From NCBI RefSeq assembly GCF_003597675.1, contig NZ_CP030830.1, positions 248,001 through 312,000 of the forward strand: DNA of 64,000 bases. Reading direction: 5' to 3'. Under the pieces are notes generated by a model, which worked only from the letters and a program-made list of their open reading frames with translations, ran no database searches and was not told the DNA's origin. The first letter of the stretch is position 1. The number at the start of each line of letters is the position of its first letter. Shown piece by piece: positions 1-64,000 of the stretch. A program made the position numbers and the translations under genes. Origin of the DNA: Neorhizobium sp. NCHU2750. GTDB taxonomy: Bacteria; Pseudomonadota; Alphaproteobacteria; Rhizobiales; Rhizobiaceae.

Positions 1-496
1 GTCGGCTCTGCATCGCCCAACCGATGACCCGGCGGGAATAGAGGTCGATGACAACCGCAAGGTAAGCGAAGCCCTCGCAGGTTCGGATGTAGGTGATATC
101 CGTCACCCAGGCCTTGTCCGGAGCCGCTACGTCAAATTGCCGGTCGAGCGTGTTCTCGATAGCGACGGCAGGCCTGCCGCCATAGATGCCGGGGCGGCGT
201 TTGTAGCCGATCTGCGCCTTGATCCCGGCGAGACGCGTCAGACGCGCGACCCGGTTCGGGCAGCACATCTCTCCCTGATCGAGAAGGTCGTCGTGCAGCT
301 TGCGATAACCGTAGACCTTGCCGCTCTCTTCCCATGCCTTCAGGAGTAGATCGGTCTGTCGCTTGTCCTCGTTGGCTCGCCTGCTCAGCGGGTTCTTCAG
401 CCAGGTGTAAAATCCACTCGGGTGAACCCGCAGGAGACGGCACATCGTCCGCACCGAAAACTGCAAGCGATGCAGAGCAATGAACGCGTACTTCAC
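1..496 (-). CDS. IS3-family transposase OrfB (partial; C-terminus beyond window)
   Basis: The reading frame is one base back from orfA; its first possible in-phase start is the GTG at 496, but it is probably made as an OrfAB fusion by -1 slippage at 525-531. The visible part runs from [20 protein letters not shown] through the HTH_21 region ([10 protein letters not shown]) into the rve integrase core, where [10 protein letters not shown] holds the first catalytic Asp of the DDE triad. The sequence ends at the window edge around GWAMQS, so the second Asp and the Glu cannot be checked. Confidence 0.85.
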
Positions 497-762
497 TTTG
501 CATCCCTGGCGAAATACGCGGCCGCTTTTTTCAGGATGTCTCGCTCCTCGGTGACGCGAGCCAATTCCTTCTTCAGCCGCCTGATCTCCTCGGCCTCGTC
601 GTTGCCCTTGGCGTTCGACGCGGCAAACTTCTTCTTCCATTCGTAGAGCGAATGCTGGCTGACGCCGAGGCGCTGAGAAACCTCCGCAACCGGATAGCCT
701 CGCTCCGTGATCTGACGCACGGCGTCGCGCTTAAAATCTTCGCTGAAATTCGATTTGCTCAT
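493..762 (-). CDS. IS3-family transposase OrfA
   Basis: This 89-residue protein is the DNA-binding first reading frame of an IS3 element. It has an N-terminal helix-turn-helix of the transposase_8 type (residues about 8-50, including [16 protein letters not shown]), then a leucine-zipper-like helix with the [20 protein letters not shown] pattern. It ends in FARDAK and its stop lies inside orfB. The A6G slippery run at 525-531 precedes the overlap, so a fused OrfAB transposase is expected by programmed -1 frameshifting. Length and layout are normal and the copy looks intact. Confidence 0.9.
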
Positions 763-829
763 GATGCTCTTCCTGCCTCAAAATTAGGAAAGAAGGCGTC
801 TACAAATCTAGGGGCTATTCAAGGTTGTA

Positions 830-850
830 GGTTCACATCCGCTCAAGAGC
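830..850 (+). repeat. 21-base repeat also found at 18280-18300
   Basis: It lies just outside the IS3 terminus at 821 and matches 19 of 21 bases at 18280-18300 (GGTTCACATCC, two variable bases, TCAAGAGC). It is not part of a tRNA: the flanking bases do not pair as a T-arm stem. Confidence 0.5.
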
Positions 851-895
851 ATTTACGTGGAACTCTCATTTCTAAGTCGACCAAAGATCAGTCCG

Positions 896-2209
896 CTATT
901 GGAGAATTTGCTCAACAAGCGCAGCGGCAAATAGGAGTCTCTCGTCGGATCCAACCAAGCCGGTGAGTTGCAATCCAACGGGCAGGCCGCCATACTGGCC
1001 GCAAGCGATGGATATGCTCGGTGCGCCGGTCAGATTGGCGTGCGAGAGCGCGATGATCTCGTCGTCGCCATCCGCGGAAAGCGCGGGGTCGCTGGCAGGG
1101 GCTACGAATGGAATGGTGGGGGCGATGAGTGCATCCACCTCAGCCATATGCCCGGCCAATTGCATCTTCGAAGCGGCCTGGTAGCGGGTCGCCTGGATAT
1201 AGGTGATTGCCGGGATCTGCATTCCCGCAGAGAGCAGGTCGCGGGTGCCGGGCGCGTAACCAGTCGGATTTTCGGACATCGTCCCTTTGTGGATGATTGC
1301 TGCCTCCGGCATCAGGATATTCAGGAGATGCCGTGCCATCTCTTCCGGCGCGGGAAGGTCGAGCATGACGAATTCCACGCCGGCTTGCAAAAGCTTGGCC
1401 CGAGCGGTCTCTATGACATGGCTAACGCCTGGGCGAACCGCGGAATGGTTCCATTGGTTCGATACTATCCCGAGCCGCAGGCGGCCGGTGATGTTTGATG
1501 CCTCAGGGGCCGATCCCGCCAAGGCATGGAAAAGCAGTGCCGCGTCATCGACGCTGCGTGCCAGAACGCCGAGATGGTCGAGAGACCGCGAGAGCGGAAA
1601 CACGCCACTCAACGGGAGAGTGTCGAAGGAGGGCTTGAAGCCGACAATCCCGCAATAGGCGGCGGGCGCCCTGACCGATCCGCCCGTATCGGTGCCGATT
1701 GCAAGCGGCACAATGCCTGCGGCCACGGCTGCCGCCGACCCGCCGCTCGATCCCCCGGCAGTGAGTGCCGGGTCAAACGGATTGTTCGTCTGGCCGAAAT
1801 CGCGATGCTCGAAGCCGGCTGCAAATTCGAGCAGGTTGGTCTTGCCGAAGATGATCGCCCCGGCCGCTCGAAGGCGGCGGACGCATTCGGCATCGTTTTG
1901 GGCCATTTTCGGCCGAACCGCCTTGGTCGCATAGCTCGTCTCGATGCCGGCGACATCGATAATGTCCTTGATGGCCACAGGAATGCCATGGAGCGGCCCG
2001 CGGTCCTCGCCTTTCTTGAGAGCTTCTGTGGCCCGCTCTGCCTGTTCCACGACATCCTGAGTCATCGGTGTGATGAAAGCGTTCAGCTCGGGTTCGAGGC
2101 GAGCAAGTCTCTCCTGCGCCTGCCGACAGACATCAGCGGGCGAAAAGGCGCCGGAGCGATATCCTGCCGCAAGCTCGGTGACGGAAAGGAAGGATGTCTC
2201 GATCGGCAT
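896..2209 (-). CDS. Amidase, amidase-signature family
   Basis: This 437-residue cytoplasmic amidohydrolase would cleave a C-N amide bond to a carboxylate and ammonia or an amine. The Ser-cisSer-Lys triad is visible: Lys81 in VAIKDIID, the GGSSGGS block at 152-158, and Ser178 in GTDTGGSVR. I chose the ATG at 2209 because GGAG lies 11 bases upstream and the product then begins at the usual place for the family; an in-phase ATG at 2287 would add 26 unlikely residues. It lies downstream of, and in the same direction as, the LuxR-type regulator, next to a hydantoinase/racemase transporter operon, so a role in releasing nitrogen from an imported amide is inferred. The substrate cannot be read from sequence. 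Confidence 0.88.
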   Translation of the reverse strand: MPIETSFLSVTELAAGYRSGAFSPADVCRQAQERLARLEPELNAFITPMTQDVVEQAERATEALKKGEDRGPLHGIPVAIKDIIDVAGIETSYATKAVRPKMAQNDAECVRRLRAAGAIIFGKTNLLEFAAGFEHRDFGQTNNPFDPALTAGGSSGGSAAAVAAGIVPLAIGTDTGGSVRAPAAYCGIVGFKPSFDTLPLSGVFPLSRSLDHLGVLARSVDDAALLFHALAGSAPEASNITGRLRLGIVSNQWNHSAVRPGVSHVIETARAKLLQAGVEFVMLDLPAPEEMARHLLNILMPEAAIIHKGTMSENPTGYAPGTRDLLSAGMQIPAITYIQATRYQAASKMQLAGHMAEVDALIAPTIPFVAPASDPALSADGDDEIIALSHANLTGAPSISIACGQYGGLPVGLQLTGLVGSDERLLFAAALVEQILQ

Positions 2210-2322
2210 GGGGCAGGGCATCTCCGGTTGGCTGCGGCCAAGCGAACACGTTGCGCCTTCCGTTGCAATGATGGCCGCGGTCACCAATGCAACGGAAGGG
2301 CTCCTGGGGCCGACTTCCTTTT

Positions 2323-3357
2323 TCAGAAATGAGAAAACACGGCGGACATCAGTTCGCGTTCGCTGGTTATGTCCAGTTTCTCGTAGAGCCGGAGCTTGTG
2401 GTTCTTCACGCCGCCCACCGAGATGCCCAGCCTTTCGGCGATCGAGGCGTTCGGATGGCCCTGCAGAGACAGGACGAGGATCTGTTGCTGACGTTCCGTC
2501 AGTTGGTGCAGGCGCGAAAATTCGGAAACACGATCGCCGAGAGCAGTCGTGTTCCTGCGCAACAGATAGACATCTGCGCCGGCGAGGATCGCATCACTCG
2601 ATTGTTCCTGTAGCCTCACCAGCGACCAGCCGTTGCGTCCGCTTGTCTCGGCCACGCGGCCGCAAGACAGTTCTTCGGGCCGCAGTTCCCGCTCGAAAGC
2701 TTCCAGGGCTGCATTCGACCAGGTGTCCGACTTGTAGAGCACGGTGTGATCAGAGCCTACGATCAGGATTTCCGGCTTGCCAAGGCCGTTATTGTAGAGA
2801 AACAGCGAGACCTGCCTGTCGATCGCCCGCAGCACATGCTGATGGTGCATTTCCACCAGCACGGCCTGCAGCTCGCGTGCGAAGGCCAGTTCCGCTTCGG
2901 AAAAGACCTGTTCCTGCCTGTCGAGGCAGAGCGCGAGGAAACTGCCGTCGCTGATCGGGAAAAGCAGTGCCAGCTCATCCTCGATGCCAAGCGCGCTTTT
3001 CAGGTAATGCGAGTAGACCGTGTCCAGCGCGCCGTTGCTGCGAAGCTCCTGCAGGCTGACGACGCGTGCTGGGCTTGCGGTCGCGTGACCGGGCAGGGGG
3101 TCGCGCCGCCAAAGCCGGTCGGAATAGATGGTCTTGGCATGGCCGTTCATGCCGGTTTCGGAGAGGATCAGCGGCTTGCTGCGCGCATCGTAGCGGGCAA
3201 TGATCCAGAAATCGCAGGGGATGACCTGACGGACCACTTCGACGATGCTCTCATAGAAGCTCGACGTGCCCATGCTTCTCAGCGCCTGCGCGAGCAATCC
3301 TCCCATCCCGATCGGGAAACTCGGCGCTTGCGCCAGGGGAAGACCGTCACTCATCAC
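2323..3357 (-). CDS. LuxR-family transcriptional regulator
   Basis: The 344-residue protein ends in a LuxR/GerE helix-turn-helix (about 285-332, including LTERQQQILVLSLQGHPNAS and the recognition helix SVGGVKNHKL). The first 250 residues have no phosphoacceptor receiver pattern, so it is more likely a ligand-sensing regulator than a response regulator. It is transcribed divergently from the ABC operon that starts at 3543; the 185-base gap contains a 12-base palindrome at 3434-3445. The amidase follows in the same direction. I infer that it controls the hydantoin-type cluster on both sides; the inducer is unknown. Confidence 0.85.
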   Translation of the reverse strand: MMSDGLPLAQAPSFPIGMGGLLAQALRSMGTSSFYESIVEVVRQVIPCDFWIIARYDARSKPLILSETGMNGHAKTIYSDRLWRRDPLPGHATASPARVVSLQELRSNGALDTVYSHYLKSALGIEDELALLFPISDGSFLALCLDRQEQVFSEAELAFARELQAVLVEMHHQHVLRAIDRQVSLFLYNNGLGKPEILIVGSDHTVLYKSDTWSNAALEAFERELRPEELSCGRVAETSGRNGWSLVRLQEQSSDAILAGADVYLLRRNTTALGDRVSEFSRLHQLTERQQQILVLSLQGHPNASIAERLGISVGGVKNHKLRLYEKLDITSERELMSAVFSHF

Positions 3358-3433
3358 ACCATACTCAAGTTTTGTCGTTCGCCTTCAGGGATGCAAATTT
3401 CATGCCGTCGATTGCGGTAGGTGAAAATGCCCA

Positions 3434-3466
3434 TGACTGCAGTCACTATAGCGCGGATAAGCCGCG
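3434..3466. promoter_or_regulatory. Palindromes between LuxR gene and ABC operon
   Basis: TGACTGCAGTCA at 3434-3445 is a perfect 12-base palindrome about 98 bases upstream of the binding-protein start. A second inverted repeat, CGCGG-ATAAG-CCGCG, follows at 3452-3466. Both lie in the divergent promoter region and are candidate sites for the neighbouring LuxR-type regulator. That assignment is inferred from position only. Confidence 0.4.
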
Positions 3467-3542
3467 ATCCCCTATTGTTCCTGCGAGTTTTCTAATCAAA
3501 AAGAGGCCTTCAAAAAAGGCAGTCAGCTCAGGGGACCGCGTA

Positions 3543-4676
3543 ATGTCGAATGATGCCAGTAAGACCGCAAAGCCTTTCAATCTGTCGCGCCGGGACCTTT
3601 TGCGACACGGTGCCAATGCCGCCATGTTCGCGGCCGTCGCCTCGCAGGTGGATTTCGCCAAGCCTGCCTTTGCCAATGAGCAGAAGCTGACCGGTCCGCT
3701 CAATGTTCTGGCCTGGGCCGGCTACGACGACCCGGAGCTGATGAAGGGCTTCACCGAACTGACCGGCGTCGAGCTGAACGTCAAGGAAGCCGAAAGCAAC
3801 GGCGCCCAGCTGAGCCTGGTTCAGGCCGGCACCGTGAAATTCGACGTGATCAATCCCGATGCCGTCTGGACATCGAAATTCGCAGAGGCCGGGCTGACCC
3901 TCCCGATTGATACGGCGCAGCTTTCCTCGCTCGAGGAAACCATTCCGATGTTCCGCAACCGGCCGGAAACGATGTTCGACGGCAAAGTCCATGCGATCCC
4001 GACCCGCTTCGGCGTGAACGGCTTCGTCTACTGGCCGGACAAGATTTCGGCCGCGGCCGCAAGCGATGCCGAGCTTGCCTGGGATGCTTCGCTGAAGAAC
4101 CGTGTCGAGATCATCGACTGGCCTGAACTCTATCTCTGGATGACCGGCCAGTGGCTCGGCATGAAGACGCCGGAAACAGCAACCGGCGACGACCTCAAGA
4201 AGATCCTCGACAAGATGATCGGCTTCCGTCCCAACATGCGTGCGCTTCAGGCGGACATGGGCACGGTCAAGGCCGACCTTGCCAACCGCGAGGCCTGGAT
4301 GGTCTGGGGTTCTTCGAGTGACAACGTCCGCACCACCGCCCGCCTTGCCGGCGCCAATGTCGACCTGACCATTCCCAAGCAGGGCGGTGCCATGTGGATG
4401 GAAACGCTGCAGATCGTCCGCGGTACGGAAAATCTTGCGTCAGCTCTGGCCTATGTGAACTACATGACTAGCGCCAAGGCGATGAAGCAGATGGCCTGGG
4501 GTGCCGACAAGTTCGCGGTCACCAATGCCAAGGTGAAGGATCTCCTTACCGCCGAACAGGTGAAGGCGCTCGGCCTCGACATGATGGAAGAGTGGGTTTC
4601 CCAGTGCAAGATGAGCCTGGCACCGGTGGATGACATGGCCTGGGCCGACGCCTGGCAGACCTTCAAGACCAGCTGA
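3543..4676 (+). CDS. Polyamine-type ABC transporter, periplasmic binding protein
   Basis: This 377-residue secreted binding protein captures the substrate for the importer encoded just downstream. It has a Tat-like signal with the twin arginine in LSRRDLLRHG, followed by a hydrophobic stretch and AFA cleavage region near residue 40. The mature protein starts GPLNVLAWAGYDDPELMKGF, typical of PotD-like (bacterial extracellular solute-binding) proteins. The ATG at 3543 was chosen over 3372 because it puts the Tat signal at the N-terminus and has AGGGGA upstream. The next gene is a racemase inserted before the permeases. PotD similarity does not prove polyamine binding; the linked enzymes suggest an amino acid, hydantoin or cyclic amide. 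Confidence 0.88.
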   Translation: MSNDASKTAKPFNLSRRDLLRHGANAAMFAAVASQVDFAKPAFANEQKLTGPLNVLAWAGYDDPELMKGFTELTGVELNVKEAESNGAQLSLVQAGTVKFDVINPDAVWTSKFAEAGLTLPIDTAQLSSLEETIPMFRNRPETMFDGKVHAIPTRFGVNGFVYWPDKISAAAASDAELAWDASLKNRVEIIDWPELYLWMTGQWLGMKTPETATGDDLKKILDKMIGFRPNMRALQADMGTVKADLANREAWMVWGSSSDNVRTTARLAGANVDLTIPKQGGAMWMETLQIVRGTENLASALAYVNYMTSAKAMKQMAWGADKFAVTNAKVKDLLTAEQVKALGLDMMEEWVSQCKMSLAPVDDMAWADAWQTFKTS

Positions 4677-4707
4677 TCCGGCGCAGACGCCAAAAGGGAC
4701 CGAAACA

Positions 4708-5439
4708 ATGCATATTCGCGTCATCGTACCGGTGCTCGACAGCGACGAACTCGTTGGCAAGGCCGAGAAGGAATACCGGTCCTTCGCCGGTGATGGCGTG
4801 ACGATCTCGGCCGTGCCGCTTCGGCGTGGCACTGCCTCGATCGAATGCGGTTTCGATTCGACGCTGGCGGCGCCCGAGGTCATGAAACTGGCGCTGGAGG
4901 CGGAAGCCGATGGCGTCGATGCCTGCACGATCGCATGTTTCACCGATCCGGGGCTCGTCGGCGCACGCGAACTGGTCTCCATTCCGATCGTCGGTGAGGG
5001 CGAGGCGGCCTTGCATATGGCGGCGATGCTCTCGACGCGCTTCACCGTCGTGATTACCGAAAAACCCTTCTTTTCCCTGATCCGCCGCACCGTCGGCCAT
5101 TACGGTCTGTCTTCCAGCCTTGCCTCCGTGCGTTCGGCCGAGGCGAGCGTGATGGATCTCAACGAGAGCCATCTCGATCACATCATCGCCGAATGTATCG
5201 ACAGCGTCGAGCGTGACGGGGCCGAATGCTTCGTCATGGGTTGCACTGGCACGGGGTTCGACATGGCGCTCTCGATCGAGGAAGCGCTGAAGAAGCGGTT
5301 CGGCATCTATGTTCCGGTCATCGATCCCGGCAAGGTTGCTCTGCATTTCGCCAGAGCGATGGTGGCGACCGGCCTCAGCCATTCCAAGCTTGCCTATCCC
5401 AAGCCGGCCTCGAGCCGCAGCGAATACAGGTTCGCGTGA
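4708..5439 (+). CDS. Asp/Glu/hydantoin racemase family protein
   Basis: The 243-residue protein belongs to the two-cysteine racemase superfamily (PF01177), which interconverts stereoisomers without cofactor. The two expected cysteines are at Cys77 (IACFTDPG) and Cys179 (VMGCTGTG), one in each half. The ATG at 4708 has AAGGGA upstream. It sits inside the transporter operon, between binding protein and first permease, and its TGA overlaps the permease ATG by one base, so co-translation is likely. Linkage to a hydantoinase/oxoprolinase and an amidase favours a hydantoin- or amino-acid-racemising role. It might instead be a maleate isomerase or Asp racemase relative. Confidence 0.85.
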   Translation: MHIRVIVPVLDSDELVGKAEKEYRSFAGDGVTISAVPLRRGTASIECGFDSTLAAPEVMKLALEAEADGVDACTIACFTDPGLVGARELVSIPIVGEGEAALHMAAMLSTRFTVVITEKPFFSLIRRTVGHYGLSSSLASVRSAEASVMDLNESHLDHIIAECIDSVERDGAECFVMGCTGTGFDMALSIEEALKKRFGIYVPVIDPGKVALHFARAMVATGLSHSKLAYPKPASSRSEYRFA

Positions 5440-6350
5440 TGTCTGCGGCGTCGGTCACGGATAAGAGCCCCGTTTCGCTCCAGGTCGGGCGTAGCGAGCG
5501 CAAGAGAAGGTTGTTCGCCGCAGCCGGCCTGGCGCCGCTGATCCTGTGGCAATTCATCTTCTTTGTCGTTCCGGTTCTGCTGCTTCTCGTGATCAGCTTC
5601 TGGCGCACCAAGAGTTATCGCATGGTGCCCGACTTCACCTTCGACAATTACATTGCAGTCTTCACCAATGGCGCGATGTGGCGGGCCTTGGCCCTTTCGG
5701 TCCAGACGGCCGCCTTCGTCACCGTCGCCTGCGCGCTGCTCGCCTTTCCTATCGCCTATTTCATCGCCAAGAAGGCCGGGCGGCTGAAGGGCCTGCTGCT
5801 CGTCGCCGTCATTGCGCCCTTCTGGATCAGCATCGTCATGCGCGTGGCGGCCTGGCGCCTGCTGCTTGGCGAGAACGGCGTCATCAACAAGGCGCTGGTT
5901 TCCATCGGGCTGGTCGACGCGCCGGTGAGCTTCCTGCTCTATTCGCCGGTCGCCACCTCGATCGGGCTGATCTATGCCTATCTGCCGCTTTACGTCCTGC
6001 CGCTCTATGCCTCGATCGATGCGATCGAAGACAACTGGATCGCTGCGGCCAAGGATCTCAATGCCGGTCCGTTTCGCGCCTTCTGGGAAGTGACCCTTCC
6101 GCTGTCGCTGCCTGGCCTGATCGTCGGTGCCGTCTTCTGCTTCATCTTCGGGCTTGGCGAATTCGTCACGCCGGCACTGCTTGGCGGCGGCAAGCAGCTT
6201 ATGGTGTCGCAGATCATCCAGGATCAGTTCCAGCGCCGTCTTGACTGGCCTGCCGGTGCCGCGATTGCGATTGTGCTGCTGCTGATCGTCTTCGTGCTCC
6301 TTGCCCTTTCAATGAAATGGTTCCGCAAGGCGAGTGGAGAAAAGCTATGA
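5439..6350 (+). CDS. ABC transporter permease 1 (PotB-type)
   Basis: This 303-residue inner-membrane protein has about six hydrophobic helices and a cytoplasmic N-terminus rich in Arg/Lys. The EAA loop that contacts the ATPase is visible as AAKDLNAGPFRAFWEVTLPL. The start at 5439 overlaps the racemase stop (TGATG), and the product length is normal for the family. Its stop overlaps the next permease start by four bases (ATGA). It forms the heterodimeric channel with permease 2. Confidence 0.9.
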   Translation: MSAASVTDKSPVSLQVGRSERKRRLFAAAGLAPLILWQFIFFVVPVLLLLVISFWRTKSYRMVPDFTFDNYIAVFTNGAMWRALALSVQTAAFVTVACALLAFPIAYFIAKKAGRLKGLLLVAVIAPFWISIVMRVAAWRLLLGENGVINKALVSIGLVDAPVSFLLYSPVATSIGLIYAYLPLYVLPLYASIDAIEDNWIAAAKDLNAGPFRAFWEVTLPLSLPGLIVGAVFCFIFGLGEFVTPALLGGGKQLMVSQIIQDQFQRRLDWPAGAAIAIVLLLIVFVLLALSMKWFRKASGEKL

Positions 6351-7174
6351 GCGTGCATCTCGCCAGCGCCGGTGAAACGGGCAGGAAAACGCTGCTCTGT
6401 CTCTATTCCACGCTGATCTATCTTTTCCTCTATCTGCCGATCGCCGTCATCGTGCTTTTCGCTTTCGATGCGAAGCCGATCCCGGGAATGCCTCTGACCG
6501 AACTGACCACGAGCTGGTTCGGCGAGATGCTGAAGGACCAGAAGCTCGTTGGCTCGCTCATCACCAGCCTGCGCCTGGCGATCATCTCGGCCATTCTGTC
6601 CACCCTGCTCGCCATGCCGGCGGCGATGGTGCTCGCCTGGCTGCCGATCCGCTTCAAGTCGCTGGTCATGAGCATGGTGCTCGGGCCTGTCGTTCTGCCG
6701 CAGCTCGTGCTTGGTCTCGGCCTCGTGATCCTGATGCGTGCGGCGCCCGCCACGGTCGGCGAACCGGCGATCATCCTCGCCCACACTACGATCACCTCGA
6801 GCTATGCGACGCTCATCCTCTACTCGCGTTTCCTCGGCTTTCGGCGCAGCTATATCGAGGCGGCCATGAACCTCGGCGCCAACGAGCTGACTGTCTTCCG
6901 TGAGGTCGTCCTGCCGCTGATGCGCCCGGCACTGATCTCGGTCTTCCTGCTCGCCTTTACCGATGCCTTCGGCGAATTCGTCGTGGCCTGGTTCGTCGCC
7001 GGCTTTACCGAAACACTGCCGATCAGCATCTGGACCTCGCTGCGCCAGGTGATCTCTCCCAAGGTCTACGCGCTCTCGTCGCTGATCATCATCGTGACAT
7101 TGGCGCTCAGCCTCGTGTCGCAGCTATGGGTCATTCGCCAGGCGCGCCTAACCAGTAAAGTTCGATCCGCATGA
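6347..7174 (+). CDS. ABC transporter permease 2 (PotC-type)
   Basis: The 275-residue inner-membrane protein is the second half of the channel. It has six predicted membrane segments and the EAA loop AAMNLGANELTVFREVVLPL. Start and stop both use ATGA overlaps, with permease 1 upstream and the ATPase downstream, which is strong evidence for one translationally coupled operon. Nothing in it is unusual. The hydrophobic TTS-W motif near residue 45 (LTTSWFGEML) is the family's periplasmic signature. Confidence 0.9.
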   Translation: MSVHLASAGETGRKTLLCLYSTLIYLFLYLPIAVIVLFAFDAKPIPGMPLTELTTSWFGEMLKDQKLVGSLITSLRLAIISAILSTLLAMPAAMVLAWLPIRFKSLVMSMVLGPVVLPQLVLGLGLVILMRAAPATVGEPAIILAHTTITSSYATLILYSRFLGFRRSYIEAAMNLGANELTVFREVVLPLMRPALISVFLLAFTDAFGEFVVAWFVAGFTETLPISIWTSLRQVISPKVYALSSLIIIVTLALSLVSQLWVIRQARLTSKVRSA

Positions 7175-8262
7175 CAGACCGCCCGATCCACGCCGTCGAA
7201 ATCGACGACATCACCAAGACCTACGGAGACGCGGTCGCCATTCGCGGCGTGTCGATGACCGTTCGCGATGGCGAGTTCGTCACCATTCTCGGCCCAAGTG
7301 GCTGCGGCAAGTCCACGCTTTTGCGGATGATCAGCGGCTTTGCCGATCCGACGACCGGCGACGTGAGGATTGCCGGCAAGTCGGTGGTGGGCCTTGCACC
7401 CTACAAGCGCGATACGGCCATGGTCTTTCAGGACTACGCGCTCTTTCCGCACCGCACGGTCGCCGAAAACATCGGTTTCGGCCTTCGCATGCGCAAGGTC
7501 GACAAGCGCGAGATCGAACGGCGTGTCGGCGAAATGCTGGAACTCATCAACCTGTCGGGCTTCGGTAACCGGCGCGTCAGCGAGATATCCGGCGGCCAGG
7601 CGCAGCGTGTGGCGCTAGGGCGTGCGCTGGTCGTTCGCCCCTCGGTACTGCTGCTCGACGAACCGCTGGGTGCACTTGACCTGAAGCTGCGCAAGCAGAT
7701 GCAGACCGAACTGAAGAAGATCCACCGCGAACTGGGCCTGACCTTCGTTGCCGTGACCCATGACCAGGAAGAGGCGTTGACACTCTCCGACCGGATCGCG
7801 GTGATGAATGCCGGCCGTATCGAACAGTTCGATGCTCCCGAAGCGCTCTACCGCCGGCCGGCCACGCGTTTCGTGGCGGATTTCGTCGGCGGTGCCAACC
7901 TTCTGGACGCCGAAGTCACCGAAGGCGGCGCCCTGCTGGTCAACGGGCAGCGTTTTGCGGGCATAGGGCCGGCCGTCATCGGAGACTATAGGGCAAGGGA
8001 TAAGGTCTCGATCGTGGTCCGTCCCGAAATGGTCTCCGTTGCAGCGTCGGCAACGACCACCGATGGAGAGAGCGGTTCGGCCTCCGTCGAGGCAGTCGTC
8101 TCGGAAGTGCTGTTCTCCGGCGCGGTCCAGCAGATCGTCGGCCAGCTTCCGGATGGCTCCAGTTTCACCGCCCATGAGCCGGCTCTCAAGCCACCACCAG
8201 AACGTGGGTCACGGGTAAGCTTCCACTGGGACGGCTCGCTGTCCTGGCTGGTCTCTCGCTGA
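7171..8262 (+). CDS. ABC transporter ATPase (PotA-type)
   Basis: This 363-residue ATPase powers the importer. Walker A is GPSGCGKST at residues 41-49, the signature is ISGGQAQRVALGRAL, Walker B is VLLLDEPLGALD, and the switch His is in AVTHDQEEAL. The C-terminal 110 residues form the TOBE/OB-type regulatory domain of this subfamily. The start overlaps the permease 2 stop by four bases. The DUF917 gene begins 27 bases downstream, so the operon continues into catabolic enzymes. Confidence 0.92.
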   Translation: MTDRPIHAVEIDDITKTYGDAVAIRGVSMTVRDGEFVTILGPSGCGKSTLLRMISGFADPTTGDVRIAGKSVVGLAPYKRDTAMVFQDYALFPHRTVAENIGFGLRMRKVDKREIERRVGEMLELINLSGFGNRRVSEISGGQAQRVALGRALVVRPSVLLLDEPLGALDLKLRKQMQTELKKIHRELGLTFVAVTHDQEEALTLSDRIAVMNAGRIEQFDAPEALYRRPATRFVADFVGGANLLDAEVTEGGALLVNGQRFAGIGPAVIGDYRARDKVSIVVRPEMVSVAASATTTDGESGSASVEAVVSEVLFSGAVQQIVGQLPDGSSFTAHEPALKPPPERGSRVSFHWDGSLSWLVSR

Positions 8263-8289
8263 TCCAGAGCTTTTCGAACGGATAGAAGA

Positions 8290-9372
8290 ATGCGTGAATT
8301 CGAATTCGATGAATTGGAGGCGCTGGCTATTGGCGCCGGCGTTCTTGGCACCGGGGGCGGCAATCACCCCGATCTGGAACTCATGTGCGCCCAGGCCGAA
8401 TATCGTCGCGGCCGTCGGGTAACTCTGATCGATCCGCAGGAGCTTGCCGATGACGCCCGCGTTGCCGTTGTCTGCATCATGGGGGCGCCTCTCGTCACCA
8501 AGGAGCGTCTGCCGGAACCGGTCGCCATATGCAAGGCCGTGCGGTTGATGGAAGCCCATTGTGGCAAGCCCTTCGATGCGATCATGTCGATCGAGATCGG
8601 TGGCGAAAATGCGTTCTTCGCCATGCTTGCCGGCATGGAACTCGGTCTGCCGGTTGTCGATGCCGACACGATGGGCCGAGCGTTCCCGGAGGCGCAGATG
8701 GCGAGTTTCGCAATCCGCGGCCTGTCTGTCGCACCCTTTGCGATCGCCGATATCCGCAACAATTCCGTGCTGATACCCGAGGCGGAAAACGCCACCCGCA
8801 TCGAACGAATCGGCAGAAAGGCCGTGGTCGAACTCGGCTCGATTGCCGGCACCTGTGCTGCCCCGCGGTCCGGTCGTGAGGTTAAGGATCATGCAATCCT
8901 GAATTCGGTCGGGCGTGCGCTGAAAATCGGCAATGCGGTTCTTGCAGCCCGACACTCGGGACATGACCCGGTAGATGCGGTTCTTGATGCGGAAGAGGGC
9001 GCGCTTCTCTTCACCGGCAAGGTTCAGGATGTAAGCCGCCGCACGACCGATGGCTTCGTGCGTGGCAAGGCGGTGCTCGCGGGCCGCGGCGGTTTCGAGG
9101 GGCAGATGCTGGAGATCGACTTCCAGAACGAATTTTCGGTCGCGCGGCTCGATGGTCGGCTACTGGCCTGCGTACCCGACCTCATCACCGTGCTGGACGA
9201 AGAGAGCGCCGAGGCGATCGGAACGGAAGTGCTGCGTTACGGGCAGCGCGTCGTCGTCGTCGCCTTGCCGGCCGACCCGATCATGACGAGCGCTGAGGGG
9301 CTTACGGTCGTCGGCCCGCGCGCCTTCGGCTTCGATTTCGATTACACGCCCTTTACGGAGCAGCCCGCATGA
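8290..9372 (+). CDS. DUF917 family protein
   Basis: The 360-residue protein matches the DUF917 family by its N-terminal glycine motif GTGGGNHP (residues 20-27) and its overall length. Family members are commonly encoded beside hydantoinase/oxoprolinase-like proteins. Its stop overlaps the start of exactly such a gene here by four bases. Its biochemical function is not established; it may act as a subunit or regulator of the partner enzyme. It lies 27 bases behind the transporter ATPase and in the same direction, so it is co-transcribed with import. Confidence 0.85.
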   Translation: MREFEFDELEALAIGAGVLGTGGGNHPDLELMCAQAEYRRGRRVTLIDPQELADDARVAVVCIMGAPLVTKERLPEPVAICKAVRLMEAHCGKPFDAIMSIEIGGENAFFAMLAGMELGLPVVDADTMGRAFPEAQMASFAIRGLSVAPFAIADIRNNSVLIPEAENATRIERIGRKAVVELGSIAGTCAAPRSGREVKDHAILNSVGRALKIGNAVLAARHSGHDPVDAVLDAEEGALLFTGKVQDVSRRTTDGFVRGKAVLAGRGGFEGQMLEIDFQNEFSVARLDGRLLACVPDLITVLDEESAEAIGTEVLRYGQRVVVVALPADPIMTSAEGLTVVGPRAFGFDFDYTPFTEQPA

Positions 9373-10907
9373 AGCGCATCGGCATAGACGTTGGCGGAAC
9401 CAACACGGACGCGGTGCTCCTTGATGGCGACAGGATACTGCGGTCGATCAAGACAGCGACCACATCCGACGTGATGAGCGGCATCAGCACGGCGATGGCC
9501 CATATTCTCGGCGACGACCAGGCATTCGAGGCCGGCGGTGTCCGCGCGATCATGATCGGCACGACCCATTTCACCAATGCGGTGATCGAGCGCCGCGGCC
9601 TGTCGAAGGTGGCCGTGATCCGTATCGGCCTGCCGGCCGCCCACAGCATCCTGCCGATGCAGGCCTGGCCGGACGATCTTCGGCGCGAGGTGGAGGGCCC
9701 TGTCTTCCTCGTGCGTGGCGGCCACGAATTCGACGGACGCGAGATCGTGCCCTTCGATCGCGAACACATGCAGGCGATTGCCTCGGAGATACGCGACAGC
9801 GGCGTCAAGGCGGCGGCGATCACGGCGGTCTTTTCGCCCCTGACCTCCGCCTGCGAGGAAGAGGCTGCGGCTATCCTGACGCAGATGGTGCCGCATATCA
9901 GCATCACCCTCTCCAGCCAGCTCGGACGTATCGGCCTGATCGAGCGGGAAAACGCGACGATCATCAACAGTGCGCTGCATGGGCTTGCGCGCGAGACGGT
10001 CTCGGCGTTTGAGGCGGCAATCAGCAAGAGCGGCATCGCGGCCCCTCTCTATCTCACCCAGAATGACGGTACGGTGATGCAGGCGTCGCATGCTGCTCGT
10101 TTCCCGGTTCTCTGCTTTGCCTCCGGTCCCACCAACAGCATGCGCGGCGCGCGGATGCTTTCGGGCCTCGATGAAGCCATCGTTCTCGATGTCGGTGGAA
10201 CCACCACCGATGCAGGCATGCTCGTCTCCGGCTTTCCGCGTGAGGCGAATTCCAAGGTCGACATCGGCGGCGTATCGACTTTCTTCCGCATGCCTGATGT
10301 CATCGCCATCGCGCTTGGCGGCGGCACGATCGTCGATGCGGAAAATGGTCTCGTCGGCCCGAAGAGTGTTGGATACCTGATCTCGGAAAAGGCAAGGGTC
10401 AAGAATGGCGACACGCTGACCCTGACCGATTTTGCAGTTCGCGCAGGGCGGATGGAATTCGGCGACGCCGCTCTTGTCGCTGATCTGCCCAATACACTGG
10501 CTGATCACGTCGATGCTTGGAGCCGGCAGAGGCTTGCAGATCTCGTCGATCGGATGAAGACCAGTGCTGCCGATGCGCCGGTCATCGTCGTCGGCGGAGG
10601 AGCCTCGCTGGTCCCCGACGAATTGCCGGGCGTCTCGCGTGTCATCAAGGTTGAACATGCCGGAGTGGCCAATGCTGTCGGCGCGGCGATGGCACAGGTC
10701 AGCGGCGAATGCGACCAGGTTTTCTACGACATTGGGCGCGAGGAGGCGCTTGAAAGGGCGCGGAAAATCGCCGAGCGGCGTGCGATCGATGCGGGCGCGG
10801 ATATATCTAGTTTGGAACTACTCGATATCGAAGACATCCCGATGTCCTACATACCCGGCAATCCCTTGCGCGTGCGATTGCGCGTAATCGCTGACCTCGC
10901 ATTGTAG
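9369..10907 (+). CDS. Hydantoinase/oxoprolinase family protein (HyuA-like)
   Basis: This 512-residue cytoplasmic protein has the actin/Hsp70-like nucleotide-binding signatures of the family: GIDVGGTNTDAVLLDGD at the N-terminus and LDVGGTTTDAGML near residue 275. Members hydrolyse cyclic amides such as 5-oxoproline or hydantoins with ATP, usually with a second subunit. No HyuB-type partner is present; the DUF917 protein, overlapped by four bases, takes that place. The C-terminal SYIPGNPLRVRLRVIADLAL region is typical of the DUF917-linked subgroup. It ends the operon. Confidence 0.88.
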   Translation: MKRIGIDVGGTNTDAVLLDGDRILRSIKTATTSDVMSGISTAMAHILGDDQAFEAGGVRAIMIGTTHFTNAVIERRGLSKVAVIRIGLPAAHSILPMQAWPDDLRREVEGPVFLVRGGHEFDGREIVPFDREHMQAIASEIRDSGVKAAAITAVFSPLTSACEEEAAAILTQMVPHISITLSSQLGRIGLIERENATIINSALHGLARETVSAFEAAISKSGIAAPLYLTQNDGTVMQASHAARFPVLCFASGPTNSMRGARMLSGLDEAIVLDVGGTTTDAGMLVSGFPREANSKVDIGGVSTFFRMPDVIAIALGGGTIVDAENGLVGPKSVGYLISEKARVKNGDTLTLTDFAVRAGRMEFGDAALVADLPNTLADHVDAWSRQRLADLVDRMKTSAADAPVIVVGGGASLVPDELPGVSRVIKVEHAGVANAVGAAMAQVSGECDQVFYDIGREEALERARKIAERRAIDAGADISSLELLDIEDIPMSYIPGNPLRVRLRVIADLAL

Positions 10908-10909
10908 TG

Positions 10910-10961
10910 CCTTAGCGAGCTGGATCCCACCCCTTAGCGAGGACAGGTGTGGAACACCTGT
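10910..10961. repeat. Direct and inverted repeats after the hydantoinase operon
   Basis: CCTTAGCGAG occurs twice (10910-10919 and 10932-10941), 22 bases apart. It is followed by a perfect inverted repeat ACAGGTGT-GGA-ACACCTGT at 10943-10961. No T-run follows, so this is not a standard intrinsic terminator. It could be an operator or a mobile-element remnant. Confidence 0.5.
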
Positions 10962-10970
10962 TGGAGGGTA

Positions 10971-11099
10971 ATGACCGTCGCAGTTCGGAAAGCTTCAGAA
11001 ATTGTGGTGCGAGAGTTCTGGTTACATCAAGAGCTTAACGCGGGCTATGCTCTAACCCTTCCAATAAGCTCGCGACCAGGGCCTTGCCTTAGACGATGA
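10971..11099 (+). CDS. Possible 42-codon ORF with strong ribosome site
   Basis: An ATG at 10971 is preceded by TTGGAGGGTA, a near-ideal ribosome-binding site, directly after the inverted repeat at 10943-10961. The frame (MTVAVRKASEIVVREFWLHQ...) closes at TGA 11097-11099 and overlaps the 3' end of the opposite permease gene by 48 bases. I do not recognise the product. It may be the truncated start of a lost gene rather than a functional peptide. Confidence 0.3.
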   Translation: MTVAVRKASEIVVREFWLHQELNAGYALTLPISSRPGPCLRR

Positions 11100-11852
11100 T
11101 TTCCATGGGGTCAGCAGCCATTCCGTGAATACGACAAGCAAGAAGGCGACGACCCCGAGCGCGGCGAGGAAGACGATCGCGGAGAACGTACCGGCGGTAT
11201 TGAGGCGGGAATTGGCCTGCAGCAGATAGGCGCCGATCCCCCCGCTTGTGGATGCAGTCCACTCGGCGATAACCGCGCCAGTTACCGAGAACGTTGCGGA
11301 TAGCTTAAGTGCGGAGAACAGCGGTGTATAGGTTGCCGGAAGTTTCACGTGCCTGAAAATCGAAAGGCGTGAGGCACCCATGGATCTGACGAGATTGAGG
11401 ATGTCCTTGTCAACCGAGGACAGGCCGTCGAGCACGTTCACGACAACGGGAAAAAAGACAACCAGCGCTACAATGACAAGCTTTGGTGCCAGTCCGAAAC
11501 CGAGCCATATCGTCAGTGCGGCAGAAATAGCTATGATCGGGACAGCCTGGCTTGCGATTAGAACCGGATAGAGGATGCCACGCACCGGACCCGATGAATC
11601 CATCAATATTGCAAAGATGAAGCCTGCGCCGGCACCAATGATAAAGCCGAGCAGAAACTCCATGAATGTCATGGCGAAACCGGCGACGAGCGTTTGCCAG
11701 TCTTCAACTATATGCATGGCAACCGCTTGCGGTGACGGCATGACGTAACGAGGGATTGCATAGAAATCGACAGCGAAAGCCCAGAATGCCACGACCAAGG
11801 CAAGGGCGAGGACTGGATACAGAACACGCAGCAAGGGAGAGGAATTCGGCAT
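11052..11852 (-). CDS. ABC transporter permease (SsuC/TauC/ThiX type)
   Basis: The roughly 266-residue inner-membrane protein is the single permease of an NMT1/nitrate-sulfonate-type importer and is expected to homodimerise. It has about six membrane helices and the EAA loop RSMGASRLSIFRHVKLPA. The ATG at 11852 lies one base beyond the ATPase stop (TGACATG), so I reject the in-phase start 16 residues further upstream inside the ATPase gene. It is the last gene of the leftward operon that begins at 15684. The substrate is inferred only from neighbours (ureido, amide or pyrimidine-like compounds). Confidence 0.88.
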   Translation of the reverse strand: MPNSSPLLRVLYPVLALALVVAFWAFAVDFYAIPRYVMPSPQAVAMHIVEDWQTLVAGFAMTFMEFLLGFIIGAGAGFIFAILMDSSGPVRGILYPVLIASQAVPIIAISAALTIWLGFGLAPKLVIVALVVFFPVVVNVLDGLSSVDKDILNLVRSMGASRLSIFRHVKLPATYTPLFSALKLSATFSVTGAVIAEWTASTSGGIGAYLLQANSRLNTAGTFSAIVFLAALGVVAFLLVVFTEWLLTPWKSSSKARPWSRAYWKG

Positions 11853-11853
11853 G

Positions 11854-12648
11854 TCAGGCCTCCGTTGCCTGGATGCACGGTGCCTCGCCATCCTTGTCAT
11901 AAATGAGATGCATGACGCGTTCCTTGATCTGGCTGAATAACGGGGTGGTCAAACAGGCCACCGGTCGAGGTCGATCGATCGGCACGTCGATTATTTCGCG
12001 GATGCGGCCGGGGCGCGGTGACATGACGATCACGCGATCGGCAAGGAAGATTGCCTCGTCGATATCGTGTGTAACGAACACGATGGTCCGCTTCTCCTGT
12101 TCCCAAACGCTAAGCAGCCATTGCTGCATCGAAAAGCGCGTTTGGGAGTCCAACGCGCCGAAGGGTTCATCTAGCAATAGAACATCGCGATGCATGGCGA
12201 GTGTTCTCATCAGCGCCACTCGCTGTCTCATGCCGCCGGATAGAGCTGACGGAAAATGATTTATGAAATCGCCGAGGCCATAACGCTTTGCGAGTGCAAC
12301 GCCTGCTTCCCTTTGAGCCTGACCGGCCTTGCCTTTCAACAGATCACCGAGGACGATGTTTTCGAGCACAGTGCGCCAAGGAAGCAGCAAGTCCTTCTGC
12401 AACATGTAACCGACTTCGCCTGCACGCGCGGTGACGTCTCGTCCGTCGATGGAAACCTTTCCGGCGGTTGGCCTGAGAACGCCTGCGATGATGTTGAACA
12501 TCGTGCTCTTGCCGCAGCCGGACGGGCCGACGATGGAAACAAACTCGCCTTCTTTGATGGAAAGGTCAGTCGGAGCCAGCGCGAGCGTGTCACCGAAACG
12601 CTGCGATATGCCCAACAGGTCGAGCTTGTTAGAGGTAGCCTCAGTCAT
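11854..12648 (-). CDS. ABC transporter ATPase (SsuB/TauB type)
   Basis: The 264-residue ATPase drives the importer. Visible motifs are Walker A GPSGCGKST (about residues 40-48), signature LSGGMRQRVALMRTLA, Walker B VLLLDEPFGALD and the H-loop FVTHDIDEAIFLADRV, all typical of the nitrate/taurine/thiamine-precursor subfamily. The compact length, without the TOBE domain seen in the four polyamine-type ATPases in this window, fits that group. It is separated from the permease start by one base and lies 24 bases beyond the M24 peptidase. Confidence 0.9.
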   Translation of the reverse strand: MTEATSNKLDLLGISQRFGDTLALAPTDLSIKEGEFVSIVGPSGCGKSTMFNIIAGVLRPTAGKVSIDGRDVTARAGEVGYMLQKDLLLPWRTVLENIVLGDLLKGKAGQAQREAGVALAKRYGLGDFINHFPSALSGGMRQRVALMRTLAMHRDVLLLDEPFGALDSQTRFSMQQWLLSVWEQEKRTIVFVTHDIDEAIFLADRVIVMSPRPGRIREIIDVPIDRPRPVACLTTPLFSQIKERVMHLIYDKDGEAPCIQATEA

Positions 12649-12672
12649 GGAAACGTTACCCTTGGCATCGTG

Positions 12673-13389
12673 TCAAAGGACAGTACAGACATGACGGCCG
12701 AACCAGACAAGGTCTTCAACCTTGACGGCGATGTCGTCGCGAGCGGCGAAAGGTTCAATCGCCCACGCACCCCACATCGGGCTGTCATTGCCTGCATCAA
12801 TGAAGTGATGGAGATAAGCGGCACCCGGTGCCAATGAATGGCCGATATTGCCAAGTTGATCGAGCAATACGAAACCTTCCGAAACGAGTTTCTCATGGCT
12901 GATCGCGAAAAGCTCACTTGCCGTCATGCCGGGACGGCAGAACGCAAGCGTCTCACGATGGATGCGCTCCAGATCTGCCAGAGCCTTGTCCGCCTGGGGA
13001 TAGTCGCCAATGATCTTACAGCGCGTACAGTCGCCCCAGAAACCAACGGCCGTGATGGGATGCACATCAAGCATCAGTACATCCCGGTCCGCGGCTTTCA
13101 GATTTGAGGGATGTTTGGTCGGAAAGCAGATTTTTGTGTTTTCTCCCAAGCCGACATTGGTGATCGTCCAGACATGTTCGACATCGTTTGCCCGCAGAAA
13201 ATCGCTGACGGCAAGATCAACGGCCTCCTCGGTTACACCTGGACCAATCTTTGCAAAGCCGGCTTCGATTGCACCCTTCGCCAGCGCCTGTGCATGGATG
13301 AGTCCGGGCGGCGGAGCTTCCGATACGTCCGCACCTGGCCGATATGGCCAGGCGGGCATCACTCGTCGTTCAAGCGAATTCCCAGCCAT
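12673..13389 (-). CDS. M24-family metallopeptidase / Xaa-Pro-type hydrolase
   Basis: This 238-residue protein is a stand-alone catalytic (pita-bread) domain without the N-terminal domain of classic prolidases. All five metal ligands appear in order: the two Asp of MLDVHPITAVGFWGDCTR, His in NIGHSLAPG, Glu in WAIEPFA and Glu in VKVEDLVWFG. It should therefore be an active two-metal hydrolase acting on a small peptide-like or amide substrate. It is encoded between the binding protein (4 bases away) and the ATPase of the same transporter, so its substrate is probably what that transporter imports. Confidence 0.85.
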   Translation of the reverse strand: MAGNSLERRVMPAWPYRPGADVSEAPPPGLIHAQALAKGAIEAGFAKIGPGVTEEAVDLAVSDFLRANDVEHVWTITNVGLGENTKICFPTKHPSNLKAADRDVLMLDVHPITAVGFWGDCTRCKIIGDYPQADKALADLERIHRETLAFCRPGMTASELFAISHEKLVSEGFVLLDQLGNIGHSLAPGAAYLHHFIDAGNDSPMWGAWAIEPFAARDDIAVKVEDLVWFGRHVCTVL

Positions 13390-13393
13390 CGGA

Positions 13394-14383
13394 TCATTTC
13401 CCGAGATAGGCGTTGCTGAAATAAGTCGATGGCGCCTGCGGGGCCTTTACGACGTCGAATTTCTTCAAGGCCTCGAGCAGTTTGGTCCAGTCAGCCTCCT
13501 GGTTGACGAGGAGATCATCACCGATCTTGCCGAATTGCGGAACGGTGTCTGTCCATTGCTGCGTGATGAAGGCCTCGTCATAGGCCTTGCCATATTTTTC
13601 CTTGAACGCATCGACTGATTCCTGCGGATGCTCCGCAGCATAGGCGATGCTCTTTGCTGTCGCGCGCAGGAATGCCTTGGCCTGATCCGGGTGTTCCTTC
13701 AGCCAGGTGTCATTGCCTGCCAGCATGAAGATTGGGGTATTCGGTACGCCGTGTGCGGTTGCCGGCAGGAAGGACGCCGTCTGGTTGCCTGATGTCTTCA
13801 TCGCTGTGCCTTCGGCATTTGTGATGCCGGTGATCGCGTCGACCCGGTTCTGAAGAAGAAGCGGGACAGTGTCGTCCGTCGCAGCAACAGTTTCGATGTC
13901 GTTTAGCGTGAGGTTAGCATCGGCCAGCATCATGCTCAGCTGGGCCTTGGTCCAGGCGTCATTGTAGATGCCAATCCGTTTGCCTTTTAGTTCGGCAACC
14001 GTCAGCGGCTTACCTTCGGCGCTGAGGATGCCCCAGTTGTTGCCGGTGCCATACCGGCCGATGGCCGTGACTGGTGCTTCTTCTGAACGCGCGAAGATGA
14101 CGTCCATGACGGTCGTGAAGGCGACCTGCGCGCGACCGGTCCCGAGAAACTTCATCGTATCGGCCACAGTTGGCGGTACGACGATGTCGAGCTCAAGGCC
14201 TTCTTCCTTGTAGAATCCCTTCTTCGAGCCGATGATCCACGGAATCCAGAAGCCATCCGGCGTCGGCCATTCCTGCACGAACGTGAGCTTGGTGAGCTCC
14301 TGTGCAGAAGCGCCAAGCGGTGCGCTGATCGAGAATGAAATAGCAGCTGCGGCTGCGAGAAGCATGCGACGTGTCAGATTCAT
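13394..14383 (-). CDS. NMT1/SsuA-type ABC transporter binding protein
   Basis: The 329-residue exported protein has an N-terminal signal (MNLTRRMLLAAAAAISFSIS, cleavage near ASA-QE at about 28). The body follows the NMT1/THI5-like periplasmic fold, with WIIGSKKGFYKEEGLELDIV and GRAQVAFTTVMDVIFAR as family landmarks. Its start overlaps the M20 hydrolase stop by four bases (ATGA). Family members bind thiamine-pyrimidine precursors, sulfonates or nitrate. The linked hydrolases point to a carbamoyl- or amide-bearing ligand here, but this is inference. Confidence 0.88.
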   Translation of the reverse strand: MNLTRRMLLAAAAAISFSISAPLGASAQELTKLTFVQEWPTPDGFWIPWIIGSKKGFYKEEGLELDIVVPPTVADTMKFLGTGRAQVAFTTVMDVIFARSEEAPVTAIGRYGTGNNWGILSAEGKPLTVAELKGKRIGIYNDAWTKAQLSMMLADANLTLNDIETVAATDDTVPLLLQNRVDAITGITNAEGTAMKTSGNQTASFLPATAHGVPNTPIFMLAGNDTWLKEHPDQAKAFLRATAKSIAYAAEHPQESVDAFKEKYGKAYDEAFITQQWTDTVPQFGKIGDDLLVNQEADWTKLLEALKKFDVVKAPQAPSTYFSNAYLGK

Positions 14384-15684
14384 AATGCTGTTCCCATCTT
14401 TTTTTGGTTGCCGGTTTGCACTTCGGTTTCATGCAGGCGCGCGATCTTTGTGATCGCATTCAGTGTCGACTGAAGCAACGTGGCGGCTCCAGCCACGCAG
14501 TTCACAGGCTCGACGAATTCCTTCTCATTGTGGCTGATGCCATTGCGGCATGGCACAAAGATCATTGCCGAGGGGGCCAGAGGTTGCACCGACAGAGCAT
14601 CATGGAACGCTCCGGAAACCATTCGCTTCACCGAGAACCCGAGTTCGATGGCCGCCTCCTCGATGCAGGAAACAATCTCCGGATCGAACTCCGCCGGCGG
14701 CATGTCGAAAATCCGGTCCAGATGAGCCGTACAACCGTTTGACCGCGCATATTTGTTCAATGTGGACTGTAGCAACTCCTCGATAGTGTCGAGGTATTCT
14801 GTCGATGGATGGCGAATATCGATATTCGCCGTTGCTACTGCGGGAATAGCGTTGATGGATGCAGGCTCGACCGCAATGCGCCCGACAGTGAATCGGGCAT
14901 CGGCATCGCGGGGCATGATGGTGGCCTGCAACTCGGCCAACGACTGGATCAGCGTCGCTAGAGCATCACGCCGCGAAGTGAGCGGCGTCGTCCCCGCGTG
15001 CCCGGTTTCTCCTTGAATGCGAACATCGAACCAGCGCGTGCCCTGTATGCTGGACACCGCGCCTATCTCTACATTTTCCGCCTCCAGGATGGGGCCCTGC
15101 TCGATATGCAGTTCAAGATAAGCTGCTATTGGTTTGCCAAGCCCGACCACTGAAACCTCCGGAAGTGCGGCGAGCGTCGCAGCTATCTCGGATGACAGTG
15201 GCTTGCCTTCGCCGTCCTTGAGTGTCTCGATATCTTTCGGAAGGCTACCGTCTGCAAAAGCCCGTGACCCCATTGTGCCGGGGGCGTAGCGGCTTCCCTC
15301 TTCATTCGACCAGATGACAAGTTCAATCGGCAGCGAATAGTCAAGGCCGGCATCGGCGATCGTTTCGATAACCTCGAAAGCGGCAAGTGAGCCGAGCGCA
15401 CCGTCAAAACGGCCACCGCTCGGCTGGCTATCGAGGTGACTACCAATCAAGACCGGTTTCTCATGCTCGCGTCCAGGAAAGGCGATGAACAAATTGGCCG
15501 CCTGATCTTGTGTGACTTTCAGCCCTCTGGAGAGTGCAAGATCGGCAAGTTTGCCACGAGCTTCGCGATCCTCCATCGAAAAGGCCTGACGATTGACGCC
15601 ACCGGCCGCAGTGCCGCCGATCGTCGCAAACTCAGCGATACGGCGCACAAGCCTTTCGCCGTCAATGCGGAGCCTTTTCGTCAT
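14380..15684 (-). CDS. M20-family amidohydrolase (N-carbamoyl-amino acid / allantoate amidohydrolase type)
   Basis: The 434-residue cytoplasmic enzyme is of the HyuC/AllC group, which removes carbamoyl or formimino groups from amino acids and ureides. Metal-binding blocks are clear: His and Asp in IGSHLDSQPSGGRFDGALG, the Glu pair in WSNEEGSRYAPG, His in LELHIEQGPIL, and the terminal His in FHDAL / GISHNEKEFV. It is the first gene of the leftward operon and lies 67 bases from a perfect palindrome (15751-15769) that I assign to the divergent XRE-cupin regulator. Substrate identity is not determined. Confidence 0.9.
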   Translation of the reverse strand: MTKRLRIDGERLVRRIAEFATIGGTAAGGVNRQAFSMEDREARGKLADLALSRGLKVTQDQAANLFIAFPGREHEKPVLIGSHLDSQPSGGRFDGALGSLAAFEVIETIADAGLDYSLPIELVIWSNEEGSRYAPGTMGSRAFADGSLPKDIETLKDGEGKPLSSEIAATLAALPEVSVVGLGKPIAAYLELHIEQGPILEAENVEIGAVSSIQGTRWFDVRIQGETGHAGTTPLTSRRDALATLIQSLAELQATIMPRDADARFTVGRIAVEPASINAIPAVATANIDIRHPSTEYLDTIEELLQSTLNKYARSNGCTAHLDRIFDMPPAEFDPEIVSCIEEAAIELGFSVKRMVSGAFHDALSVQPLAPSAMIFVPCRNGISHNEKEFVEPVNCVAGAATLLQSTLNAITKIARLHETEVQTGNQKKMGTAL

Positions 15685-15750
15685 CGAGTTTCCGTTCTTG
15701 TATCTCGTGCGGTGATGTTTTCACCCGCGCGTTCAGGTCTTATGTACTAT

Positions 15751-15787
15751 AATTCAAGAGACTTGAATTTATGTCAATCCTATTGAA
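15751..15787. promoter_or_regulatory. Tandem TCAA-N5-TTGA operators
   Basis: AATTCAAG-AGA-CTTGAATT (15751-15769) is a perfect 19-base interrupted palindrome. A second site, GTCAATCCTATTGAA (15773-15787), keeps the same TCAA-N5-TTGA core. The two centres, 15760 and 15780, are 20 bases apart, about two helical turns on the same DNA face. They lie between the divergent hydrolase operon (15684) and regulator gene (15860). A third copy stands before 16549. They are probable binding sites for the XRE-cupin protein. Confidence 0.7.
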
Positions 15788-15859
15788 ATACGATTTGGAG
15801 GATTTATTGTAGGCATCATGTAAATTGCCGACGGGGCGCGCGCCCCTCATGAGGACGAT

Positions 15860-16465
15860 ATGAAACCGAACAAAATAGAAGCCGACGCTGAAAGCGGCCA
15901 AGCCGCCAGCGGTAAGCTCGGTACGCGCCTCAAGCTTGCGCGCCAGATGCGAGGGTTAACGCTGAAAGCTCTTGCCGACGCTGCGCATTGCTCGGAGAGC
16001 CTCCTCTCCAAAATTGAAAATGGCAAAGCCTCTCCATCACTGCCAATGCTCCATCGTCTAGTTGAGGTTCTTGATACGAATATCGGCTGGATGTTCGAGG
16101 AAACGCATGGAGAAGAGGGAATAATCTTCAGGGCGGGCACGAGGCCTCTCATCGCTCTTGATCCTTTACGGCGCGGCGACGGGATAACGCTTGAACGCAT
16201 TATCCCCTACTCGCCGGGCCATCTGCTTCAATGCAATATCCATCACATCGAGAAAGGGGGCGAGAGTGCGGGTGCCATTCGCCACGATGGTGAAGAGGTG
16301 GGATATGTTCTTGCCGGACAGGTGGAGTTGAGCGTTGGGGAGCAAAGCTTCAATCTTACGGTCGGCGACACATTCGTCTTCGATTCAAACCTGCCGCATC
16401 ACTACCGCAATATCGGCGAAGAGCGTGCCAGTATATTTTGGGTGAACACACCTCCGACGTTCTGA
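15860..16465 (+). CDS. XRE-cupin transcriptional regulator
   Basis: This 201-residue regulator joins an N-terminal Xre/Cro helix-turn-helix (about residues 20-78: GTRLKLARQMRGLTLKALAD, then CSESLLSKIENGKASPSLPM) to a C-terminal small-molecule-sensing cupin_2 domain (about 125-197, with GEEVGYVLAGQVEL and LPHHYRNIGEERASIFWV). This PuuR-like architecture usually represses catabolic genes and releases DNA when the cupin binds the inducer. The gene lies between the two arms of the cluster, and TCAA-N5-TTGA palindromes stand in front of both arms and of itself, consistent with autoregulation. Confidence 0.9.
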   Translation: MKPNKIEADAESGQAASGKLGTRLKLARQMRGLTLKALADAAHCSESLLSKIENGKASPSLPMLHRLVEVLDTNIGWMFEETHGEEGIIFRAGTRPLIALDPLRRGDGITLERIIPYSPGHLLQCNIHHIEKGGESAGAIRHDGEEVGYVLAGQVELSVGEQSFNLTVGDTFVFDSNLPHHYRNIGEERASIFWVNTPPTF

Positions 16466-16474
16466 GTGAATTTT

Positions 16475-16490
16475 ATTCAAGTAACTTGAC
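16475..16490. promoter_or_regulatory. Third TCAA-N5-TTGA operator
   Basis: TTCAAG-TAA-CTTGAC at 16476-16490 repeats the core of the tandem sites at 15751-15787 and lies 58 bases before the start of the PF07090 gene. Its presence here suggests that the rightward arm has its own promoter under the same XRE-cupin regulator. Confidence 0.65.
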
Positions 16491-16548
16491 AATGATGAAT
16501 TTGCATTGAATTTTGCCCGCAATGCCAATCATCGATCAGGAAATGTAC

Positions 16549-17319
16549 ATGACCGGAAAAAAAATCCTCCTCGCTGGAGAGTCCTGGGTTTCGACCGCAA
16601 CGCATATTAAAGGCTTCGACCAGTTTCCGACCGTGACCTATCACACGGGTGCCGACGAGCTCCTTTCGGCACTCAAGGGCGGTCCCTACGACGTTAAGTT
16701 TATGCCTGCACACGAAGCCCAGAGGGACTTTCCGCAGTCGATTGAAGCGCTTCGCGACTACGAAGCGATCATCCTGTCGGATATTGGTGCTAATACGCTC
16801 CTACTTCACCCGGATACCTGGATACATTCCAAGACGACGCCGAACCGGCTCAAGCTCCTCAAGCAGTACGTGCTCGAAGGCGGCGCGCTTCTGATGTTCG
16901 GCGGCTACTACAGCTTTCAGGGCATCAATGGTGGTGCGCGATATCGCAACACGGCCGTCGAAGAGGTTCTTCCGGTTTCCTGTTTGGCATTCGACGATCG
17001 GGTCGAGGTCCCCGAAGGTTTCACGCCGGCACTGACGGCTGATGAGACACACCCCATACTCGCAGGACTTGGTTCCGATTGGCCGGTTCTGCTTGGCTTC
17101 AACGAGGTAGAGCTTAAGCCAGGAGCTGAAGTCCTTGCTACGGTCGGCGACGAATATCGTGACCTGCCGCTTCTCGTGACTGGAAAATTCGGAAAAGGGC
17201 GCTCGGTCGTCTGGACGTCAGATGTCGGGCCACATTGGTTGCCGTCCCAGTTCATTTCCTGGGAAGGCTACAAACCCTTGTTTGAACAAATGCTCGATTG
17301 GGCGACAGCCCGGGACTGA
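16549..17319 (+). CDS. PF07090-type glutamine amidotransferase-like protein
   Basis: The 256-residue protein resembles the putative glutamine amidotransferase family PF07090 (class I GATase-like fold): KKILLAGESWVSTATHIKGF at the N-terminus, DYEAIILSDIGANTLLLHPD in the middle, and ALLMFGGYYSFQGINGGARY at the nucleophile-elbow position. The elbow reads GGYYSF, without the catalytic Cys of true class I amidotransferases, so classical glutaminase activity is doubtful. The ATG at 16549 is preferred to 16513 or 16543 because AGGA stands at the right distance. It is preceded by a regulator operator and followed after 17 bases by the C-N hydrolase, so the two are probably co-expressed. Confidence 0.78.
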   Translation: MTGKKILLAGESWVSTATHIKGFDQFPTVTYHTGADELLSALKGGPYDVKFMPAHEAQRDFPQSIEALRDYEAIILSDIGANTLLLHPDTWIHSKTTPNRLKLLKQYVLEGGALLMFGGYYSFQGINGGARYRNTAVEEVLPVSCLAFDDRVEVPEGFTPALTADETHPILAGLGSDWPVLLGFNEVELKPGAEVLATVGDEYRDLPLLVTGKFGKGRSVVWTSDVGPHWLPSQFISWEGYKPLFEQMLDWATARD

Positions 17320-17336
17320 GCAAAACGGAGTTCGTC

Positions 17337-18215
17337 ATGCCGAAGCGTATTAAGGAAGCAGCCGTAACTGTCGCCAGTATCCAGATGGAGCCGGTTTTCG
17401 GTGAAACAGAAAAGAACGTCGCCCGCACCATCGCTTTGATGGAGGAGGCGGCCTCCAAGGGAGCGGAGCTCGTTGTCCTGCCCGAGCTCTGCAACACCGG
17501 ATACGTCTTCCAGAGCCGCAAGGAAGCAAGGGCTCTCGCCGAAGAGATCCCCGCTGGCCCAACGACACGCGCCTGGATAGAGGCGGCCAAGAGACTGAAC
17601 CTTCATGTCGTCGCCGGGATTACCGAGAAGGATGGTGTGAAGCTCTATAACTCAGCCGTCGTCATCGGCCCGGACGGATTGATCGGGCGCTACCGCAAGG
17701 TCCATTTGTGGGGTGACGAGGCGCTTTACTTCACTCCCGGAGATCTCGGCTTCCCGGTCTTTGATACGCACCTCGGCCGGATCGGCTGCCATATATGCTA
17801 TGATTGCTGGTTCCCGGAAAGCTTCCGGCTCGCAGTTCTTCAAGGTGCCGAGATCATGTGCGTCCCGACCAATTGGGTGCCGATTCCGGGACAAGATCCG
17901 AACCGCGAAGCCATGGCGAACATCATCGTCATGGGAGCTGCGCACAGCAATTCCCTTTTTGTCGTCGCGGCAGATCGTGTAGGCACCGAGCGTGGACAGC
18001 CATTTATCGGCCAAAGCTTGATCGTGGCGCAGACCGGTTGGCCGGTTGCCGGCCCGGCCAGTGCCGACAAGGAAGAAATCCTGATTGCCGAGATTAACCT
18101 CGCGGATGCTCGGCGGAAACGCAACTGGAACGATTTCAATCAGGTTCTGAGAGATCGCCGTCGCGACGTGTACGATGAAATGCTTGGGAGTGCTCACACA
18201 CCTGGCTGGCATTGA
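17337..18215 (+). CDS. Carbon-nitrogen hydrolase (nitrilase superfamily)
   Basis: This 292-residue cytoplasmic enzyme has the Glu-Lys-Cys triad of the nitrilase superfamily: Glu50 in VVLPELCNTGY, Lys121 in GRYRKVHLW, and Cys154 in HICYDCWFPES. Relatives include N-carbamoyl-D-amino acid hydrolases, ureidopropionases and aliphatic amidases, which is consistent with the M20 N-carbamoyl-type hydrolase across the regulator. The ATG at 17337 lies 17 bases after the upstream stop. It probably ends the rightward arm of the XRE-cupin regulon. I cannot tell which amide is cleaved. Confidence 0.88.
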   Translation: MPKRIKEAAVTVASIQMEPVFGETEKNVARTIALMEEAASKGAELVVLPELCNTGYVFQSRKEARALAEEIPAGPTTRAWIEAAKRLNLHVVAGITEKDGVKLYNSAVVIGPDGLIGRYRKVHLWGDEALYFTPGDLGFPVFDTHLGRIGCHICYDCWFPESFRLAVLQGAEIMCVPTNWVPIPGQDPNREAMANIIVMGAAHSNSLFVVAADRVGTERGQPFIGQSLIVAQTGWPVAGPASADKEEILIAEINLADARRKRNWNDFNQVLRDRRRDVYDEMLGSAHTPGWH

Positions 18216-18279
18216 TAAGGTCTTCGTGTGGTCTCTAGCTGATTGCAGATCTAGAAATCTTCCTGGAAAGGGTGTCTTC

Positions 18280-18300
18280 GGTTCACATCCCTTCAAGAGC
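18280..18300 (+). repeat. 21-base repeat also found at 830-850
   Basis: GGTTCACATCCCTTCAAGAGC here matches 19 of 21 bases of the sequence at 830-850. A shorter gapped relative, GGTTACATCAAGAGC, occurs at 11020-11034. All three are in non-coding or relic DNA. The function is unknown. Confidence 0.5.
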
Positions 18301-18337
18301 TCAAGCTATCAGCGCTCGAAAGCTCCACGCTCAATAT

Positions 18338-18721
18338 CTAGTGAGGAATATTCGCGGACGGATAAAGCGCCGCGCCAACCTTCTGAGCCGCAGCCGCCAG
18401 GCGTTTATCCCTCGTCCACAAGCTTGATCGTCGATCGAGGAGGGTTGACGTTAACAGATGTGCGTCAGTATAGCCGATCCCCATGCTAAAGATCGAATAA
18501 CGATCAATGACGGTCATTACCTCTGCATGGGTCGCGACCACTGTCTCACGCTGAGCTGCAAGAAACGCTAATACCGCATCCCGATCTCGCAGACTGCCTA
18601 GGGCCAGTTCGCCGACAACGAAAGGGTGGCAAAGCAACCGATCATCTCCGATGATTTTGGTCAGCTCCGAGTCGCCGTGTCGAAAATGATCAATCCAGAT
18701 CGAGCTATCGACAAGGATCAC
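18338..18721 (-). CDS. vapC: PIN-domain ribonuclease toxin VapC
   Basis: The 127-residue protein is the toxin of a type II toxin-antitoxin pair; VapC proteins are Mg-dependent endoribonucleases. The acidic PIN residues are at Asp5 (LVDSSIWID), Glu38 (VVGELALG), Asp86 (GYTDAHLL) and Asp105 (WTRDKRL). Its start overlaps the antitoxin stop by four bases, the usual translational coupling. The length is typical and no damage is seen. Confidence 0.9.
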   Translation of the reverse strand: MILVDSSIWIDHFRHGDSELTKIIGDDRLLCHPFVVGELALGSLRDRDAVLAFLAAQRETVVATHAEVMTVIDRYSIFSMGIGYTDAHLLTSTLLDRRSSLWTRDKRLAAAAQKVGAALYPSANIPH

Positions 18722-18918
18722 TTGCTCACTTCGCTCCGGCGGCGAGGTGCTACCTCGGCCTCGGGCATCGTCCCGCCAAGGGCGATCAACCGTTTACCGG
18801 ATTCGACTCGTACCAAAGTCTCGAGTGCTTGACGCACAAGAGCCGCCGTTTCCTTTGTGCCTGTAAGGGACTTGGCCCGTTCCATGAGGTTGTCGTCGAG
18901 ACTGATAGTAGATCGCAT
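18718..18918 (-). CDS. vapB: VapB-type antitoxin
   Basis: This 66-residue ribbon-helix-helix protein starts MRSTISLDDNLMERAKSLTG and continues into the helix that would dimerise (ETAALVRQALETLV). The flexible, basic C-terminus is expected to wrap the VapC active site. It is the first gene of the pair, upstream of vapC, and is preceded by a perfect 14-base palindrome at 18948-18961 for likely autorepression. Confidence 0.88.
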   Translation of the reverse strand: MRSTISLDDNLMERAKSLTGTKETAALVRQALETLVRVESGKRLIALGGTMPEAEVAPRRRSEVSK

Positions 18919-18947
18919 AGGTAGCTCCAGATGTTGAAAAGCTCATA

Positions 18948-18961
18948 GCACCAATTGGTGC
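18948..18961. promoter_or_regulatory. Palindromic operator of vapBC
   Basis: GCACCAATTGGTGC is a perfect 14-base palindrome, 30 bases upstream of the vapB start. VapB or VapBC complexes typically bind such sites to repress their own promoter. Assignment is by position and symmetry. Confidence 0.6.
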
Positions 18962-19017
18962 GATAATCTACGCTTCTTGAGCCGACCATTGCCATCACGT
19001 CTATCGCGGGTCGCCGG

Positions 19018-19505
19018 TTCGATTCCCAATCAAATGCTTGGGATTAAACATCGATCGATAGACCGTCGGCAGTTCACCCCCGACGACGCCTATGACGGCA
19101 ACCCGACCTATGATGCCGTCACCAGGCACAGCGTCGACGCTTCGGTAGTTATCCCGCCCCGCGCCAATGTGGAGGGACGGCCAGACAGCTATCCCTCACA
19201 TCAGCGAGACCATTATATTGCGGCGATCAATGCCGGTGGCCGGATGACGTGGCAAGTCGCCACCGGCTACGGCAAACGCTTACTGGTCGAGACCGCGATC
19301 GGACGTTACAAATCGATCATCGGGCGGCAGCCGTGGGCGAGCTCATTCGCGGCACAGCGGACGGAAGCCGCCCTCGGCTGCGTTGTCCTCAATCGCATGC
19401 TGGCCTACGCACGCCGGAAGTCCGTCCGCTCCAAGACCGTCACCGTATATTCCTGGCATCAAAGATGGAAGTTCGACCTTTCATCAATCGATGTACCAGC
19501 GCCCG
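19018..19505 (+). pseudogene. IS5-family transposase fragment (C-terminal part)
   Basis: The frame encodes the last third of an IS5-family DDE transposase: RRQFTPDDAYDGNPTYDAVT, then VVIPPRANVEGRP, ATGYGKRLLVETAIGRYKSI and FAAQRTEAALGCVVLNRMLA. ETAIGRYKSI holds the terminal catalytic Glu. The N-terminal two thirds and the terminal repeats are absent, so it cannot move itself. It separates the vapBC pair from the RpiR-controlled operon. Confidence 0.8.
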
Positions 19506-19587
19506 GCAATAGCGTTAAATCCGCCGATGGCACGGCGCTTGCTTTTGTGTGAATGTCGCGTATGCTACATATGATTTATAAAATGTA

Positions 19588-20502
19588 ATGGATGCAACAT
19601 TGCGGACCGCAGATCGGATTAAGTCTCATTTCGGGGGCCTTACGAAAGCTCAGCAGAACATCGCTCAATACATTGTGGAGCGGTCGGATGCTGTCGCATT
19701 CATGACTGCCAAGCAGCTTGCCGTTGCCGTTGCGCAGAGCGATGCAGCCGTAGTCCGCTTCTCCAAGGCTGTTGGCTTCGCGGGCTTTCTTGAGATGCGC
19801 GAGGCGTTGCGAGGGGAGATGCTGGACGTCGAAGGGTCGAGCGGGATGGCCCAGAAGGCTGGCGGTTCGACAACCATCAGCGTGCGTGAGGAAGTGCAAG
19901 CCATCTCCACAGAGCTCGTCGAGCGCACCGGAGAGATGAATTCGGGCGAGGCCTTCGAAAAGGTTGTTGATGCCCTTGTTGATGCCCGCAGAATTCTGGT
20001 CAGCGGCCATGGCACGTCTTATCCATTGGCAGCCTATGTCTCGATGCACCTCAACCAATGCCTGGACAAGGTGGAAATCCTCAATGTCGACCAGGGAGAT
20101 CTCGCCGAGCGCTTTCGTTCTATCGGCCCGGGTGATGTCGTCATCGGCATCGGTTACGTCCGCTATCTGCCGTTTACAGTCGATATTCTCACGGTCGCTA
20201 AGCAATTGGGAGCAACCGTCGTCGCCATTACAGACAAGCTGACCTCGCCTCTCGCGCATGTCGCGGACCATTCGTTGTTCGCCGCCCGCAGTACGTCGGC
20301 GATCTGGTGGAGCCAGGCCGGAACCTTCGCAATCGCGGACGCCCTGACCGCCATGTGCATGGCCAAGGATTCGCAGAGCACGGAGCGACTGCGGCAGGCC
20401 GACGAGATGCTGGCAAAGCTCGGCCTGTGGAACCGGGGTCTGCCGTCGAACCGATCGCTCAACGTCTCTGCCGGCGACACCGACGCAGACGTGTCGGGCT
20501 GA
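19588..20502 (+). CDS. RpiR/MurR-family transcriptional regulator
   Basis: The 304-residue protein has the N-terminal HTH_6 domain (about 1-77: LTKAQQNIAQYIVER, AKQLAVAVAQSDAAVVRFSK) and a C-terminal SIS domain (about 125-265: DARRILVSGHGTSYPLAAYV, VVIGIGYVRYLPFTVDIL). SIS domains of this family sense phosphosugars or related ligands. The next gene, the transporter binding protein, starts 40 bases later in the same direction, so it probably controls that operon. The Shine-Dalgarno site is weak. Confidence 0.88.
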   Translation: MDATLRTADRIKSHFGGLTKAQQNIAQYIVERSDAVAFMTAKQLAVAVAQSDAAVVRFSKAVGFAGFLEMREALRGEMLDVEGSSGMAQKAGGSTTISVREEVQAISTELVERTGEMNSGEAFEKVVDALVDARRILVSGHGTSYPLAAYVSMHLNQCLDKVEILNVDQGDLAERFRSIGPGDVVIGIGYVRYLPFTVDILTVAKQLGATVVAITDKLTSPLAHVADHSLFAARSTSAIWWSQAGTFAIADALTAMCMAKDSQSTERLRQADEMLAKLGLWNRGLPSNRSLNVSAGDTDADVSG

Positions 20503-20542
20503 TACCCAGGCAATTTTCACCGATCCGACAAGGGGAACAAGA

Positions 20543-21637
20543 ATGAACAAGAAATCCGATGAACTATTCAGCATGGCATCAAGCCGGCGCAGCTTTCTGA
20601 AGTCTGCCGCCGTGCTCGGCACCGGCGCCGCGGGGCTCTATGCACCCTACGTGCGCGCAGAAGCCGGACAGGTCGTGGTGCGTGGCCTGGGCGGCGCCTA
20701 TCAGGACGCGATGACCAAGGCGGTGTACGAGCCCTTCACCGCGGAGACGGGCATCAAGGTTGCCGTCCTTCCGGCGACTGCCGCGCAGGTTCGCGCTATG
20801 GTTGAGGCTCGCCAGGTGCGCATCGATGTCGTTGACCTCGTCGATGTCGCCCTGATGTCGCTTGACCGCATCGGCGCGCTTCAGCCGATTGCCTATGACA
20901 AGATGAAATTCACCAAGCCGGACGACATCCAATCGACGGTTCGTCGCCCCAACATGGTCGGCAACCTCTTCTTCGCGACGGTGCTTGCCTATAATACTGA
21001 AGCGTTCGCGACGGGAACCCATCCGCGCGGCTGGAAGGAATTCTGGGACGTGCAGAAGTTTCCGGGCGCGCGCACGCTAGCAGACCAGAAGTCGGGTGCT
21101 GCAGAACTGGAATTCGCGCTGCTTGCCGAGGGCGTCGCCAAGGATGCTCTCTATCCGCTCGACATTGACCGTGCCTTCGCCTCGCTCGACAAGATCAAGC
21201 CCAGCATCGTCAAGTGGTGGGATACCGGTGCTGTGTCCGCGCAGATGCTTGAACTCAAGGAAGCCGTCCTCGGTGGCATCTGGAACGGCCGCGCCCAGGC
21301 GCTGATCGACGGCGGCGCCCCCATCGCCATTGACTGGACGGAAGCCAAGCAGCAGGTTCAGTATTGGGGCGTTGTCAAGGGCGCGGCCAATTCCGAAAAT
21401 GCCCAGCTTTTCATCGATTTCGCTCTCCAGCCTGAGGTGCAAGGCAAGCTGACGCAGTTCATCGCCTATGGTCCGACCAATACCAAGGCATTCGCCCATG
21501 TGCGCAAAGAGGATCTGGCCAAGCTTCCGAGCAATCCCGAGTTCTTTGCCAACACCTTCGAGCAGAGCCCCGAATGGTGGACCGACAATTTGACGACCGT
21601 CGGCTCCCGCTGGCAGTCGTGGATACTGAGCAAGTAA
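20543..21637 (+). CDS. Polyamine-type ABC transporter binding protein (second system)
   Basis: This 364-residue exported protein has a Tat signal (SSRRSFLKSAAVLGTG, cleavage near VRA-EA at about 40). The mature part has the PotD-like motifs VYEPFTAETGIKV and LYPLDIDRAFASLDKIKP. The equivalent stretches in the protein encoded at 34985 are strikingly similar, so the two systems are paralogous. It heads a four-gene transport operon under the RpiR regulator. The ligand is unknown. Confidence 0.88.
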   Translation: MNKKSDELFSMASSRRSFLKSAAVLGTGAAGLYAPYVRAEAGQVVVRGLGGAYQDAMTKAVYEPFTAETGIKVAVLPATAAQVRAMVEARQVRIDVVDLVDVALMSLDRIGALQPIAYDKMKFTKPDDIQSTVRRPNMVGNLFFATVLAYNTEAFATGTHPRGWKEFWDVQKFPGARTLADQKSGAAELEFALLAEGVAKDALYPLDIDRAFASLDKIKPSIVKWWDTGAVSAQMLELKEAVLGGIWNGRAQALIDGGAPIAIDWTEAKQQVQYWGVVKGAANSENAQLFIDFALQPEVQGKLTQFIAYGPTNTKAFAHVRKEDLAKLPSNPEFFANTFEQSPEWWTDNLTTVGSRWQSWILSK

Positions 21638-21647
21638 TCGAGCGATC

Positions 21648-22775
21648 ATGAGTGAACTGGTAATGGAAACAGGCTCAGAACTCCAACTCTCCGGCGTGAC
21701 CAAGCTTTACGGCCAGTCTGCCGCAGTGAAGGATCTTGATTTGCACGTCCAGCCCGGCCGTTTCGTCACCCTTCTGGGAGCAAGCGGTTCGGGCAAGACG
21801 ACGACGTTGATGATGCTGGCGGGGTTCACGTTCCCGAATTCCGGACAGATCCGTATCGGCCGCAAGGACGTTACCGGCCTGCCGCCGGGTAAGCGGAATC
21901 TCGGGGTCGTTTTCCAGAACTACTCGCTTTTTCCTCATATGACAGTGGCCCAGAACCTCGCATTTCCGCTGGAAATGCGGGGGAGATCCAAGGCCGATAT
22001 TGCGCGTCTCGTAGGCGGGACGCTCGACATGGTCCATCTCGGCAAGATGGCCGACCGCTATCCGCGTCAACTGTCGGGCGGCCAGCAGCAACGCGTCGCA
22101 CTGGCCCGGGCCATCATCTTTGAACCGCAGGCGCTGTTGATGGACGAGCCGCTCGGCGCACTCGACAAGAACCTGCGCGAGCACATGCAGATCGAGATCA
22201 AGCGCCTTCACGCCTCTCTTGGTGCGACGATCGTCTTAGTCACCCACGATCAGGAAGAAGCGCTGACCATGTCGGACAAGATTGCCGTCATGCAGGATGG
22301 AAGGATTGCCCAAATAGCCGATCCCAAGACGATCTACGAGCGGCCCGATAGCCGTTTCGTTGCGAGCTTCATCGGCCAATCCAACTTCCTCAAGGGTATC
22401 ATAGAAACCAGCGGCAATGGTGCAGCATTGCGCCTTGCTGATGGCAGCGCTATTCCCTGTAACGGCCGGCCGGACCTCAAGGCCGGCGAGGCGGTACTTG
22501 CGGTTCTGCGGCCGGAGCGGATAGTTTTCGGCGGCCAGGGGTCTGGCGGGCGGGAATCCGGCGTGCCGGGCGCCGGCCTCAAGGGGCGTGTCAGCGACGT
22601 CCTCTATCTTGGCCATACGATCAAGATTTCCGTCACGTTGTCCGACGGTACCGAGATCATGACGCAATCGAGTGCCGGGACCTTCGGCGGCGCGGCTCCG
22701 GAGACAGGCAGCGACGTGACCATCGGCTGGGGTTCTGAACCGCTCTGGTGCGTCGCAGCGGGAGCGGCTGCATGA
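21648..22775 (+). CDS. ABC transporter ATPase (PotA-type, second system)
   Basis: The 375-residue ATPase has Walker A GASGSGKTT (about 46-54), signature LSGGQQQRVALARAII, Walker B LLMDEPLGALD and switch VTHDQEEALTMSD, then a TOBE domain. It starts 11 bases after the binding protein, and its stop overlaps permease 1 by four bases. Gene order here (binding protein, ATPase, permease, permease) differs from the first and fourth systems. Confidence 0.9.
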   Translation: MSELVMETGSELQLSGVTKLYGQSAAVKDLDLHVQPGRFVTLLGASGSGKTTTLMMLAGFTFPNSGQIRIGRKDVTGLPPGKRNLGVVFQNYSLFPHMTVAQNLAFPLEMRGRSKADIARLVGGTLDMVHLGKMADRYPRQLSGGQQQRVALARAIIFEPQALLMDEPLGALDKNLREHMQIEIKRLHASLGATIVLVTHDQEEALTMSDKIAVMQDGRIAQIADPKTIYERPDSRFVASFIGQSNFLKGIIETSGNGAALRLADGSAIPCNGRPDLKAGEAVLAVLRPERIVFGGQGSGGRESGVPGAGLKGRVSDVLYLGHTIKISVTLSDGTEIMTQSSAGTFGGAAPETGSDVTIGWGSEPLWCVAAGAAA

Positions 22776-23620
22776 GCAGCGTAAACACATCCGATAGATC
22801 GAGGATCTGGCTCCTGCTGTTGCCGGCGCTCGCAGTGCTGTGTGTGTTCTTCCTTTACCCGCTCGGCGCGATGCTGTCGCGCAGCATCTACGATCCCGGC
22901 TTCACCCTGCATCACTACCAGCGGCTGCTGGCAGAACCGGCATATCTCCAGGTGCTCCTGGCGACATTCGAAATTGCCGGCCTAGTCACCGTGGCATCGC
23001 TTGCCCTCGGCTACCCGCTCGCCTACCTCCTTTCGCAGGTCAAGCCGCGCCTCTCGGGGCTCTTGATGATCATCGTCATCGTGCCATATTTCACAAGCGT
23101 TCTGGTGCGTACCTATGCGTGGATGGTCATTCTCGGCTCGCAGGGCATCGTCAACCAGTTCCTCCTCTGGGCCGGGATCATCACCACCCCGCTGTCAATC
23201 ATGTATACGCGCACGGCGGTGACGATCGGTATGACCTACATCATGCTGCCCTATATGATCCTGGCACTCTACAGTGTCATGCGCGGTATCGACACCGGCC
23301 TGCTGCTGGCGGCCGAAAGCCTTGGTGCAGGCAGGGCGCGAGCCTTCTGGCGCATATTCGCGCCGCTGTCGCTTCCCGGTGTCGCCGCCGGATGCCTTCT
23401 GGTCTTCATCCTCGCGCTGGGTTTCTTCATCACGCCGGCCCTGATGGGCAGCCAGCAGGACAGCATGATTTCTATGCTTGTGGAAAGCCAGGTGGAAACC
23501 TATTTCGACTGGGGTTTCGCATCCGCGCTTGCCACCCTGCTTCTGATCTGCACCCTCGTGCTGTTCATCATCTATGAACGTTTTGTCGGGCTCAATCGGC
23601 TATTCGAGGCCAAGCTATGA
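22772..23620 (+). CDS. ABC transporter permease 1 (second system)
   Basis: The 282-residue inner-membrane protein has six predicted helices and the EAA loop AAESLGAGRARAFWRIFAPL. The ATG at 22772 overlaps the ATPase stop (ATGA); the in-phase start 24 bases earlier lies inside the ATPase and is less likely. Its stop overlaps permease 2 by four bases. PotB-like, pairing with the next gene product. Confidence 0.9.
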   Translation: MSSVNTSDRSRIWLLLLPALAVLCVFFLYPLGAMLSRSIYDPGFTLHHYQRLLAEPAYLQVLLATFEIAGLVTVASLALGYPLAYLLSQVKPRLSGLLMIIVIVPYFTSVLVRTYAWMVILGSQGIVNQFLLWAGIITTPLSIMYTRTAVTIGMTYIMLPYMILALYSVMRGIDTGLLLAAESLGAGRARAFWRIFAPLSLPGVAAGCLLVFILALGFFITPALMGSQQDSMISMLVESQVETYFDWGFASALATLLLICTLVLFIIYERFVGLNRLFEAKL

Positions 23621-24408
23621 ACGGACGCACCATCGGCCTCAGCACGAGTATCATCTCGTTCTTCGTGCTCCTGTTTCTCGCTATTCCCATTCTGATCATC
23701 GTGCCGCTCGCGCTCAACAGTGGCAACTATCTGCGCTTCCCGCCGCAGGGCATATCATTACGTTGGTTCAATGTGATCCTCGGAAGTGCCGATTGGCTCG
23801 ATTCCGCCTGGACGAGCCTCAAGATCGCGCTCGGCGCCACGGTCTTTTCGATCGTTCTCAGTCTTCTTTCCGCAATCGCCCTGGTCCGTGGCCGCTTTGC
23901 CATGAAACAGGCCGTCTACGCCTTGATCCTGCTGCCGATGATTGTGCCGAACATCATATCGGCTATCGCGATGTTCTTCTTCTTTGCCAACATGCCGCAG
24001 GTCCCGCCATCGCTTGCGATCGTCATCGGCCATACCGTCCTGGCTATTCCGATTGCGACGATCATTCTCTCGGCGACCCTTCAGGGTGTCGACGGCAGAC
24101 TCGAGAATGCGGCCCTCAGCCTTGGCGCCGACAGGATCACAGCATTCCGGCGGGTGACACTCCCGCTCATCGCGCCGGGCATCGCCTCGGCCTTCATCTT
24201 CGCGTTCCTGTCGTCATTCGATGAATTGCTGATCGCGATGTTCATGGCTGGCACGTCGAGCCAGACGCTGCCAGTGCGGATCTGGAATTCGGTCCTCTTC
24301 CAGCTCGACCCGTCGATCGCGGCCGTCAGCGTCATGCTGATCATCGTGTCGATCATCTGCCTTCTACTCGCAAATTTCCTCGCCGCCCGCAGCAAGGGCC
24401 GCTCTTAA
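23617..24408 (+). CDS. ABC transporter permease 2 (second system)
   Basis: The 263-residue inner-membrane protein is PotC-like with the EAA loop AALSLGADRITAFRRVTLPL and the FPPQGISLRWFNVIL motif in the first periplasmic loop. It overlaps permease 1 by four bases. The M24-fold gene begins 18 bases downstream, so transport and processing are co-transcribed. Confidence 0.9.
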   Translation: MNGRTIGLSTSIISFFVLLFLAIPILIIVPLALNSGNYLRFPPQGISLRWFNVILGSADWLDSAWTSLKIALGATVFSIVLSLLSAIALVRGRFAMKQAVYALILLPMIVPNIISAIAMFFFFANMPQVPPSLAIVIGHTVLAIPIATIILSATLQGVDGRLENAALSLGADRITAFRRVTLPLIAPGIASAFIFAFLSSFDELLIAMFMAGTSSQTLPVRIWNSVLFQLDPSIAAVSVMLIIVSIICLLLANFLAARSKGRS

Positions 24409-24426
24409 CAGCATCCGGTTGAAATC

Positions 24427-25545
24427 ATGATTTTTACGTTGGAAGAATACAAGACGCGCCTGGAGCGCGTTCGAGCCGACATGGCTGCCCGCAACATCGA
24501 CCTGCTGATCGTTGACCAGAGCGAATTCCTCATTCATCTGACGGGTTTTTCGATTTCGGAAAACATGTACAGGGCTTGCCTCGTGCCACTGGCGGGAGAG
24601 CCGGTCATGGTGCTGCGCGCCGTCGATCTCGGACCGTTTCTCGACAGTTCGTGGATCACGCAGTCCGTTGCTTTCGCAGATTGGGAAGATCCGATCGAAG
24701 CCGTGGCATCAACGATCACCAGGCTCGGATTCGGCGATAGGAGCATCGGTGTCGACGAAGAATCGTACTGCATGCCTATCCGGCGTTTCAGGCAGCTGAA
24801 GGCGAAGCTCCCGGCCGCAGAGTTCCGCGATTTCTCGGGCGTTCTGGAAGTGCTGCGGATGTGCAAGTCACCGGCTGAAATCGCGCTGCTCCGAGAGGCT
24901 TCGCGGATCGGCGATCTCGCTATAGCAGCCGCCGTTGCTAGTGCCGGGGAAGGGCGTTCTGCTCGTGACGCTGCCGCCGAAGTCCACCGTGTCTTCATGG
25001 AGGAGGGAGCCGATACCGCTCGCGCAGGCATCATCACGGCCGGCATCGGTAACAACTTCCTTCATGGGTACATGACGGGCACGCCGCTGAAACGTGGCGA
25101 CATCCTGCATCTCGAACTGCTGCCCTTCAAGGATGGCTACAGTTCGCGCATCATGCGCCCCGTCGTCATAGGGCCAGCGGATGAACGCAAGGCGATCGCC
25201 GAGCGGCTGCTCGCGATCCAGGATAGGCAATTTGCTGCGATGAAGCCGGGTGCTGTCGCGAGGGATATCGACGCGATTGCCCGCGATGGCGTACTCGCTG
25301 CCGGTCTTCGCCCCGACTATCTCAACATTACCGGATATACGATAGGCGCCTTCCCGCTTCACACGCCCCGCACCAGCGATTTCAGCCGAGTCTTCCTTCC
25401 CAATGCCGAATGGACACTCGAGCCGGGCATGGTATTTCACATGTATGTCTCGGCAGAGGGAGTAGCCTTCAGCGAGACGATGCTTGTCACCGAGACCGGC
25501 TCGGAACGCCTTACCCTGGCGGAACGGCGGATCTTTGAAGCATAA
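24427..25545 (+). CDS. M24-fold protein (creatinase/prolidase-like) without metal ligands
   Basis: This 372-residue protein has the two-domain layout of the creatinase/Xaa-Pro dipeptidase family: an N-terminal creatinase_N domain (about 1-130) and a pita-bread domain. The canonical metal-binding residues are missing: the usual D-G-x-x-x-x-G-Y-x-x-D block reads HLELLPFKDGYSSRIMRP, the GHG(I/V)G block reads GYTIGAF, and the terminal Glu blocks are altered (HMYVSAEGVAFSETML). Creatinase, a member of the same fold, works without metal, so this could be a metal-free amidino- or ring-opening hydrolase rather than a peptidase. It follows the transporter by 18 bases and precedes a glutamine amidotransferase. 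Confidence 0.82.
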   Translation: MIFTLEEYKTRLERVRADMAARNIDLLIVDQSEFLIHLTGFSISENMYRACLVPLAGEPVMVLRAVDLGPFLDSSWITQSVAFADWEDPIEAVASTITRLGFGDRSIGVDEESYCMPIRRFRQLKAKLPAAEFRDFSGVLEVLRMCKSPAEIALLREASRIGDLAIAAAVASAGEGRSARDAAAEVHRVFMEEGADTARAGIITAGIGNNFLHGYMTGTPLKRGDILHLELLPFKDGYSSRIMRPVVIGPADERKAIAERLLAIQDRQFAAMKPGAVARDIDAIARDGVLAAGLRPDYLNITGYTIGAFPLHTPRTSDFSRVFLPNAEWTLEPGMVFHMYVSAEGVAFSETMLVTETGSERLTLAERRIFEA

Positions 25546-25679
25546 TCGGCCGCCCTCACTCGTCGGCGATTATCCGTGCGACGGCGGAGATCGCGACGAA
25601 TGGCGGCCGATTCCGTATATCCGAGGACATAGAATGTCGTTCGCGCATCCGCTCGGATGCACGGCGATCGGGAAATGTG

Positions 25680-26378
25680 ATGATGAAGACGAGAATTGGC
25701 ATTCTGAAGCCGGGCGCGGCGCCGGAAAATCTTGCCGCCGTCCAAGGCGACTACGACTTTCTTTTTCGGCAATTGCTGGGTGAAGACGACTTTGACTATG
25801 TCGCCTATGACGTCGAGAAGGGGATTTTCCCGCCAAATGCAATGGTGACGGATGGATGGATTATCACGGGGTCGCGCCACGGCGTCTACGAGGACCATGC
25901 CTGGATTGCGCCGTTGGAAAGGCTTATTCGCGACATCCAGGCGGCCGGTCGGCCGCTGGTTGGGATCTGCTTCGGCCACCAGATCGTCGCTCAGGCGCTC
26001 GGCGGCCGCGTCGAGCGGGCAGCCTCCGGCTGGATTGCAGGACCGCAGACATATACCGATACAACCGGTCGCGAGTTTCACGTCAATGCATGGCATCGCG
26101 ATCAGGTCGTGGAAGCGCCCCCTGGAGCTGAGGTTTTTGCAAGCGGCGCAGAATGTCCGATTGCTGGCCTTCGTTATACGGGTCCGATCTTGACGCTCCA
26201 GCCGCATCCCGAATTCAGCATGCCATATCTCGCCGGCCTCTTCGAAGAAAGAGGGGCAGCGCTGCCCGAAGCCGTCCAGGCAGCGACCTTGACGAGCATG
26301 CAGTATGGCTTCGTCGATCAGGTCTCCATGGGACAAGTTCTCAGAGAGATATTGAAATCCGGTGCCAGAGGTCGATAA
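25680..26378 (+). CDS. Class I glutamine amidotransferase domain protein
   Basis: The 232-residue protein has the class I GATase fold with nucleophile Cys97 in GICFGHQIVAQALGG and the catalytic His-Glu of LQPHPEFSMPY near residue 180. It lacks any synthetase domain, so it resembles free-standing GMP-synthase-like amidotransferases or gamma-glutamyl hydrolases such as PuuD. A GGGA lies about eight bases before paired ATGs at 25680 and 25683. It lies 134 bases beyond the M24-fold gene in the same direction and is probably the last gene of the RpiR operon, perhaps removing a glutamyl group from a catabolic intermediate. Confidence 0.82.
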   Translation: MMKTRIGILKPGAAPENLAAVQGDYDFLFRQLLGEDDFDYVAYDVEKGIFPPNAMVTDGWIITGSRHGVYEDHAWIAPLERLIRDIQAAGRPLVGICFGHQIVAQALGGRVERAASGWIAGPQTYTDTTGREFHVNAWHRDQVVEAPPGAEVFASGAECPIAGLRYTGPILTLQPHPEFSMPYLAGLFEERGAALPEAVQAATLTSMQYGFVDQVSMGQVLREILKSGARGR

Positions 26379-26489
26379 GCGGATCAGAAGTCTTACAAGA
26401 GAAACTGCTCCCCCATGGCTGTGAGGTATTGCCAAGTTGTTTGATGTTGGCGTCTCTGGTATCGAGGAGCAATGAGATTACCAAGCGCA

Positions 26490-27000
26490 TTTCCCTGGCT
26501 GAAGGGTTTCCGTCTCCCACGTGAGATCGTGGCTCATGCGGTTTGGGCTTATCACCCGGTTTGCCCTGGGTAGGCAGATGTGGAAGACCCGCTCGCGGGG
26601 CGCGGGTGATTGTTAGCGGGGAAACTGCTGGACTATGGATTAATCGTTTTGGTCAGCATATTGCCACTTGCATTCGCAGGGACCGACCAAAGCCGAATGA
26701 CAAGTGGCACATCGATGAGGCCGTCATCACCATTGGCGGCCAGAAATTCTGGCTCTGGCGGGCAATCGATGCTGACGGTGATGTTTTCGACATTTTGGTT
26801 CAGCCTCGCCGCAACACTAAGGCAGCAAACGCTTCTTTTCCGGTCAGGCAATTGGCAAACCGAGTGTCGTCGTGACCGATTAGCTTGGCAGCTAAGTCAA
26901 GCCAATACAGACACCCTGGCGCCAGATGCCGATCATCCGGCGCACAAGGGCCTGAACAATAGAATTGAAAACTCGCACCGTCTCACCCGAAAACGGGAGT
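26490..27000 (+). pseudogene. Decayed IS6-family transposase
   Basis: Fragments of one IS6/IS26-type transposase occur in changing frames: LPREIVAHAVWAYH near 26510, then KPNDKWHIDEAVITIGGQKF and FWLWRAIDADGDVFDILVQP (26690-26810) in frame 3, and AHKGLNNRIENSHRLTRKRE (about 26940-26999) in another. At least two frameshifts and internal losses make it non-functional. No clear terminal inverted repeats remain. It marks the boundary after the second transporter cluster. Confidence 0.8.
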
Positions 27001-27194
27001 AGATCAAGGGTCGACTACACCGCTGAAATGATCGTCTAAAATACCCGAGCCATCATCGCGCGCGACCAGCCGCAAACAACTTGGCAATGGATCGCCTCAG
27101 CTAATCAATCATCGGGTAATTTGTGGCTGCCTCCCTCGGACCCGAAAGATGGGTCACACTTCTGGCTATCCAAAGCTAAAGGAAGGACGCAGCC

Positions 27195-28195
27195 ATAACG
27201 TACTATGCCGGACTAGACCTGTCGATGGACTCCACGCAGGTCGGCTTGTGGACGAAGCTGGTAAGAAGGTCGCCTCGATGAAGGTCCTGAGCAGTCCTGA
27301 TATGATCGCATATGCATTACGCGAAGTAGGCGGCGTCGGACGAGCTGCCATAGAAACCGGACGTATGTCGCCGGCGACGCCATGGCTTGCGTACTGTGGA
27401 TATTCCCATTGTCTGCATCGATGCCCGGCAGGCACACCAAAGCCTATAGGCGTTGAAGGCCAACAAAACTGACCCGCATGACGCAGCCGCCCTGGCACAA
27501 CTGGCCAGAACCGATTTCTATGAGGTGCACGTCAAATCTCCGGCGGCACACGGCGTGCGAAGCATCATTACGACACGCAACCATCTGGTCGAATCTCGAG
27601 TTCGCCTCGGCGACATGATCCGCGGCCTGTGCGCGATCTTCGGCTTCAAGCCCGGGCCTAGCCAAGGTAAGGCATTTTCGATCGGGTGATGGAGGCTGCC
27701 AAAATCCCCGGTTTGGAGCAGAGCATCACCGCACTACTCGCAGTGAGAACAGGCCTGACTGCGCAGTAAAAGGAGATAGATCGTGTTTTACGTGAGCTCG
27801 CCCATCGATCCCAATCCTGCCGGCAACTCATGAGCATCCCCGGTGTCGGTGTGCAAACGTCTGCTGCTTTTGTCGCTGCCGTTTATGAAGTCGGCCGCTT
27901 CCGACAATCGCGCACTGCCGGTGCCTACTTTGGCCTCGTCGCCAAACGTCATCAATCTGGAGAAATTGATTGGACGGGGAGGATCACCGAACAAGGTGAC
28001 AGCACGATCCGGAAACTCCTCTACGAAGCGGCCAACTCGATCCTCACGCGCAGTCGCGGGAGCTATGCGCTCAAGGGTTGGACGATGAAGATCGCCAAGC
28101 GGCGTGGACTGCGGAAGGCACGGGTGGCGCTCGCGCGTCGTCTTGCCGTCATCATACATGCCATGCTGCGCAATGGCATTTTGTTCCAAGCATAG
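27195..28195 (+). pseudogene. Decayed IS110-family transposase
   Basis: The reading frames rebuild one IS110-type DEDD transposase: TYYAGLDLSMDSTQV at the N-terminus (first catalytic Asp, but the start codon is now ATA), DEAGKKVASMKVLSSPDMI in a shifted frame, KANKTDPHDAAALAQLARTD near 27460, and an intact C-terminal third (27830-28195) with the transposase_20 block MSIPGVGVQTSAAFVAAVYE and GITEQGDSTIRKLL-like sequence. Several frameshifts make it a relic. The 309-base non-coding stretch that follows belongs to the same element. Confidence 0.82.
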
Positions 28196-28504
28196 GATGA
28201 GGTATAATCTGTTTGCCAGTGGTGAAGCCAGATAGCTGATCCGAGGCGGTGTCCCGAGAGGGAACGCAGGGACGAATGATCTGCGAAGGTTACCGGATGG
28301 GCCAGAGAGCCCGCTTCAAGTCAATGCAACGTTCGACCTTGTGAAACCCCACACAGTACGATCGCTGCCTGCAGCCATCAGTGCGGACAGACCCTTGAAG
28401 CCCTACGATCTAAAGCACCGTTCGAAGCAATTAGGCAACTCAGCGAGACAAAGCCTGAGATCTTCATTCGAGTACCAACCCATGACATGTTGGGACCAAA
28501 CACC
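28196..28504 (+). other. Non-coding 3' part of the IS110 relic
   Basis: No ORF of note lies between the IS110 transposase stop and the DUF1028 stop codon. The stretch is probably the non-coding end of the IS110 element. IS110-family elements carry a structured non-coding bridge RNA in one end, so a decayed guide-RNA gene could lie here. I could not fold it or define the right terminus, which should lie between about 28440 and 28504 because the DUF1028 gene is complete. Confidence 0.45.
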
Positions 28505-29182
28505 TTAGGCATCTCCAGGGACACCATAAGATGGTGCGGATTGGGGATCGAGCGCACGCGTTATGTAGTCGTCAGCCTCGGGCTGGTAGATTTCCCAGGC
28601 CCGGCTCACTGCCGCCACGGGGCAGGTGTCGTCGACCCAGTCGATACGCAGCTCTGCATAGGGCCAGCTTTGCCGATCGACGATCAGCAGGCCTGCCGAA
28701 TGGACGGGACCCGCTTCGCCGCCTGCCTCCACGGCCGCCTTGAGTGCCACGATCAGCCTGTCGCCCAGGCTGCCGTCTGATGACTCGAAGGCGGCAATCA
28801 TGGCGGAGGGGATGCCATCGTTCGCAAGCAGGTTGCCTCCGGCAACACAATCTTTGCCGGTCGCCGATGTCCAGATGCCGAGCGCCCGTGTGCCTGAATG
28901 GATCGACGTTTCGCCCTTCGCATCGACGGCGAGAACCTGCCGATAGTCGGGATAGGCATCATGCCGGCGGGCGGCATCGACGGCTTCCGCCGCGGTGGCA
29001 CCACTTTGCAGCTTTTCCAGCACGAAGGCGCCGAGCGCAGGATTGGTGACGTTCTGGGTGGAGACAGCGCCGACGCCAGCCTTCGCCCATGCACAACGCG
29101 CGGCCACAGCAGGTGACGATGACGAAATCGCAACGCCGAACTGGCCAGTCTTTGCGCAGCGGGCGACGATGGAAAATGTCAT
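28505..29182 (-). CDS. DUF1028 family protein (Ntn-hydrolase-like)
   Basis: The 225-residue protein starts MTFSIVARCAKTGQFGVAIS and ends in SAPSYGVPGDA, both typical of DUF1028. The family has an Ntn-hydrolase-like fold and is often found with RidA and M20 genes, but its reaction is not established. The ATG at 29182 has AGGAG upstream; the 26 residues before it are untranslated leader. It is the last gene of a leftward group with RidA and a flavin monooxygenase, and is complete despite abutting the IS110 relic. Confidence 0.88.
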   Translation of the reverse strand: MTFSIVARCAKTGQFGVAISSSSPAVAARCAWAKAGVGAVSTQNVTNPALGAFVLEKLQSGATAAEAVDAARRHDAYPDYRQVLAVDAKGETSIHSGTRALGIWTSATGKDCVAGGNLLANDGIPSAMIAAFESSDGSLGDRLIVALKAAVEAGGEAGPVHSAGLLIVDRQSWPYAELRIDWVDDTCPVAAVSRAWEIYQPEADDYITRALDPQSAPSYGVPGDA

Positions 29183-29300
29183 GCGGAAATCTCCTGTGGC
29201 AGGCGGTTGGCGGTTTTCAAACCTAAGAGGCAAACAAGCCTCCGGCGCCGGCCAGAACATGCTGTGCCGGAGCCTGGGCGTGATAGAAGATCGGCCCCGT

Positions 29301-29714
29301 TCAGTCCGGGATCACGGCCGTTGCATCGATCTCGACCAGCCACTCGGGACGGGCAAGGGCTACGACGACGAGGCCGGTGCAGACCGGAAACACGCCTTTG
29401 ATATATTCGCCCATCGTCCGATAGACCGCCTCGCGGTGGCGCACATCGGTGAGATAGACGACAAGCTTGGTCACGTGTTCCATCCTGCCTCCGGCCTCCT
29501 CGACCAGCTGGCGGATATTCTGCATGACCTTATGGGTCTGATCGACCGGATCGTGGCTGTCGATGTTCTTCGCCGTGTCGAGGTCCTGAGGGCACTGACC
29601 GCGCAGGAAGATGACGGTGCCGCGTGCGACGACGGCCTGGCAAAGGTCGTTATCGAGCTTCTGCTCGGGATAGGTTTCCTTGGTGTTGAATTTGCGGATG
29701 CGGGTATGCGCCAT
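29301..29714 (-). CDS. RidA/YjgF/YER057c family protein
   Basis: The 137-residue protein belongs to the Rid family, trimeric enzymes that deaminate reactive enamine/imine intermediates. Landmarks are the long N-terminal strand region, QDLDTAKNIDSHDPVDQTHK and VVYLTDVRHREAVYRTMGEY, and the terminal VEIDATAVIPD, in which the Glu of the family active site is visible. The Arg of the classic RidA motif is not obvious, so it may be one of the other Rid subgroups. It lies between DUF1028 and a flavin monooxygenase, consistent with clearing imines made by amine oxidation. Confidence 0.85.
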   Translation of the reverse strand: MAHTRIRKFNTKETYPEQKLDNDLCQAVVARGTVIFLRGQCPQDLDTAKNIDSHDPVDQTHKVMQNIRQLVEEAGGRMEHVTKLVVYLTDVRHREAVYRTMGEYIKGVFPVCTGLVVVALARPEWLVEIDATAVIPD

Positions 29715-29784
29715 TGTAGTCTCCGTCGGATCAGGCAGGCAGTGGGACCGGGCTCGCCATCAGGCTGGCCATCGGTCGGGATAA

Positions 29785-31035
29785 TCAGCCATGTGGTGAG
29801 TAGTTCAGATAGTTTTCCTGGATAAGGATATGATCGGCGATATGCTTTGCGTCATGCCACACGCCCCAGATAAAGCTCGAACCGCGGCCGGAAAGCCAGG
29901 GCAGGCCTAAGAAATATATGCCTTTTTCGGGAGAAACCCCGCGCTGGTGCTTCGGCCGGCCGGCCTCGTCGAAAGCATCGACCTTCAGCCAGCGATAGTC
30001 GGAGACGAAGCCCGTTGCCCAGATGATGGTCGTGACCCCGGCTTGGGCGAGATCAAGTTCGCCAAGCGGATTAGTGACGCAGTCGACCTCAGGGCCCAGA
30101 ACGCGCGCTGCCGGCTCTTCGGGCAGGTCCAGTGCATTTCGCTCGATAAATGCATCGGCTTCGTCGAGGAGCGACAGGTAATTATCGTCACCCCGGTTGA
30201 GATTGCGGCCGAGATCGCCAGCGAAGGAAATCTTACCGTCGGCATAGCCGCCCGTCATGCCGACCAGAATCATGCCCTCCGCAGCCAGACGGCGGAAATC
30301 GATGGTCTTGCCGCCGTTTGCGCCGCTGACAGCAATCGTCACATGTTCCGTCCCGGGCGCTTGCGGTTGGGCATCCCACTTGCCGAGAACGCCCAGCCAC
30401 CAGACGAAGTCACGGCCGCGATAGGAGCGTGGCGGGCGGTCGTGGGGGCCGACCGAGAGATAGACCTGTCGTCCGGAACGCATAATCTCCTCGGCAATCT
30501 GAACGCCCGAGGAGCCGGCGCCAACCACGAGTACGGCGCCCTCGGCGAGCTGCGCCGGATTGCGATATTCGCTGGAATGCATCTGGCGGATGCCGGAATC
30601 TGCGGCGACGATCGGCGGAATATTCGGCTTCTGGAAGGGGCCGGTCGCAGAAACCACGTTCTGCGCTTCGAACGTGCCCTCAGAGGTCTCAACCCGAAAG
30701 CCGGGGCGTCCTTCCAGCCGTTCGACGCTGGTCACGTCGACGCCACAGCGGATCGGCGCTCCATGCTTCTCTGCATAGTCGGCGAAATAGTCGGCAACCC
30801 CGTCCTTGCCAACAAAGGCATCCGGATTTCCGGGAAAGTCCATGCCGGGAAACCGGTCGTGCCAGGCAGGCCCATTGGCAACCAATGAGTCCCACCGCAT
30901 CGAGCGCCACCGCTCAGCGATGCGACCACGTTCAAGAACGAGATGCTTAACGCCATTCTTGCTGAGATGCTCGCTCATCGCGACCCCGGCCTGACCGGCT
31001 CCAACCACGAGCGTGTGGATCTTTTCGACTGACAT
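29785..31035 (-). CDS. Flavin-dependent monooxygenase (FMO / YUCCA-like)
   Basis: The 416-residue enzyme has two dinucleotide-binding motifs: VVGAGQAGVAMSEHL at residue 10 for FAD and VLVVGAGSSGVQIAEEI near 170 for NADPH. The FMO-type context ATGPFQKPNIPP and the C-terminal TTIIWATGFVSDYRWL are also present. It would hydroxylate or oxidise a nucleophilic N or S, or carry out oxidative decarboxylation. The ATG at 31035 has AGGAAGG upstream; a 70-residue upstream extension was rejected. It is divergent from the LysR-type gene at 31239, which is its likely regulator. Confidence 0.88.
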   Translation of the reverse strand: MSVEKIHTLVVGAGQAGVAMSEHLSKNGVKHLVLERGRIAERWRSMRWDSLVANGPAWHDRFPGMDFPGNPDAFVGKDGVADYFADYAEKHGAPIRCGVDVTSVERLEGRPGFRVETSEGTFEAQNVVSATGPFQKPNIPPIVAADSGIRQMHSSEYRNPAQLAEGAVLVVGAGSSGVQIAEEIMRSGRQVYLSVGPHDRPPRSYRGRDFVWWLGVLGKWDAQPQAPGTEHVTIAVSGANGGKTIDFRRLAAEGMILVGMTGGYADGKISFAGDLGRNLNRGDDNYLSLLDEADAFIERNALDLPEEPAARVLGPEVDCVTNPLGELDLAQAGVTTIIWATGFVSDYRWLKVDAFDEAGRPKHQRGVSPEKGIYFLGLPWLSGRGSSFIWGVWHDAKHIADHILIQENYLNYSPHG

Positions 31036-31114
31036 CCATTGGTCCTTCCTGTTTCGACAGAGCCCGAAAACATCGTCGAATGCTTGCCTCCGATTTAGCG
31101 AAGCGCCTGATGTC

Positions 31115-31131
31115 GGAAAATTATGATTTCC
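31115..31131. promoter_or_regulatory. Inverted repeat in LysR/monooxygenase divergent promoter
   Basis: GGAAA-N7-TTTCC at 31115-31131 lies midway between the divergent starts at 31035 and 31239. A short interrupted palindrome in this position is where LysR-type regulators commonly bind. Candidate only. Confidence 0.4.
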
Positions 31132-31238
31132 TGCAGCACTGATTAGGATCGCCGAAAGTAGCTTCGTTCCCACGAGTGGAAACAGCCGGCTCAAATTGAC
31201 AGGTGACAAGTCCGGCAAGAACATCCTAGAAACTGCCC

Positions 31239-32195
31239 ATGGCACCCCAGATGCGCTTCACACTTCGCCAGCTCGAATATTTCATCGCGACCGCGGAAGC
31301 TGGCTCGATCACACTTGCATCCGAGCGGATTCATGTCTCCCAGCCATCGATCTCCACCGCTATATCGCAGCTGGAAATCGAGCTGAACACGCAGCTCTTC
31401 CTACGCCGCCATGCGCAAGGTCTTTCCCTGACGCCAGCCGGCCAGAAGCTGCTGCTACAGGCAAAGACCGTGATGGAACAGGTGCAAAATCTGTATACGA
31501 CAGCATCGGAGGCCACAGAGCAGGTTCGGGGAACCTTGTCCCTCGGTTGCCTTTTGACATTTGCCCCCATGCTGCTGCCTGAAGTCAGCCAGAGCTTTCA
31601 CGCCGCATACCAGGCGGCCCATGTCCGGCCGACGGTCGCCGATCACAGCACGCTTCTTTCGAAGCTCGAGCGGGCCGAGTTGGATATTGCTCTTTCCTAC
31701 GATTTGTCGGTTCCGGAGGACTTCGAGTTCACGCCGCTTGCGGAGCTGCCGCCCTATGTCCAGGTGGCTGAAACGGACCCGCTGGCTGCCCGTTCGGCTG
31801 TGACGCTCGCCGAACTGGCGGAGCGGGAATTCATTCTTCTCGATCTGCCGCTGTCACGCGACTATTTCCTTGCCCTGTTTGTCGCTGCTGGAGTGACGCC
31901 GAATATCGTCGCGCAGATCCAGCATCAGGAAGTCATCCGCACGATGGTCGGCAATCGCTATGGCTATACGCTTGCCAATGTCCGGCCCAAGAACAAGGCG
32001 GCACTGGACGGGCGGCGCCTCGTTTCGCTGCGGCTCGCAGGCGAGCACAGACCGATGCGCATCGGGCTCATCCGGGTCGGCCAGCAGGTGACGACCCGGC
32101 TTGTGCGCAGTTTCGAAGATCATTGCCGCCAGCTGATCTCGGACAATTATGTTCCGGGCATGGACGCACCGGTCCTCAATCTGCGTCGGACCTGA
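31239..32195 (+). CDS. LysR-family transcriptional regulator
   Basis: The 318-residue protein has the LysR winged helix (about 5-65: FTLRQLEYFIATAEAGSITL, ERIHVSQPSISTAISQLE) and a periplasmic-binding-like effector domain. The start may be 31239 or the ATG four codons later; neither has a strong ribosome site. It is divergent from the monooxygenase/RidA/DUF1028 group and 167 bases upstream of the ArgE-like gene, so it may control both. Confidence 0.9.
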   Translation: MAPQMRFTLRQLEYFIATAEAGSITLASERIHVSQPSISTAISQLEIELNTQLFLRRHAQGLSLTPAGQKLLLQAKTVMEQVQNLYTTASEATEQVRGTLSLGCLLTFAPMLLPEVSQSFHAAYQAAHVRPTVADHSTLLSKLERAELDIALSYDLSVPEDFEFTPLAELPPYVQVAETDPLAARSAVTLAELAEREFILLDLPLSRDYFLALFVAAGVTPNIVAQIQHQEVIRTMVGNRYGYTLANVRPKNKAALDGRRLVSLRLAGEHRPMRIGLIRVGQQVTTRLVRSFEDHCRQLISDNYVPGMDAPVLNLRRT

Positions 32196-32217
32196 CCGGG
32201 CAGCGGGCTCGTTTTTT
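32193..32217 (+). terminator. Weak intrinsic terminator after the LysR gene
   Basis: A short GC-rich stem (CCG-GGCAG-CGG with flanking GA/TC) is followed by GTTTTTT at 32211-32217. It overlaps the LysR stop codon. The stem is short, so termination may be partial. Confidence 0.35.
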
Positions 32218-32362
32218 GCTAAGCACCAGTTCCGAATATCCTACTTTGATATCTCACGGCCCGATGCGAATATTCCCGCATGGCCCTTGCGGGGCCGCGG
32301 ATTGTGCCTCTGATGACCGCTGATCCCATGGAAATGATAACTGTTCCCGGAGATGACAGATC

Positions 32363-33544
32363 ATGACTGAGACTGAAAACTGGCTCGGTCGATTGATTGC
32401 GCATCCCGCCGTGAGCGCCGACACCAATCTGCCCCTGATTGATGAAATAGAGACGCATCTCGTGGCGGCCGGCGCGATCTGCGAGCGCTTCCCCGACGCA
32501 ACGGGAACCAAGGCGGCACTCCTGGCTCGGTTCGGGCCGGATGCGGCCGGCGGCCTGATGCTGTCCGGCCATGTCGATGTTGTGCCCGCAATGGGGCAGG
32601 CCTGGACGGTGCCGCCCTTCGAGGCAACATGGCTCGAAGGGCGCATCTATGGCCGCGGCTCGACCGACATGAAGGGCTTCGTTGCATCCGTCATGGCGCT
32701 TGTGGAAAGGCTGGAGCCAGAGACCCTGACGGCGCCGCTCTGGCTGGCGATCTCCTACGATGAGGAGATCGGCTGTGTTGGTGTGCGCCCGATGCTCGAG
32801 GAAATCGCCGATCGAGGCATTCGCCCTGATCTCATCGTGGTCGGCGAGCCGACCTCGATGCAGCTTGGCCTCGGCCACAAGGGGAAGATGGCTTTCAGTG
32901 TTGCTGCTACCGGCACGCCGCGACATTCATCCGAGGCGCCTCTCGTCGTAAATGCCTTGCATCTGGCAACGGATTTCGTCGTGGGCCTGCGCGGGCTGCA
33001 GGATGAGATCGAGGCGAAAGGTCCCCGTGAGGAGGGCTATTCGGTGCCTTATGCAACGGTGCATGTCGGAAAACTCGCCGGCGGAACGGCGGTCAATCTT
33101 GTTCCCGATCGGGCCGAACTGCTGATGGAGTGCCGCATCATGGCGGCAGACGACCCTCTCGCCCTCGTTGAACGAATTCGCAAGATCGCATCCGCTGCCG
33201 CGAGGCCCTACCAAGCGCGATTTGGCGAGGCCGACATCACGGTGGAGGATACCGGCAGTTATCCCGGCCTTGCCACGGAAGTAGATGATCCGGCGGTCGA
33301 AGCGTTCAGGGGATGCCTGCCCGAGGGAACGGCGGATTGTCGCGTCAGCTTCGGAACGGAAGGCGGACTTTTTGCGCAGTCGCTCGATGTGCCGGTCGTC
33401 ATTTGTGGTCCGGGAAGCATGGAGCAGGGCCATCGGCCGGATGAGTTCATCGAACGGAGCCAGCTGATCGCTTGCGATCGGATGCTGCTGGAGGCCGTCC
33501 ATCGCTTCTGCCGACAGGAGCCGTCGGCCGACCAGGATTTTTGA
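32363..33544 (+). CDS. M20-family deacylase, acetylornithine deacetylase (ArgE)-like
   Basis: The 393-residue cytoplasmic enzyme has the M20A metal sites: His and Asp in LSGHVDVVPAMG, Asp in YGRGSTDMKGFVASVMAL, the Glu pair in ISYDEEIGCVGV, and the terminal His in GSMEQGHRPDEFI. The length and the dimerisation domain (about 180-295) match ArgE. It would hydrolyse an N-acylated amino acid. On an accessory replicon beside Rid and monooxygenase genes, a catabolic role on an acylated amine is more likely than arginine synthesis. Confidence 0.87.
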   Translation: MTETENWLGRLIAHPAVSADTNLPLIDEIETHLVAAGAICERFPDATGTKAALLARFGPDAAGGLMLSGHVDVVPAMGQAWTVPPFEATWLEGRIYGRGSTDMKGFVASVMALVERLEPETLTAPLWLAISYDEEIGCVGVRPMLEEIADRGIRPDLIVVGEPTSMQLGLGHKGKMAFSVAATGTPRHSSEAPLVVNALHLATDFVVGLRGLQDEIEAKGPREEGYSVPYATVHVGKLAGGTAVNLVPDRAELLMECRIMAADDPLALVERIRKIASAAARPYQARFGEADITVEDTGSYPGLATEVDDPAVEAFRGCLPEGTADCRVSFGTEGGLFAQSLDVPVVICGPGSMEQGHRPDEFIERSQLIACDRMLLEAVHRFCRQEPSADQDF

Positions 33545-33819
33545 ACAGCGCGTCGGGGTCGGCTTGATAAAAGCCAAATTAACTTCTCCGCCGGGAGTGA
33601 TTGGTATTTGCCTAAAGAATGAGCTTTGCTGCAGGAGTCCCCTGTGACTGGCCTGTTTTGGAATCTTGATAAATGGGCAATCCGCTCAATTTCTGGTCGC
33701 CACCTTCTGCTTAGGTAGCGTCTAATCATAAGCCTCGAAATCCGTAATTTACCCGTGGACAGCCGGGAGGCTTACTGATCGAAAGGCGGGAAACGCAAGT
33801 TTTATCGGAGAAAGACAAG

Positions 33820-34917
33820 ATGACAGACATGCCGGAAAACCTCGTCCCGTCCGGCGGTACGTCCAGCGCAATGCAAAAGCCGAAGCTCCATGCGCAGGGG
33901 CTGAGCAAATCCTACGGCGATAGCGTGGCGCTGCATCCGATAGAGCTGAAGATCCAGACAGGTGAATTGCTGACGCTGCTGGGGCCTTCCGGCTCTGGCA
34001 AGACGACGCTGCTGCAGATGATCTGCGGCCTGGTGGAGCCGACCGGTGGCCGGCTGGTGATTGATGGCAAGGATTTCACCAATTCCTCCGCCAACCAGCG
34101 CGACATCGGCGTCGTGTTCCAGAACTACGCGCTATTTCCACATCTGACGGTGATGGAAAACGTGCTATTCCCGCTGGAAATGCGCAGAGTAGGCGTGCCA
34201 GAGGCGAAGAAGAAGGCTGAGGCGGCCCTCGACATGGTGGGGCTCGCCCAATACGGCAAGCGCTTCCCGTCCGAACTTTCCGGCGGCCAGCAGCAGCGCG
34301 TGGCGCTGGCTCGATGCCTCGTTTACAGCCCCTCAATCATCCTGATGGATGAATCCCTGTCGGCGCTTGACCGCAAGCTCAGAGAAAGCATGCAGATCGA
34401 GATCAAGCGCATCCATCGCGAAACCGGAGCGACGATCGTGTTTGTCACACATGACCAGGAAGAGGCGCTGGCGCTGTCGAACCGCATCTGCCTGATGAAC
34501 GGCGGGAGGATCGAGCAACTCGGTTCACCGGAAGACATTTACGAGCGTCCGCGGACCGCTTTCGTCGCCGAGTTTATCGGCATCACCAACCTGTTGCGCG
34601 GCAAGCTCGGTTCAGGCGGCTTCGAGATTAAGGGCGCCACCGTTCCGCTACCCTGTGATGTCGCCGCGAAGTCTGGCGACCGGGGTGCGTTGGCGATCAG
34701 GCCGGAGAAGATGACGCTTGCGGAAGCAGGCGCGGGGTTCATCTCTGGCGTAGTCACCGAGACCATCTATGCCGGTTCGGAAACGCGCGTTCTCGTGGCA
34801 CTCGGCGACGGTACGCCAGTAACGATCCGCCGCCCAGCTGGATTGACGCCCATCCGCATCGGCAGCCGTATCGACCTGTCATGGAGCGCCGACGACGCAC
34901 GCTATTTGACGAACTGA
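33820..34917 (+). CDS. ABC transporter ATPase (PotA-type, third system)
   Basis: The 365-residue ATPase has Walker A GPSGSGKTT (about 52-60), signature LSGGQQQRVALARCLV, Walker B ILMDESLSALD and switch FVTHDQEEALALSN, then a TOBE domain. The Walker B region reads DESLSALD instead of the usual DEPLSALD; the catalytic Glu is kept. It is the first gene of this transport operon, 275 bases beyond the ArgE-like gene; I see no clear operator in that gap. Confidence 0.9.
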   Translation: MTDMPENLVPSGGTSSAMQKPKLHAQGLSKSYGDSVALHPIELKIQTGELLTLLGPSGSGKTTLLQMICGLVEPTGGRLVIDGKDFTNSSANQRDIGVVFQNYALFPHLTVMENVLFPLEMRRVGVPEAKKKAEAALDMVGLAQYGKRFPSELSGGQQQRVALARCLVYSPSIILMDESLSALDRKLRESMQIEIKRIHRETGATIVFVTHDQEEALALSNRICLMNGGRIEQLGSPEDIYERPRTAFVAEFIGITNLLRGKLGSGGFEIKGATVPLPCDVAAKSGDRGALAIRPEKMTLAEAGAGFISGVVTETIYAGSETRVLVALGDGTPVTIRRPAGLTPIRIGSRIDLSWSADDARYLTN

Positions 34918-34984
34918 TGGTAGTCCTGGTGAGACCGTCGCCCCGATCATCCAACCCGAGGCTTAAGCAAAAAGGGGAACTTGC

Positions 34985-36055
34985 ATGCCGATCATGAAAA
35001 CTCGACTTACACGCCGCTCTGTTCTGAAAGCCGCGGGTGGAACCGCCGTCGCACTGGCGGAACCTGCTATTTACACCAAGGGCGCCTTTGCGGCGGATCA
35101 GATAACGGTTGCTGATGTCGGCGGATCGCCAGGCGCAGCGATCAAGTCCGCCTTTTACGAGCCATTTGAAAATGAAACCGGTATTAAGGTGGTCGGCGTG
35201 GCGCAAAATACCGACCCAGTTTCACAATTCAAGCTGTTGGTCGATACGCAATCTTATATCTGGGATGTCTCAATGGTGACGCCGGCCGCTACTGCGCGCC
35301 TTACAAGCGACAAGAACTATCTCGCACCTCTTGGGATCACCAAGGAAGAAAGTACCAATATCCTTCCCGGTATGCTGACCGAAAATTGGCTTGGCTTTTC
35401 GGTCTTCGCTATAGTAATGGCCTATCGCGGCGACAAGTTCGGTGGAAAGGAACTGACGAGCTGGGCCGATTTCTGGGACGTCAAGAAATTCCCGGGCCGA
35501 CGTGGTCTCTACAAGCAGGCCTGGGGCCTCTTGGAAATCGCATTGCTGGCAGATGGCATGAAGCCGGCCGACATTTATCCAATCGACGTAGAACGTGCCT
35601 TTGCCTCACTCGAAAGAATCCGGCCCGAAATCGCTGTATGGTGGTCGAGCGGCGCGCAGAATACACAGATGCTGCAGAGCGGCGAGGTTGACCTGTCGGA
35701 CACCTGGTCTGCGCGTGCGAATGCGGCGATCGCCGGCGGCGCGCCGCTTAAGCTGGTGTTTCAAGGCTCATATAGCGTCGATGGCTGGTCCATACCTGTC
35801 GGTACACCGCGTCTTGCTCTCGCGCAAAAGTTCATCAAATTCTGCCTTCAGCCGGAAAACCAAGCAAATTACGCTAAAATCACGACCAATGGCCCCTCGA
35901 ACACCAAAGCGTTCGATTTCATTCCCAAAGAGCGTGCAGCGCTCCTGCCGACTGCACCTGAAAACTTCGGCAATCTGTTCGCGTTGAACAGCGAATGGTG
36001 GGGCAAGAATTACGACGCTATGGCCGAACGCATGGAAGAATTTCTACTCCAGTAG
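34985..36055 (+). CDS. Polyamine-type ABC transporter binding protein (third system)
   Basis: The 356-residue exported protein has a Tat-type signal (TRRSVLKAAGGTAVALAE, cleavage near AFA-AD at about 37). The PotD-like body shares AFYEPFENETGIKV and IYPIDVERAFASLERIRP with the protein encoded at 20543. AAAGGGGAAC precedes the ATG at 34985. It lies between the ATPase and the fused permease. Confidence 0.88.
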   Translation: MPIMKTRLTRRSVLKAAGGTAVALAEPAIYTKGAFAADQITVADVGGSPGAAIKSAFYEPFENETGIKVVGVAQNTDPVSQFKLLVDTQSYIWDVSMVTPAATARLTSDKNYLAPLGITKEESTNILPGMLTENWLGFSVFAIVMAYRGDKFGGKELTSWADFWDVKKFPGRRGLYKQAWGLLEIALLADGMKPADIYPIDVERAFASLERIRPEIAVWWSSGAQNTQMLQSGEVDLSDTWSARANAAIAGGAPLKLVFQGSYSVDGWSIPVGTPRLALAQKFIKFCLQPENQANYAKITTNGPSNTKAFDFIPKERAALLPTAPENFGNLFALNSEWWGKNYDAMAERMEEFLLQ

Positions 36056-36281
36056 TCGTTCAGAGACGGTTTCGCTTTTGGCAGACGTGGCACGATCGCG
36101 GCGTTTGCCCAATGCAAAGGCCCGATTTGGAATGCATCAAGCATCACGACTTCTGCCCGAAGAGACAAAATGCGGTCTGTTCTCTATGGCCGGTTGGGTC
36201 ACGAAATTGATTTACGACGAAAATCGAGAGCAGGTCTGTGGCAGCAAGCAAATTCAATCGCAGACGAGAAAGTTAAAAAAT

Positions 36282-38057
36282 ATGGCGGATGTTGCGACAA
36301 CCGGGCCGGGTGAAATAGCACTTCGAAAGCGGCGGTCGTTGGACGTGTTCTGGTTTGCGGGACCAGGCATCGTCTTTCTCGTCGGTCTGTTCCTGATCCC
36401 TACGCTGCAGATGCTTTCGGTCAGCTTCTATGCGAAGACGGGTAACTTTGACCTTTCGGCATTTGGGCGCCTGTTCGTCTCCACCGTTTATTTGAGGGTC
36501 ATGGCGACAACTTTCCTGGTCGCGATCGAAGTCACAATCCTATGCCTGCTGCTTGGCTATCCGCTGGCATATTGGCTCTCCAGCCGCAAACCTCGAACAC
36601 AGCGCATATCGCTCACCTTTATCCTCATCCCATTTTGGACGAGCCCTATCGTTCTGAACTTCTCCTGGTTGGTGCTTCTCGGTCGCTCTGGACTAGTGTC
36701 GAAGGTTGCCTATGTCTTTGGCTACAATGATGGAGTCGATCTGCTTTTTAATCGCGGTATGGTGATCTTTGCGATGGTCCATACCATGACGCCGCTTACG
36801 ATCGTCACTCTACTGCCGATCATGAACAAGATTGATCCGCGACTGGCAATGGCCGCGAGAACCCTTGGGGCCAGCGGACCGCAGGCGTTCTGGCAGATTT
36901 ATCTTCCACTCTCCATGCGAGGCGTTGCAACGGCCTGCCTGCTAACTTTCATCTCGTCCCTCGGCTTCTTCATAACTCCCGCTATCGTCGGAGGCCGTCA
37001 GGACACGATGATAACGCAGATCATCATCCAGCAGATCAACCAGCTCCAGAATTGGCAGATGGGCAGCGCACTTGCCGTCGTCCTTGTGCTCGGTTCGCTC
37101 ATTGCCATCTTCATTTATGATCGCCTGTTCGGACTTTCGGCGATCTCCGGGGGAGAGGCACACAACAAGGCTGACAGCTGCAAGCGACTGATCGCGGTTC
37201 TATCAACGCGCTGTTTGGGAAGCTTCTTCGCGGCGATAGGGAGTGTTTATGAAAGAACGTTCAAAGGACTTCGGGGACACAGGCTCCTGTCGGTTTATTG
37301 CTGGTTGATCATTTGTCTGCTTCTCTTCCCTATAGTCGCGTTCATACCAATGGCCTTCACGACCAGCGACTTCATGAGCTTTCCGCCTCCCGGCTATGGC
37401 TTCAAATGGTTCAACGAATACGGCAATTCGACACTTTGGGTGTCAGCCACGATACGATCGGTGGGGATAGGTGTCGCGTCTGCGTCACTGACGCTAGTCA
37501 TCGGAGCCTTCGCCGCCTTCGCAATCGCCCGATCTGCAAACAAACTGGTGGGGATTACATTTCTTCTATTCGTGATGCCAATGATCGTTCCTCCTATCGT
37601 CATTGCTATCGCTATGTTCTACCTGTTCGCCAAGCTGCAATTGGTTGCGACGGATATTTCGATCATCGTGGGCCATACGGTGATCTCATTGCCGACCGTC
37701 TTTGTGTTTCTGCTAGCGACGTTCAAAGCGCATGATTGGCGGCTTGATCAAGTGGCGTCGACACTTGGCGCCTCGCGAATCCAAACCGCTCTGCGCATAA
37801 CCCTTCCACTCATGAGGGGTGGGCTGGCAGTCGGCTTCATTACGGGCTTTCTGCACTCTTTCCAGGAGCTCACCGTGGCGATGTTCCTTGGTGGGGGACT
37901 GAAGACCACTCTGCCGCTACAGATGTGGAACAACATCGTCCTGCAGGTCACACCAACCCTTGCTGCGGCCTCCGTTGTGGTGCTCGGAGTTACAATCCTA
38001 ATGTTCGTGGCTATCGAATTGCTCCAGCCAAGGCGTAGCGGAGAAGGATCTCGATAA
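36282..38057 (+). CDS. Fused double permease of ABC transporter (PotB-PotC in one chain)
   Basis: This 591-residue inner-membrane protein contains two complete permease domains. Each half has about six helices and its own EAA loop: AARTLGASGPQAFWQIYLPL in the first, VASTLGASRIQTALRITLPL in the second. The halves are joined by a hydrophilic linker at about 295-345 (GGEAHNKADSCKRL onward). The other three polyamine-type systems here use two separate permease genes. No internal frameshift or stop is seen. I chose the ATG at 36282; an in-phase ATG at 36078 would add 68 residues unlike a permease N-terminus. A compensated stop-codon loss between two former genes would produce this arrangement. Confidence 0.85.
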   Translation: MADVATTGPGEIALRKRRSLDVFWFAGPGIVFLVGLFLIPTLQMLSVSFYAKTGNFDLSAFGRLFVSTVYLRVMATTFLVAIEVTILCLLLGYPLAYWLSSRKPRTQRISLTFILIPFWTSPIVLNFSWLVLLGRSGLVSKVAYVFGYNDGVDLLFNRGMVIFAMVHTMTPLTIVTLLPIMNKIDPRLAMAARTLGASGPQAFWQIYLPLSMRGVATACLLTFISSLGFFITPAIVGGRQDTMITQIIIQQINQLQNWQMGSALAVVLVLGSLIAIFIYDRLFGLSAISGGEAHNKADSCKRLIAVLSTRCLGSFFAAIGSVYERTFKGLRGHRLLSVYCWLIICLLLFPIVAFIPMAFTTSDFMSFPPPGYGFKWFNEYGNSTLWVSATIRSVGIGVASASLTLVIGAFAAFAIARSANKLVGITFLLFVMPMIVPPIVIAIAMFYLFAKLQLVATDISIIVGHTVISLPTVFVFLLATFKAHDWRLDQVASTLGASRIQTALRITLPLMRGGLAVGFITGFLHSFQELTVAMFLGGGLKTTLPLQMWNNIVLQVTPTLAAASVVVLGVTILMFVAIELLQPRRSGEGSR

Positions 38058-38290
38058 GATTGAAGCGGTGCGCGACCACAGCATCGATTGGTTGATCGTC
38101 GCTTGGCGGGCAATGCCGTAAACCGAAGACCCCATTGGTAAGCCTGAGCCGGTGTTGAAGCGCTGTTTCATATTAGGCGATCACTAGGCAATAAGCCGAA
38201 ACATCATCACTTACTCCGCTCTCGCCGAGCGACCACCCATCATTTGACATCCGGAGAACAATAGCGTCCGGCATTGAGAGAGCGCAAAAA

Positions 38291-39622
38291 ATGAGTAAAA
38301 AGCAGATCCGTCTAAGCTGCCTTTTTCAGGCTAACGGTAATCACAGAGCAGGTTGGCGCCTGCCGGAAGCAGAGCCTGATGGCGACACAAATATCGATGT
38401 TTATATCCGCGCAGCAAAGCGCCTCGAAGAAGGTCTCTTCGACCTGTTCTTCATCGCTGACACACCGGCCACCCGCACCGAGTATCTCGATACCTGGACG
38501 AAGTCGCCGATCTATCAGAATGGGCTTGAGCCGATTACGGTTTTGACCGCCGTAGCGGTGAATACACAGCATATCGGCCTTGGCGGGACGGTCTCAACGA
38601 GCTTTTTCGAACCCTTCAACATTGCGCGGCAATTTGCGGCCCTCGACCACATCTCGAAGGGACGTGCAGCCTGGAATGTCGTCACGTCAGCAAACGACTA
38701 CGCGGCGCGTAATTTCGGCCTGGAAAGGCTGCCACCCCATGGCGAACGCTATGAGAAGGCCAAGGAATGCGTCGAGCTGGTGAAATCCTATTGGGACACT
38801 TGGGAAGACGACGCCTTCGTTTTTGACAAGGCGAACGCCATGCAGTTCGACCCAAAAAAATACCATGTGGTCGACCATCAGGGGAAGTTCTTCAAGGTCT
38901 ATGGCGGCCTTAATGTGGCCCGCTCCCCTCAGGGACACCCGGTGATCATCCAGGCAGGTGCCTCCGATGCCGGCAAGGAACTGGCGGCGGAAACGGCCGA
39001 GATAGTCTTCGGTACCGGTTCCAGTATGGAATCGGCCAAGGCCTTCTATGGGGATCTCAAGGGACGGATGGAGAAATTCGGTCGCGATACGAACCAGCTC
39101 AACATCCTGTCCGGCTTTGATGCCGTCATCGGCGATACCGAAAAGGATGCGGAAGACAAATTCCAGTATCTGCAATCGCTGGTGCCGCCGGAACTGGCCG
39201 TGCTCTATCTGAGCATGGACCTGGAAACCAACCTTCTCGATCTTCCTCTCGACGAGCCGGTACCGCTTGACAGGATCCCGAAGACTTCCAACAACCATAC
39301 CGTCTATTTCAACCAGATTTCGGAACTGATCCATTCGGGCAAAACATTACGCGATATCGGCACGACCTACCGACGTGGCAACCGCGTCATGCGTGGGACA
39401 GCCGAACAGGTCGCCGACTTCATGGAAAACTGGGTCGAAGCGGGATGCAGTGACGGGTTCATGATACCAATCGGCTATTATCCCGGCAATCTCGACGACT
39501 ATATCGATAAGGTGATCCCGATCCTACAGGAGCGTGGTTCCTACAAGACGGAGTATACGGCAACGACGCTTCGCGAAAACCTAGGATTGGTCCGCCCGAA
39601 AAACCGCCACGTCCGCAGCTGA
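38291..39622 (+). CDS. NtaA/SnaA/DszA-type FMN-dependent monooxygenase
   Basis: The 443-residue enzyme belongs to the bacterial luciferase-like group that includes nitrilotriacetate and dibenzothiophene-sulfone monooxygenases. Typical stretches are RLEEGLFDLFFIADTPATRT, EPITVLTAVAVNTQHIGLGG, RAAWNVVTSANDYAARNFG and HPVIIQAGASDAGKELAAET. It uses FMNH2 supplied by a separate reductase, which is not encoded in this window. It stands 233 bases behind the third transporter and probably attacks what that system imports, for example a chelator, sulfone or amine. Confidence 0.9.
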   Translation: MSKKQIRLSCLFQANGNHRAGWRLPEAEPDGDTNIDVYIRAAKRLEEGLFDLFFIADTPATRTEYLDTWTKSPIYQNGLEPITVLTAVAVNTQHIGLGGTVSTSFFEPFNIARQFAALDHISKGRAAWNVVTSANDYAARNFGLERLPPHGERYEKAKECVELVKSYWDTWEDDAFVFDKANAMQFDPKKYHVVDHQGKFFKVYGGLNVARSPQGHPVIIQAGASDAGKELAAETAEIVFGTGSSMESAKAFYGDLKGRMEKFGRDTNQLNILSGFDAVIGDTEKDAEDKFQYLQSLVPPELAVLYLSMDLETNLLDLPLDEPVPLDRIPKTSNNHTVYFNQISELIHSGKTLRDIGTTYRRGNRVMRGTAEQVADFMENWVEAGCSDGFMIPIGYYPGNLDDYIDKVIPILQERGSYKTEYTATTLRENLGLVRPKNRHVRS

Positions 39623-39878
39623 TCTCACTCAGGCAGCCAACGTGCTGTAGATTCTGCCGCAAACTTTAGCTGGCCGGCGCATATGGGCGTATGCGGCCGC
39701 GTTGCATGGAACAGCGGGTGGCGGCGTCGCTCTTCCTGGACCGCAAAATTCACGCGGGGATCCCGCTTTCAATCGGCAGGAGGTGCCGCCTCACACTCGC
39801 CAAGACACTTCTGGCCGAGGGGAGAAGCTGAGCCATGGCATCGATGAAACTTGAAGCCGTGAAAAATGCAGCAGCCAC

Positions 39879-40125
39879 GTAAGCCTACGGTGAGGACCGC
39901 AGATCAGGCCGCTTGAGCGTTGACGGTCGGCGGTATCCAATTCCACGGAAGCAACTGCTCCAGCTTGGTAATCGGCGTGTCCGCGATGCGGGCAAGAACG
40001 TCGGCAAGCCACGCCTGCGGATCGATGTCGTTGAGCTTTACCGTCATGATGAGCGTGGCCATGAAGGCTGCGCGATCTGCACCGCGGTCTGATCCGGCGA
40101 AGAGCCACGATTTTCTGCCGAGTGC
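39879..40125 (-). mobile_element. IS66-family remnant (TnpC 3' end with terminal repeat)
   Basis: GTAAGCCTACGGTGAGG beginning at 39879 looks like an IS66-type terminal repeat. Inside it, reading leftward, is the C-terminus of TnpC: ALGRKSWLFAGSDRGADRAA, NDIDPQAWLADVLARIADTP and LLPWNW. Everything upstream of ALGRKSW has been replaced by IS5 sequence. Confidence 0.75.
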
Positions 40126-40284
40126 GCGCTCCGGCAGATCTCGCCAAGACGAACCAGTCCTGAAACGCCATAGCATGCCGTTGATCACACGGCGGTCATC
40201 GACACGTTCAACTCCACGGGTATTGTTCGGCAGAAGTGGTGCGATGATGTCCCATTCTTCGTCGCTCAATTCGTGACGGTGCAT
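39904..40284 (-). pseudogene. Chimeric IS5 N-terminus / IS66 TnpC C-terminus ORF
   Basis: One open frame of 126 codons joins two unrelated transposases. Residues 1-53 (MHRHELSDEEWDIIAPLLPN to GSSWRDLPER) are the N-terminus of an IS5-family transposase; residues 54-126 (ALGRKSW onward) are the C-terminal tail of IS66 TnpC. The junction is near 40125 and is exactly in frame. A purine-rich AGGAGAT stands before the start on the minus strand, so it could be expressed, but it lacks both catalytic cores. It is most likely a product of IS5 deletion next to an IS66 copy. Confidence 0.78.
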
Positions 40285-40349
40285 GGCAATCTCCTTTCAC
40301 GGAGAGTGAATCACATACCGTAAATAAGATGAACCCCTTTTATGGGGAC

Positions 40350-40625
40350 GCGCCTAGTTGGGACATTCGGTTGAGAACACGAATGCCGATGTAGGCCTCG
40401 GTCTTCTGATTGCCGAGGCTACGGGCTTGCAGCTTGGGCCCGCTGACGGTCTTTCATCGGCCCATCTGGGTTTCTATCCGGCAGTGTTGATTGTAACCCG
40501 TCGAAGTTTGCCACGCCAACCGAGATTGCTTTGCAATCTCGGCAATATGGCAATCACGAACAGTTGGGTGCGTGGCATCGTCAGGACGCGTAACCGCGTT
40601 CCTTGGTGGTGGGATGACGATATGC
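40350..40625 (-). pseudogene. IS5-family transposase C-terminal fragment
   Basis: The minus strand encodes [32 protein letters not shown] and [14 protein letters not shown], then a TGA in place of a Trp codon, then [20 protein letters not shown] and IGIRVLNRM. This is the last third of an IS5-family transposase with a nonsense mutation. It abuts an Old Yellow Enzyme fragment on the opposite strand at about 40625. Confidence 0.75.
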
Positions 40626-40792
40626 GCATGCTCGCCAAAGTGGTCGGTTTTGATGAGATCGAACTGCATGCCGCGAACGGCTGTCTGGCAGATGCCTGCC
40701 TTCACAACGGGACCAACCGGCACACCGATTCCTACGGTGGTTCGATCATCGACCGGATGCGTTTCCCGCTGGAACATACTGAGGTGCTCTGA
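40620..40792 (+). pseudogene. Fragment of an Old Yellow Enzyme-type flavin oxidoreductase
   Basis: About 57 codons match the substrate-side part of the NADH:flavin oxidoreductase (OYE/NemA) barrel: [20 protein letters not shown], then [20 protein letters not shown] and LEHTEVL. In full-length enzymes this block carries the His/Asn pair (here HAAN) and the YGGS loop. The rest of the gene, more than 300 residues, is missing on both sides. It is a relic of a deleted catabolic gene. Confidence 0.75.
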
Positions 40793-40890
40793 TCCCTAAA
40801 CACTGGAGGGACGATGGGTCTCAGGTCACGGGGCCAATACCTTCGAGGATTTGGCGCATAAGTACCATCAAATTTAATGGTTCCGTAAAT

Positions 40891-40904
40891 CTCTTATATA
40901 AGAG
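40891..40904. promoter_or_regulatory. Palindrome upstream of the chemoreceptor gene
   Basis: CTCTTATATAAGAG is a perfect 14-base palindrome 159 bases before the chemoreceptor start, in the 270-base gap after the OYE fragment. It may be an operator; nothing else recognisable lies in the gap. Confidence 0.35.
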
Positions 40905-41062
40905 TGCGTGCTGGCTGCTCTTGGGAGAGGTATGCGCAATGATCGCGCGAATATGTGGCCATCCTCCTTATTTCCATCATCGCCGTTCCGTCGCAGCCCG
41001 TCCGCCACGCACCTGCGAGGCGTGTCTTATTGGGTTGAATCTTAAATAGAGCTGGGGTCAGA

Positions 41063-42997
41063 ATGAATATCCTGAAGAATTCGAAAATCAGGACAAAGAT
41101 TGTTGCTGTCATTGCCTTGATGGGCATGATCGCCATCGGTGGTCTTGCTTACGTGAGTGTCCAGTTCAAAAGCGCGGATACCCGTTATTCGAACTTCCTG
41201 TCCCAGGAAAGCATGGCGGCCATGTTGAATGCGCGGGCAACGGGCGGTTTGTTGCAGCTTGGTTTCCAGCTCGGCCAGATCGTCATCAAGGATCCGGCAT
41301 CCCCAGATTTCGCCGCCTCGCTCAAGATCTACAAAGATAACCTCGCCCTGATGAAGGACCGTATCGCGACGACGGGCCGGCTTGTTGCCGCCCGCGCGAA
41401 GCCGGCCGAAGAAATGCTCAAGGCTGTCGATGGTTTCGATGCGCTCGGCCAGACTGTCATCGCACTCGCCAAGGCCGGGCAGCGTGATGAAGCGGCCAAG
41501 GCGGCGCTCCGCGCCGGCAACGCGCTGACCGCAATCCTGCCGCTCTTCGCCGGCGCCAACGACCAGCTGATCACGGTGCTCGATTCCGGAACGTCTGAGC
41601 TGCGGGCCAAGACCAACAGTTCCATCCTCGTCGGCCTGGTGATGCTCGGCTTCGCCCTGATCGGCACGATCGTCCTCGGCCTGTTCGTTTCGTCGCGCGG
41701 CATCACCGGGCCGATCAACCGGCTGAGGGAGCATATGGTGACGCTGGCCTCTGGCGATACCGGCAGGGAGGTTCCCGGTCTGCTGCGCCAGGATGAGGTC
41801 GGACAGATGGCTGCCGCCGTCGCGGTTTTCCGGGACAACGCGCTTGAGCGTGTCCGTCTTGAGAAGGAAGCCGATGAGGGCCGGTCTCTGTCGGTGCGCG
41901 AGGCGCAGGCACGCGAAAATGCGAAGGCCAGGGATGCCGCCGACACCAAGGTGGCAGTTCATGCTCTCGCCCATGGTCTCTCGCGCCTTTCCGACGGGGA
42001 TGTCTCCTATCGCATCAATGAACCATTCGTCGCGCATCTGGATGGTTTGCGGGAAAGTTTCAATGCCTCGCTCGAAAAGCTGAACGACGCGCTTAGCGCG
42101 GTAGCAGGCAATGCGAGCGTAATCAATTCCGGAGCCTCCGAGATCCGCAGTGCGGCGGATGATCTTGCTCGTCGAACCGAACAGCAAGCGGCTTCGCTGG
42201 AAGAAACAGCGGCGGCACTCGAGCAGATCACTACGACGGTAAAGGATTCCACCAAGCGTGCGGAAGAGGCGAGTGTTCTCGTCGAGCGCACCCGTTCCGG
42301 TGCCGAGCGATCCGGCGGTATCGTCCGCAATGCGGTGTCGGCCATGAACGAGATCGCAAAATCGTCCGGGGAGATCAGCAACATTATCGGCGTGATTGAT
42401 GATATCGCCTTTCAGACGAACCTGCTGGCCCTGAATGCCGGCGTCGAGGCCGCTCGAGCTGGCGAGGCCGGCAAGGGATTTGCCGTCGTTGCTCAGGAAG
42501 TGCGCGAGCTCGCACAGCGCTCCGCGACGGCTGCCAAGGAGATTAAGCTGCTGATCAACACCTCTGAGAGCCAGGTCCGGACCGGTGTGGAGCTTGTCGG
42601 AGAAACCGGAGAGGCTCTTGGCCAGATCGAGCGCGAGGTGACCGACATCACCAGGAACGTGCAGGCGATCGTGGAGGCGGCGCGCGAGCAGTCTGTTGGC
42701 ATTCACGAAATTAATACGGCCATCAACTCCATGGATCAGAGTACCCAAAAGAACGCGGCCATGGTCGAGGAGACTAATGCCGCAAGCCACAGCCTGGCGA
42801 AGGAAGCCACCTCGTTGAATGCCCTTCTGTCTCAGTTCCATCTTTCCGAAAGCGCCAGGAAAGCGTCAAAGCGGCCCGTGGCAGCCGCCACGAGCGATGT
42901 GCGCGCGGTCGCGTCGCCGGCAAGGGCTTTGAATAGCCGTGTTGCGCAGAGCTTCGGAAATGTCGCCGCCGCAGAAAAGCACTGGGAGAATTTCTGA
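41063..42997 (+). CDS. Methyl-accepting chemotaxis protein
   Basis: This 644-residue transmembrane chemoreceptor has TM1 at about 12-33, a periplasmic four-helix-bundle-like sensor (about 34-188), TM2 at about 190-212, a HAMP domain (about 213-266), a second HAMP-like segment (about 300-355) and the cytoplasmic signalling coil. The kinase-control tip reads [20 protein letters not shown] followed by [17 protein letters not shown]. The last five residues, HWENF, fit the xWxxF pentapeptide that tethers CheR/CheB. It is isolated from other chemotaxis genes and probably works with a chromosomal Che system, steering cells toward compounds degraded by these clusters. The ligand is unknown. Confidence 0.92.
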
Positions 42998-43042
42998 ACA
43001 TCGCCTAAGGCGTCGGAGCGGGCTTTCGCAAAAGTGTAGTGT

Positions 43043-43100
43043 TCCAAGCGGAAATGAGGATCGGCGTAAATATTCGCCGCGCATTTCCTCTCAGCTTGGA
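43043..43100 (+). terminator. Long multi-part hairpin downstream of chemoreceptor
   Basis: Nested arms pair across 58 bases: TCCAAGC/GCTTGGA (43043-43049 with 43094-43100), GGAAATG/CATTTCC (43050-43056 with 43082-43088) and CGGCG/CGCCG (43062-43066 with 43075-43079), around the loop TAAATATT. Nineteen pairs form, with an AGGAT/CG internal loop and a TCTCA bulge. There is no T-run, so it may be a Rho-protected 3' end, a small RNA or a structured remnant. Confidence 0.5.
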
Positions 43101-43183
43101 TGCCGCATCATCATTGTTGATGAGCGAGATATATACGCAGAATGCCTTGGCCGCCTAAAATCCAAACCTCGTCACGTTCGAAA

Positions 43184-43222
43184 GGAGTTCGCGATCATCC
43201 AATTTCAATGATCGCGAACTCC
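43184..43222. repeat. Perfect 15-base inverted repeat
   Basis: GGAGTTCGCGATCAT (43184-43198) and its exact reverse complement (43208-43222) flank a 9-base AT-rich loop. No T-run follows. It could be a bidirectional terminator between the chemoreceptor and the leftward dinB relic, a REP-like element, or a protein-binding site. Confidence 0.6.
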
Positions 43223-43353
43223 GATGGTCTTCGGCGTAGGCAGCGTCCTCGCGCTTCGGAAAACGTGATGGTGTGCTTCCCGCCTCAGCGCCTTATCATG
43301 CGAATCAGCAGATCGGCTGATCCGGATAAAGTGGGCACGAGGCTGGCGGCGGG

Positions 43354-43755
43354 TTACTTGGGGAACACGATGGTCCTACAAGCCAATCCGCTTGCCTCAT
43401 GATCAACGCGCCAAAGCGTTCGCATGTGGTCTGGCTGGACCCGTCGGTTGTCGATCCCGCGGGCAATGCCATAGAAATACGGCCCGGACTTGCCAAAATG
43501 CTGACCAAGGAATGGCAGCGACTGCGCCTTCAGATCCGCCCCTGTCTCTATGTCGAGCCGATGCATCTTTTCGGCGGTGGCCGGACCGACGCCATGGAAT
43601 TTCTTACCGGCGAGCTGCTCGACAAAGGACGGCCTGTTCTTTGGTGTGATCACCGCCTCGCCGTTCGGCTTGTTGAGGTCGGATAACGAGACTTTCGACT
43701 GGTCTATCCACGGCCCTTGCCTGGCCCTTAGTAACGCTATTGCCGTTTGCTTCAT
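43354..43755 (-). pseudogene. dinB: DNA polymerase IV (dinB) relic
   Basis: The frame contains an internal piece of a Y-family polymerase: SDLNKPNGEAVITPKNRPSF, then the helix-hairpin-helix region KKFHGVGPATAEKMHRLDIE and SGPYFYGIARGIDNRRVQPD. The catalytic palm (upstream of SDLNKPNG) and the little-finger domain are missing, and the first 25 codons do not match the family. It is a non-functional fragment, common debris on rhizobial plasmids, which often carry extra dinB or imuABC copies. Confidence 0.8.
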
Positions 43756-43833
43756 CCGCTATTCACGGCGGACGAAATTGGGACGAGCGGGGAGCTCCTG
43801 ATGAGCAGGACTCGCGCTTAGCGCCGACACGCT

Positions 43834-44187
43834 TCAATCTGTGATGACGAAAATCTTCCGCACGGTCAAGATCGTCTTCCAGACGCCGGAGAAACCCGGC
43901 TTCATCACGAAACTATCGCCGGCCTTGTAGACAACCGGCTTCTCTCCATCTTCGGAGAGTTCCAGCATGCCCTTAAGGATGTGGCAATATTCGTAATTCT
44001 GCCCCTTCGCGATGGTGAAGGCACCAGGCGTCGCCTCCCATATACCGGTGCGGATGGCACCATTTCTGTCGTCGTCCTGACGCCAGACTTTGAATTCCGG
44101 ATTGCCGGAAACGACTTTCTGCGGCTCGGGGATAACCAGTTTCGGCGCATCTTCCGGCGCTTCGAGAATGGTCTTCAGGAGTGTCAT
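43834..44187 (-). CDS. Small cupin-domain protein
   Basis: The 117-residue single-domain cupin is of the DUF861/EutQ-like (cupin_3) type: GIWEATPGAFTIAKGQNYEY, CHILKGMLELSEDGEKP and DSFVMKPGFSGVWKTILTVR. The ATG at 44187 has AAGGAC upstream. Such cupins often sit beside FAD amine oxidases in amine-degradation clusters; here it is the last gene behind the FAD oxidoreductase and in the same direction. Its reaction is unknown and it may be a non-enzymatic accessory. Confidence 0.83.
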   Translation of the reverse strand: MTLLKTILEAPEDAPKLVIPEPQKVVSGNPEFKVWRQDDDRNGAIRTGIWEATPGAFTIAKGQNYEYCHILKGMLELSEDGEKPVVYKAGDSFVMKPGFSGVWKTILTVRKIFVITD

Positions 44188-44249
44188 GGAATGTCCTTTT
44201 GTGAAGCGAGAGGAAGCTGGCCGAGACAATGGTTTGACGAAAGAATGGG

Positions 44250-45584
44250 TCAGACCCATCGATGCGCGGTATGAGCACGACCTTCGGCGAAACGCGAAAG
44301 CGCAAAGGGTGACGCATCCACGTCGGGCGTTTCGCCGGCAATCATGCTGGCGACGAGCCAGCCGGCGCCCGGCCCGAGCGCAAAACCATGACCGCTGAAC
44401 CCGGTCGCTATGTGAATGCCGGGGTGTCCCGCAACATCACTGATGATCGGCACCATGTCCGGAGTGGCATCGATCAGCCCGCCCCATTTTTCCGCAACCC
44501 CGATATTGGCCATCACGGGGTATGCCTTGCGGAAAGCCTCCATACCGGCATCGACAAGCTTGTCGTCCGGCGCTGGATCGTAGATACGGCTGCGATCATT
44601 CTCGAAGGGGGATCGCTGGTCGTTGCGCCAGCGCTGCCAGGCGAAAGGCCCGTCGAAGAACGACCGCCCGATCGATAGCGACACCTCCCCCTTGCGGCGG
44701 AGGAAGAGCGGAAAGAATTCCCGCCATTGAAGAAGGCCCAGCGGCGACAATTCTACGCGACCGCGACCGCGCAAGCCGATCGTGTAGCCGCCATCCATTC
44801 GACGCCGATAGGAAAATAGCGGGCTGCCGACGCCACCGGGATGGACTTCGGCCGAAGCCTCCGTACGGAAGGCCGTCGCATAGACACCCGATTGCGGGAT
44901 GGCGATACCCTGGTGGCGCAGCAGCATCGACGACCATGCTCCTCCCGCAACCAGAATCTGGCTGGTGCGAATGGAGCCCTTTTCGGTGATGACATGGGAA
45001 ACCTTGCCAGCCTTGGTTTCCCAGCCGCGCACGGCGCAGTTCTGGATGATGAGGGCTCCCTTGCGCTGAGCGGCACGGGCAATCGCCGGCGCCGCCACCG
45101 CGGGCTCGGCCCATCCGTCGACGGGAGATTCGATGGCCGCGATCCACTTTTCCGAGGTAAGCGGCAGCCGCTCCTTCACTTGCGCGGCAGACAGGATGGA
45201 GCCGGGCATACCGTAATGCGCGGTATCATCCATCCATTTCTTCCAGTGGCCGACCTCTTCTTCGCTGACTGAGACCACCATCATGCCCGTCTGGCGAAAG
45301 CCGGAGGTCTCTCCGATCCGCTCATCCATGCCGCGCCAGAGCGCCATGCTTTTCAGCGCCAGAGGAACTTCGGGCAACGAGCGCAATTGCTCGCGGCACC
45401 ACCCCCAGTTACGACTGGACTGCTCCCCGGCAATCCGGCCTTTCTCGATCAACGCGACCGACAGGCCGCGCTCGGCAAGAAAGAGTGCTGCCGCGCTACC
45501 GATGATGCCACCACCGACGATGACGACATCCACCGCCTCCGGCAGGGCAAGATCCGAGTTTACCGCTTCAACGCGAGGTGACAT
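44250..45584 (-). CDS. FAD-dependent amine/D-amino acid oxidoreductase (DAO family)
   Basis: The 444-residue flavoenzyme starts with a Rossmann FAD motif VVIVGGGIIGSAAALFLAER near residue 20. It has the DAO-family C-terminal block GIHIATGFSGHGFALGPGAG. It would oxidise an amine or amino acid to an imine, passing electrons to oxygen or quinone. The ATG at 45584 has AAAGGAC upstream. It lies 19 bases beyond the permease of the fourth transporter, so it probably handles the imported amine, in the manner of gamma-glutamylputrescine oxidases or glycine/D-amino acid oxidases. Confidence 0.87.
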   Translation of the reverse strand: MSPRVEAVNSDLALPEAVDVVIVGGGIIGSAAALFLAERGLSVALIEKGRIAGEQSSRNWGWCREQLRSLPEVPLALKSMALWRGMDERIGETSGFRQTGMMVVSVSEEEVGHWKKWMDDTAHYGMPGSILSAAQVKERLPLTSEKWIAAIESPVDGWAEPAVAAPAIARAAQRKGALIIQNCAVRGWETKAGKVSHVITEKGSIRTSQILVAGGAWSSMLLRHQGIAIPQSGVYATAFRTEASAEVHPGGVGSPLFSYRRRMDGGYTIGLRGRGRVELSPLGLLQWREFFPLFLRRKGEVSLSIGRSFFDGPFAWQRWRNDQRSPFENDRSRIYDPAPDDKLVDAGMEAFRKAYPVMANIGVAEKWGGLIDATPDMVPIISDVAGHPGIHIATGFSGHGFALGPGAGWLVASMIAGETPDVDASPFALSRFAEGRAHTAHRWV

Positions 45585-45603
45585 TCGATGTCCTTTCTGG
45601 AGA

Positions 45604-46479
45604 TCACATTGGCTGGGCGAGTTCGGCGGCATCGGCCTCCCAGGCCAGCTTCAGCCGATACTCGCGCCGCCTGTCGTTGCGGCGTTTGATGATTTCGAAC
45701 ACGATCGCCGCGACGATGGTGACGACGACGATCAACGTGGCCAGAGCGCTGATGCTTGGCGAGGTGCCAAGCCGTACCCGTGCCGCCAGAACAGTGGTCA
45801 GCGTCTTGTCCGAGAGAATGGCGAACGTGGTGGCGTTGTAGTTCTCGAATGAACTGAGAAACGCGAGCATGGCCGAAGACGCCAATGCGGGTCGTAGGAA
45901 GGGCAGAAGCACGTCGCGGAACACCTGGGGATAGCTTGCGCCGAGATCCAGCGCCGCTTCCTCGAGCGCGGCATCGAAACGCTGCAGCCGGGCCATGATG
46001 ATCAACATGCAATAGGAGGCAATGAAGCTGGATTGAGCCAGCACGGTCAGGACCGTGCCACCGTAAAGAAGGCTTCGCAGGCCGATCCAGCCGGAAAAAT
46101 CGCGCCAGAAGACCACCGTTGCGATACCGATGACGATGCCTGGCGTCAGCACCGGTGCAACGACCACGAAATAGTAGAAAGACTTGGCGGTGCGGAAGAC
46201 CTGCGTCATGACTATAGCGCCGGCAAGCCCGAGCGGCACCGACAGGATCACCACCCAAATGCCGATGACGACACTGGTCTGCAAGCCCTGAAGCATCTCC
46301 CGGTCACCGGCAAGCTGCCGGAACCAATTGAATGTGATGCCTTCGATCGGCCAGACTTGCGGATAGCTCGGCGTGTTGAATGCCGATATGCCCATGATGG
46401 CAAGCGGACCAAGCAGGAAGGCGAAGAAAATCACCATGTAGAAGGCGAGCGCAAAACGCGTGACGAGAGGCTGCTTCAT
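45604..46479 (-). CDS. ABC transporter permease 2 (fourth system)
   Basis: The 291-residue inner-membrane protein is PotC-like, with the EAA loop AALDLGASYPQVFRDVLLPF and six predicted helices. A charged cytoplasmic tail follows (KRRNDRRREYRLKL). The ATG at 46479 overlaps the upstream permease stop by four bases; the 35-residue upstream extension was rejected. Confidence 0.9.
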   Translation of the reverse strand: MKQPLVTRFALAFYMVIFFAFLLGPLAIMGISAFNTPSYPQVWPIEGITFNWFRQLAGDREMLQGLQTSVVIGIWVVILSVPLGLAGAIVMTQVFRTAKSFYYFVVVAPVLTPGIVIGIATVVFWRDFSGWIGLRSLLYGGTVLTVLAQSSFIASYCMLIIMARLQRFDAALEEAALDLGASYPQVFRDVLLPFLRPALASSAMLAFLSSFENYNATTFAILSDKTLTTVLAARVRLGTSPSISALATLIVVVTIVAAIVFEIIKRRNDRRREYRLKLAWEADAAELAQPM

Positions 46480-47480
46480 TTGGCGATCTCCCCGAGCTTG
46501 AGGCCTGAGAGCTTCATGACGCCGAGGACAAAGAAGATGCAGGCGAGCAGCAGAACCAGGGCATAGGCCGCCCCCTGAGGCCAATCGAACAACTGGTAGA
46601 ACCGGTCATAGACAATCGGTGTGAACCACAGGGAGTTGATACCTCCGAGAACGAGAGGCGTCGCAACCGCACCGGCAGTCAGCATGAAGCAGAGCGTCGC
46701 GCCGGAGGCGATGCCGGGCTTGGCATGCGGCATGACGATGAACAGATGGATATGCCACCAGGGCGCGCCGAGATCGCGGGCCGCCTCGATCTGGTTATGA
46801 TCCTGGCTCTCGATGGCGTTGTAGAGAGGAAAGATCATGACGAGCAGATGCGAATAGCAGAGCGCGAGGAAGAGGGCCGTGTTGTTCGAGAGGAAATCGA
46901 CCGGCGCGCTCGTCAGCCCGGATGCCATCAGCATCTTGTTCACGAAACCGCCATCCGCGAGCAATATACGGAAGGCGAAGGCCCGCAGGATATCGTTGAC
47001 CCAATAGGGAATCACGAGCAAAAGAAGAACGAGGCGCAGTTTGCGGGCGGGCGCCGACTGAGCCATATAGTAAGCGATCGGATAGCAAATGGCGAAGTTG
47101 ACGACGGTGAGGGCCAAGCTCGCCCCGATCGTGACGAAGAAGCTGCGAAGATGCAGCCAGTTCCATTGGGCCGTGCTCGTTGCGCTACCGAACAGGAAGA
47201 AGCGATAGTTGCGGAGCGTGTAGAGATCGTTCGGACCACCGACCTGCGAGGGCGGCAGCTTCTGATGGAAGGACAGATCGACCATGAACATCATCGGCAT
47301 GATGATGGTGAAGATCGTCCAGAAGCCAACCGCGAGCACCAGGTATGAGCCGACGGCGAGACCGTTGCGCTGGAAAAATCCGATGCGGGTTCCACGCTCC
47401 TTGCTATCGAAACGGATCAGCAGCAGAAAAGTGCAGACCACAGCAACTGTGGCAAGTGTCGTAATGCCGAGATTACTCAT
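46476..47480 (-). CDS. ABC transporter permease 1 (fourth system)
   Basis: The 334-residue inner-membrane protein is PotB-like, with the EAA loop AARDLGAPWWHIHLFIVMPH. It has an extra N-terminal membrane segment (LGITTLATVAVVCTFLLLI), so probably seven helices, and is longer than its counterparts in the window. Its start overlaps the ATPase stop and its stop overlaps permease 2, each by four bases. Confidence 0.9.
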   Translation of the reverse strand: MSNLGITTLATVAVVCTFLLLIRFDSKERGTRIGFFQRNGLAVGSYLVLAVGFWTIFTIIMPMMFMVDLSFHQKLPPSQVGGPNDLYTLRNYRFFLFGSATSTAQWNWLHLRSFFVTIGASLALTVVNFAICYPIAYYMAQSAPARKLRLVLLLLVIPYWVNDILRAFAFRILLADGGFVNKMLMASGLTSAPVDFLSNNTALFLALCYSHLLVMIFPLYNAIESQDHNQIEAARDLGAPWWHIHLFIVMPHAKPGIASGATLCFMLTAGAVATPLVLGGINSLWFTPIVYDRFYQLFDWPQGAAYALVLLLACIFFVLGVMKLSGLKLGEIAK

Positions 47481-48580
47481 GCCGCGCGACCTTTGTCCGA
47501 CAGGATCACCGCATTCTGCGCCTCGAAGAGGGCGGAGAAGAAAGCACCGGGTTGCGGCAGATCGTCAGGATTTGCTGTGACGAGCGTTGCGGCAAGCGAC
47601 GCACCGTTTTCCGCGCGAAGCTGAAGATGCGTAACATTGCCCTCGAATGCGAGTTCGTGGAGCTTGACATTGACGCCGCACGCATTGACTCCGGCAGACA
47701 TAGCATGGTCTTCGGGGCCGATACGCAACTGTTCGGGACGAATGAACAGCGTTGCCTTTTCACCGCTCGCAAGATTGCCTGGATTACGCCCCTGCAGCGT
47801 GCCGAGGGATGTCTCGATGAGAGCCATCTGGCCATCCGTCGAGACGACCTTTCCGGCAATCGCATTGCTTTCCCCGACGAAGGAGGCAACGAACGGGGTG
47901 GCAGGCCGAGCATAAATGCTGCGGCCGTCGCCTACCTGCTCAATCCTGCCGGCATTCATCACCGCAATACGGTCCGACATCGTTAGAGCCTCGCCCTGGT
48001 CGTGGGTGATATAGATGAAGGTGATGCCGACACGCTGCTGGATCTCGCGCAGTTCACGACGCATGTGCTGGCGCAACTTGAGGTCCAGGGCAGAGAGCGG
48101 CTCATCGAGAAGCAGAACCTTGGGCTCGACGGCGAGCGCACGGGCGATTGCCACACGCTGCTTCTGTCCGCCTGACAACTCGCTGACTCGCTTGTCGGCA
48201 TGCTGGGGCAGAGCGATCTGATCGAGGAGACGACGGACGGTCTCGTCACGCTTGCCACGCCCCACGCCGCGCACGCGCAATCCGTAACCGATGTTGTCGG
48301 CAACCGACATCATTGGGAAGAGGGCAAGATTCTGGAAGATCAGTGCGGTAGGGCGCTTGTTGGGACCAATCCCGCTCATGTCGCTTCCACCGATGCGGAT
48401 ACGACCGGCGGTCGGCTCGACGAAACCCGAGATCGCCCTCAGCAGGGTTGTCTTGCCGCAACCGGAAGGCCCAAGGAAACTGAAGAACTCGCCCGACCGG
48501 ATTTCGAGGTCCGTCTCGTGCACGGCGGTAAAGTTTCCAAAGCTAATCCGGACTCGTTCAAGCTCTATTGCAGCAGTCAT
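47477..48580 (-). CDS. ABC transporter ATPase (PotA-type, fourth system)
   Basis: The 367-residue ATPase shows Walker A GPSGCGKTT (about 37-45), signature LSGGQKQRVAIARALA, Walker B VLLLDEPLSALD and switch YITHDQGEALTMSD. The switch reads HDQGEAL where most have HDQEEAL. A TOBE domain follows. It overlaps permease 1 by four bases and starts 100 bases after the end of the frameshifted binding-protein gene. Confidence 0.9.
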   Translation of the reverse strand: MTAAIELERVRISFGNFTAVHETDLEIRSGEFFSFLGPSGCGKTTLLRAISGFVEPTAGRIRIGGSDMSGIGPNKRPTALIFQNLALFPMMSVADNIGYGLRVRGVGRGKRDETVRRLLDQIALPQHADKRVSELSGGQKQRVAIARALAVEPKVLLLDEPLSALDLKLRQHMRRELREIQQRVGITFIYITHDQGEALTMSDRIAVMNAGRIEQVGDGRSIYARPATPFVASFVGESNAIAGKVVSTDGQMALIETSLGTLQGRNPGNLASGEKATLFIRPEQLRIGPEDHAMSAGVNACGVNVKLHELAFEGNVTHLQLRAENGASLAATLVTANPDDLPQPGAFFSALFEAQNAVILSDKGRAA

Positions 48581-48680
48581 TCAGTCACCTTCTGCATCAT
48601 ATGGCGCCCGGCTGGACGCAACAGGAACACCGCGCCGCAGGAGGACGGCGGCACGGTATGGCTATTGGCGGGAAGTAGGG

Positions 48681-49849
48681 TCAGGCGACCTTGAATTTTT
48701 CCGCATATTCATTGCGGACGGAGAGGAACCACGATGGGCTCGGCGGATAGCGCCAGAGCTTGGACAGGGCATCTCCCGGATAGGACGACTGGAAGAGCTT
48801 TTTGTCGACGTCGGTGGTGAAATTGTCGGCGCCCTTGATTGACGAGTTGTAACTCGACACCGTAGCAACCTTTCCTCCGACTTCCGGCTTGGTCAGATAA
48901 TCGAAGAAGGCGTAGACCTGATCGACATTGGCGACGGCCTTGGACAGGGCGAAGCCGTCGATCCAGGCGAGTGCACCTTCCTGAGGCGCCATAAAGCCGA
49001 CCGGTTTGCCTTCCTTGACCATGCGCTTGACCGGGCCGTCCCAAGTTTGGCCTATGGCACATCCGTTTTCCGCAAAACCGGACATGATGCTATCGGACGA
49101 ATCCCAGAATTGCTTCAGTTGCGCCGCCTTGTGCGCCACCGCATATTCAGGATCTCATCGTAGATCTTTCGCATCGTTGCCTCGTCCTTGTAGGTGTCGA
49201 GCATGCGGTTGGACGGCACCTTGCCGGTAGCATCGAGCCAGAGGCCGAGCCCAAGCAAGCCGGAGACCGGGCGAATCTGGGCCTTGGCGGCAAATTGGGG
49301 GTCCCAGATGAGCCCATAGCTCATCTTCTCATACGTGAGATCGGCGCGATCCGTGCGCCAAGCCATGCCTTCCGAGCCCCATACATGCGGCACGTGGTAA
49401 AGACCATCCCAGGTCCATAGGTCGGTCGAGGCCTTCAGCAGCGACGGATCGTAGTGATCGAGTTTCATGCGGTTCGTGTCGAAGGCCTTGAGAACTTCGA
49501 GAAACTTGAACTCGGGGGCACGATTGAACGAGGGCATGCACAAGTCATAGCCTTCACCGAAAGTCGCCTGCAGCTTGTTGACCAACTCCTCGTTGGACGA
49601 GAAAGGCGTCTTGTTGACCCTAATCCCCGTTGAATCGGTGAAATCCTTGATCACCGCATCCGGCAGCTCATCCGTCCAGCAGAGAATGTTCAGCTCGCCG
49701 GAAGAGGCCAACGAACGGCGGATGAAGGCTGGCCCGGTTGCTGCGACCGTTCCCACGGCGACAGCGGTCTTCAGAAAACTGCGACGATTGAATGCGCGGG
49801 CGGCGGTAATCGTCAACTGCGTGGCAGAAGCCTTTTTGGCATCAGTCAT
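48681..49849 (-). pseudogene. Frameshifted binding protein of the fourth ABC system
   Basis: Two overlapping frames rebuild one PotD-like binding protein. The first (49849 to 49115) has a Tat signal (NRRSFLKTAVAVGTVAATGP), SGELNILCWTDELPDAVIKD and ends abnormally after YDEILNM. The second continues from about 49135 with AVAHKAAQLKQFWDSSDS and runs to the natural C-terminus NEYAEKFKVA at 48681. One base appears to be missing near 49135. Every other gene of the operon is intact, so this may be a recent mutation or an assembly error. Confidence 0.85.
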
Positions 49850-49939
49850 TGAAATTCCCCTGGTTGGCGTCCTAGTGGCAAATGGAGTCCTTCAATCTTT
49901 AGTATTCCCTCTGCCGATCTTTGCCGGCTTGTCGATTAG

Positions 49940-49958
49940 AATTCCGCAGAATGGAATT
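49940..49958. promoter_or_regulatory. Candidate IclR operator
   Basis: AATTCC-N7-GGAATT (49940-49958) lies between the divergent binding-protein gene (49849) and the IclR gene (50081). A further half-site, TGGAAT, follows at about 49972. IclR-family repressors usually bind such A/T-rich interrupted palindromes. The assignment is inferred from position and symmetry. Confidence 0.5.
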
Positions 49959-50080
49959 GCTTACCACCTGATGGAATGCTACTGTAGCAACCTAGGCTGG
50001 TCAAGCGAGAGGAGCGCGGGAAGGCGCATTTTTTTGCAGGCCGGAGTTCAGATTATTTTTTTTGCATCGGGAGAGACCCA

Positions 50081-50806
50081 TTGACCGACCAACCGCCTCA
50101 ATTGAAGACCAAAGGGGTCGAAGCTGTAGACAAGGCATTGCGCATATTGACGTTATTCAGCGTCGAAACACCTATCCTTTCGCTCCATGAAATCAGCATC
50201 AAGGCAGGCCTCGTCAAAAGCTCGACATTGCGTCTGCTCGTATCGCTCCAAAACGCCGGCCTGCTGTCGATGACATCTGACCGGCGATATGCCGTCGGCT
50301 TCGAAGCATTTCGTATCGGCAGCGTCTATCAGCGCACCTTCCACCTCAACGCGATCATGCGCCCGGCGCTGAAGGAACTTGTCCGAAATACTGGTGAAAG
50401 CGTTTCGTTTTTCCGCCGCGAAGGCGATACCAGAGTTTGTCTTTTCCGGGAGGATACGGATGCTCCCTTGAGAGAGCATATTGCCGAGGGCGACGCCGTT
50501 CCGATCGGCAAGGGGGCGGCAGGCCATGTCTTCCTGACCTATGGAGATCACACCGGCATGCAGCCGGCAACACTCACTGAACTTGCACTTCTTCCGATGG
50601 TGACGATCGGCGAACGGGGACCGGACATTGCCGGCATGTCTGTTCCGATCTTCGCTATGGAACAGGGAATGATCGGAGCCTTGACCTTATCGGGACCCGC
50701 CACTCGCTTCACGCCGGAAAAGATCGAGACGATGAAACCGTTGCTGATGCGCACGGCCGCAAACATTACCGGCGCGCTGCGCTCATCGTTCTTCGAGCGA
50801 TACTGA
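50081..50806 (+). CDS. IclR-family transcriptional regulator
   Basis: The 241-residue regulator has an N-terminal winged helix (about 14-75: VDKALRILTLFSVETPILSL, GLVKSSTLRLLVSLQNAGL) and an IclR effector domain (about 90-240: AIMRPALKELVRNTGESVSF, VPIGKGAAGHVFL). It starts with TTG at 50081; GGGAG is correctly spaced upstream and no ATG fits. It is divergent from the fourth transporter operon and faces the leftward dehydrogenase group, so it probably controls amine uptake and oxidation. Confidence 0.9.
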   Translation: MTDQPPQLKTKGVEAVDKALRILTLFSVETPILSLHEISIKAGLVKSSTLRLLVSLQNAGLLSMTSDRRYAVGFEAFRIGSVYQRTFHLNAIMRPALKELVRNTGESVSFFRREGDTRVCLFREDTDAPLREHIAEGDAVPIGKGAAGHVFLTYGDHTGMQPATLTELALLPMVTIGERGPDIAGMSVPIFAMEQGMIGALTLSGPATRFTPEKIETMKPLLMRTAANITGALRSSFFERY

Positions 50807-50854
50807 TCTCCGGCCAGCCGGCCTGCAATCTGAAGGCCGGCCGCCCTGACATGG

Positions 50855-51802
50855 TCAATACCCTCGTTGGAAATCAACCTGTTCGGCGAGCGGGCGTCCT
50901 TCGATATAGGCATCCAGATTGGCAAGGATGCGCGCGCAGAACTTGTCCAATTCGCTTATTCCACCCGCATAGGATATGTGCGGCGTCACGAATACGTCGG
51001 GACGCCCAAGCAAAGGATGACCTTCGGGAGGAGGCTCTGGCGTCATGACATCGAGCGTAGCAGAGGAGATCTCGCCAGCATCGAGGGCGGCGATCAACGC
51101 CTCCTGGTCCAGGAGCGCACCTCTGGAAATATTGATGAGATGCAGGCCCGGCTTGGCGCAGGAAAGCAGCTCGCGATTGACCATGCCGCGCGTTTGCGCC
51201 GTCACCGGCATGGCCAGCACGAGATGATCGCAAGAGGCAAAGAGTTCTTCTGCCGACGAACATGCCTGGAGGCCTGGGGGCGTATCCGCCCAGGCGCTCC
51301 GGCGTACAGCGCTGACGACCATGTCAAAGGCCTGCGCGCGGCGCATGATGGCCTGCCCGATCGCACCGAATCCAAGCAGCCCAAGGCGGCGGCCGGACAG
51401 CCGGCCCATGGGACGGCTGCGCCAATCGGAGGCCTTGCTGACACGGAAACTCTCGATATCCTTTTCCACCCGCATGATCGCGGCCATGACATATTCGGCG
51501 ATCTGGTCGGAGGTCAGGCCACGACCGCAACTGACCAGACGATCGCGAAGAAGCCAGTCCGGATAGGCTTCGACGCCGGCCGAAAATGTCTGGACGAACC
51601 GTAACCGGGGAAGATCGGGCGCCACTTTCGGCGCAGTCGGCCACGCCTCGAAAAAGCGGGTCACCAATATCTCCGCCTCGGCAGGAATGTTCCACGGCGT
51701 ACGCGTATCGAAGCACTCGATCACTTTCGGTTTCGACGGATGCGCTGCCAGCGGGCCGGTGAGCTCAGGCGAAACCTGATTGCAGATGACGGGACCTGTC
51801 AT
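50855..51802 (-). CDS. D-2-hydroxyacid dehydrogenase family oxidoreductase
   Basis: The 315-residue NAD(P)-dependent enzyme has the Rossmann motif LGLLGFGAIGQAIMRRA (about 145-161). The catalytic Arg is in LINISRGALLDQEAL, Glu in TLDVMTPEPPPEGHP and His in VFVTPHISYAGG. It reduces or oxidises 2-keto/2-hydroxy acids. It is nine bases behind the aldehyde dehydrogenase gene and probably processes the acid formed by that pathway. Confidence 0.88.
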   Translation of the reverse strand: MTGPVICNQVSPELTGPLAAHPSKPKVIECFDTRTPWNIPAEAEILVTRFFEAWPTAPKVAPDLPRLRFVQTFSAGVEAYPDWLLRDRLVSCGRGLTSDQIAEYVMAAIMRVEKDIESFRVSKASDWRSRPMGRLSGRRLGLLGFGAIGQAIMRRAQAFDMVVSAVRRSAWADTPPGLQACSSAEELFASCDHLVLAMPVTAQTRGMVNRELLSCAKPGLHLINISRGALLDQEALIAALDAGEISSATLDVMTPEPPPEGHPLLGRPDVFVTPHISYAGGISELDKFCARILANLDAYIEGRPLAEQVDFQRGY

Positions 51803-51811
51803 CGTTCCCCC

Positions 51812-53287
51812 TCAGAGTGGAAAATTGTAGGGCACATCATCGGTCAGATTGAGCCATACACTTTTCGTCTGCATGTAATCGGCAATCATTTCCATACCGC
51901 CTTCCCGGCCAAGCCCGGACATCTTGTAGCCCCCGAAAGGCGAAATCTGCGAAGTCACCTTATAGGTGTTGACCCAGATCGAGCCCGCCTGCAACAGCCC
52001 TGCCATTCTGTGCACACGCGAGACGTCCCGTGTCCACAGCCCGGCACCCAGTCCGAAAGCCGAGTCATTGGCAATGTTGACGGCATCGGCCTCGTCGTTG
52101 AAGGGTATGACGCTGAGAACCGGGCCGAAGACCTCTTCCTGGGCGATGCGCATGGAATTGTCCACGCCGGTAAAGATCGTCGGAGCAACGAAGAGACCCG
52201 GCCCGCCCCTTGGATCCGGCACCTGTTCGCCACCACAGGCGAGTGACGCACCGTCCTCCCTTGCCCAGCCGATGCAGGTCATGATGCGATCGAACTGCGT
52301 CTTGTTCGCGACAGGCCCAATGTCCGTTTCAGAGGCCATAGGATCCCCGAGGCGGATCTTCGACGTGAGTTCGACAAGGCGTGCGACGAAGGCATCGAGA
52401 ATGGACCGGTGGACGAGCGCCCTTGATCCCGCAACGCAACTCTGGCCACCCGAGCCGAAGATACCGCCAACGACACCGCGCGCGGCATTTTCCAGATTGG
52501 CGTCGTCAAAGACGATGTTCGGCGACTTTCCGCCCAGTTCGAGGCTGACCGGCTTCATCTGCGCAGCAGCGCTTGCATAGACCGCCTTGCCGCCGGCAAC
52601 GCCTCCGGTGAAGGCAACCTTGGCGACATCAGGATGGTTCGTCAAAGCCGCTCCGACTTCACTGCCAAGGCCGGTGACGACGTTAAGCACACCCGCCGGC
52701 AACCCGGCCTTGCCGACAAGCTCCGCGAACCTCAGCGCGGAGGCGGAGGTATATTCGGATGGCTTCACCACGGCGGTGTTGCCTGCGGCCAGTGCCGGGG
52801 CCAACTTCCACGCCAGAAGCATGAGGGGTGAATTCCAGGGCGTTACCATGGCAATGACGCCAAGCGGTTCATGACGGAGATAGTTCATGTGGTCGGGCCG
52901 GTCGGTCGGCAGAACCGAGCCGTTGATCTTGTCGGCCAGACCAGCATAGAACTGGTACCAGTCGGGAATGCGTTTGACCTGCCCCAGCATTTCCTTGAAG
53001 GTCTTGCCGTTATCGCGAACCTCGATCTTTGCAAGTTCTTCCGCGTTTTCAGCGATCACATCGGCGATCTTGCGCAACATTGCACCGCGCTGAGGCGCCG
53101 TGAACCTGGCCCAGGGGCCTGAGATGAAAGCCCGCCTGGCGGCGGCGACAGCCAGGTCGGCGTCGACCGCCTGCGATCTCGGAATGCGGCCCCAGGCTTC
53201 CTGGGTATAAGGATTGCTGGTTTCCAGATAGTCGCCACCGGCAGGTGCCGTCGCAGAACCGTCTATGTAATTATGCAGGGTTTCCAT
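51812..53287 (-). CDS. Aldehyde dehydrogenase (NAD(P)-dependent)
   Basis: This 491-residue ALDH-superfamily enzyme has catalytic Glu in SLELGGKSPNIVF, the nucleophilic Cys in GSGGQSCVAGSRALV, and the cofactor Asn in VTPWNSPLMLLAWK. It oxidises an aldehyde to the acid. The ATG at 53287 has GAGGA upstream. It lies between the AbrB permease and hydroxyacid dehydrogenase genes and behind an aminotransferase in the same direction, consistent with the order amine to aldehyde to acid. Confidence 0.92.
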   Translation of the reverse strand: METLHNYIDGSATAPAGGDYLETSNPYTQEAWGRIPRSQAVDADLAVAAARRAFISGPWARFTAPQRGAMLRKIADVIAENAEELAKIEVRDNGKTFKEMLGQVKRIPDWYQFYAGLADKINGSVLPTDRPDHMNYLRHEPLGVIAMVTPWNSPLMLLAWKLAPALAAGNTAVVKPSEYTSASALRFAELVGKAGLPAGVLNVVTGLGSEVGAALTNHPDVAKVAFTGGVAGGKAVYASAAAQMKPVSLELGGKSPNIVFDDANLENAARGVVGGIFGSGGQSCVAGSRALVHRSILDAFVARLVELTSKIRLGDPMASETDIGPVANKTQFDRIMTCIGWAREDGASLACGGEQVPDPRGGPGLFVAPTIFTGVDNSMRIAQEEVFGPVLSVIPFNDEADAVNIANDSAFGLGAGLWTRDVSRVHRMAGLLQAGSIWVNTYKVTSQISPFGGYKMSGLGREGGMEMIADYMQTKSVWLNLTDDVPYNFPL

Positions 53288-53338
53288 TGGGGCATCCTCA
53301 TGTATCCGAAAGCATTGCACGACGTGATGTCAAACAGT

Positions 53339-54409
53339 CTAGGCGGGAGCAGTCACCCAGCGCAGGCGGCATGAGAGCCACCAGATCTGCTGTATCAACA
53401 GATTGCCGATCAGAATCCTGACGAGGTGAAAACTGAGAACGAGTGGCACCGCGACCCCGATCGTCTTCGCCGCGACGGTCATTTCAGGCATGCCGCCCGG
53501 CGACATGCCAAGAAGGACGGCCCCGTGGTCGAAGTCGAACAGATAGGCGATGAACAGGGCGGCGGGTGCAAGGATGGCACTCAGGAGCAAGGTCGACACA
53601 GCGGAAGCCAAGAGCAGCCTGCTGGATCCCCTTATGAAGTCGGGCGTCATCTGGGCACCGAGAGACACACCCAGAATGATCTGGCAGACGGCAACCAATC
53701 CATGCGGCATTTCTGCGGGCTGCAGGTCAAATCCGCCAAGCAGGATCGCCAGCATGCACGGCACGATCATCCAGGGATTGGGGATAAATGATTTACGAGC
53801 CCAATAGGCCAGAGCCCAGGCAACGACAACAAAGCCCAGCACTTTCCAGGCGTCTGCCAGCGGCGGCAGCAGCGCAGACGGGGTCAACGAAATGGATTGG
53901 GCCGTATGGCCAGGCAAAACCATGGCAATCAGCATCGGGTAGACGAGGACGACGATCATAAGCCGGACGGTCTGGGCCAGAACAACGTGCTTCTCCGAGG
54001 CTCCGGCATGTTGTGCCTGTACGGACATCAATACGACGCCACCCGGAAGCGCACAATAGAAAGCCGTCTTGGCGTCCAGCCCTGCCAATGACGAAAATAT
54101 GCGGGTCATGACGATGCCGCTACACAAGGCGCCGAGGCTGCAGATCGCGATGATCGGCAAATTGCGCAGCATTTGCTCAAGAATGGCGGGTGTGAAGGTC
54201 TGCCCGAGCGACAGGCCGAGAACGATGAGCCCCGGTGGCCGCAGTTTGCGGAAATCCAAACGCGCTCCAAAAAATGCAAAAATTCCGCTGGCGACCATCG
54301 AACCGATCAACCAGGCGAGGGGAATGCCGATACGATTTGTGACCCACCCACCCAGCACCGCGCAGGTCAGAACGAGAAGGCGAAAAAGCAGATTGGCCGG
54401 TGTGTTCAT
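53339..54409 (-). CDS. AbrB-family membrane transporter-like protein
   Basis: The roughly 356-residue integral membrane protein belongs to the AbrB family (PF05145), a duplicated bundle of about ten helices. Both internal repeats are visible, as GIPLAWLIGSMVASGIFAFF in the first half and IPNPWMIVPCMLAILLGGFD in the second. The MSPGGMPEMTVAAKTIGV loop matches ALPGGVVLMSVQAQHAG in the first. Function is unproven; an exporter or importer of a small acid is plausible from the neighbouring dehydrogenases. The start could also be 54433. Confidence 0.83.
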   Translation of the reverse strand: MNTPANLLFRLLVLTCAVLGGWVTNRIGIPLAWLIGSMVASGIFAFFGARLDFRKLRPPGLIVLGLSLGQTFTPAILEQMLRNLPIIAICSLGALCSGIVMTRIFSSLAGLDAKTAFYCALPGGVVLMSVQAQHAGASEKHVVLAQTVRLMIVVLVYPMLIAMVLPGHTAQSISLTPSALLPPLADAWKVLGFVVVAWALAYWARKSFIPNPWMIVPCMLAILLGGFDLQPAEMPHGLVAVCQIILGVSLGAQMTPDFIRGSSRLLLASAVSTLLLSAILAPAALFIAYLFDFDHGAVLLGMSPGGMPEMTVAAKTIGVAVPLVLSFHLVRILIGNLLIQQIWWLSCRLRWVTAPA

Positions 54410-54509
54410 CGGAGATTTCAAACCATGGGCCAAGGCCAGGAGACACTCCCCGGGCGGGAAGCGCCCCCTGAGACAAAAGGTGGCTATTGCGTGTGGGGGG
54501 AGTGCGCGG

Positions 54510-55895
54510 TCAGCCCGCGATCGCCTTCAGCGTGTCGTCCAAGGCTGCCCGCAGTCGGGCAAACATGTCCTCGACCTCGGCAGCCGTGATGATCTGCGGC
54601 GGCGACAGCGCAACGCGATTGACGATGATCCGGGTTATCAGGCCTCTTTCCATGGCCGCGTTTTCAAAAATCGTCATGACGTTGAGCGACGGATCGTGCA
54701 TCGCTTTCGTTTCTTTGTCGGCGACGATCTCGAGTGCACCGATCAACCCCACTCCACCAGCATCGCCGACGAGCGGATGATCCTTGAGGGCTTCGAAACC
54801 GGCAAGGAACTGCGGCTCGAGTGATTTCACGTGGCCGACGACGTCCATCTCCTCATAGATCTTGAGCGTTTCGAGTGCGACAGCTGCGGCAACCGGATGG
54901 CCGGCATAGGTATATCCGTGGGTGAACGAGCCGAAGCGGTCGCTCTGTTCCTTCATGCCCTCGTAAACACGATCGCCGATCAGCACTGCAGAAATCGGCT
55001 GCATGGCGGCCGACAGCGCCTTGGCGCAGGTGATCATGTCCGGCTTCATGCCGTAGGTCTCACTGCCCCACATATTGCCGGTGCGGCCGAAACCGCAAAT
55101 AACCTCATCGGCGACCAGCAGAATGTCATATTTGGCGAGCACCGCCTGGATCTTCTCGTAATACCCCTTCGGTGGCACGATCGCGCCGCCCGAGCCCAGC
55201 ACCGGCTCCGCCCAGAAGGCGGCAATCGTTTCAGGCCCCTCTGCGATGATCATTTCTTCGAGTTCTGCCGCAAGACGGCTCGAATATTCCTCTTCCGTCT
55301 CGCCCGGCTTTGCCAGTCGATAGTAATAAGGCATCGCCGTATAAAGGAACCCGTCGAACGGTAGCCCGTAGCCCTGGTGGAAACGCGGCTTGCCGGTGAG
55401 GCACGATGTTATCGTGCTGGTGCCATGATAGCTCTGGTCGCGCGAGATCAGCTTGCGACGCTGCGGCTGACCCTTGGCGTTCCAGTAATACCAGACGAGC
55501 TTGATAGCAGTGTCGTTCGCTTCCGATCCGGAACATTGCAGAAGGACATGATTGAAGCCTTCCGGCGCGATGGACGACAGCTGCGCAGAAAGCTGTGCGG
55601 TCGGCGTGTTACTGGCACCACGGAAAATGTGGTAATAGCCGATTTCGGTCATCATCTCCTGCGCCACCTTGGCCAGACGCGCATTGCCGAAGCCGAGCGA
55701 CGCGCACCAGAGACCGGCAGCAGCCTCAAGATAGCGATTGCCCTCGTCATCGACGACGAAAACGCCGTCACCCTTCATGATCATCAGCGGCTTCTTGTCG
55801 GGCTGAGTCCTGAGGTTGGTGTGAGGGTGAACCACGTGCTTTGCATCGAGCGCACGAGCGCTATTCAGGAGGGCCGTATCCATCATTGATCTCAC
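54510..55895 (-). CDS. Class III (omega-amino acid) aminotransferase
   Basis: The 461-residue PLP enzyme has the class III fold: HTNLRTQPDKKPLMI at the N-terminus, SGSEANDTAIKLVWYYWNAK for phosphate binding, Asp in LLVADEVICGFGRTG, and the Schiff-base Lys in DMITCAKALSAAMQPISAVL. It would transfer an omega- or side-chain amino group to pyruvate or a keto acid. An ATG 12 bases inside is equally possible as start. With the ALDH and the FAD amine oxidase it fits catabolism of a diamine or amino acid. Confidence 0.9.
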   Translation of the reverse strand: MRSMMDTALLNSARALDAKHVVHPHTNLRTQPDKKPLMIMKGDGVFVVDDEGNRYLEAAAGLWCASLGFGNARLAKVAQEMMTEIGYYHIFRGASNTPTAQLSAQLSSIAPEGFNHVLLQCSGSEANDTAIKLVWYYWNAKGQPQRRKLISRDQSYHGTSTITSCLTGKPRFHQGYGLPFDGFLYTAMPYYYRLAKPGETEEEYSSRLAAELEEMIIAEGPETIAAFWAEPVLGSGGAIVPPKGYYEKIQAVLAKYDILLVADEVICGFGRTGNMWGSETYGMKPDMITCAKALSAAMQPISAVLIGDRVYEGMKEQSDRFGSFTHGYTYAGHPVAAAVALETLKIYEEMDVVGHVKSLEPQFLAGFEALKDHPLVGDAGGVGLIGALEIVADKETKAMHDPSLNVMTIFENAAMERGLITRIIVNRVALSPPQIITAAEVEDMFARLRAALDDTLKAIAG

Positions 55896-56210
55896 TTGCT
55901 GACAAAAATTCTATCTAGCAGAACTATATTTCATTAAATAGAACACGCTGAGAATGCTTCGTCAAGCGCTGGATAGCACTGTAACTAAGTTTCGAGAGCG
56001 GCTGGTTTCTTACCCTTTGGCTTCTCCGGCATTCTTTGATGTACCGCCCTTATATGAGAGGCGGGCGACTTCGTTAGGTGGCGGCACCGAAGAAGCAGCA
56101 TCCATCAATGAAACGAATTGGTCGGGATTTTCGAGAGTACCGTAGCTAAAAATAGAGATCGCAACTCGACCTAATCACAATCATTGTTCCATAATTGTTA
56201 TTATGTGATG
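55896..56210. promoter_or_regulatory. Upstream region of the aminotransferase operon
   Basis: This 315-base AT-rich gap has no supported gene and holds the aminotransferase promoter on the minus strand. TTCT-N7-AGAA at 55909-55923 has the same arm spacing as the candidate IclR site at 49940, and AGAAC repeats occur at 55920 and 55941. GATGTTATAACATC, a perfect 14-base palindrome at 56207-56220, straddles the stop of the AAA gene. Confidence 0.4.
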
Positions 56211-57464
56211 TTATAACATCCACAGTGTAGAGATTGGAACCGCTGAGATGTTGTCTTCGAACGGCGTGATCCGATCGTGATCGTGCAGAACGAGGCCACG
56301 CAGGAAGCGGTCTCCTGTGGCCGCCTTGAGTTGCTGCAGTCCCTTGATGTCGGAGGGGCGCACAGTGGCTGAAGCCTTCACTTCGATGCCGACGATGCGG
56401 CCACGGCGGTCCTCGATCACGAGATCGACCTCATCCTGATCCTTGTTGCGATAGTGCGAAAACGTTAACCGGAGATCCGTCCAAGTGGCGGTCTTGAGAA
56501 TTTCCGAGACGACGAAGCTTTCAAGTAGCGGACCGAAGCGCCCGCGATCGCGACGCAGTCTCTCTTCGTCGTCGTCTCGTACGGCGGCCAGCAGGCCGCT
56601 GTCGACGAAATGCACTTTCGGCGTTTTGATGAGGCGGCTGAGGCTGTTCGTCGACCATGGGGCGACGAGCTTGAGAAGGTAGAGCCGCTCCAGGATCCCA
56701 ACATATTTCTGGGCAGTGACGCTGGAGAGGCCGAGGGCCGATCCGAAGCTTGAATGGTTGGTGAGTTGGCCGGCATGTTCGGCGAGAACGCCAAGCAGCC
56801 GTGGCAGGCGATCGAGTTGATCGATGTTGGCGATATCGCGAACGTCGCGGTCGAGGATCAAGGAGACATAGTCATCGAGCCAAGCGCGGCGACGGCCTGG
56901 ACTTTTTCGCCGCAATACCTCTGGATATCCGCCCCGCAGAACGATCTCGACGAGGTCGTGGGCTGCTTCATGGCGCGTCGGCAAGGCAAGCGGCTCTTCA
57001 GAAAAGGCCTGCCGCAGGAATTCGCCGGGCGCACCGACAATCTCGGCCTGTGCCAGCGGGAAAAGTGAAATGACCGCCATGCGCCCTGCCAGAGAATCTG
57101 CGATGGCGGGAACGGCGGCGAGATTGGCGGAGCCCGTAATAAGGAAGCGACCCGGGCGGGTGTCGGTATCGATACTTTCCTTAAGTGCCAGCATTAGTTC
57201 CGGCGCTCTTTGGATCTCATCGATCACGGCACCCTTCATCCCGCGGACAAAACCGACCGGGTCATTGCGTGCGGCCGCAAGGGTGCCTATGTCATCGAGC
57301 GTCAAGTATGGCCGGTCGTCGGAAACGAACTGCCGTGCGAGGGTAGTTTTGCCAGCTTGCCGTGGGCCGGTAATGAGGACGACGCGGGTATCGTCCAGCG
57401 CCTCTGCGATTTTGCGGGTAACCTTGCGGTCATAGTAGCGGGGCGACGAGTTCTCAGTCAACAT
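56211..57464 (-). CDS. AAA ATPase with DUF4143 domain
   Basis: The 417-residue protein has an N-terminal AAA_14 domain with Walker A GPRQAGKTT (33-41) and Walker B KGAVIDEIQRAPEL. The C-terminal DUF4143 part contains DEVDLVIEDRRGRIVGIEVK, a PD-(D/E)xK-like Asp, Glu-x-Lys arrangement. Such proteins are widespread, often in defence or mobile regions, but the function is not established. It stands alone, with no partner gene nearby. Length is normal and no damage is seen. Confidence 0.85.
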   Translation of the reverse strand: MLTENSSPRYYDRKVTRKIAEALDDTRVVLITGPRQAGKTTLARQFVSDDRPYLTLDDIGTLAAARNDPVGFVRGMKGAVIDEIQRAPELMLALKESIDTDTRPGRFLITGSANLAAVPAIADSLAGRMAVISLFPLAQAEIVGAPGEFLRQAFSEEPLALPTRHEAAHDLVEIVLRGGYPEVLRRKSPGRRRAWLDDYVSLILDRDVRDIANIDQLDRLPRLLGVLAEHAGQLTNHSSFGSALGLSSVTAQKYVGILERLYLLKLVAPWSTNSLSRLIKTPKVHFVDSGLLAAVRDDDEERLRRDRGRFGPLLESFVVSEILKTATWTDLRLTFSHYRNKDQDEVDLVIEDRRGRIVGIEVKASATVRPSDIKGLQQLKAATGDRFLRGLVLHDHDRITPFEDNISAVPISTLWML

Positions 57465-57861
57465 TCGACCATTCTTAAATCAAGATGCGACCAATTTAAA
57501 GTGTATATTCGGCTGATTCAAACAAACCAACGAAAGATATCTACATTTGGCTTATGGCGATATTCCCATCGGCGTCGCCAAAAAGACATTGATCTTGGTG
57601 ACTTAGGCCAGATCGGCTGACATCAGCAATAAGCAAACCATCGGACTGGGCGTGGCAGCAGCCCAGATCCGGGCAAGCCTTTACGCATCCACAGAAGCAA
57701 CAAAGTCGCGCCTTGGTATGGTGTCCTGGATCAGGTCCGGATCTCCGTCGATCAACCCTCAAGGGGTCGGTGAGCCAAGCTGCCGCCGGTCCGCCTTCGT
57801 CTTCTCGGTGATCGCGACCGTCCCTCTTCCTTTGAGGAGCCATCAGCGGGAATTGGTCCGC
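57465..57861. other. Region with no supported gene
   Basis: About 400 bases upstream of the small acidic ORF. Possible frames on both strands look unlike known proteins and lack good ribosome sites. The start of the AAA gene's promoter must lie near 57470-57530 on the minus strand (AT-rich). I see no repeat or transposon end. Confidence 0.5.
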
Positions 57862-58064
57862 TTCGGATGGAGCACTCGAACATGGCACACGATCTTTCCC
57901 TCGCTCAGTCTCACGCCTTCGACCTCCGCAACGATCTGATGGTCCCCATCACCCTCTTCAAATCCAGAAACGAATTCGGCGTCCTACCCGTCCGACGAAC
58001 TCGATGACGAAGACGATCTGGAGATCGTGCATGAATATTTCCCGCGCGGGTTTCATTGAGACCC
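57862..58064 (+). pseudogene. Small acidic protein gene with an apparent frameshift
   Basis: A frame starting at ATG 57862 (MEHSNMAHDLSLAQSHAFDL, then RNDLMVPITLFKSRNEFGV) ends out of character in VRRTR at a TGA. One base shift near 57980 instead continues as YPSDELDDEDDLEIVHEYFP to a TGA at 58062-58064. The acidic tail makes the combined frame a more natural protein of about 66 residues. A 7-base stem, CGCGGGT/ACCCGCG, spans 58045-58067. I do not know the function; it precedes the plasmid-type toprim gene. Confidence 0.45.
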
Positions 58065-58239
58065 GCGGATGCCTGCCGCTGGCGATCTGTCGGCCGCAAG
58101 GGAAGCTCACGCCGCGGCCGGTGCAAATTTGCATCTTGATTGCCGCGCCCTTGCCCCCTCCGCTCTTCGCGGCGGGCGGAATTATGCCCGCGATTTGCGG
58201 GAAGGAAATAGGGACGGCCGCGCTGCGGCCGAAGGAAAA

Positions 58240-59277
58240 ATGAAACGAGAAGAATTGGAGGCGCTTCGCGCCAAAGTCAGCTGCGAAGCCGTGCTCGAGA
58301 AAGTCGGCTTCGAAATGGACGTGAAAGAAAGTTCGCGCCGCTCGATCAAATATCGGAATGGCAGCAATATCGTCATCGTTACGCACAGTGGACGCGGTTG
58401 GTTCGATCCGCTCAGTGATGAGAAGGGCGATGTTTTCGACCTTGCGATGTTTGTCAGTAAGGTCACTTTTCCGATCGCAGCGGAATCCGTCGCATCGCTT
58501 GTTGGCTACCAACTCTCACGGCCAGAATGGCGGTCGCCTCGTACCACCGTTCCGATCGGGGATATTGGCGACCGATGGCAAGAAAAGCGGATGCTATCTC
58601 CCGGATCCGGTGCTTGGAAATATCTGTGTTGGTCGCGCTGCATCCCGGCGGCCATTGTCAGGCAGGCGGTTCTGGAAGGCGTCCTCCGGCAAGGACCATT
58701 TGGAAGTATGTGGGCGGCCCATTTGGATGGCGACGGCGCTGTCGTCGGTTGGGAAGAAAGAGGTCTTGAGTGGCGCGGCTTCTCGAGCGGTGGGTCGAAG
58801 ATCCTATTCAGGCTTGGACCAGCCGGTGCCCCCCGGCTCTGCATTACCGAGGCAGCGATCGATGCGATGAGCCTCGCGGCGCTCGAAGGGCCACGCGAGC
58901 AGACGCTCTATATCAGCACCGGCGGCGGATGGTCCCCTACTACAGACAGCGCCCTCGCCGCGCTGGCGGTCCACCCGGAATCCAGGCTTGTCGCCGCCAC
59001 CGACGCCAATTCCCAAGGCGATGCCTATGCGGCACGGCTGCGCGTGATTGCGGAAAAATCCGGCTGTGATTGGCAGCGCCTCCGTCCGCCGGCAGAGGAT
59101 TGGAACGCAGTTCTCCAGAATAGAGAAAGGGAAAAACGAGAATGGAGAGAAGGGAAGCGGAATGAGGCCTGCCGCATGCGTGCCGGCCGCATCAAGGGAA
59201 GCTTCGCCCGGCAAGAGCCGGCCCTTGACCCGCCCGGACACGAGGCCGGCCGCTCGGGAGGGGTGATAAAGGACTGA
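58240..59277 (+). CDS. Toprim/DUF3991 domain protein
   Basis: The 345-residue protein has an N-terminal DUF3991-like region with IKYRNGSNIVIVTHSGRGWF and DEKGDVFDLAMFV. A toprim-like domain follows, where RLCITEAAIDAMSLAAL carries the conserved Glu and LVAATDANSQGDAYAARL the Asp. Toprim domains belong to primases, topoisomerases and plasmid mobilisation proteins. The ATG at 58240 has GAAGGAAA directly upstream; the frame is open for 57 codons before it. It is followed within five bases by the DUF1419 gene, a gene order seen on rhizobial plasmids. It may process plasmid DNA during replication or transfer. Confidence 0.85.
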   Translation: MKREELEALRAKVSCEAVLEKVGFEMDVKESSRRSIKYRNGSNIVIVTHSGRGWFDPLSDEKGDVFDLAMFVSKVTFPIAAESVASLVGYQLSRPEWRSPRTTVPIGDIGDRWQEKRMLSPGSGAWKYLCWSRCIPAAIVRQAVLEGVLRQGPFGSMWAAHLDGDGAVVGWEERGLEWRGFSSGGSKILFRLGPAGAPRLCITEAAIDAMSLAALEGPREQTLYISTGGGWSPTTDSALAALAVHPESRLVAATDANSQGDAYAARLRVIAEKSGCDWQRLRPPAEDWNAVLQNREREKREWREGKRNEACRMRAGRIKGSFARQEPALDPPGHEAGRSGGVIKD

Positions 59278-59281
59278 AGAG

Positions 59282-59946
59282 ATGGGTGAGGTCGAAAGGA
59301 CAGCGCCAGCTTTGGTTCCAACCCCCGAAAGGATCAAGCTGATGACCTCGACATCCCTCCCTCGTAAAATCTTCCAGGGCGTCGCCAAGCGCTCCGACAT
59401 GTTCCGGCTATTCGATCGGCATCGTGATCGCCCCAATCGTTTCGATGGTGACCAGTCGGGCGTCTATGCTGGCGAGTGGTTGGAAATCGACGAGACCTCC
59501 TACACCTACATGCTCGATATCCTGCCGCCGCTGTGGATGCGCGGTCCAATCTTTGCCATGCGCGAATTCATGACCGGCTCCGTGACCTCGGTCTTCTACG
59601 CCATCCTGATCGACGGTGTTGTCCGCCATTTCCACGCCTATTGCGACCTATCCGATCCGAGTTCAGTCGAGGCGATGCGCTCGGCGATTGTCGCGCGCGA
59701 AAGCCGGCCGGTCCCGGCCATGAGCCGCGAAGAACGGCTCGAGCATATCTGGAGCACCAAAGCCGCCGAGTATCGCGGCTATGCCGGCGACCGTTGGCCG
59801 AGGCCGATGCAGGGCCATCGAACGGTCATGCTCTTGGCGGCAAGGAGGGAAGCTTCCTCAAGCTTCTCGACACCCTGACCGACGACGAGATCGCCGCCAA
59901 GCTGCCGGTGCATCTGCGCTACCTCCCTTCCACCCTGGCCGCCTGA
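59282..59946 (+). pseudogene. DUF1419 protein gene with a 3' frameshift
   Basis: The main frame (59282-59878) is a DUF1419-type protein: SLPRKIFQGVAKRSDMFRLF, GEWLEIDETSYTYMLDILPP and LWMRGPIFAMREFMTGSVTS. After GHRTVML it runs into non-matching residues and stops early. The +1-related frame supplies the natural C-terminus, GGKEGSFLKLLDTLTDDEIA to LRYLPSTLAA, ending at 59946. One base seems missing at about 59836 (CTCTT before GGCGGC). Only the last 36 or so residues are affected, so it may be partly functional or a sequencing artefact. Confidence 0.75.
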
Positions 59947-60035
59947 GCCAGACTAATCCCAGCCAAAACGGTGTTGCAGCCGGTCGATCCCTTCGACCGG
60001 ACGATGACGCACGCCTGCTTTCCAAGGAGATTTTC

Positions 60036-63000
60036 ATGAGCAATGATCCCTTCACCTTCGACATGTTTGGCTCGAGCGCACTTTCGTCAGGCCTCGGTCT
60101 GGGCGTGACCGCCTTTGGCGGGTTCTCGCCCGCTGCCGCCGCAAACGACGACGATCCTGATCCTGTACCGCCTGCACCGGCTCCCGCTCTGCCGGCCAGC
60201 GCCACCCCTGCTCGGCGCGCAGGACTTCGCGCAAATTTCTATCTCGACGGCGACCGCGAGCTTGGCGCATCCTGGAAGGATCGCGCCCGCGCCAATGTCG
60301 CGGCCATCCTCGTCGCCGACGGTATTGCCAATCAGGACCGGCCGGCGACCCCAAAGGAACGGGCCCAGCTGATTCGCTTCACCGGCTTCGGCACCGGTGA
60401 ACTGGCCAACGGGATGTTCCGCCGTCCGGGCGAGGTCGATTTCCGGAAGGGATGGGACGATCTCGGCTCCTCGCTTGAGAGCGCGGTCTCCGACGCAGAC
60501 TATGCATCGCTCGCCCGCTGCACCCAATATGCGCATTTCACGCCCGAGTTCATCATCCGGGCGGTATGGGCCGGTGTTCAAAGGCTCGGCTGGCGCGGCG
60601 GCCGTGTGCTGGAACCGGGCATAGGCACTGGCCTATTTCCGGCCCTGATGCCGGAGCCCTATCGTGACGCCGCCTATGTCACCGGGATCGAACTCGATCC
60701 GGTCACGGCGCGTATCGTCGGCCTGCTGCAGCCGAAGGCCCGGATCATCAATGGAGACTTTGCCCGCACCGATCTGGCGCCGATCTACGATCTCGCCATC
60801 GGCAATCCACCCTTTTCCGATCGCACTGTCCGTTCGGACCGCGCCTATCGGTCGCTCGGCCTTCGCTTGCACGATTACTTCATCGCCCGGTCAATCAATC
60901 TCCTGAAGCCCGGCGCGCTGGCCGCCTTCGTGACCTCACACGGCACGCTGGATAAGGCCGATACGACGGCGCGGGAACATATCGCCAAATCCGCAGATCT
61001 GATCGCCGCGATCCGGCTACCCGAGGGAAGCTTTTGCCGCGATGCCGGCACGGATGTCGTCGTAGACATCCTTTTCTTCCGCAAGCGCAAGCCCGGCGAG
61101 CCGGAAGGTGACCAGCTGTGGCTCGATGTCGATGAGGTCAGGCCCGACACCGAGGACGAAGGTGCGATCCGCGTCAACAGGTGGTACGCCCGGCACCCCG
61201 ACTTCGTACTCGGCGCTCATGCCCTGACCTCGGGACCGTTCGGCGAGACATACACATGCCGGCCCCGCGACGGCGAGGATCTTGAAACGGCACTTGCTGC
61301 TGCCATCGAGCTTCTGCCGGCCGATCTCTACAACGGCGAGCCAACGCCCGTCGATGTCGATCTCGAAGACGAACTCGCCGAGATCATCGATCTGAAGCCG
61401 AAGACCGGGCCGGTTCGCGAGGGCAGTTTCATTCTCGACCGCTCCAAGGGCCTGATGCAGATGCTCGACGGCGCGGCTGTGCCGGTCACAGTCCGAAAAG
61501 GCCGCTCCGGCGATGGGATCTCGGAAAAGCATGTGCGGATCATCAGCAAACTCATTCCGATCCGGGATGCCGTCCGCGAGGTGCTCAAGGCGCAGGGGAC
61601 CGATCGGCCCTGGCGCGATCTCCAGGTGCGGCTGCGCATCGCCTGGTCGAGCTTCGTGCGCGATTTCGGGCCGATCAACCACACGACCGTCTCGATCCAG
61701 GAGGATGCCGAGACCGGCGAGGTGAAAGAGACCCAGCGCCAGCCCAACCTTGCACCGTTTCGCGACGACCCGGACTGCTGGCTGGTGGCGTCGATCGAGG
61801 ACTACGATCTGGAGACCGACACGGCAAAGCCCGGTCCGATCTTTTCTGAACGCGTGATCGCGCCACCGGCGGCGCCAACCATCACGTCTCCGGCAGATGC
61901 GCTCGCCGTTGTGCTGAACGAATGTGGTCACGTGGATATCGACTATATCGCGGAGCTGCTGCACAGTGATCCCGCTGATGTGGTCGACGAGCTGGGCGAG
62001 GCTATCTTCCGCGACCCGGCAGATGGATCGTGGCAGACAGCCGACGGGTATCTTTCCGGTGCTGTCCGCACCAAGCTCGCGGCAGCGCAGGCGGCGGCCG
62101 AGCTTGATCCGACCTATGAGCGCAACGTTCGCGCCCTGACTGACGTCCAGCCGGCCGATCTTCGACCCTCAGACATCACCGCGCGTCTCGGCGCCCCATG
62201 GATCCCGGCCGCCGATGTCGTGGCCTTCGTCAAAGAGAAGATGGACGCCGATATCCGCATTCACCATATGCCGGAGCTCGGTTCCTGGACGGTGGAGGCC
62301 CGCCAGCTTGGCTACAGCGCCGCCGGCACATCCGAGTGGGGCACCAGCCGCCGCCATGCCGGCGACCTGCTTGCCGATGCGCTCAACAGCCGTGTCCCCC
62401 AGATCTTCGACGTGTTCAAGGATGTCGACGGCGAGCGTCGGGTCTTGAACGTCGTCGATACCGAGGCGGCGCGCGACAAGCTGCAGAGGATCAAGCAGTC
62501 CTTCCAGGATTGGGTCTGGACCGATCCCGATCGCACCGATCGGTTGGCACGCGATTACAACGACCGTTTCAACAATATCGCGCCGCGCAAATTCGACGGC
62601 TCCCATCTCAAACTTCCCGGCGCCTCTGGCGCCTTTGTTCTTTATGGGCACCAGAAACGCGGCATCTGGCGGATCATCGCCGATGGCTCCACTTATCTCG
62701 CCCATGCCGTCGGCGCCGGCAAGACGATGACCATGGCCGCCGCCATCATGGAACAGCGCCGGCTCGGCCTCATCGCCAAGGCGATGCTCGTCGTGCCCGG
62801 CCATTGCCTGGCGCAGGCGGCCCGCGAGTTTCTGGCGCTCTACCCGAACGCCCGCATTCTTGTCGCGGACGAGACCAACTTCACCAAGGATAAGCGTGCC
62901 CGGTTCCTGTCACGCGCGGCGACCGCGACTTGGGACGCGATCATCATCACGCACTCTGCGTTTCGCTTCATCGCTGTTCCCTCGGCCTTCGAACAGCAGA

Positions 63001-64000
63001 TGATCCAGGACGAGCTGCAGCTTTACGAGGACTTGCTAATCAAGGTCGGCAGCGAGGACCGCGTCTCGCGCAAGCGCCTCGAGCGGCTGAAGGAGGGATT
63101 GCAGGAGCGGCTCGAGGGTCTTGCCACTCGCAAGGATGATCTTCTGACGATCTCGGAGATCGGTGTCGACCAGATTGTCGTCGATGAGGCGCAGGAATTT
63201 CGGAAGCTTTCCTTCGCCACCAATATGTCGTCGTTGAAGGGCATCGATCCCAACGGCTCGCAGCGTGCCTGGGATCTTTATGTCAAATCCCGCTATATCG
63301 AGACGCGCAACCCCGGCCGAGCACTGGTTCTTGCTTCCGGCACACCGATCACGAACACGCTCGGCGAGATGTTCTCCATCCAGCGCCTGCTCGGCCATGA
63401 GGCACTATCAGAGCGCGGGCTCCACGAGTTCGATGCCTGGGCGTCCTGCTTCGGTGACACGACGACCGAACTCGAAATCCAGCCGTCGGACAAATACAAG
63501 CCGGTCAGCCGCTTCGCCTCCTTCGTGAACGTGCCCGAACTGATCGCCATGTTCCGGTCCTTCGCCGATGTCGTGATGCCGGACGATCCCAGGCAATATG
63601 TGAAGGTGCCGAATCTTTCGACTGGACGCCGTCAGATCCTGACGGCCAAACCGACGGCGCTGTTCAAGAGCTACCAGCAGATGCTCGACGGCAGGATCAA
63701 GGTGATTGAGAAGCGCGAAGGTCCGGCCAAACCCGGCGACGACATCCTGCTCTCCGTTATCACCGATGGCCGCCATGCGGCGATCGACCTGCGCTTCGTC
63801 TTGCCGGTGGCCGAGAATGAGGCGGATAACAAGCTCAATCTGCTTGTCCGTAATGCGCATCGGATCTGGATGGAGACGGGTGACGCTATCTATCGCCGCC
63901 CTGATGGCAAGGAGTTTGATCTGCCGGGCGCGGCCCAGATGATCTTTTCCGATCTCGGCACGATCAATGTCGAGAAATCCCGCGGCTTTTCGGCCTATCG
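60036..64000 (+). CDS. Giant methylase-helicase fusion protein (partial, runs off window)
   Basis: The frame is open from ATG 60036 (GGAGA upstream) to the window end, giving 1321 residues with the C-terminus missing. Residues about 60-400 form an N6-adenine methyltransferase-like domain, with LEPGIGTG at 192 for AdoMet and the catalytic motif NPPF at 257-260. From about 860 it is a superfamily 2/Snf2-type helicase: YGHQKRGIWRIIADG, then AVGAGKTMTMAAA (Walker A) near 890, DEAQ at 1050-1053, and motif III-like LASGTPITNTLGEMF. Similar methylase-helicases are large plasmid and phage proteins, for example phage P1 DarB, which protects incoming DNA from restriction. That role here is inference. 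Confidence 0.87.
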   Translation, partial: MSNDPFTFDMFGSSALSSGLGLGVTAFGGFSPAAAANDDDPDPVPPAPAPALPASATPARRAGLRANFYLDGDRELGASWKDRARANVAAILVADGIANQDRPATPKERAQLIRFTGFGTGELANGMFRRPGEVDFRKGWDDLGSSLESAVSDADYASLARCTQYAHFTPEFIIRAVWAGVQRLGWRGGRVLEPGIGTGLFPALMPEPYRDAAYVTGIELDPVTARIVGLLQPKARIINGDFARTDLAPIYDLAIGNPPFSDRTVRSDRAYRSLGLRLHDYFIARSINLLKPGALAAFVTSHGTLDKADTTAREHIAKSADLIAAIRLPEGSFCRDAGTDVVVDILFFRKRKPGEPEGDQLWLDVDEVRPDTEDEGAIRVNRWYARHPDFVLGAHALTSGPFGETYTCRPRDGEDLETALAAAIELLPADLYNGEPTPVDVDLEDELAEIIDLKPKTGPVREGSFILDRSKGLMQMLDGAAVPVTVRKGRSGDGISEKHVRIISKLIPIRDAVREVLKAQGTDRPWRDLQVRLRIAWSSFVRDFGPINHTTVSIQEDAETGEVKETQRQPNLAPFRDDPDCWLVASIEDYDLETDTAKPGPIFSERVIAPPAAPTITSPADALAVVLNECGHVDIDYIAELLHSDPADVVDELGEAIFRDPADGSWQTADGYLSGAVRTKLAAAQAAAELDPTYERNVRALTDVQPADLRPSDITARLGAPWIPAADVVAFVKEKMDADIRIHHMPELGSWTVEARQLGYSAAGTSEWGTSRRHAGDLLADALNSRVPQIFDVFKDVDGERRVLNVVDTEAARDKLQRIKQSFQDWVWTDPDRTDRLARDYNDRFNNIAPRKFDGSHLKLPGASGAFVLYGHQKRGIWRIIADGSTYLAHAVGAGKTMTMAAAIMEQRRLGLIAKAMLVVPGHCLAQAAREFLALYPNARILVADETNFTKDKRARFLSRAATATWDAIIITHSAFRFIAVPSAFEQQMIQDELQLYEDLLIKVGSEDRVSRKRLERLKEGLQERLEGLATRKDDLLTISEIGVDQIVVDEAQEFRKLSFATNMSSLKGIDPNGSQRAWDLYVKSRYIETRNPGRALVLASGTPITNTLGEMFSIQRLLGHEALSERGLHEFDAWASCFGDTTTELEIQPSDKYKPVSRFASFVNVPELIAMFRSFADVVMPDDPRQYVKVPNLSTGRRQILTAKPTALFKSYQQMLDGRIKVIEKREGPAKPGDDILLSVITDGRHAAIDLRFVLPVAENEADNKLNLLVRNAHRIWMETGDAIYRRPDGKEFDLPGAAQMIFSDLGTINVEKSRGFSAY

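Follow-up and report, generated by a model that had tools for sequence, protein, structure and literature searches.

The XRE-cupin regulator gene considered here lies beside a leftward operon headed by an M20-family hydrolase gene and ahead of a PF07090-nitrilase gene pair, and similar palindromic boxes are found on either side of it (Table 1). Coordinates refer to the window, i.e. the whole 64,000-nt stretch of Neorhizobium sp. NCHU2750 DNA that was analysed. It is located on C4, a 380-kb contig of the 6.35-Mb genome, which has seven contigs. The question is whether these boxes are operators of the adjacent regulator, and whether they form a regulon of their own, as had been claimed from the window sequence (the original prediction).

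Table 1. Boxes, putative promoters and genes of the XRE-cupin locus (operator and promoter assignments are predictions)
Feature	Position	Strand	Sequence or evidence	Weight-matrix score
Candidate operator box 1	15751..15769		AATTCAAG-AGA-CTTGAATT	28.4
Candidate operator box 2	15774..15786		TCAATCCTATTGA; 20 bp from box 1	14.5
Candidate operator box 3	16477..16489		TCAAGTAACTTGA; ahead of PF07090 gene	26.1
Degenerate box 4	16497..16509		GAATTTGCATTGA; right half-site only, 20 bp from box 3	<8
Sigma-70-like promoter of M20/ABC operon	15749..15777	-	-35 TTGACA (15777..15772) in box 2; -10 AATTAT (15754..15749) at edge of box 1; spacer 17	
Sigma-70-like promoter of regulator gene	15783..15810	+	-35 TTGAAA (right half of box 2); -10 TATTGT; spacer 16	
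PF07090-nitrilase promoter	16486..16514	+	TTGACA-N17-AATTTT, by analogy with ortholog consensus	
XRE-cupin regulator, 201 aa	15860..16465	+	Pfam HTH_31/HTH_3 and Cupin_2 above cutoff	
M20-family hydrolase (hydantoinase/carbamoylase family amidase TIGR01879), first gene of leftward operon	14380..15684	-	Profile matches	
Remaining leftward operon: NMT1-type binding protein, M24 peptidase-like protein, ABC ATPase, ABC permease	11052..14383	-		
PF07090 (putative glutamine amidotransferase-like) gene	16549..17319	+	Pfam, E 4e-112	
Carbon-nitrogen hydrolase (nitrilase superfamily) gene	17337..18215	+	Pfam	

At the amino acid level, the regulator has the N-terminal XRE-type HTH and the C-terminal cupin that define XRE-cupin local repressors. 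The HTH spans residues of about 21-78, with the recognition helix CSESLLSK at 44-51, and the cupin about 111-197. A predicted structure of modest confidence (mean pLDDT 64.9), used solely for helix and strand limits, has helices in 21-78 and strands in 111-197 and has CSESLLSK as the beginning of the third HTH helix (46-53). Residues C44-K51 are at least 98% conserved in 81 orthologs. The cupin residues H142, E146 and H180 do not vary among 29 aligned relatives, which is compatible with metal binding by the cupin. PuuR (NCBIfam NF007408) was rejected as an assignment; the full-length match of 80.3 bits is far below the curated cutoff of 211 bits.

Other genes surround the locus. Window positions 3372-10907 carry a run of ABC transporter genes that includes an Asp/Glu/hydantoin racemase-family gene (4630-5439), an S-Me-THD-like gene (8290-9372) and a hydantoinase-A-like gene (9369-10907); these genes may constitute a hydantoin or thiohydantoin operon of their own, one that lacks an operator box. 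The S-Me-THD and hydantoinase-A genes (8290-10907) were rejected as targets, as no window box scoring at least 8 is nearby. On the other side, 18338-19552 contains an isolated minus-strand PIN-domain gene (18341-18721) and, after it, an open frame that has no Pfam match and by eye resembles a piece of a transposase. Positions 19588-24408 form a second transport operon with a different regulator, where an RpiR-type gene (HTH_6 + SIS) directly precedes genes for a binding protein and an ABC transporter.

Box 1 was originally described as a perfect 19-base palindrome. It consists of two perfect 8-base arms around a 3-base centre, AGA, which is not itself palindromic. The second core, 20 bases along, and the third site are present as predicted; box 4 and the overlap of the boxes with promoter hexamers are additional to that prediction. 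The exact sequence TCAAN5TTGA is found four times in the window against 0.86 expected, and at least four copies occurred in 1 of 100 shuffles. Three of the copies are boxes 1-3. The fourth is at 63697, and the assertion that the sites occur nowhere else in the window is thus not strictly right.

The original prediction proposed a scan for TTCAAGN3CTTGAA with up to two mismatches and took frequent occurrence elsewhere as evidence against a regulon. In the window this loose box has three matches, one of them at 49496, against 1.93 expected (at least three in 33 of 100 shuffles), and in the whole genome it has 273 matches against 201 for a reversed control. The loose single box is therefore not specific; it is formally frequent elsewhere, and the scan alone would not support the claim. 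The exact tandem TCAAN5TTGA-N7-TCAAN5TTGA occurs once in the 6.35 Mb, as boxes 1-2. With up to three mismatches the tandem is found at 11 places in the genome vs 7 in the control, and boxes 3-4 are among the 11. The informative feature is the 20-bp tandem rather than the single box.

Eight single-box places from the loose scan of the same genome were fetched; six have a box scoring at least 12, and four of these six are inside long frames. The other two, at C1:858606 (score 21.8) and C4:98845 (score 17.9), are outside frames of 150 aa, and because of these two intergenic boxes the regulon may not be strictly local. By eye, the genes at these places look unrelated. The box at C1:858606-858620, TTTCAATAGTCTTGAAA, is a possible further target.

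Conservation was assessed in the best 80 of 371 relatives of the regulator (73-84% identity). At -450 to +950 of the gene start, the exact single site is present in 78 of these 80 loci and the exact tandem in 65; outside this interval the same loci have 22 sites in 1.38 Mb, or 0.022 per 1,400 bp. Successive sites less than 200 bp apart are separated by 20 in all 65 cases. Of the two loci without an exact site, L038 differs in gene order and has, between its divergent genes, a box that scores 12.4; L047 stops at a contig end, with a tandem near the end of another contig of the same genome. The motif is thus kept in orthologous clusters, where its loss would have spoken against the original prediction. 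The two 8-base arms are able to pair, and inverted repeats may also represent RNA hairpins, terminators or chance; this conservation, folding energies no better than those of shuffles (z -1.07 and 0.05) and the lack of an Rfam match in 8000-19000 render such an origin extremely improbable.

Among 397 genomes of the order, 20 have the exact tandem, 25 have an ortholog of the regulator (E up to 1e-60) and 19, one of them the window's genome, have both (Fisher p 3e-26, in a test that ignores kinship). No genome has two exact tandems; there is one per genome where it is present. The tandem is found without an ortholog in one genome (1/372), on a 3.2-kb contig with the same box repeated. Six genomes have an ortholog and no exact tandem: G085 has one single box, G134, G165, G260 and G313 have two each, and G300, whose ortholog has 58% identity, has no box within 1.5 kb and two, 21 bp apart, about 7.6 kb upstream. 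Within the genus, an ortholog-level match (77% identity) was found in only 3 of 35 genomes searched. Position, footprint and co-occurrence link the sites to the XRE-cupin gene, in keeping with the original prediction.

The orthologs are found in two types of operon. Type A, represented by the window and six other loci (L005, L006, L012, L018, L019 and L038), places the regulator next to genes for an NMT1-type transporter, an M24 protein and a nitrilase; in L006 and L038 an M20 or PF07090 match was not found. Type B comprises 72 of the best 80 loci of 371 and is defined by PF07090 at 4.6-5.0 kb downstream. Its order is regulator, tandem, sugar-type binding protein, ATPase, permease, phosphotriesterase-family protein, PF07090, PfkB kinase and BtpA, a list checked in full for L008, L169, L214 and L215 and elsewhere through matches to window proteins. 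M20 is also found in 56 of the 72; it was not matched in 13 Mesorhizobium loci, nor in three type B loci with little downstream sequence. In L169, L214 and L215, M20 and PF07090 genes share the operon with those for the sugar-type transporter, PfkB kinase and BtpA. The type B operon may serve to degrade a sugar joined to an amide or ureido group. In a tree of the regulators, which has many weak forks, contains one mistranslated row (L161, locus not oriented) and was not used for evolutionary history, the window and the six type A loci together require two changes, and no bootstrap tree has one.

The boxes overlap putative promoters. A scan of 15600-16600 finds two sites, the leftward M20 promoter (10 of 12 matches) and the rightward regulator promoter (9 of 12, weaker evidence than for the other promoters), where shuffles give a mean of 0.7. 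The original placement of the sites at three promoters agrees with the scan for these two; the PF07090-nitrilase promoter was missed by it, matches the -10 in only 3 of 6 positions and is assigned by analogy with the orthologs. Sixty-three distinct tandems give the consensus TTCAAGtnaCTTGACAaraATTCAAGTcTCTTGAATtaT (weaker positions in lower case). It reads as a promoter, TTGACA, 17 bases and AATtaT, where box 1 provides the -35 TTGACA and box 2 reaches the -10, and the M20/ABC promoter has the same layout. A G seven bases past the last T of the consensus, present in 51 of 63 tandems, is likely to be the transcription start point.

In type B, TTGAC[A/G] stands 5 bp ahead of box 2 in 72 of 73 promoters (71 with TTGACA; L030 was missed) and AATNNT follows at spacer 17 in 69 of the 72, counts that leave aside the six type A loci and L047 and come from a search pattern that itself demanded TTGAC and likeness to box 2. 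Several loci have one box decayed and its -35 hexamer retained, and conservation of the operator is therefore separable from that of the promoter. Just 17 of the 74 ortholog loci that are not type A have a box upstream of the regulator gene itself, and autoregulation is therefore not general.

As judged by sequence only, a palindromic site is present in the core promoter of adjacent genes, as in XRE-cupin local repressors. From the computed sites, their footprint, the overlap with promoter-like hexamers, the co-occurrence and the helix-operator association described below, we infer binding, repression, cooperativity and a ligand. The boxes are very probably operators of the XRE-cupin protein encoded at 15860-16465, a putative local repressor, which would exclude RNA polymerase until the cupin takes up a ligand from the C-N hydrolase pathway. 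Each palindrome would be bound by one dimer. Two dimers 20 bp, or about two helical turns, apart would sit on the same DNA face over the -35 and the -10, and the pair would keep RNA polymerase away from the promoter. Boxes 1-2 would act on the divergent M20-operon/regulator region, and box 3 with the remnant box 4 on the PF07090-nitrilase promoter. The repressor would be released once the cupin binds its ligand. The most likely ligand would be a substrate or intermediate of the pathway in which the M20, PF07090 and nitrilase enzymes act on an amide or ureido compound.

The sign of regulation is not certain, because NceR of Neisseria, counted among XRE-cupin regulators in the part of the DbuR paper at hand (PMC12724383), activates one gene, ompA, and is said to repress another, according to the available part of its description (PMC10470515). 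The protein could accordingly bind the boxes and activate, or switch between activation and repression. We consider this unlikely, since the boxes overlap both promoter hexamers, which favours occlusion, and all Pseudomonas XRE-cupin proteins whose regulons are known act as repressors, as far as the accessible text of PMC7901475 goes.

The reading as operators of the XRE-cupin protein can be extended to distant relatives. Stretches of 11-20 kb around these relatives were scanned with a weight matrix derived from the tandem boxes of the 80 loci only. Among relatives with the helix CSESxxSK (45-63% identity), a site scoring at least 15 is present at 12 of the 15 loci and at all four of a later batch (16/19), and at 18 of 19 with a cut-off of 13.5; these counts omit the orthologs L168, L169, L214 and L215, each with sites, and L185, which overlaps L181. 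L171 has no site, and L173 and L182 have weak sites only. Other related helices have a site of at least 15 in 2 of 6 loci, and in the later batch L219 has none and L221 one (score 19.0). Control loci with other helices have a site in 1 of 20, and the difference from CSESxxSK has a p of 4e-7, with helix classes written down after the loci had been seen and an effective n reduced by akin loci (L162/L163; L165/L216/L218/L220; L175/L217). The single control site (L194, score 17.7) is in an open frame 249 bp upstream of its regulator gene. With forty column-permuted symmetric matrices, a score of 15 was reached in 0.175 of 15 loci on average and in one at most. Shorter stretches around 29 paralogs have a box of at least 10 in one case, L112 (28% identity, one stop codon in the reading frame), where a single box of 17.8 is at L112:786.

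In the annotated loci L162-L165, the site is just ahead of the first gene of a same-strand run that contains the regulator, 5-8 kb from it. An M20 relative is found in the fetched stretch of 13 of 24 related loci (two being orthologs, and L181 and L185 sharing one) vs 1 of 20 controls, and in 5 of 6 of the later batch. L174 (helix CSEGFISK; 11884 and 15335) and L181 (helix CSESFISK; 6565 and 11869) each have two separate strong boxes, which suggests two target promoters.

These findings bear on whether the boxes belong to another regulator that happens to control the same operons. Inverted repeats of such size are common operators, but the XRE-cupin gene defines the locus set, the sites track this gene through two operon types and follow the recognition helix into other operons, and the tandem stands without an ortholog in just 1 of 372 genomes; a different regulator is accordingly very unlikely. 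The XRE-cupin protein remains the preferred candidate, and the claim of a motif confined to one regulon needs modification: the motif is linked to the ortholog but is also common to a wider XRE-cupin subfamily in other operons. It is fairly probable that this subfamily of Alpha-, Beta- and Gammaproteobacteria, often on large plasmids and marked by the helix C-S-E-S-x-x-S-K, keeps the operator ATTCAAG-N3-CTTGAAT while the operon is exchanged, such that regulator, operator and target can be paired from sequence. The frequent M20/carbamoylase-type hydrolase suggests sensing of ureido or N-acyl amino compounds. If so, pairing works with an operator 5-8 kb from the regulator gene, and scans confined to regions just upstream of regulator genes would miss such distant operators.

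The general type of switch, the XRE-cupin local repressor, is already known. The available text of PMC7901475 describes P. aeruginosa proteins (PauR, PsdR and others) that repress adjacent genes from core promoters. Like the window locus, they have HTH and cupin domains, palindromes in core promoters, targets that adjoin the regulator and are mostly enzymes and transporters, and a patchy distribution. The window differs in its operator and in a tandem at a fixed 20 bp fused to both hexamers; that portion of the paper mentions no tandem. The PsdR operator, TTAAG-N5-CTTAA, as given in the accessible part of PMC10965056, is likewise a 15-bp palindrome with AAG...CTT arms, whereas the window boxes, TTCAAG-N3-CTTGAA, have three central bases, an extra C/G step per arm and TCAA/TTGA arms. 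DbuR of Pseudomonas putida is also a divergent XRE-cupin repressor; the part of PMC12724383 at hand reports that it covers a 20-bp palindrome and the -10 and protects 44 bp. In contrast to the window, its operator is AATTCTCATATATTAGAATT and its pathway that of D-amino acids.

The original prediction called the regulon undescribed, and in the open-access literature searched no description of this regulon or motif was found. The motif may nevertheless stand, as an unassigned cluster, among the 223 XRE motif clusters upstream of regulator genes reported in 2025, to go by the part of that study available (PMC12565409).

The helix-operator rule is wider than expected. Three palindromes have led to a testable rule by which a short helix signature predicts the DNA site, and hence the target operon, of an uncharacterised regulator, including cases in which several genes separate the regulator from its target promoter. 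The pairing of boxes at a fixed distance of 20 bp and their fusion to both hexamers make a compact arrangement that lends itself to measuring cooperativity. For many transport and C-N hydrolase operons of soil bacteria the rule supplies a predicted switch, and repressor release is a possible read-out for finding the substrates of such operons.
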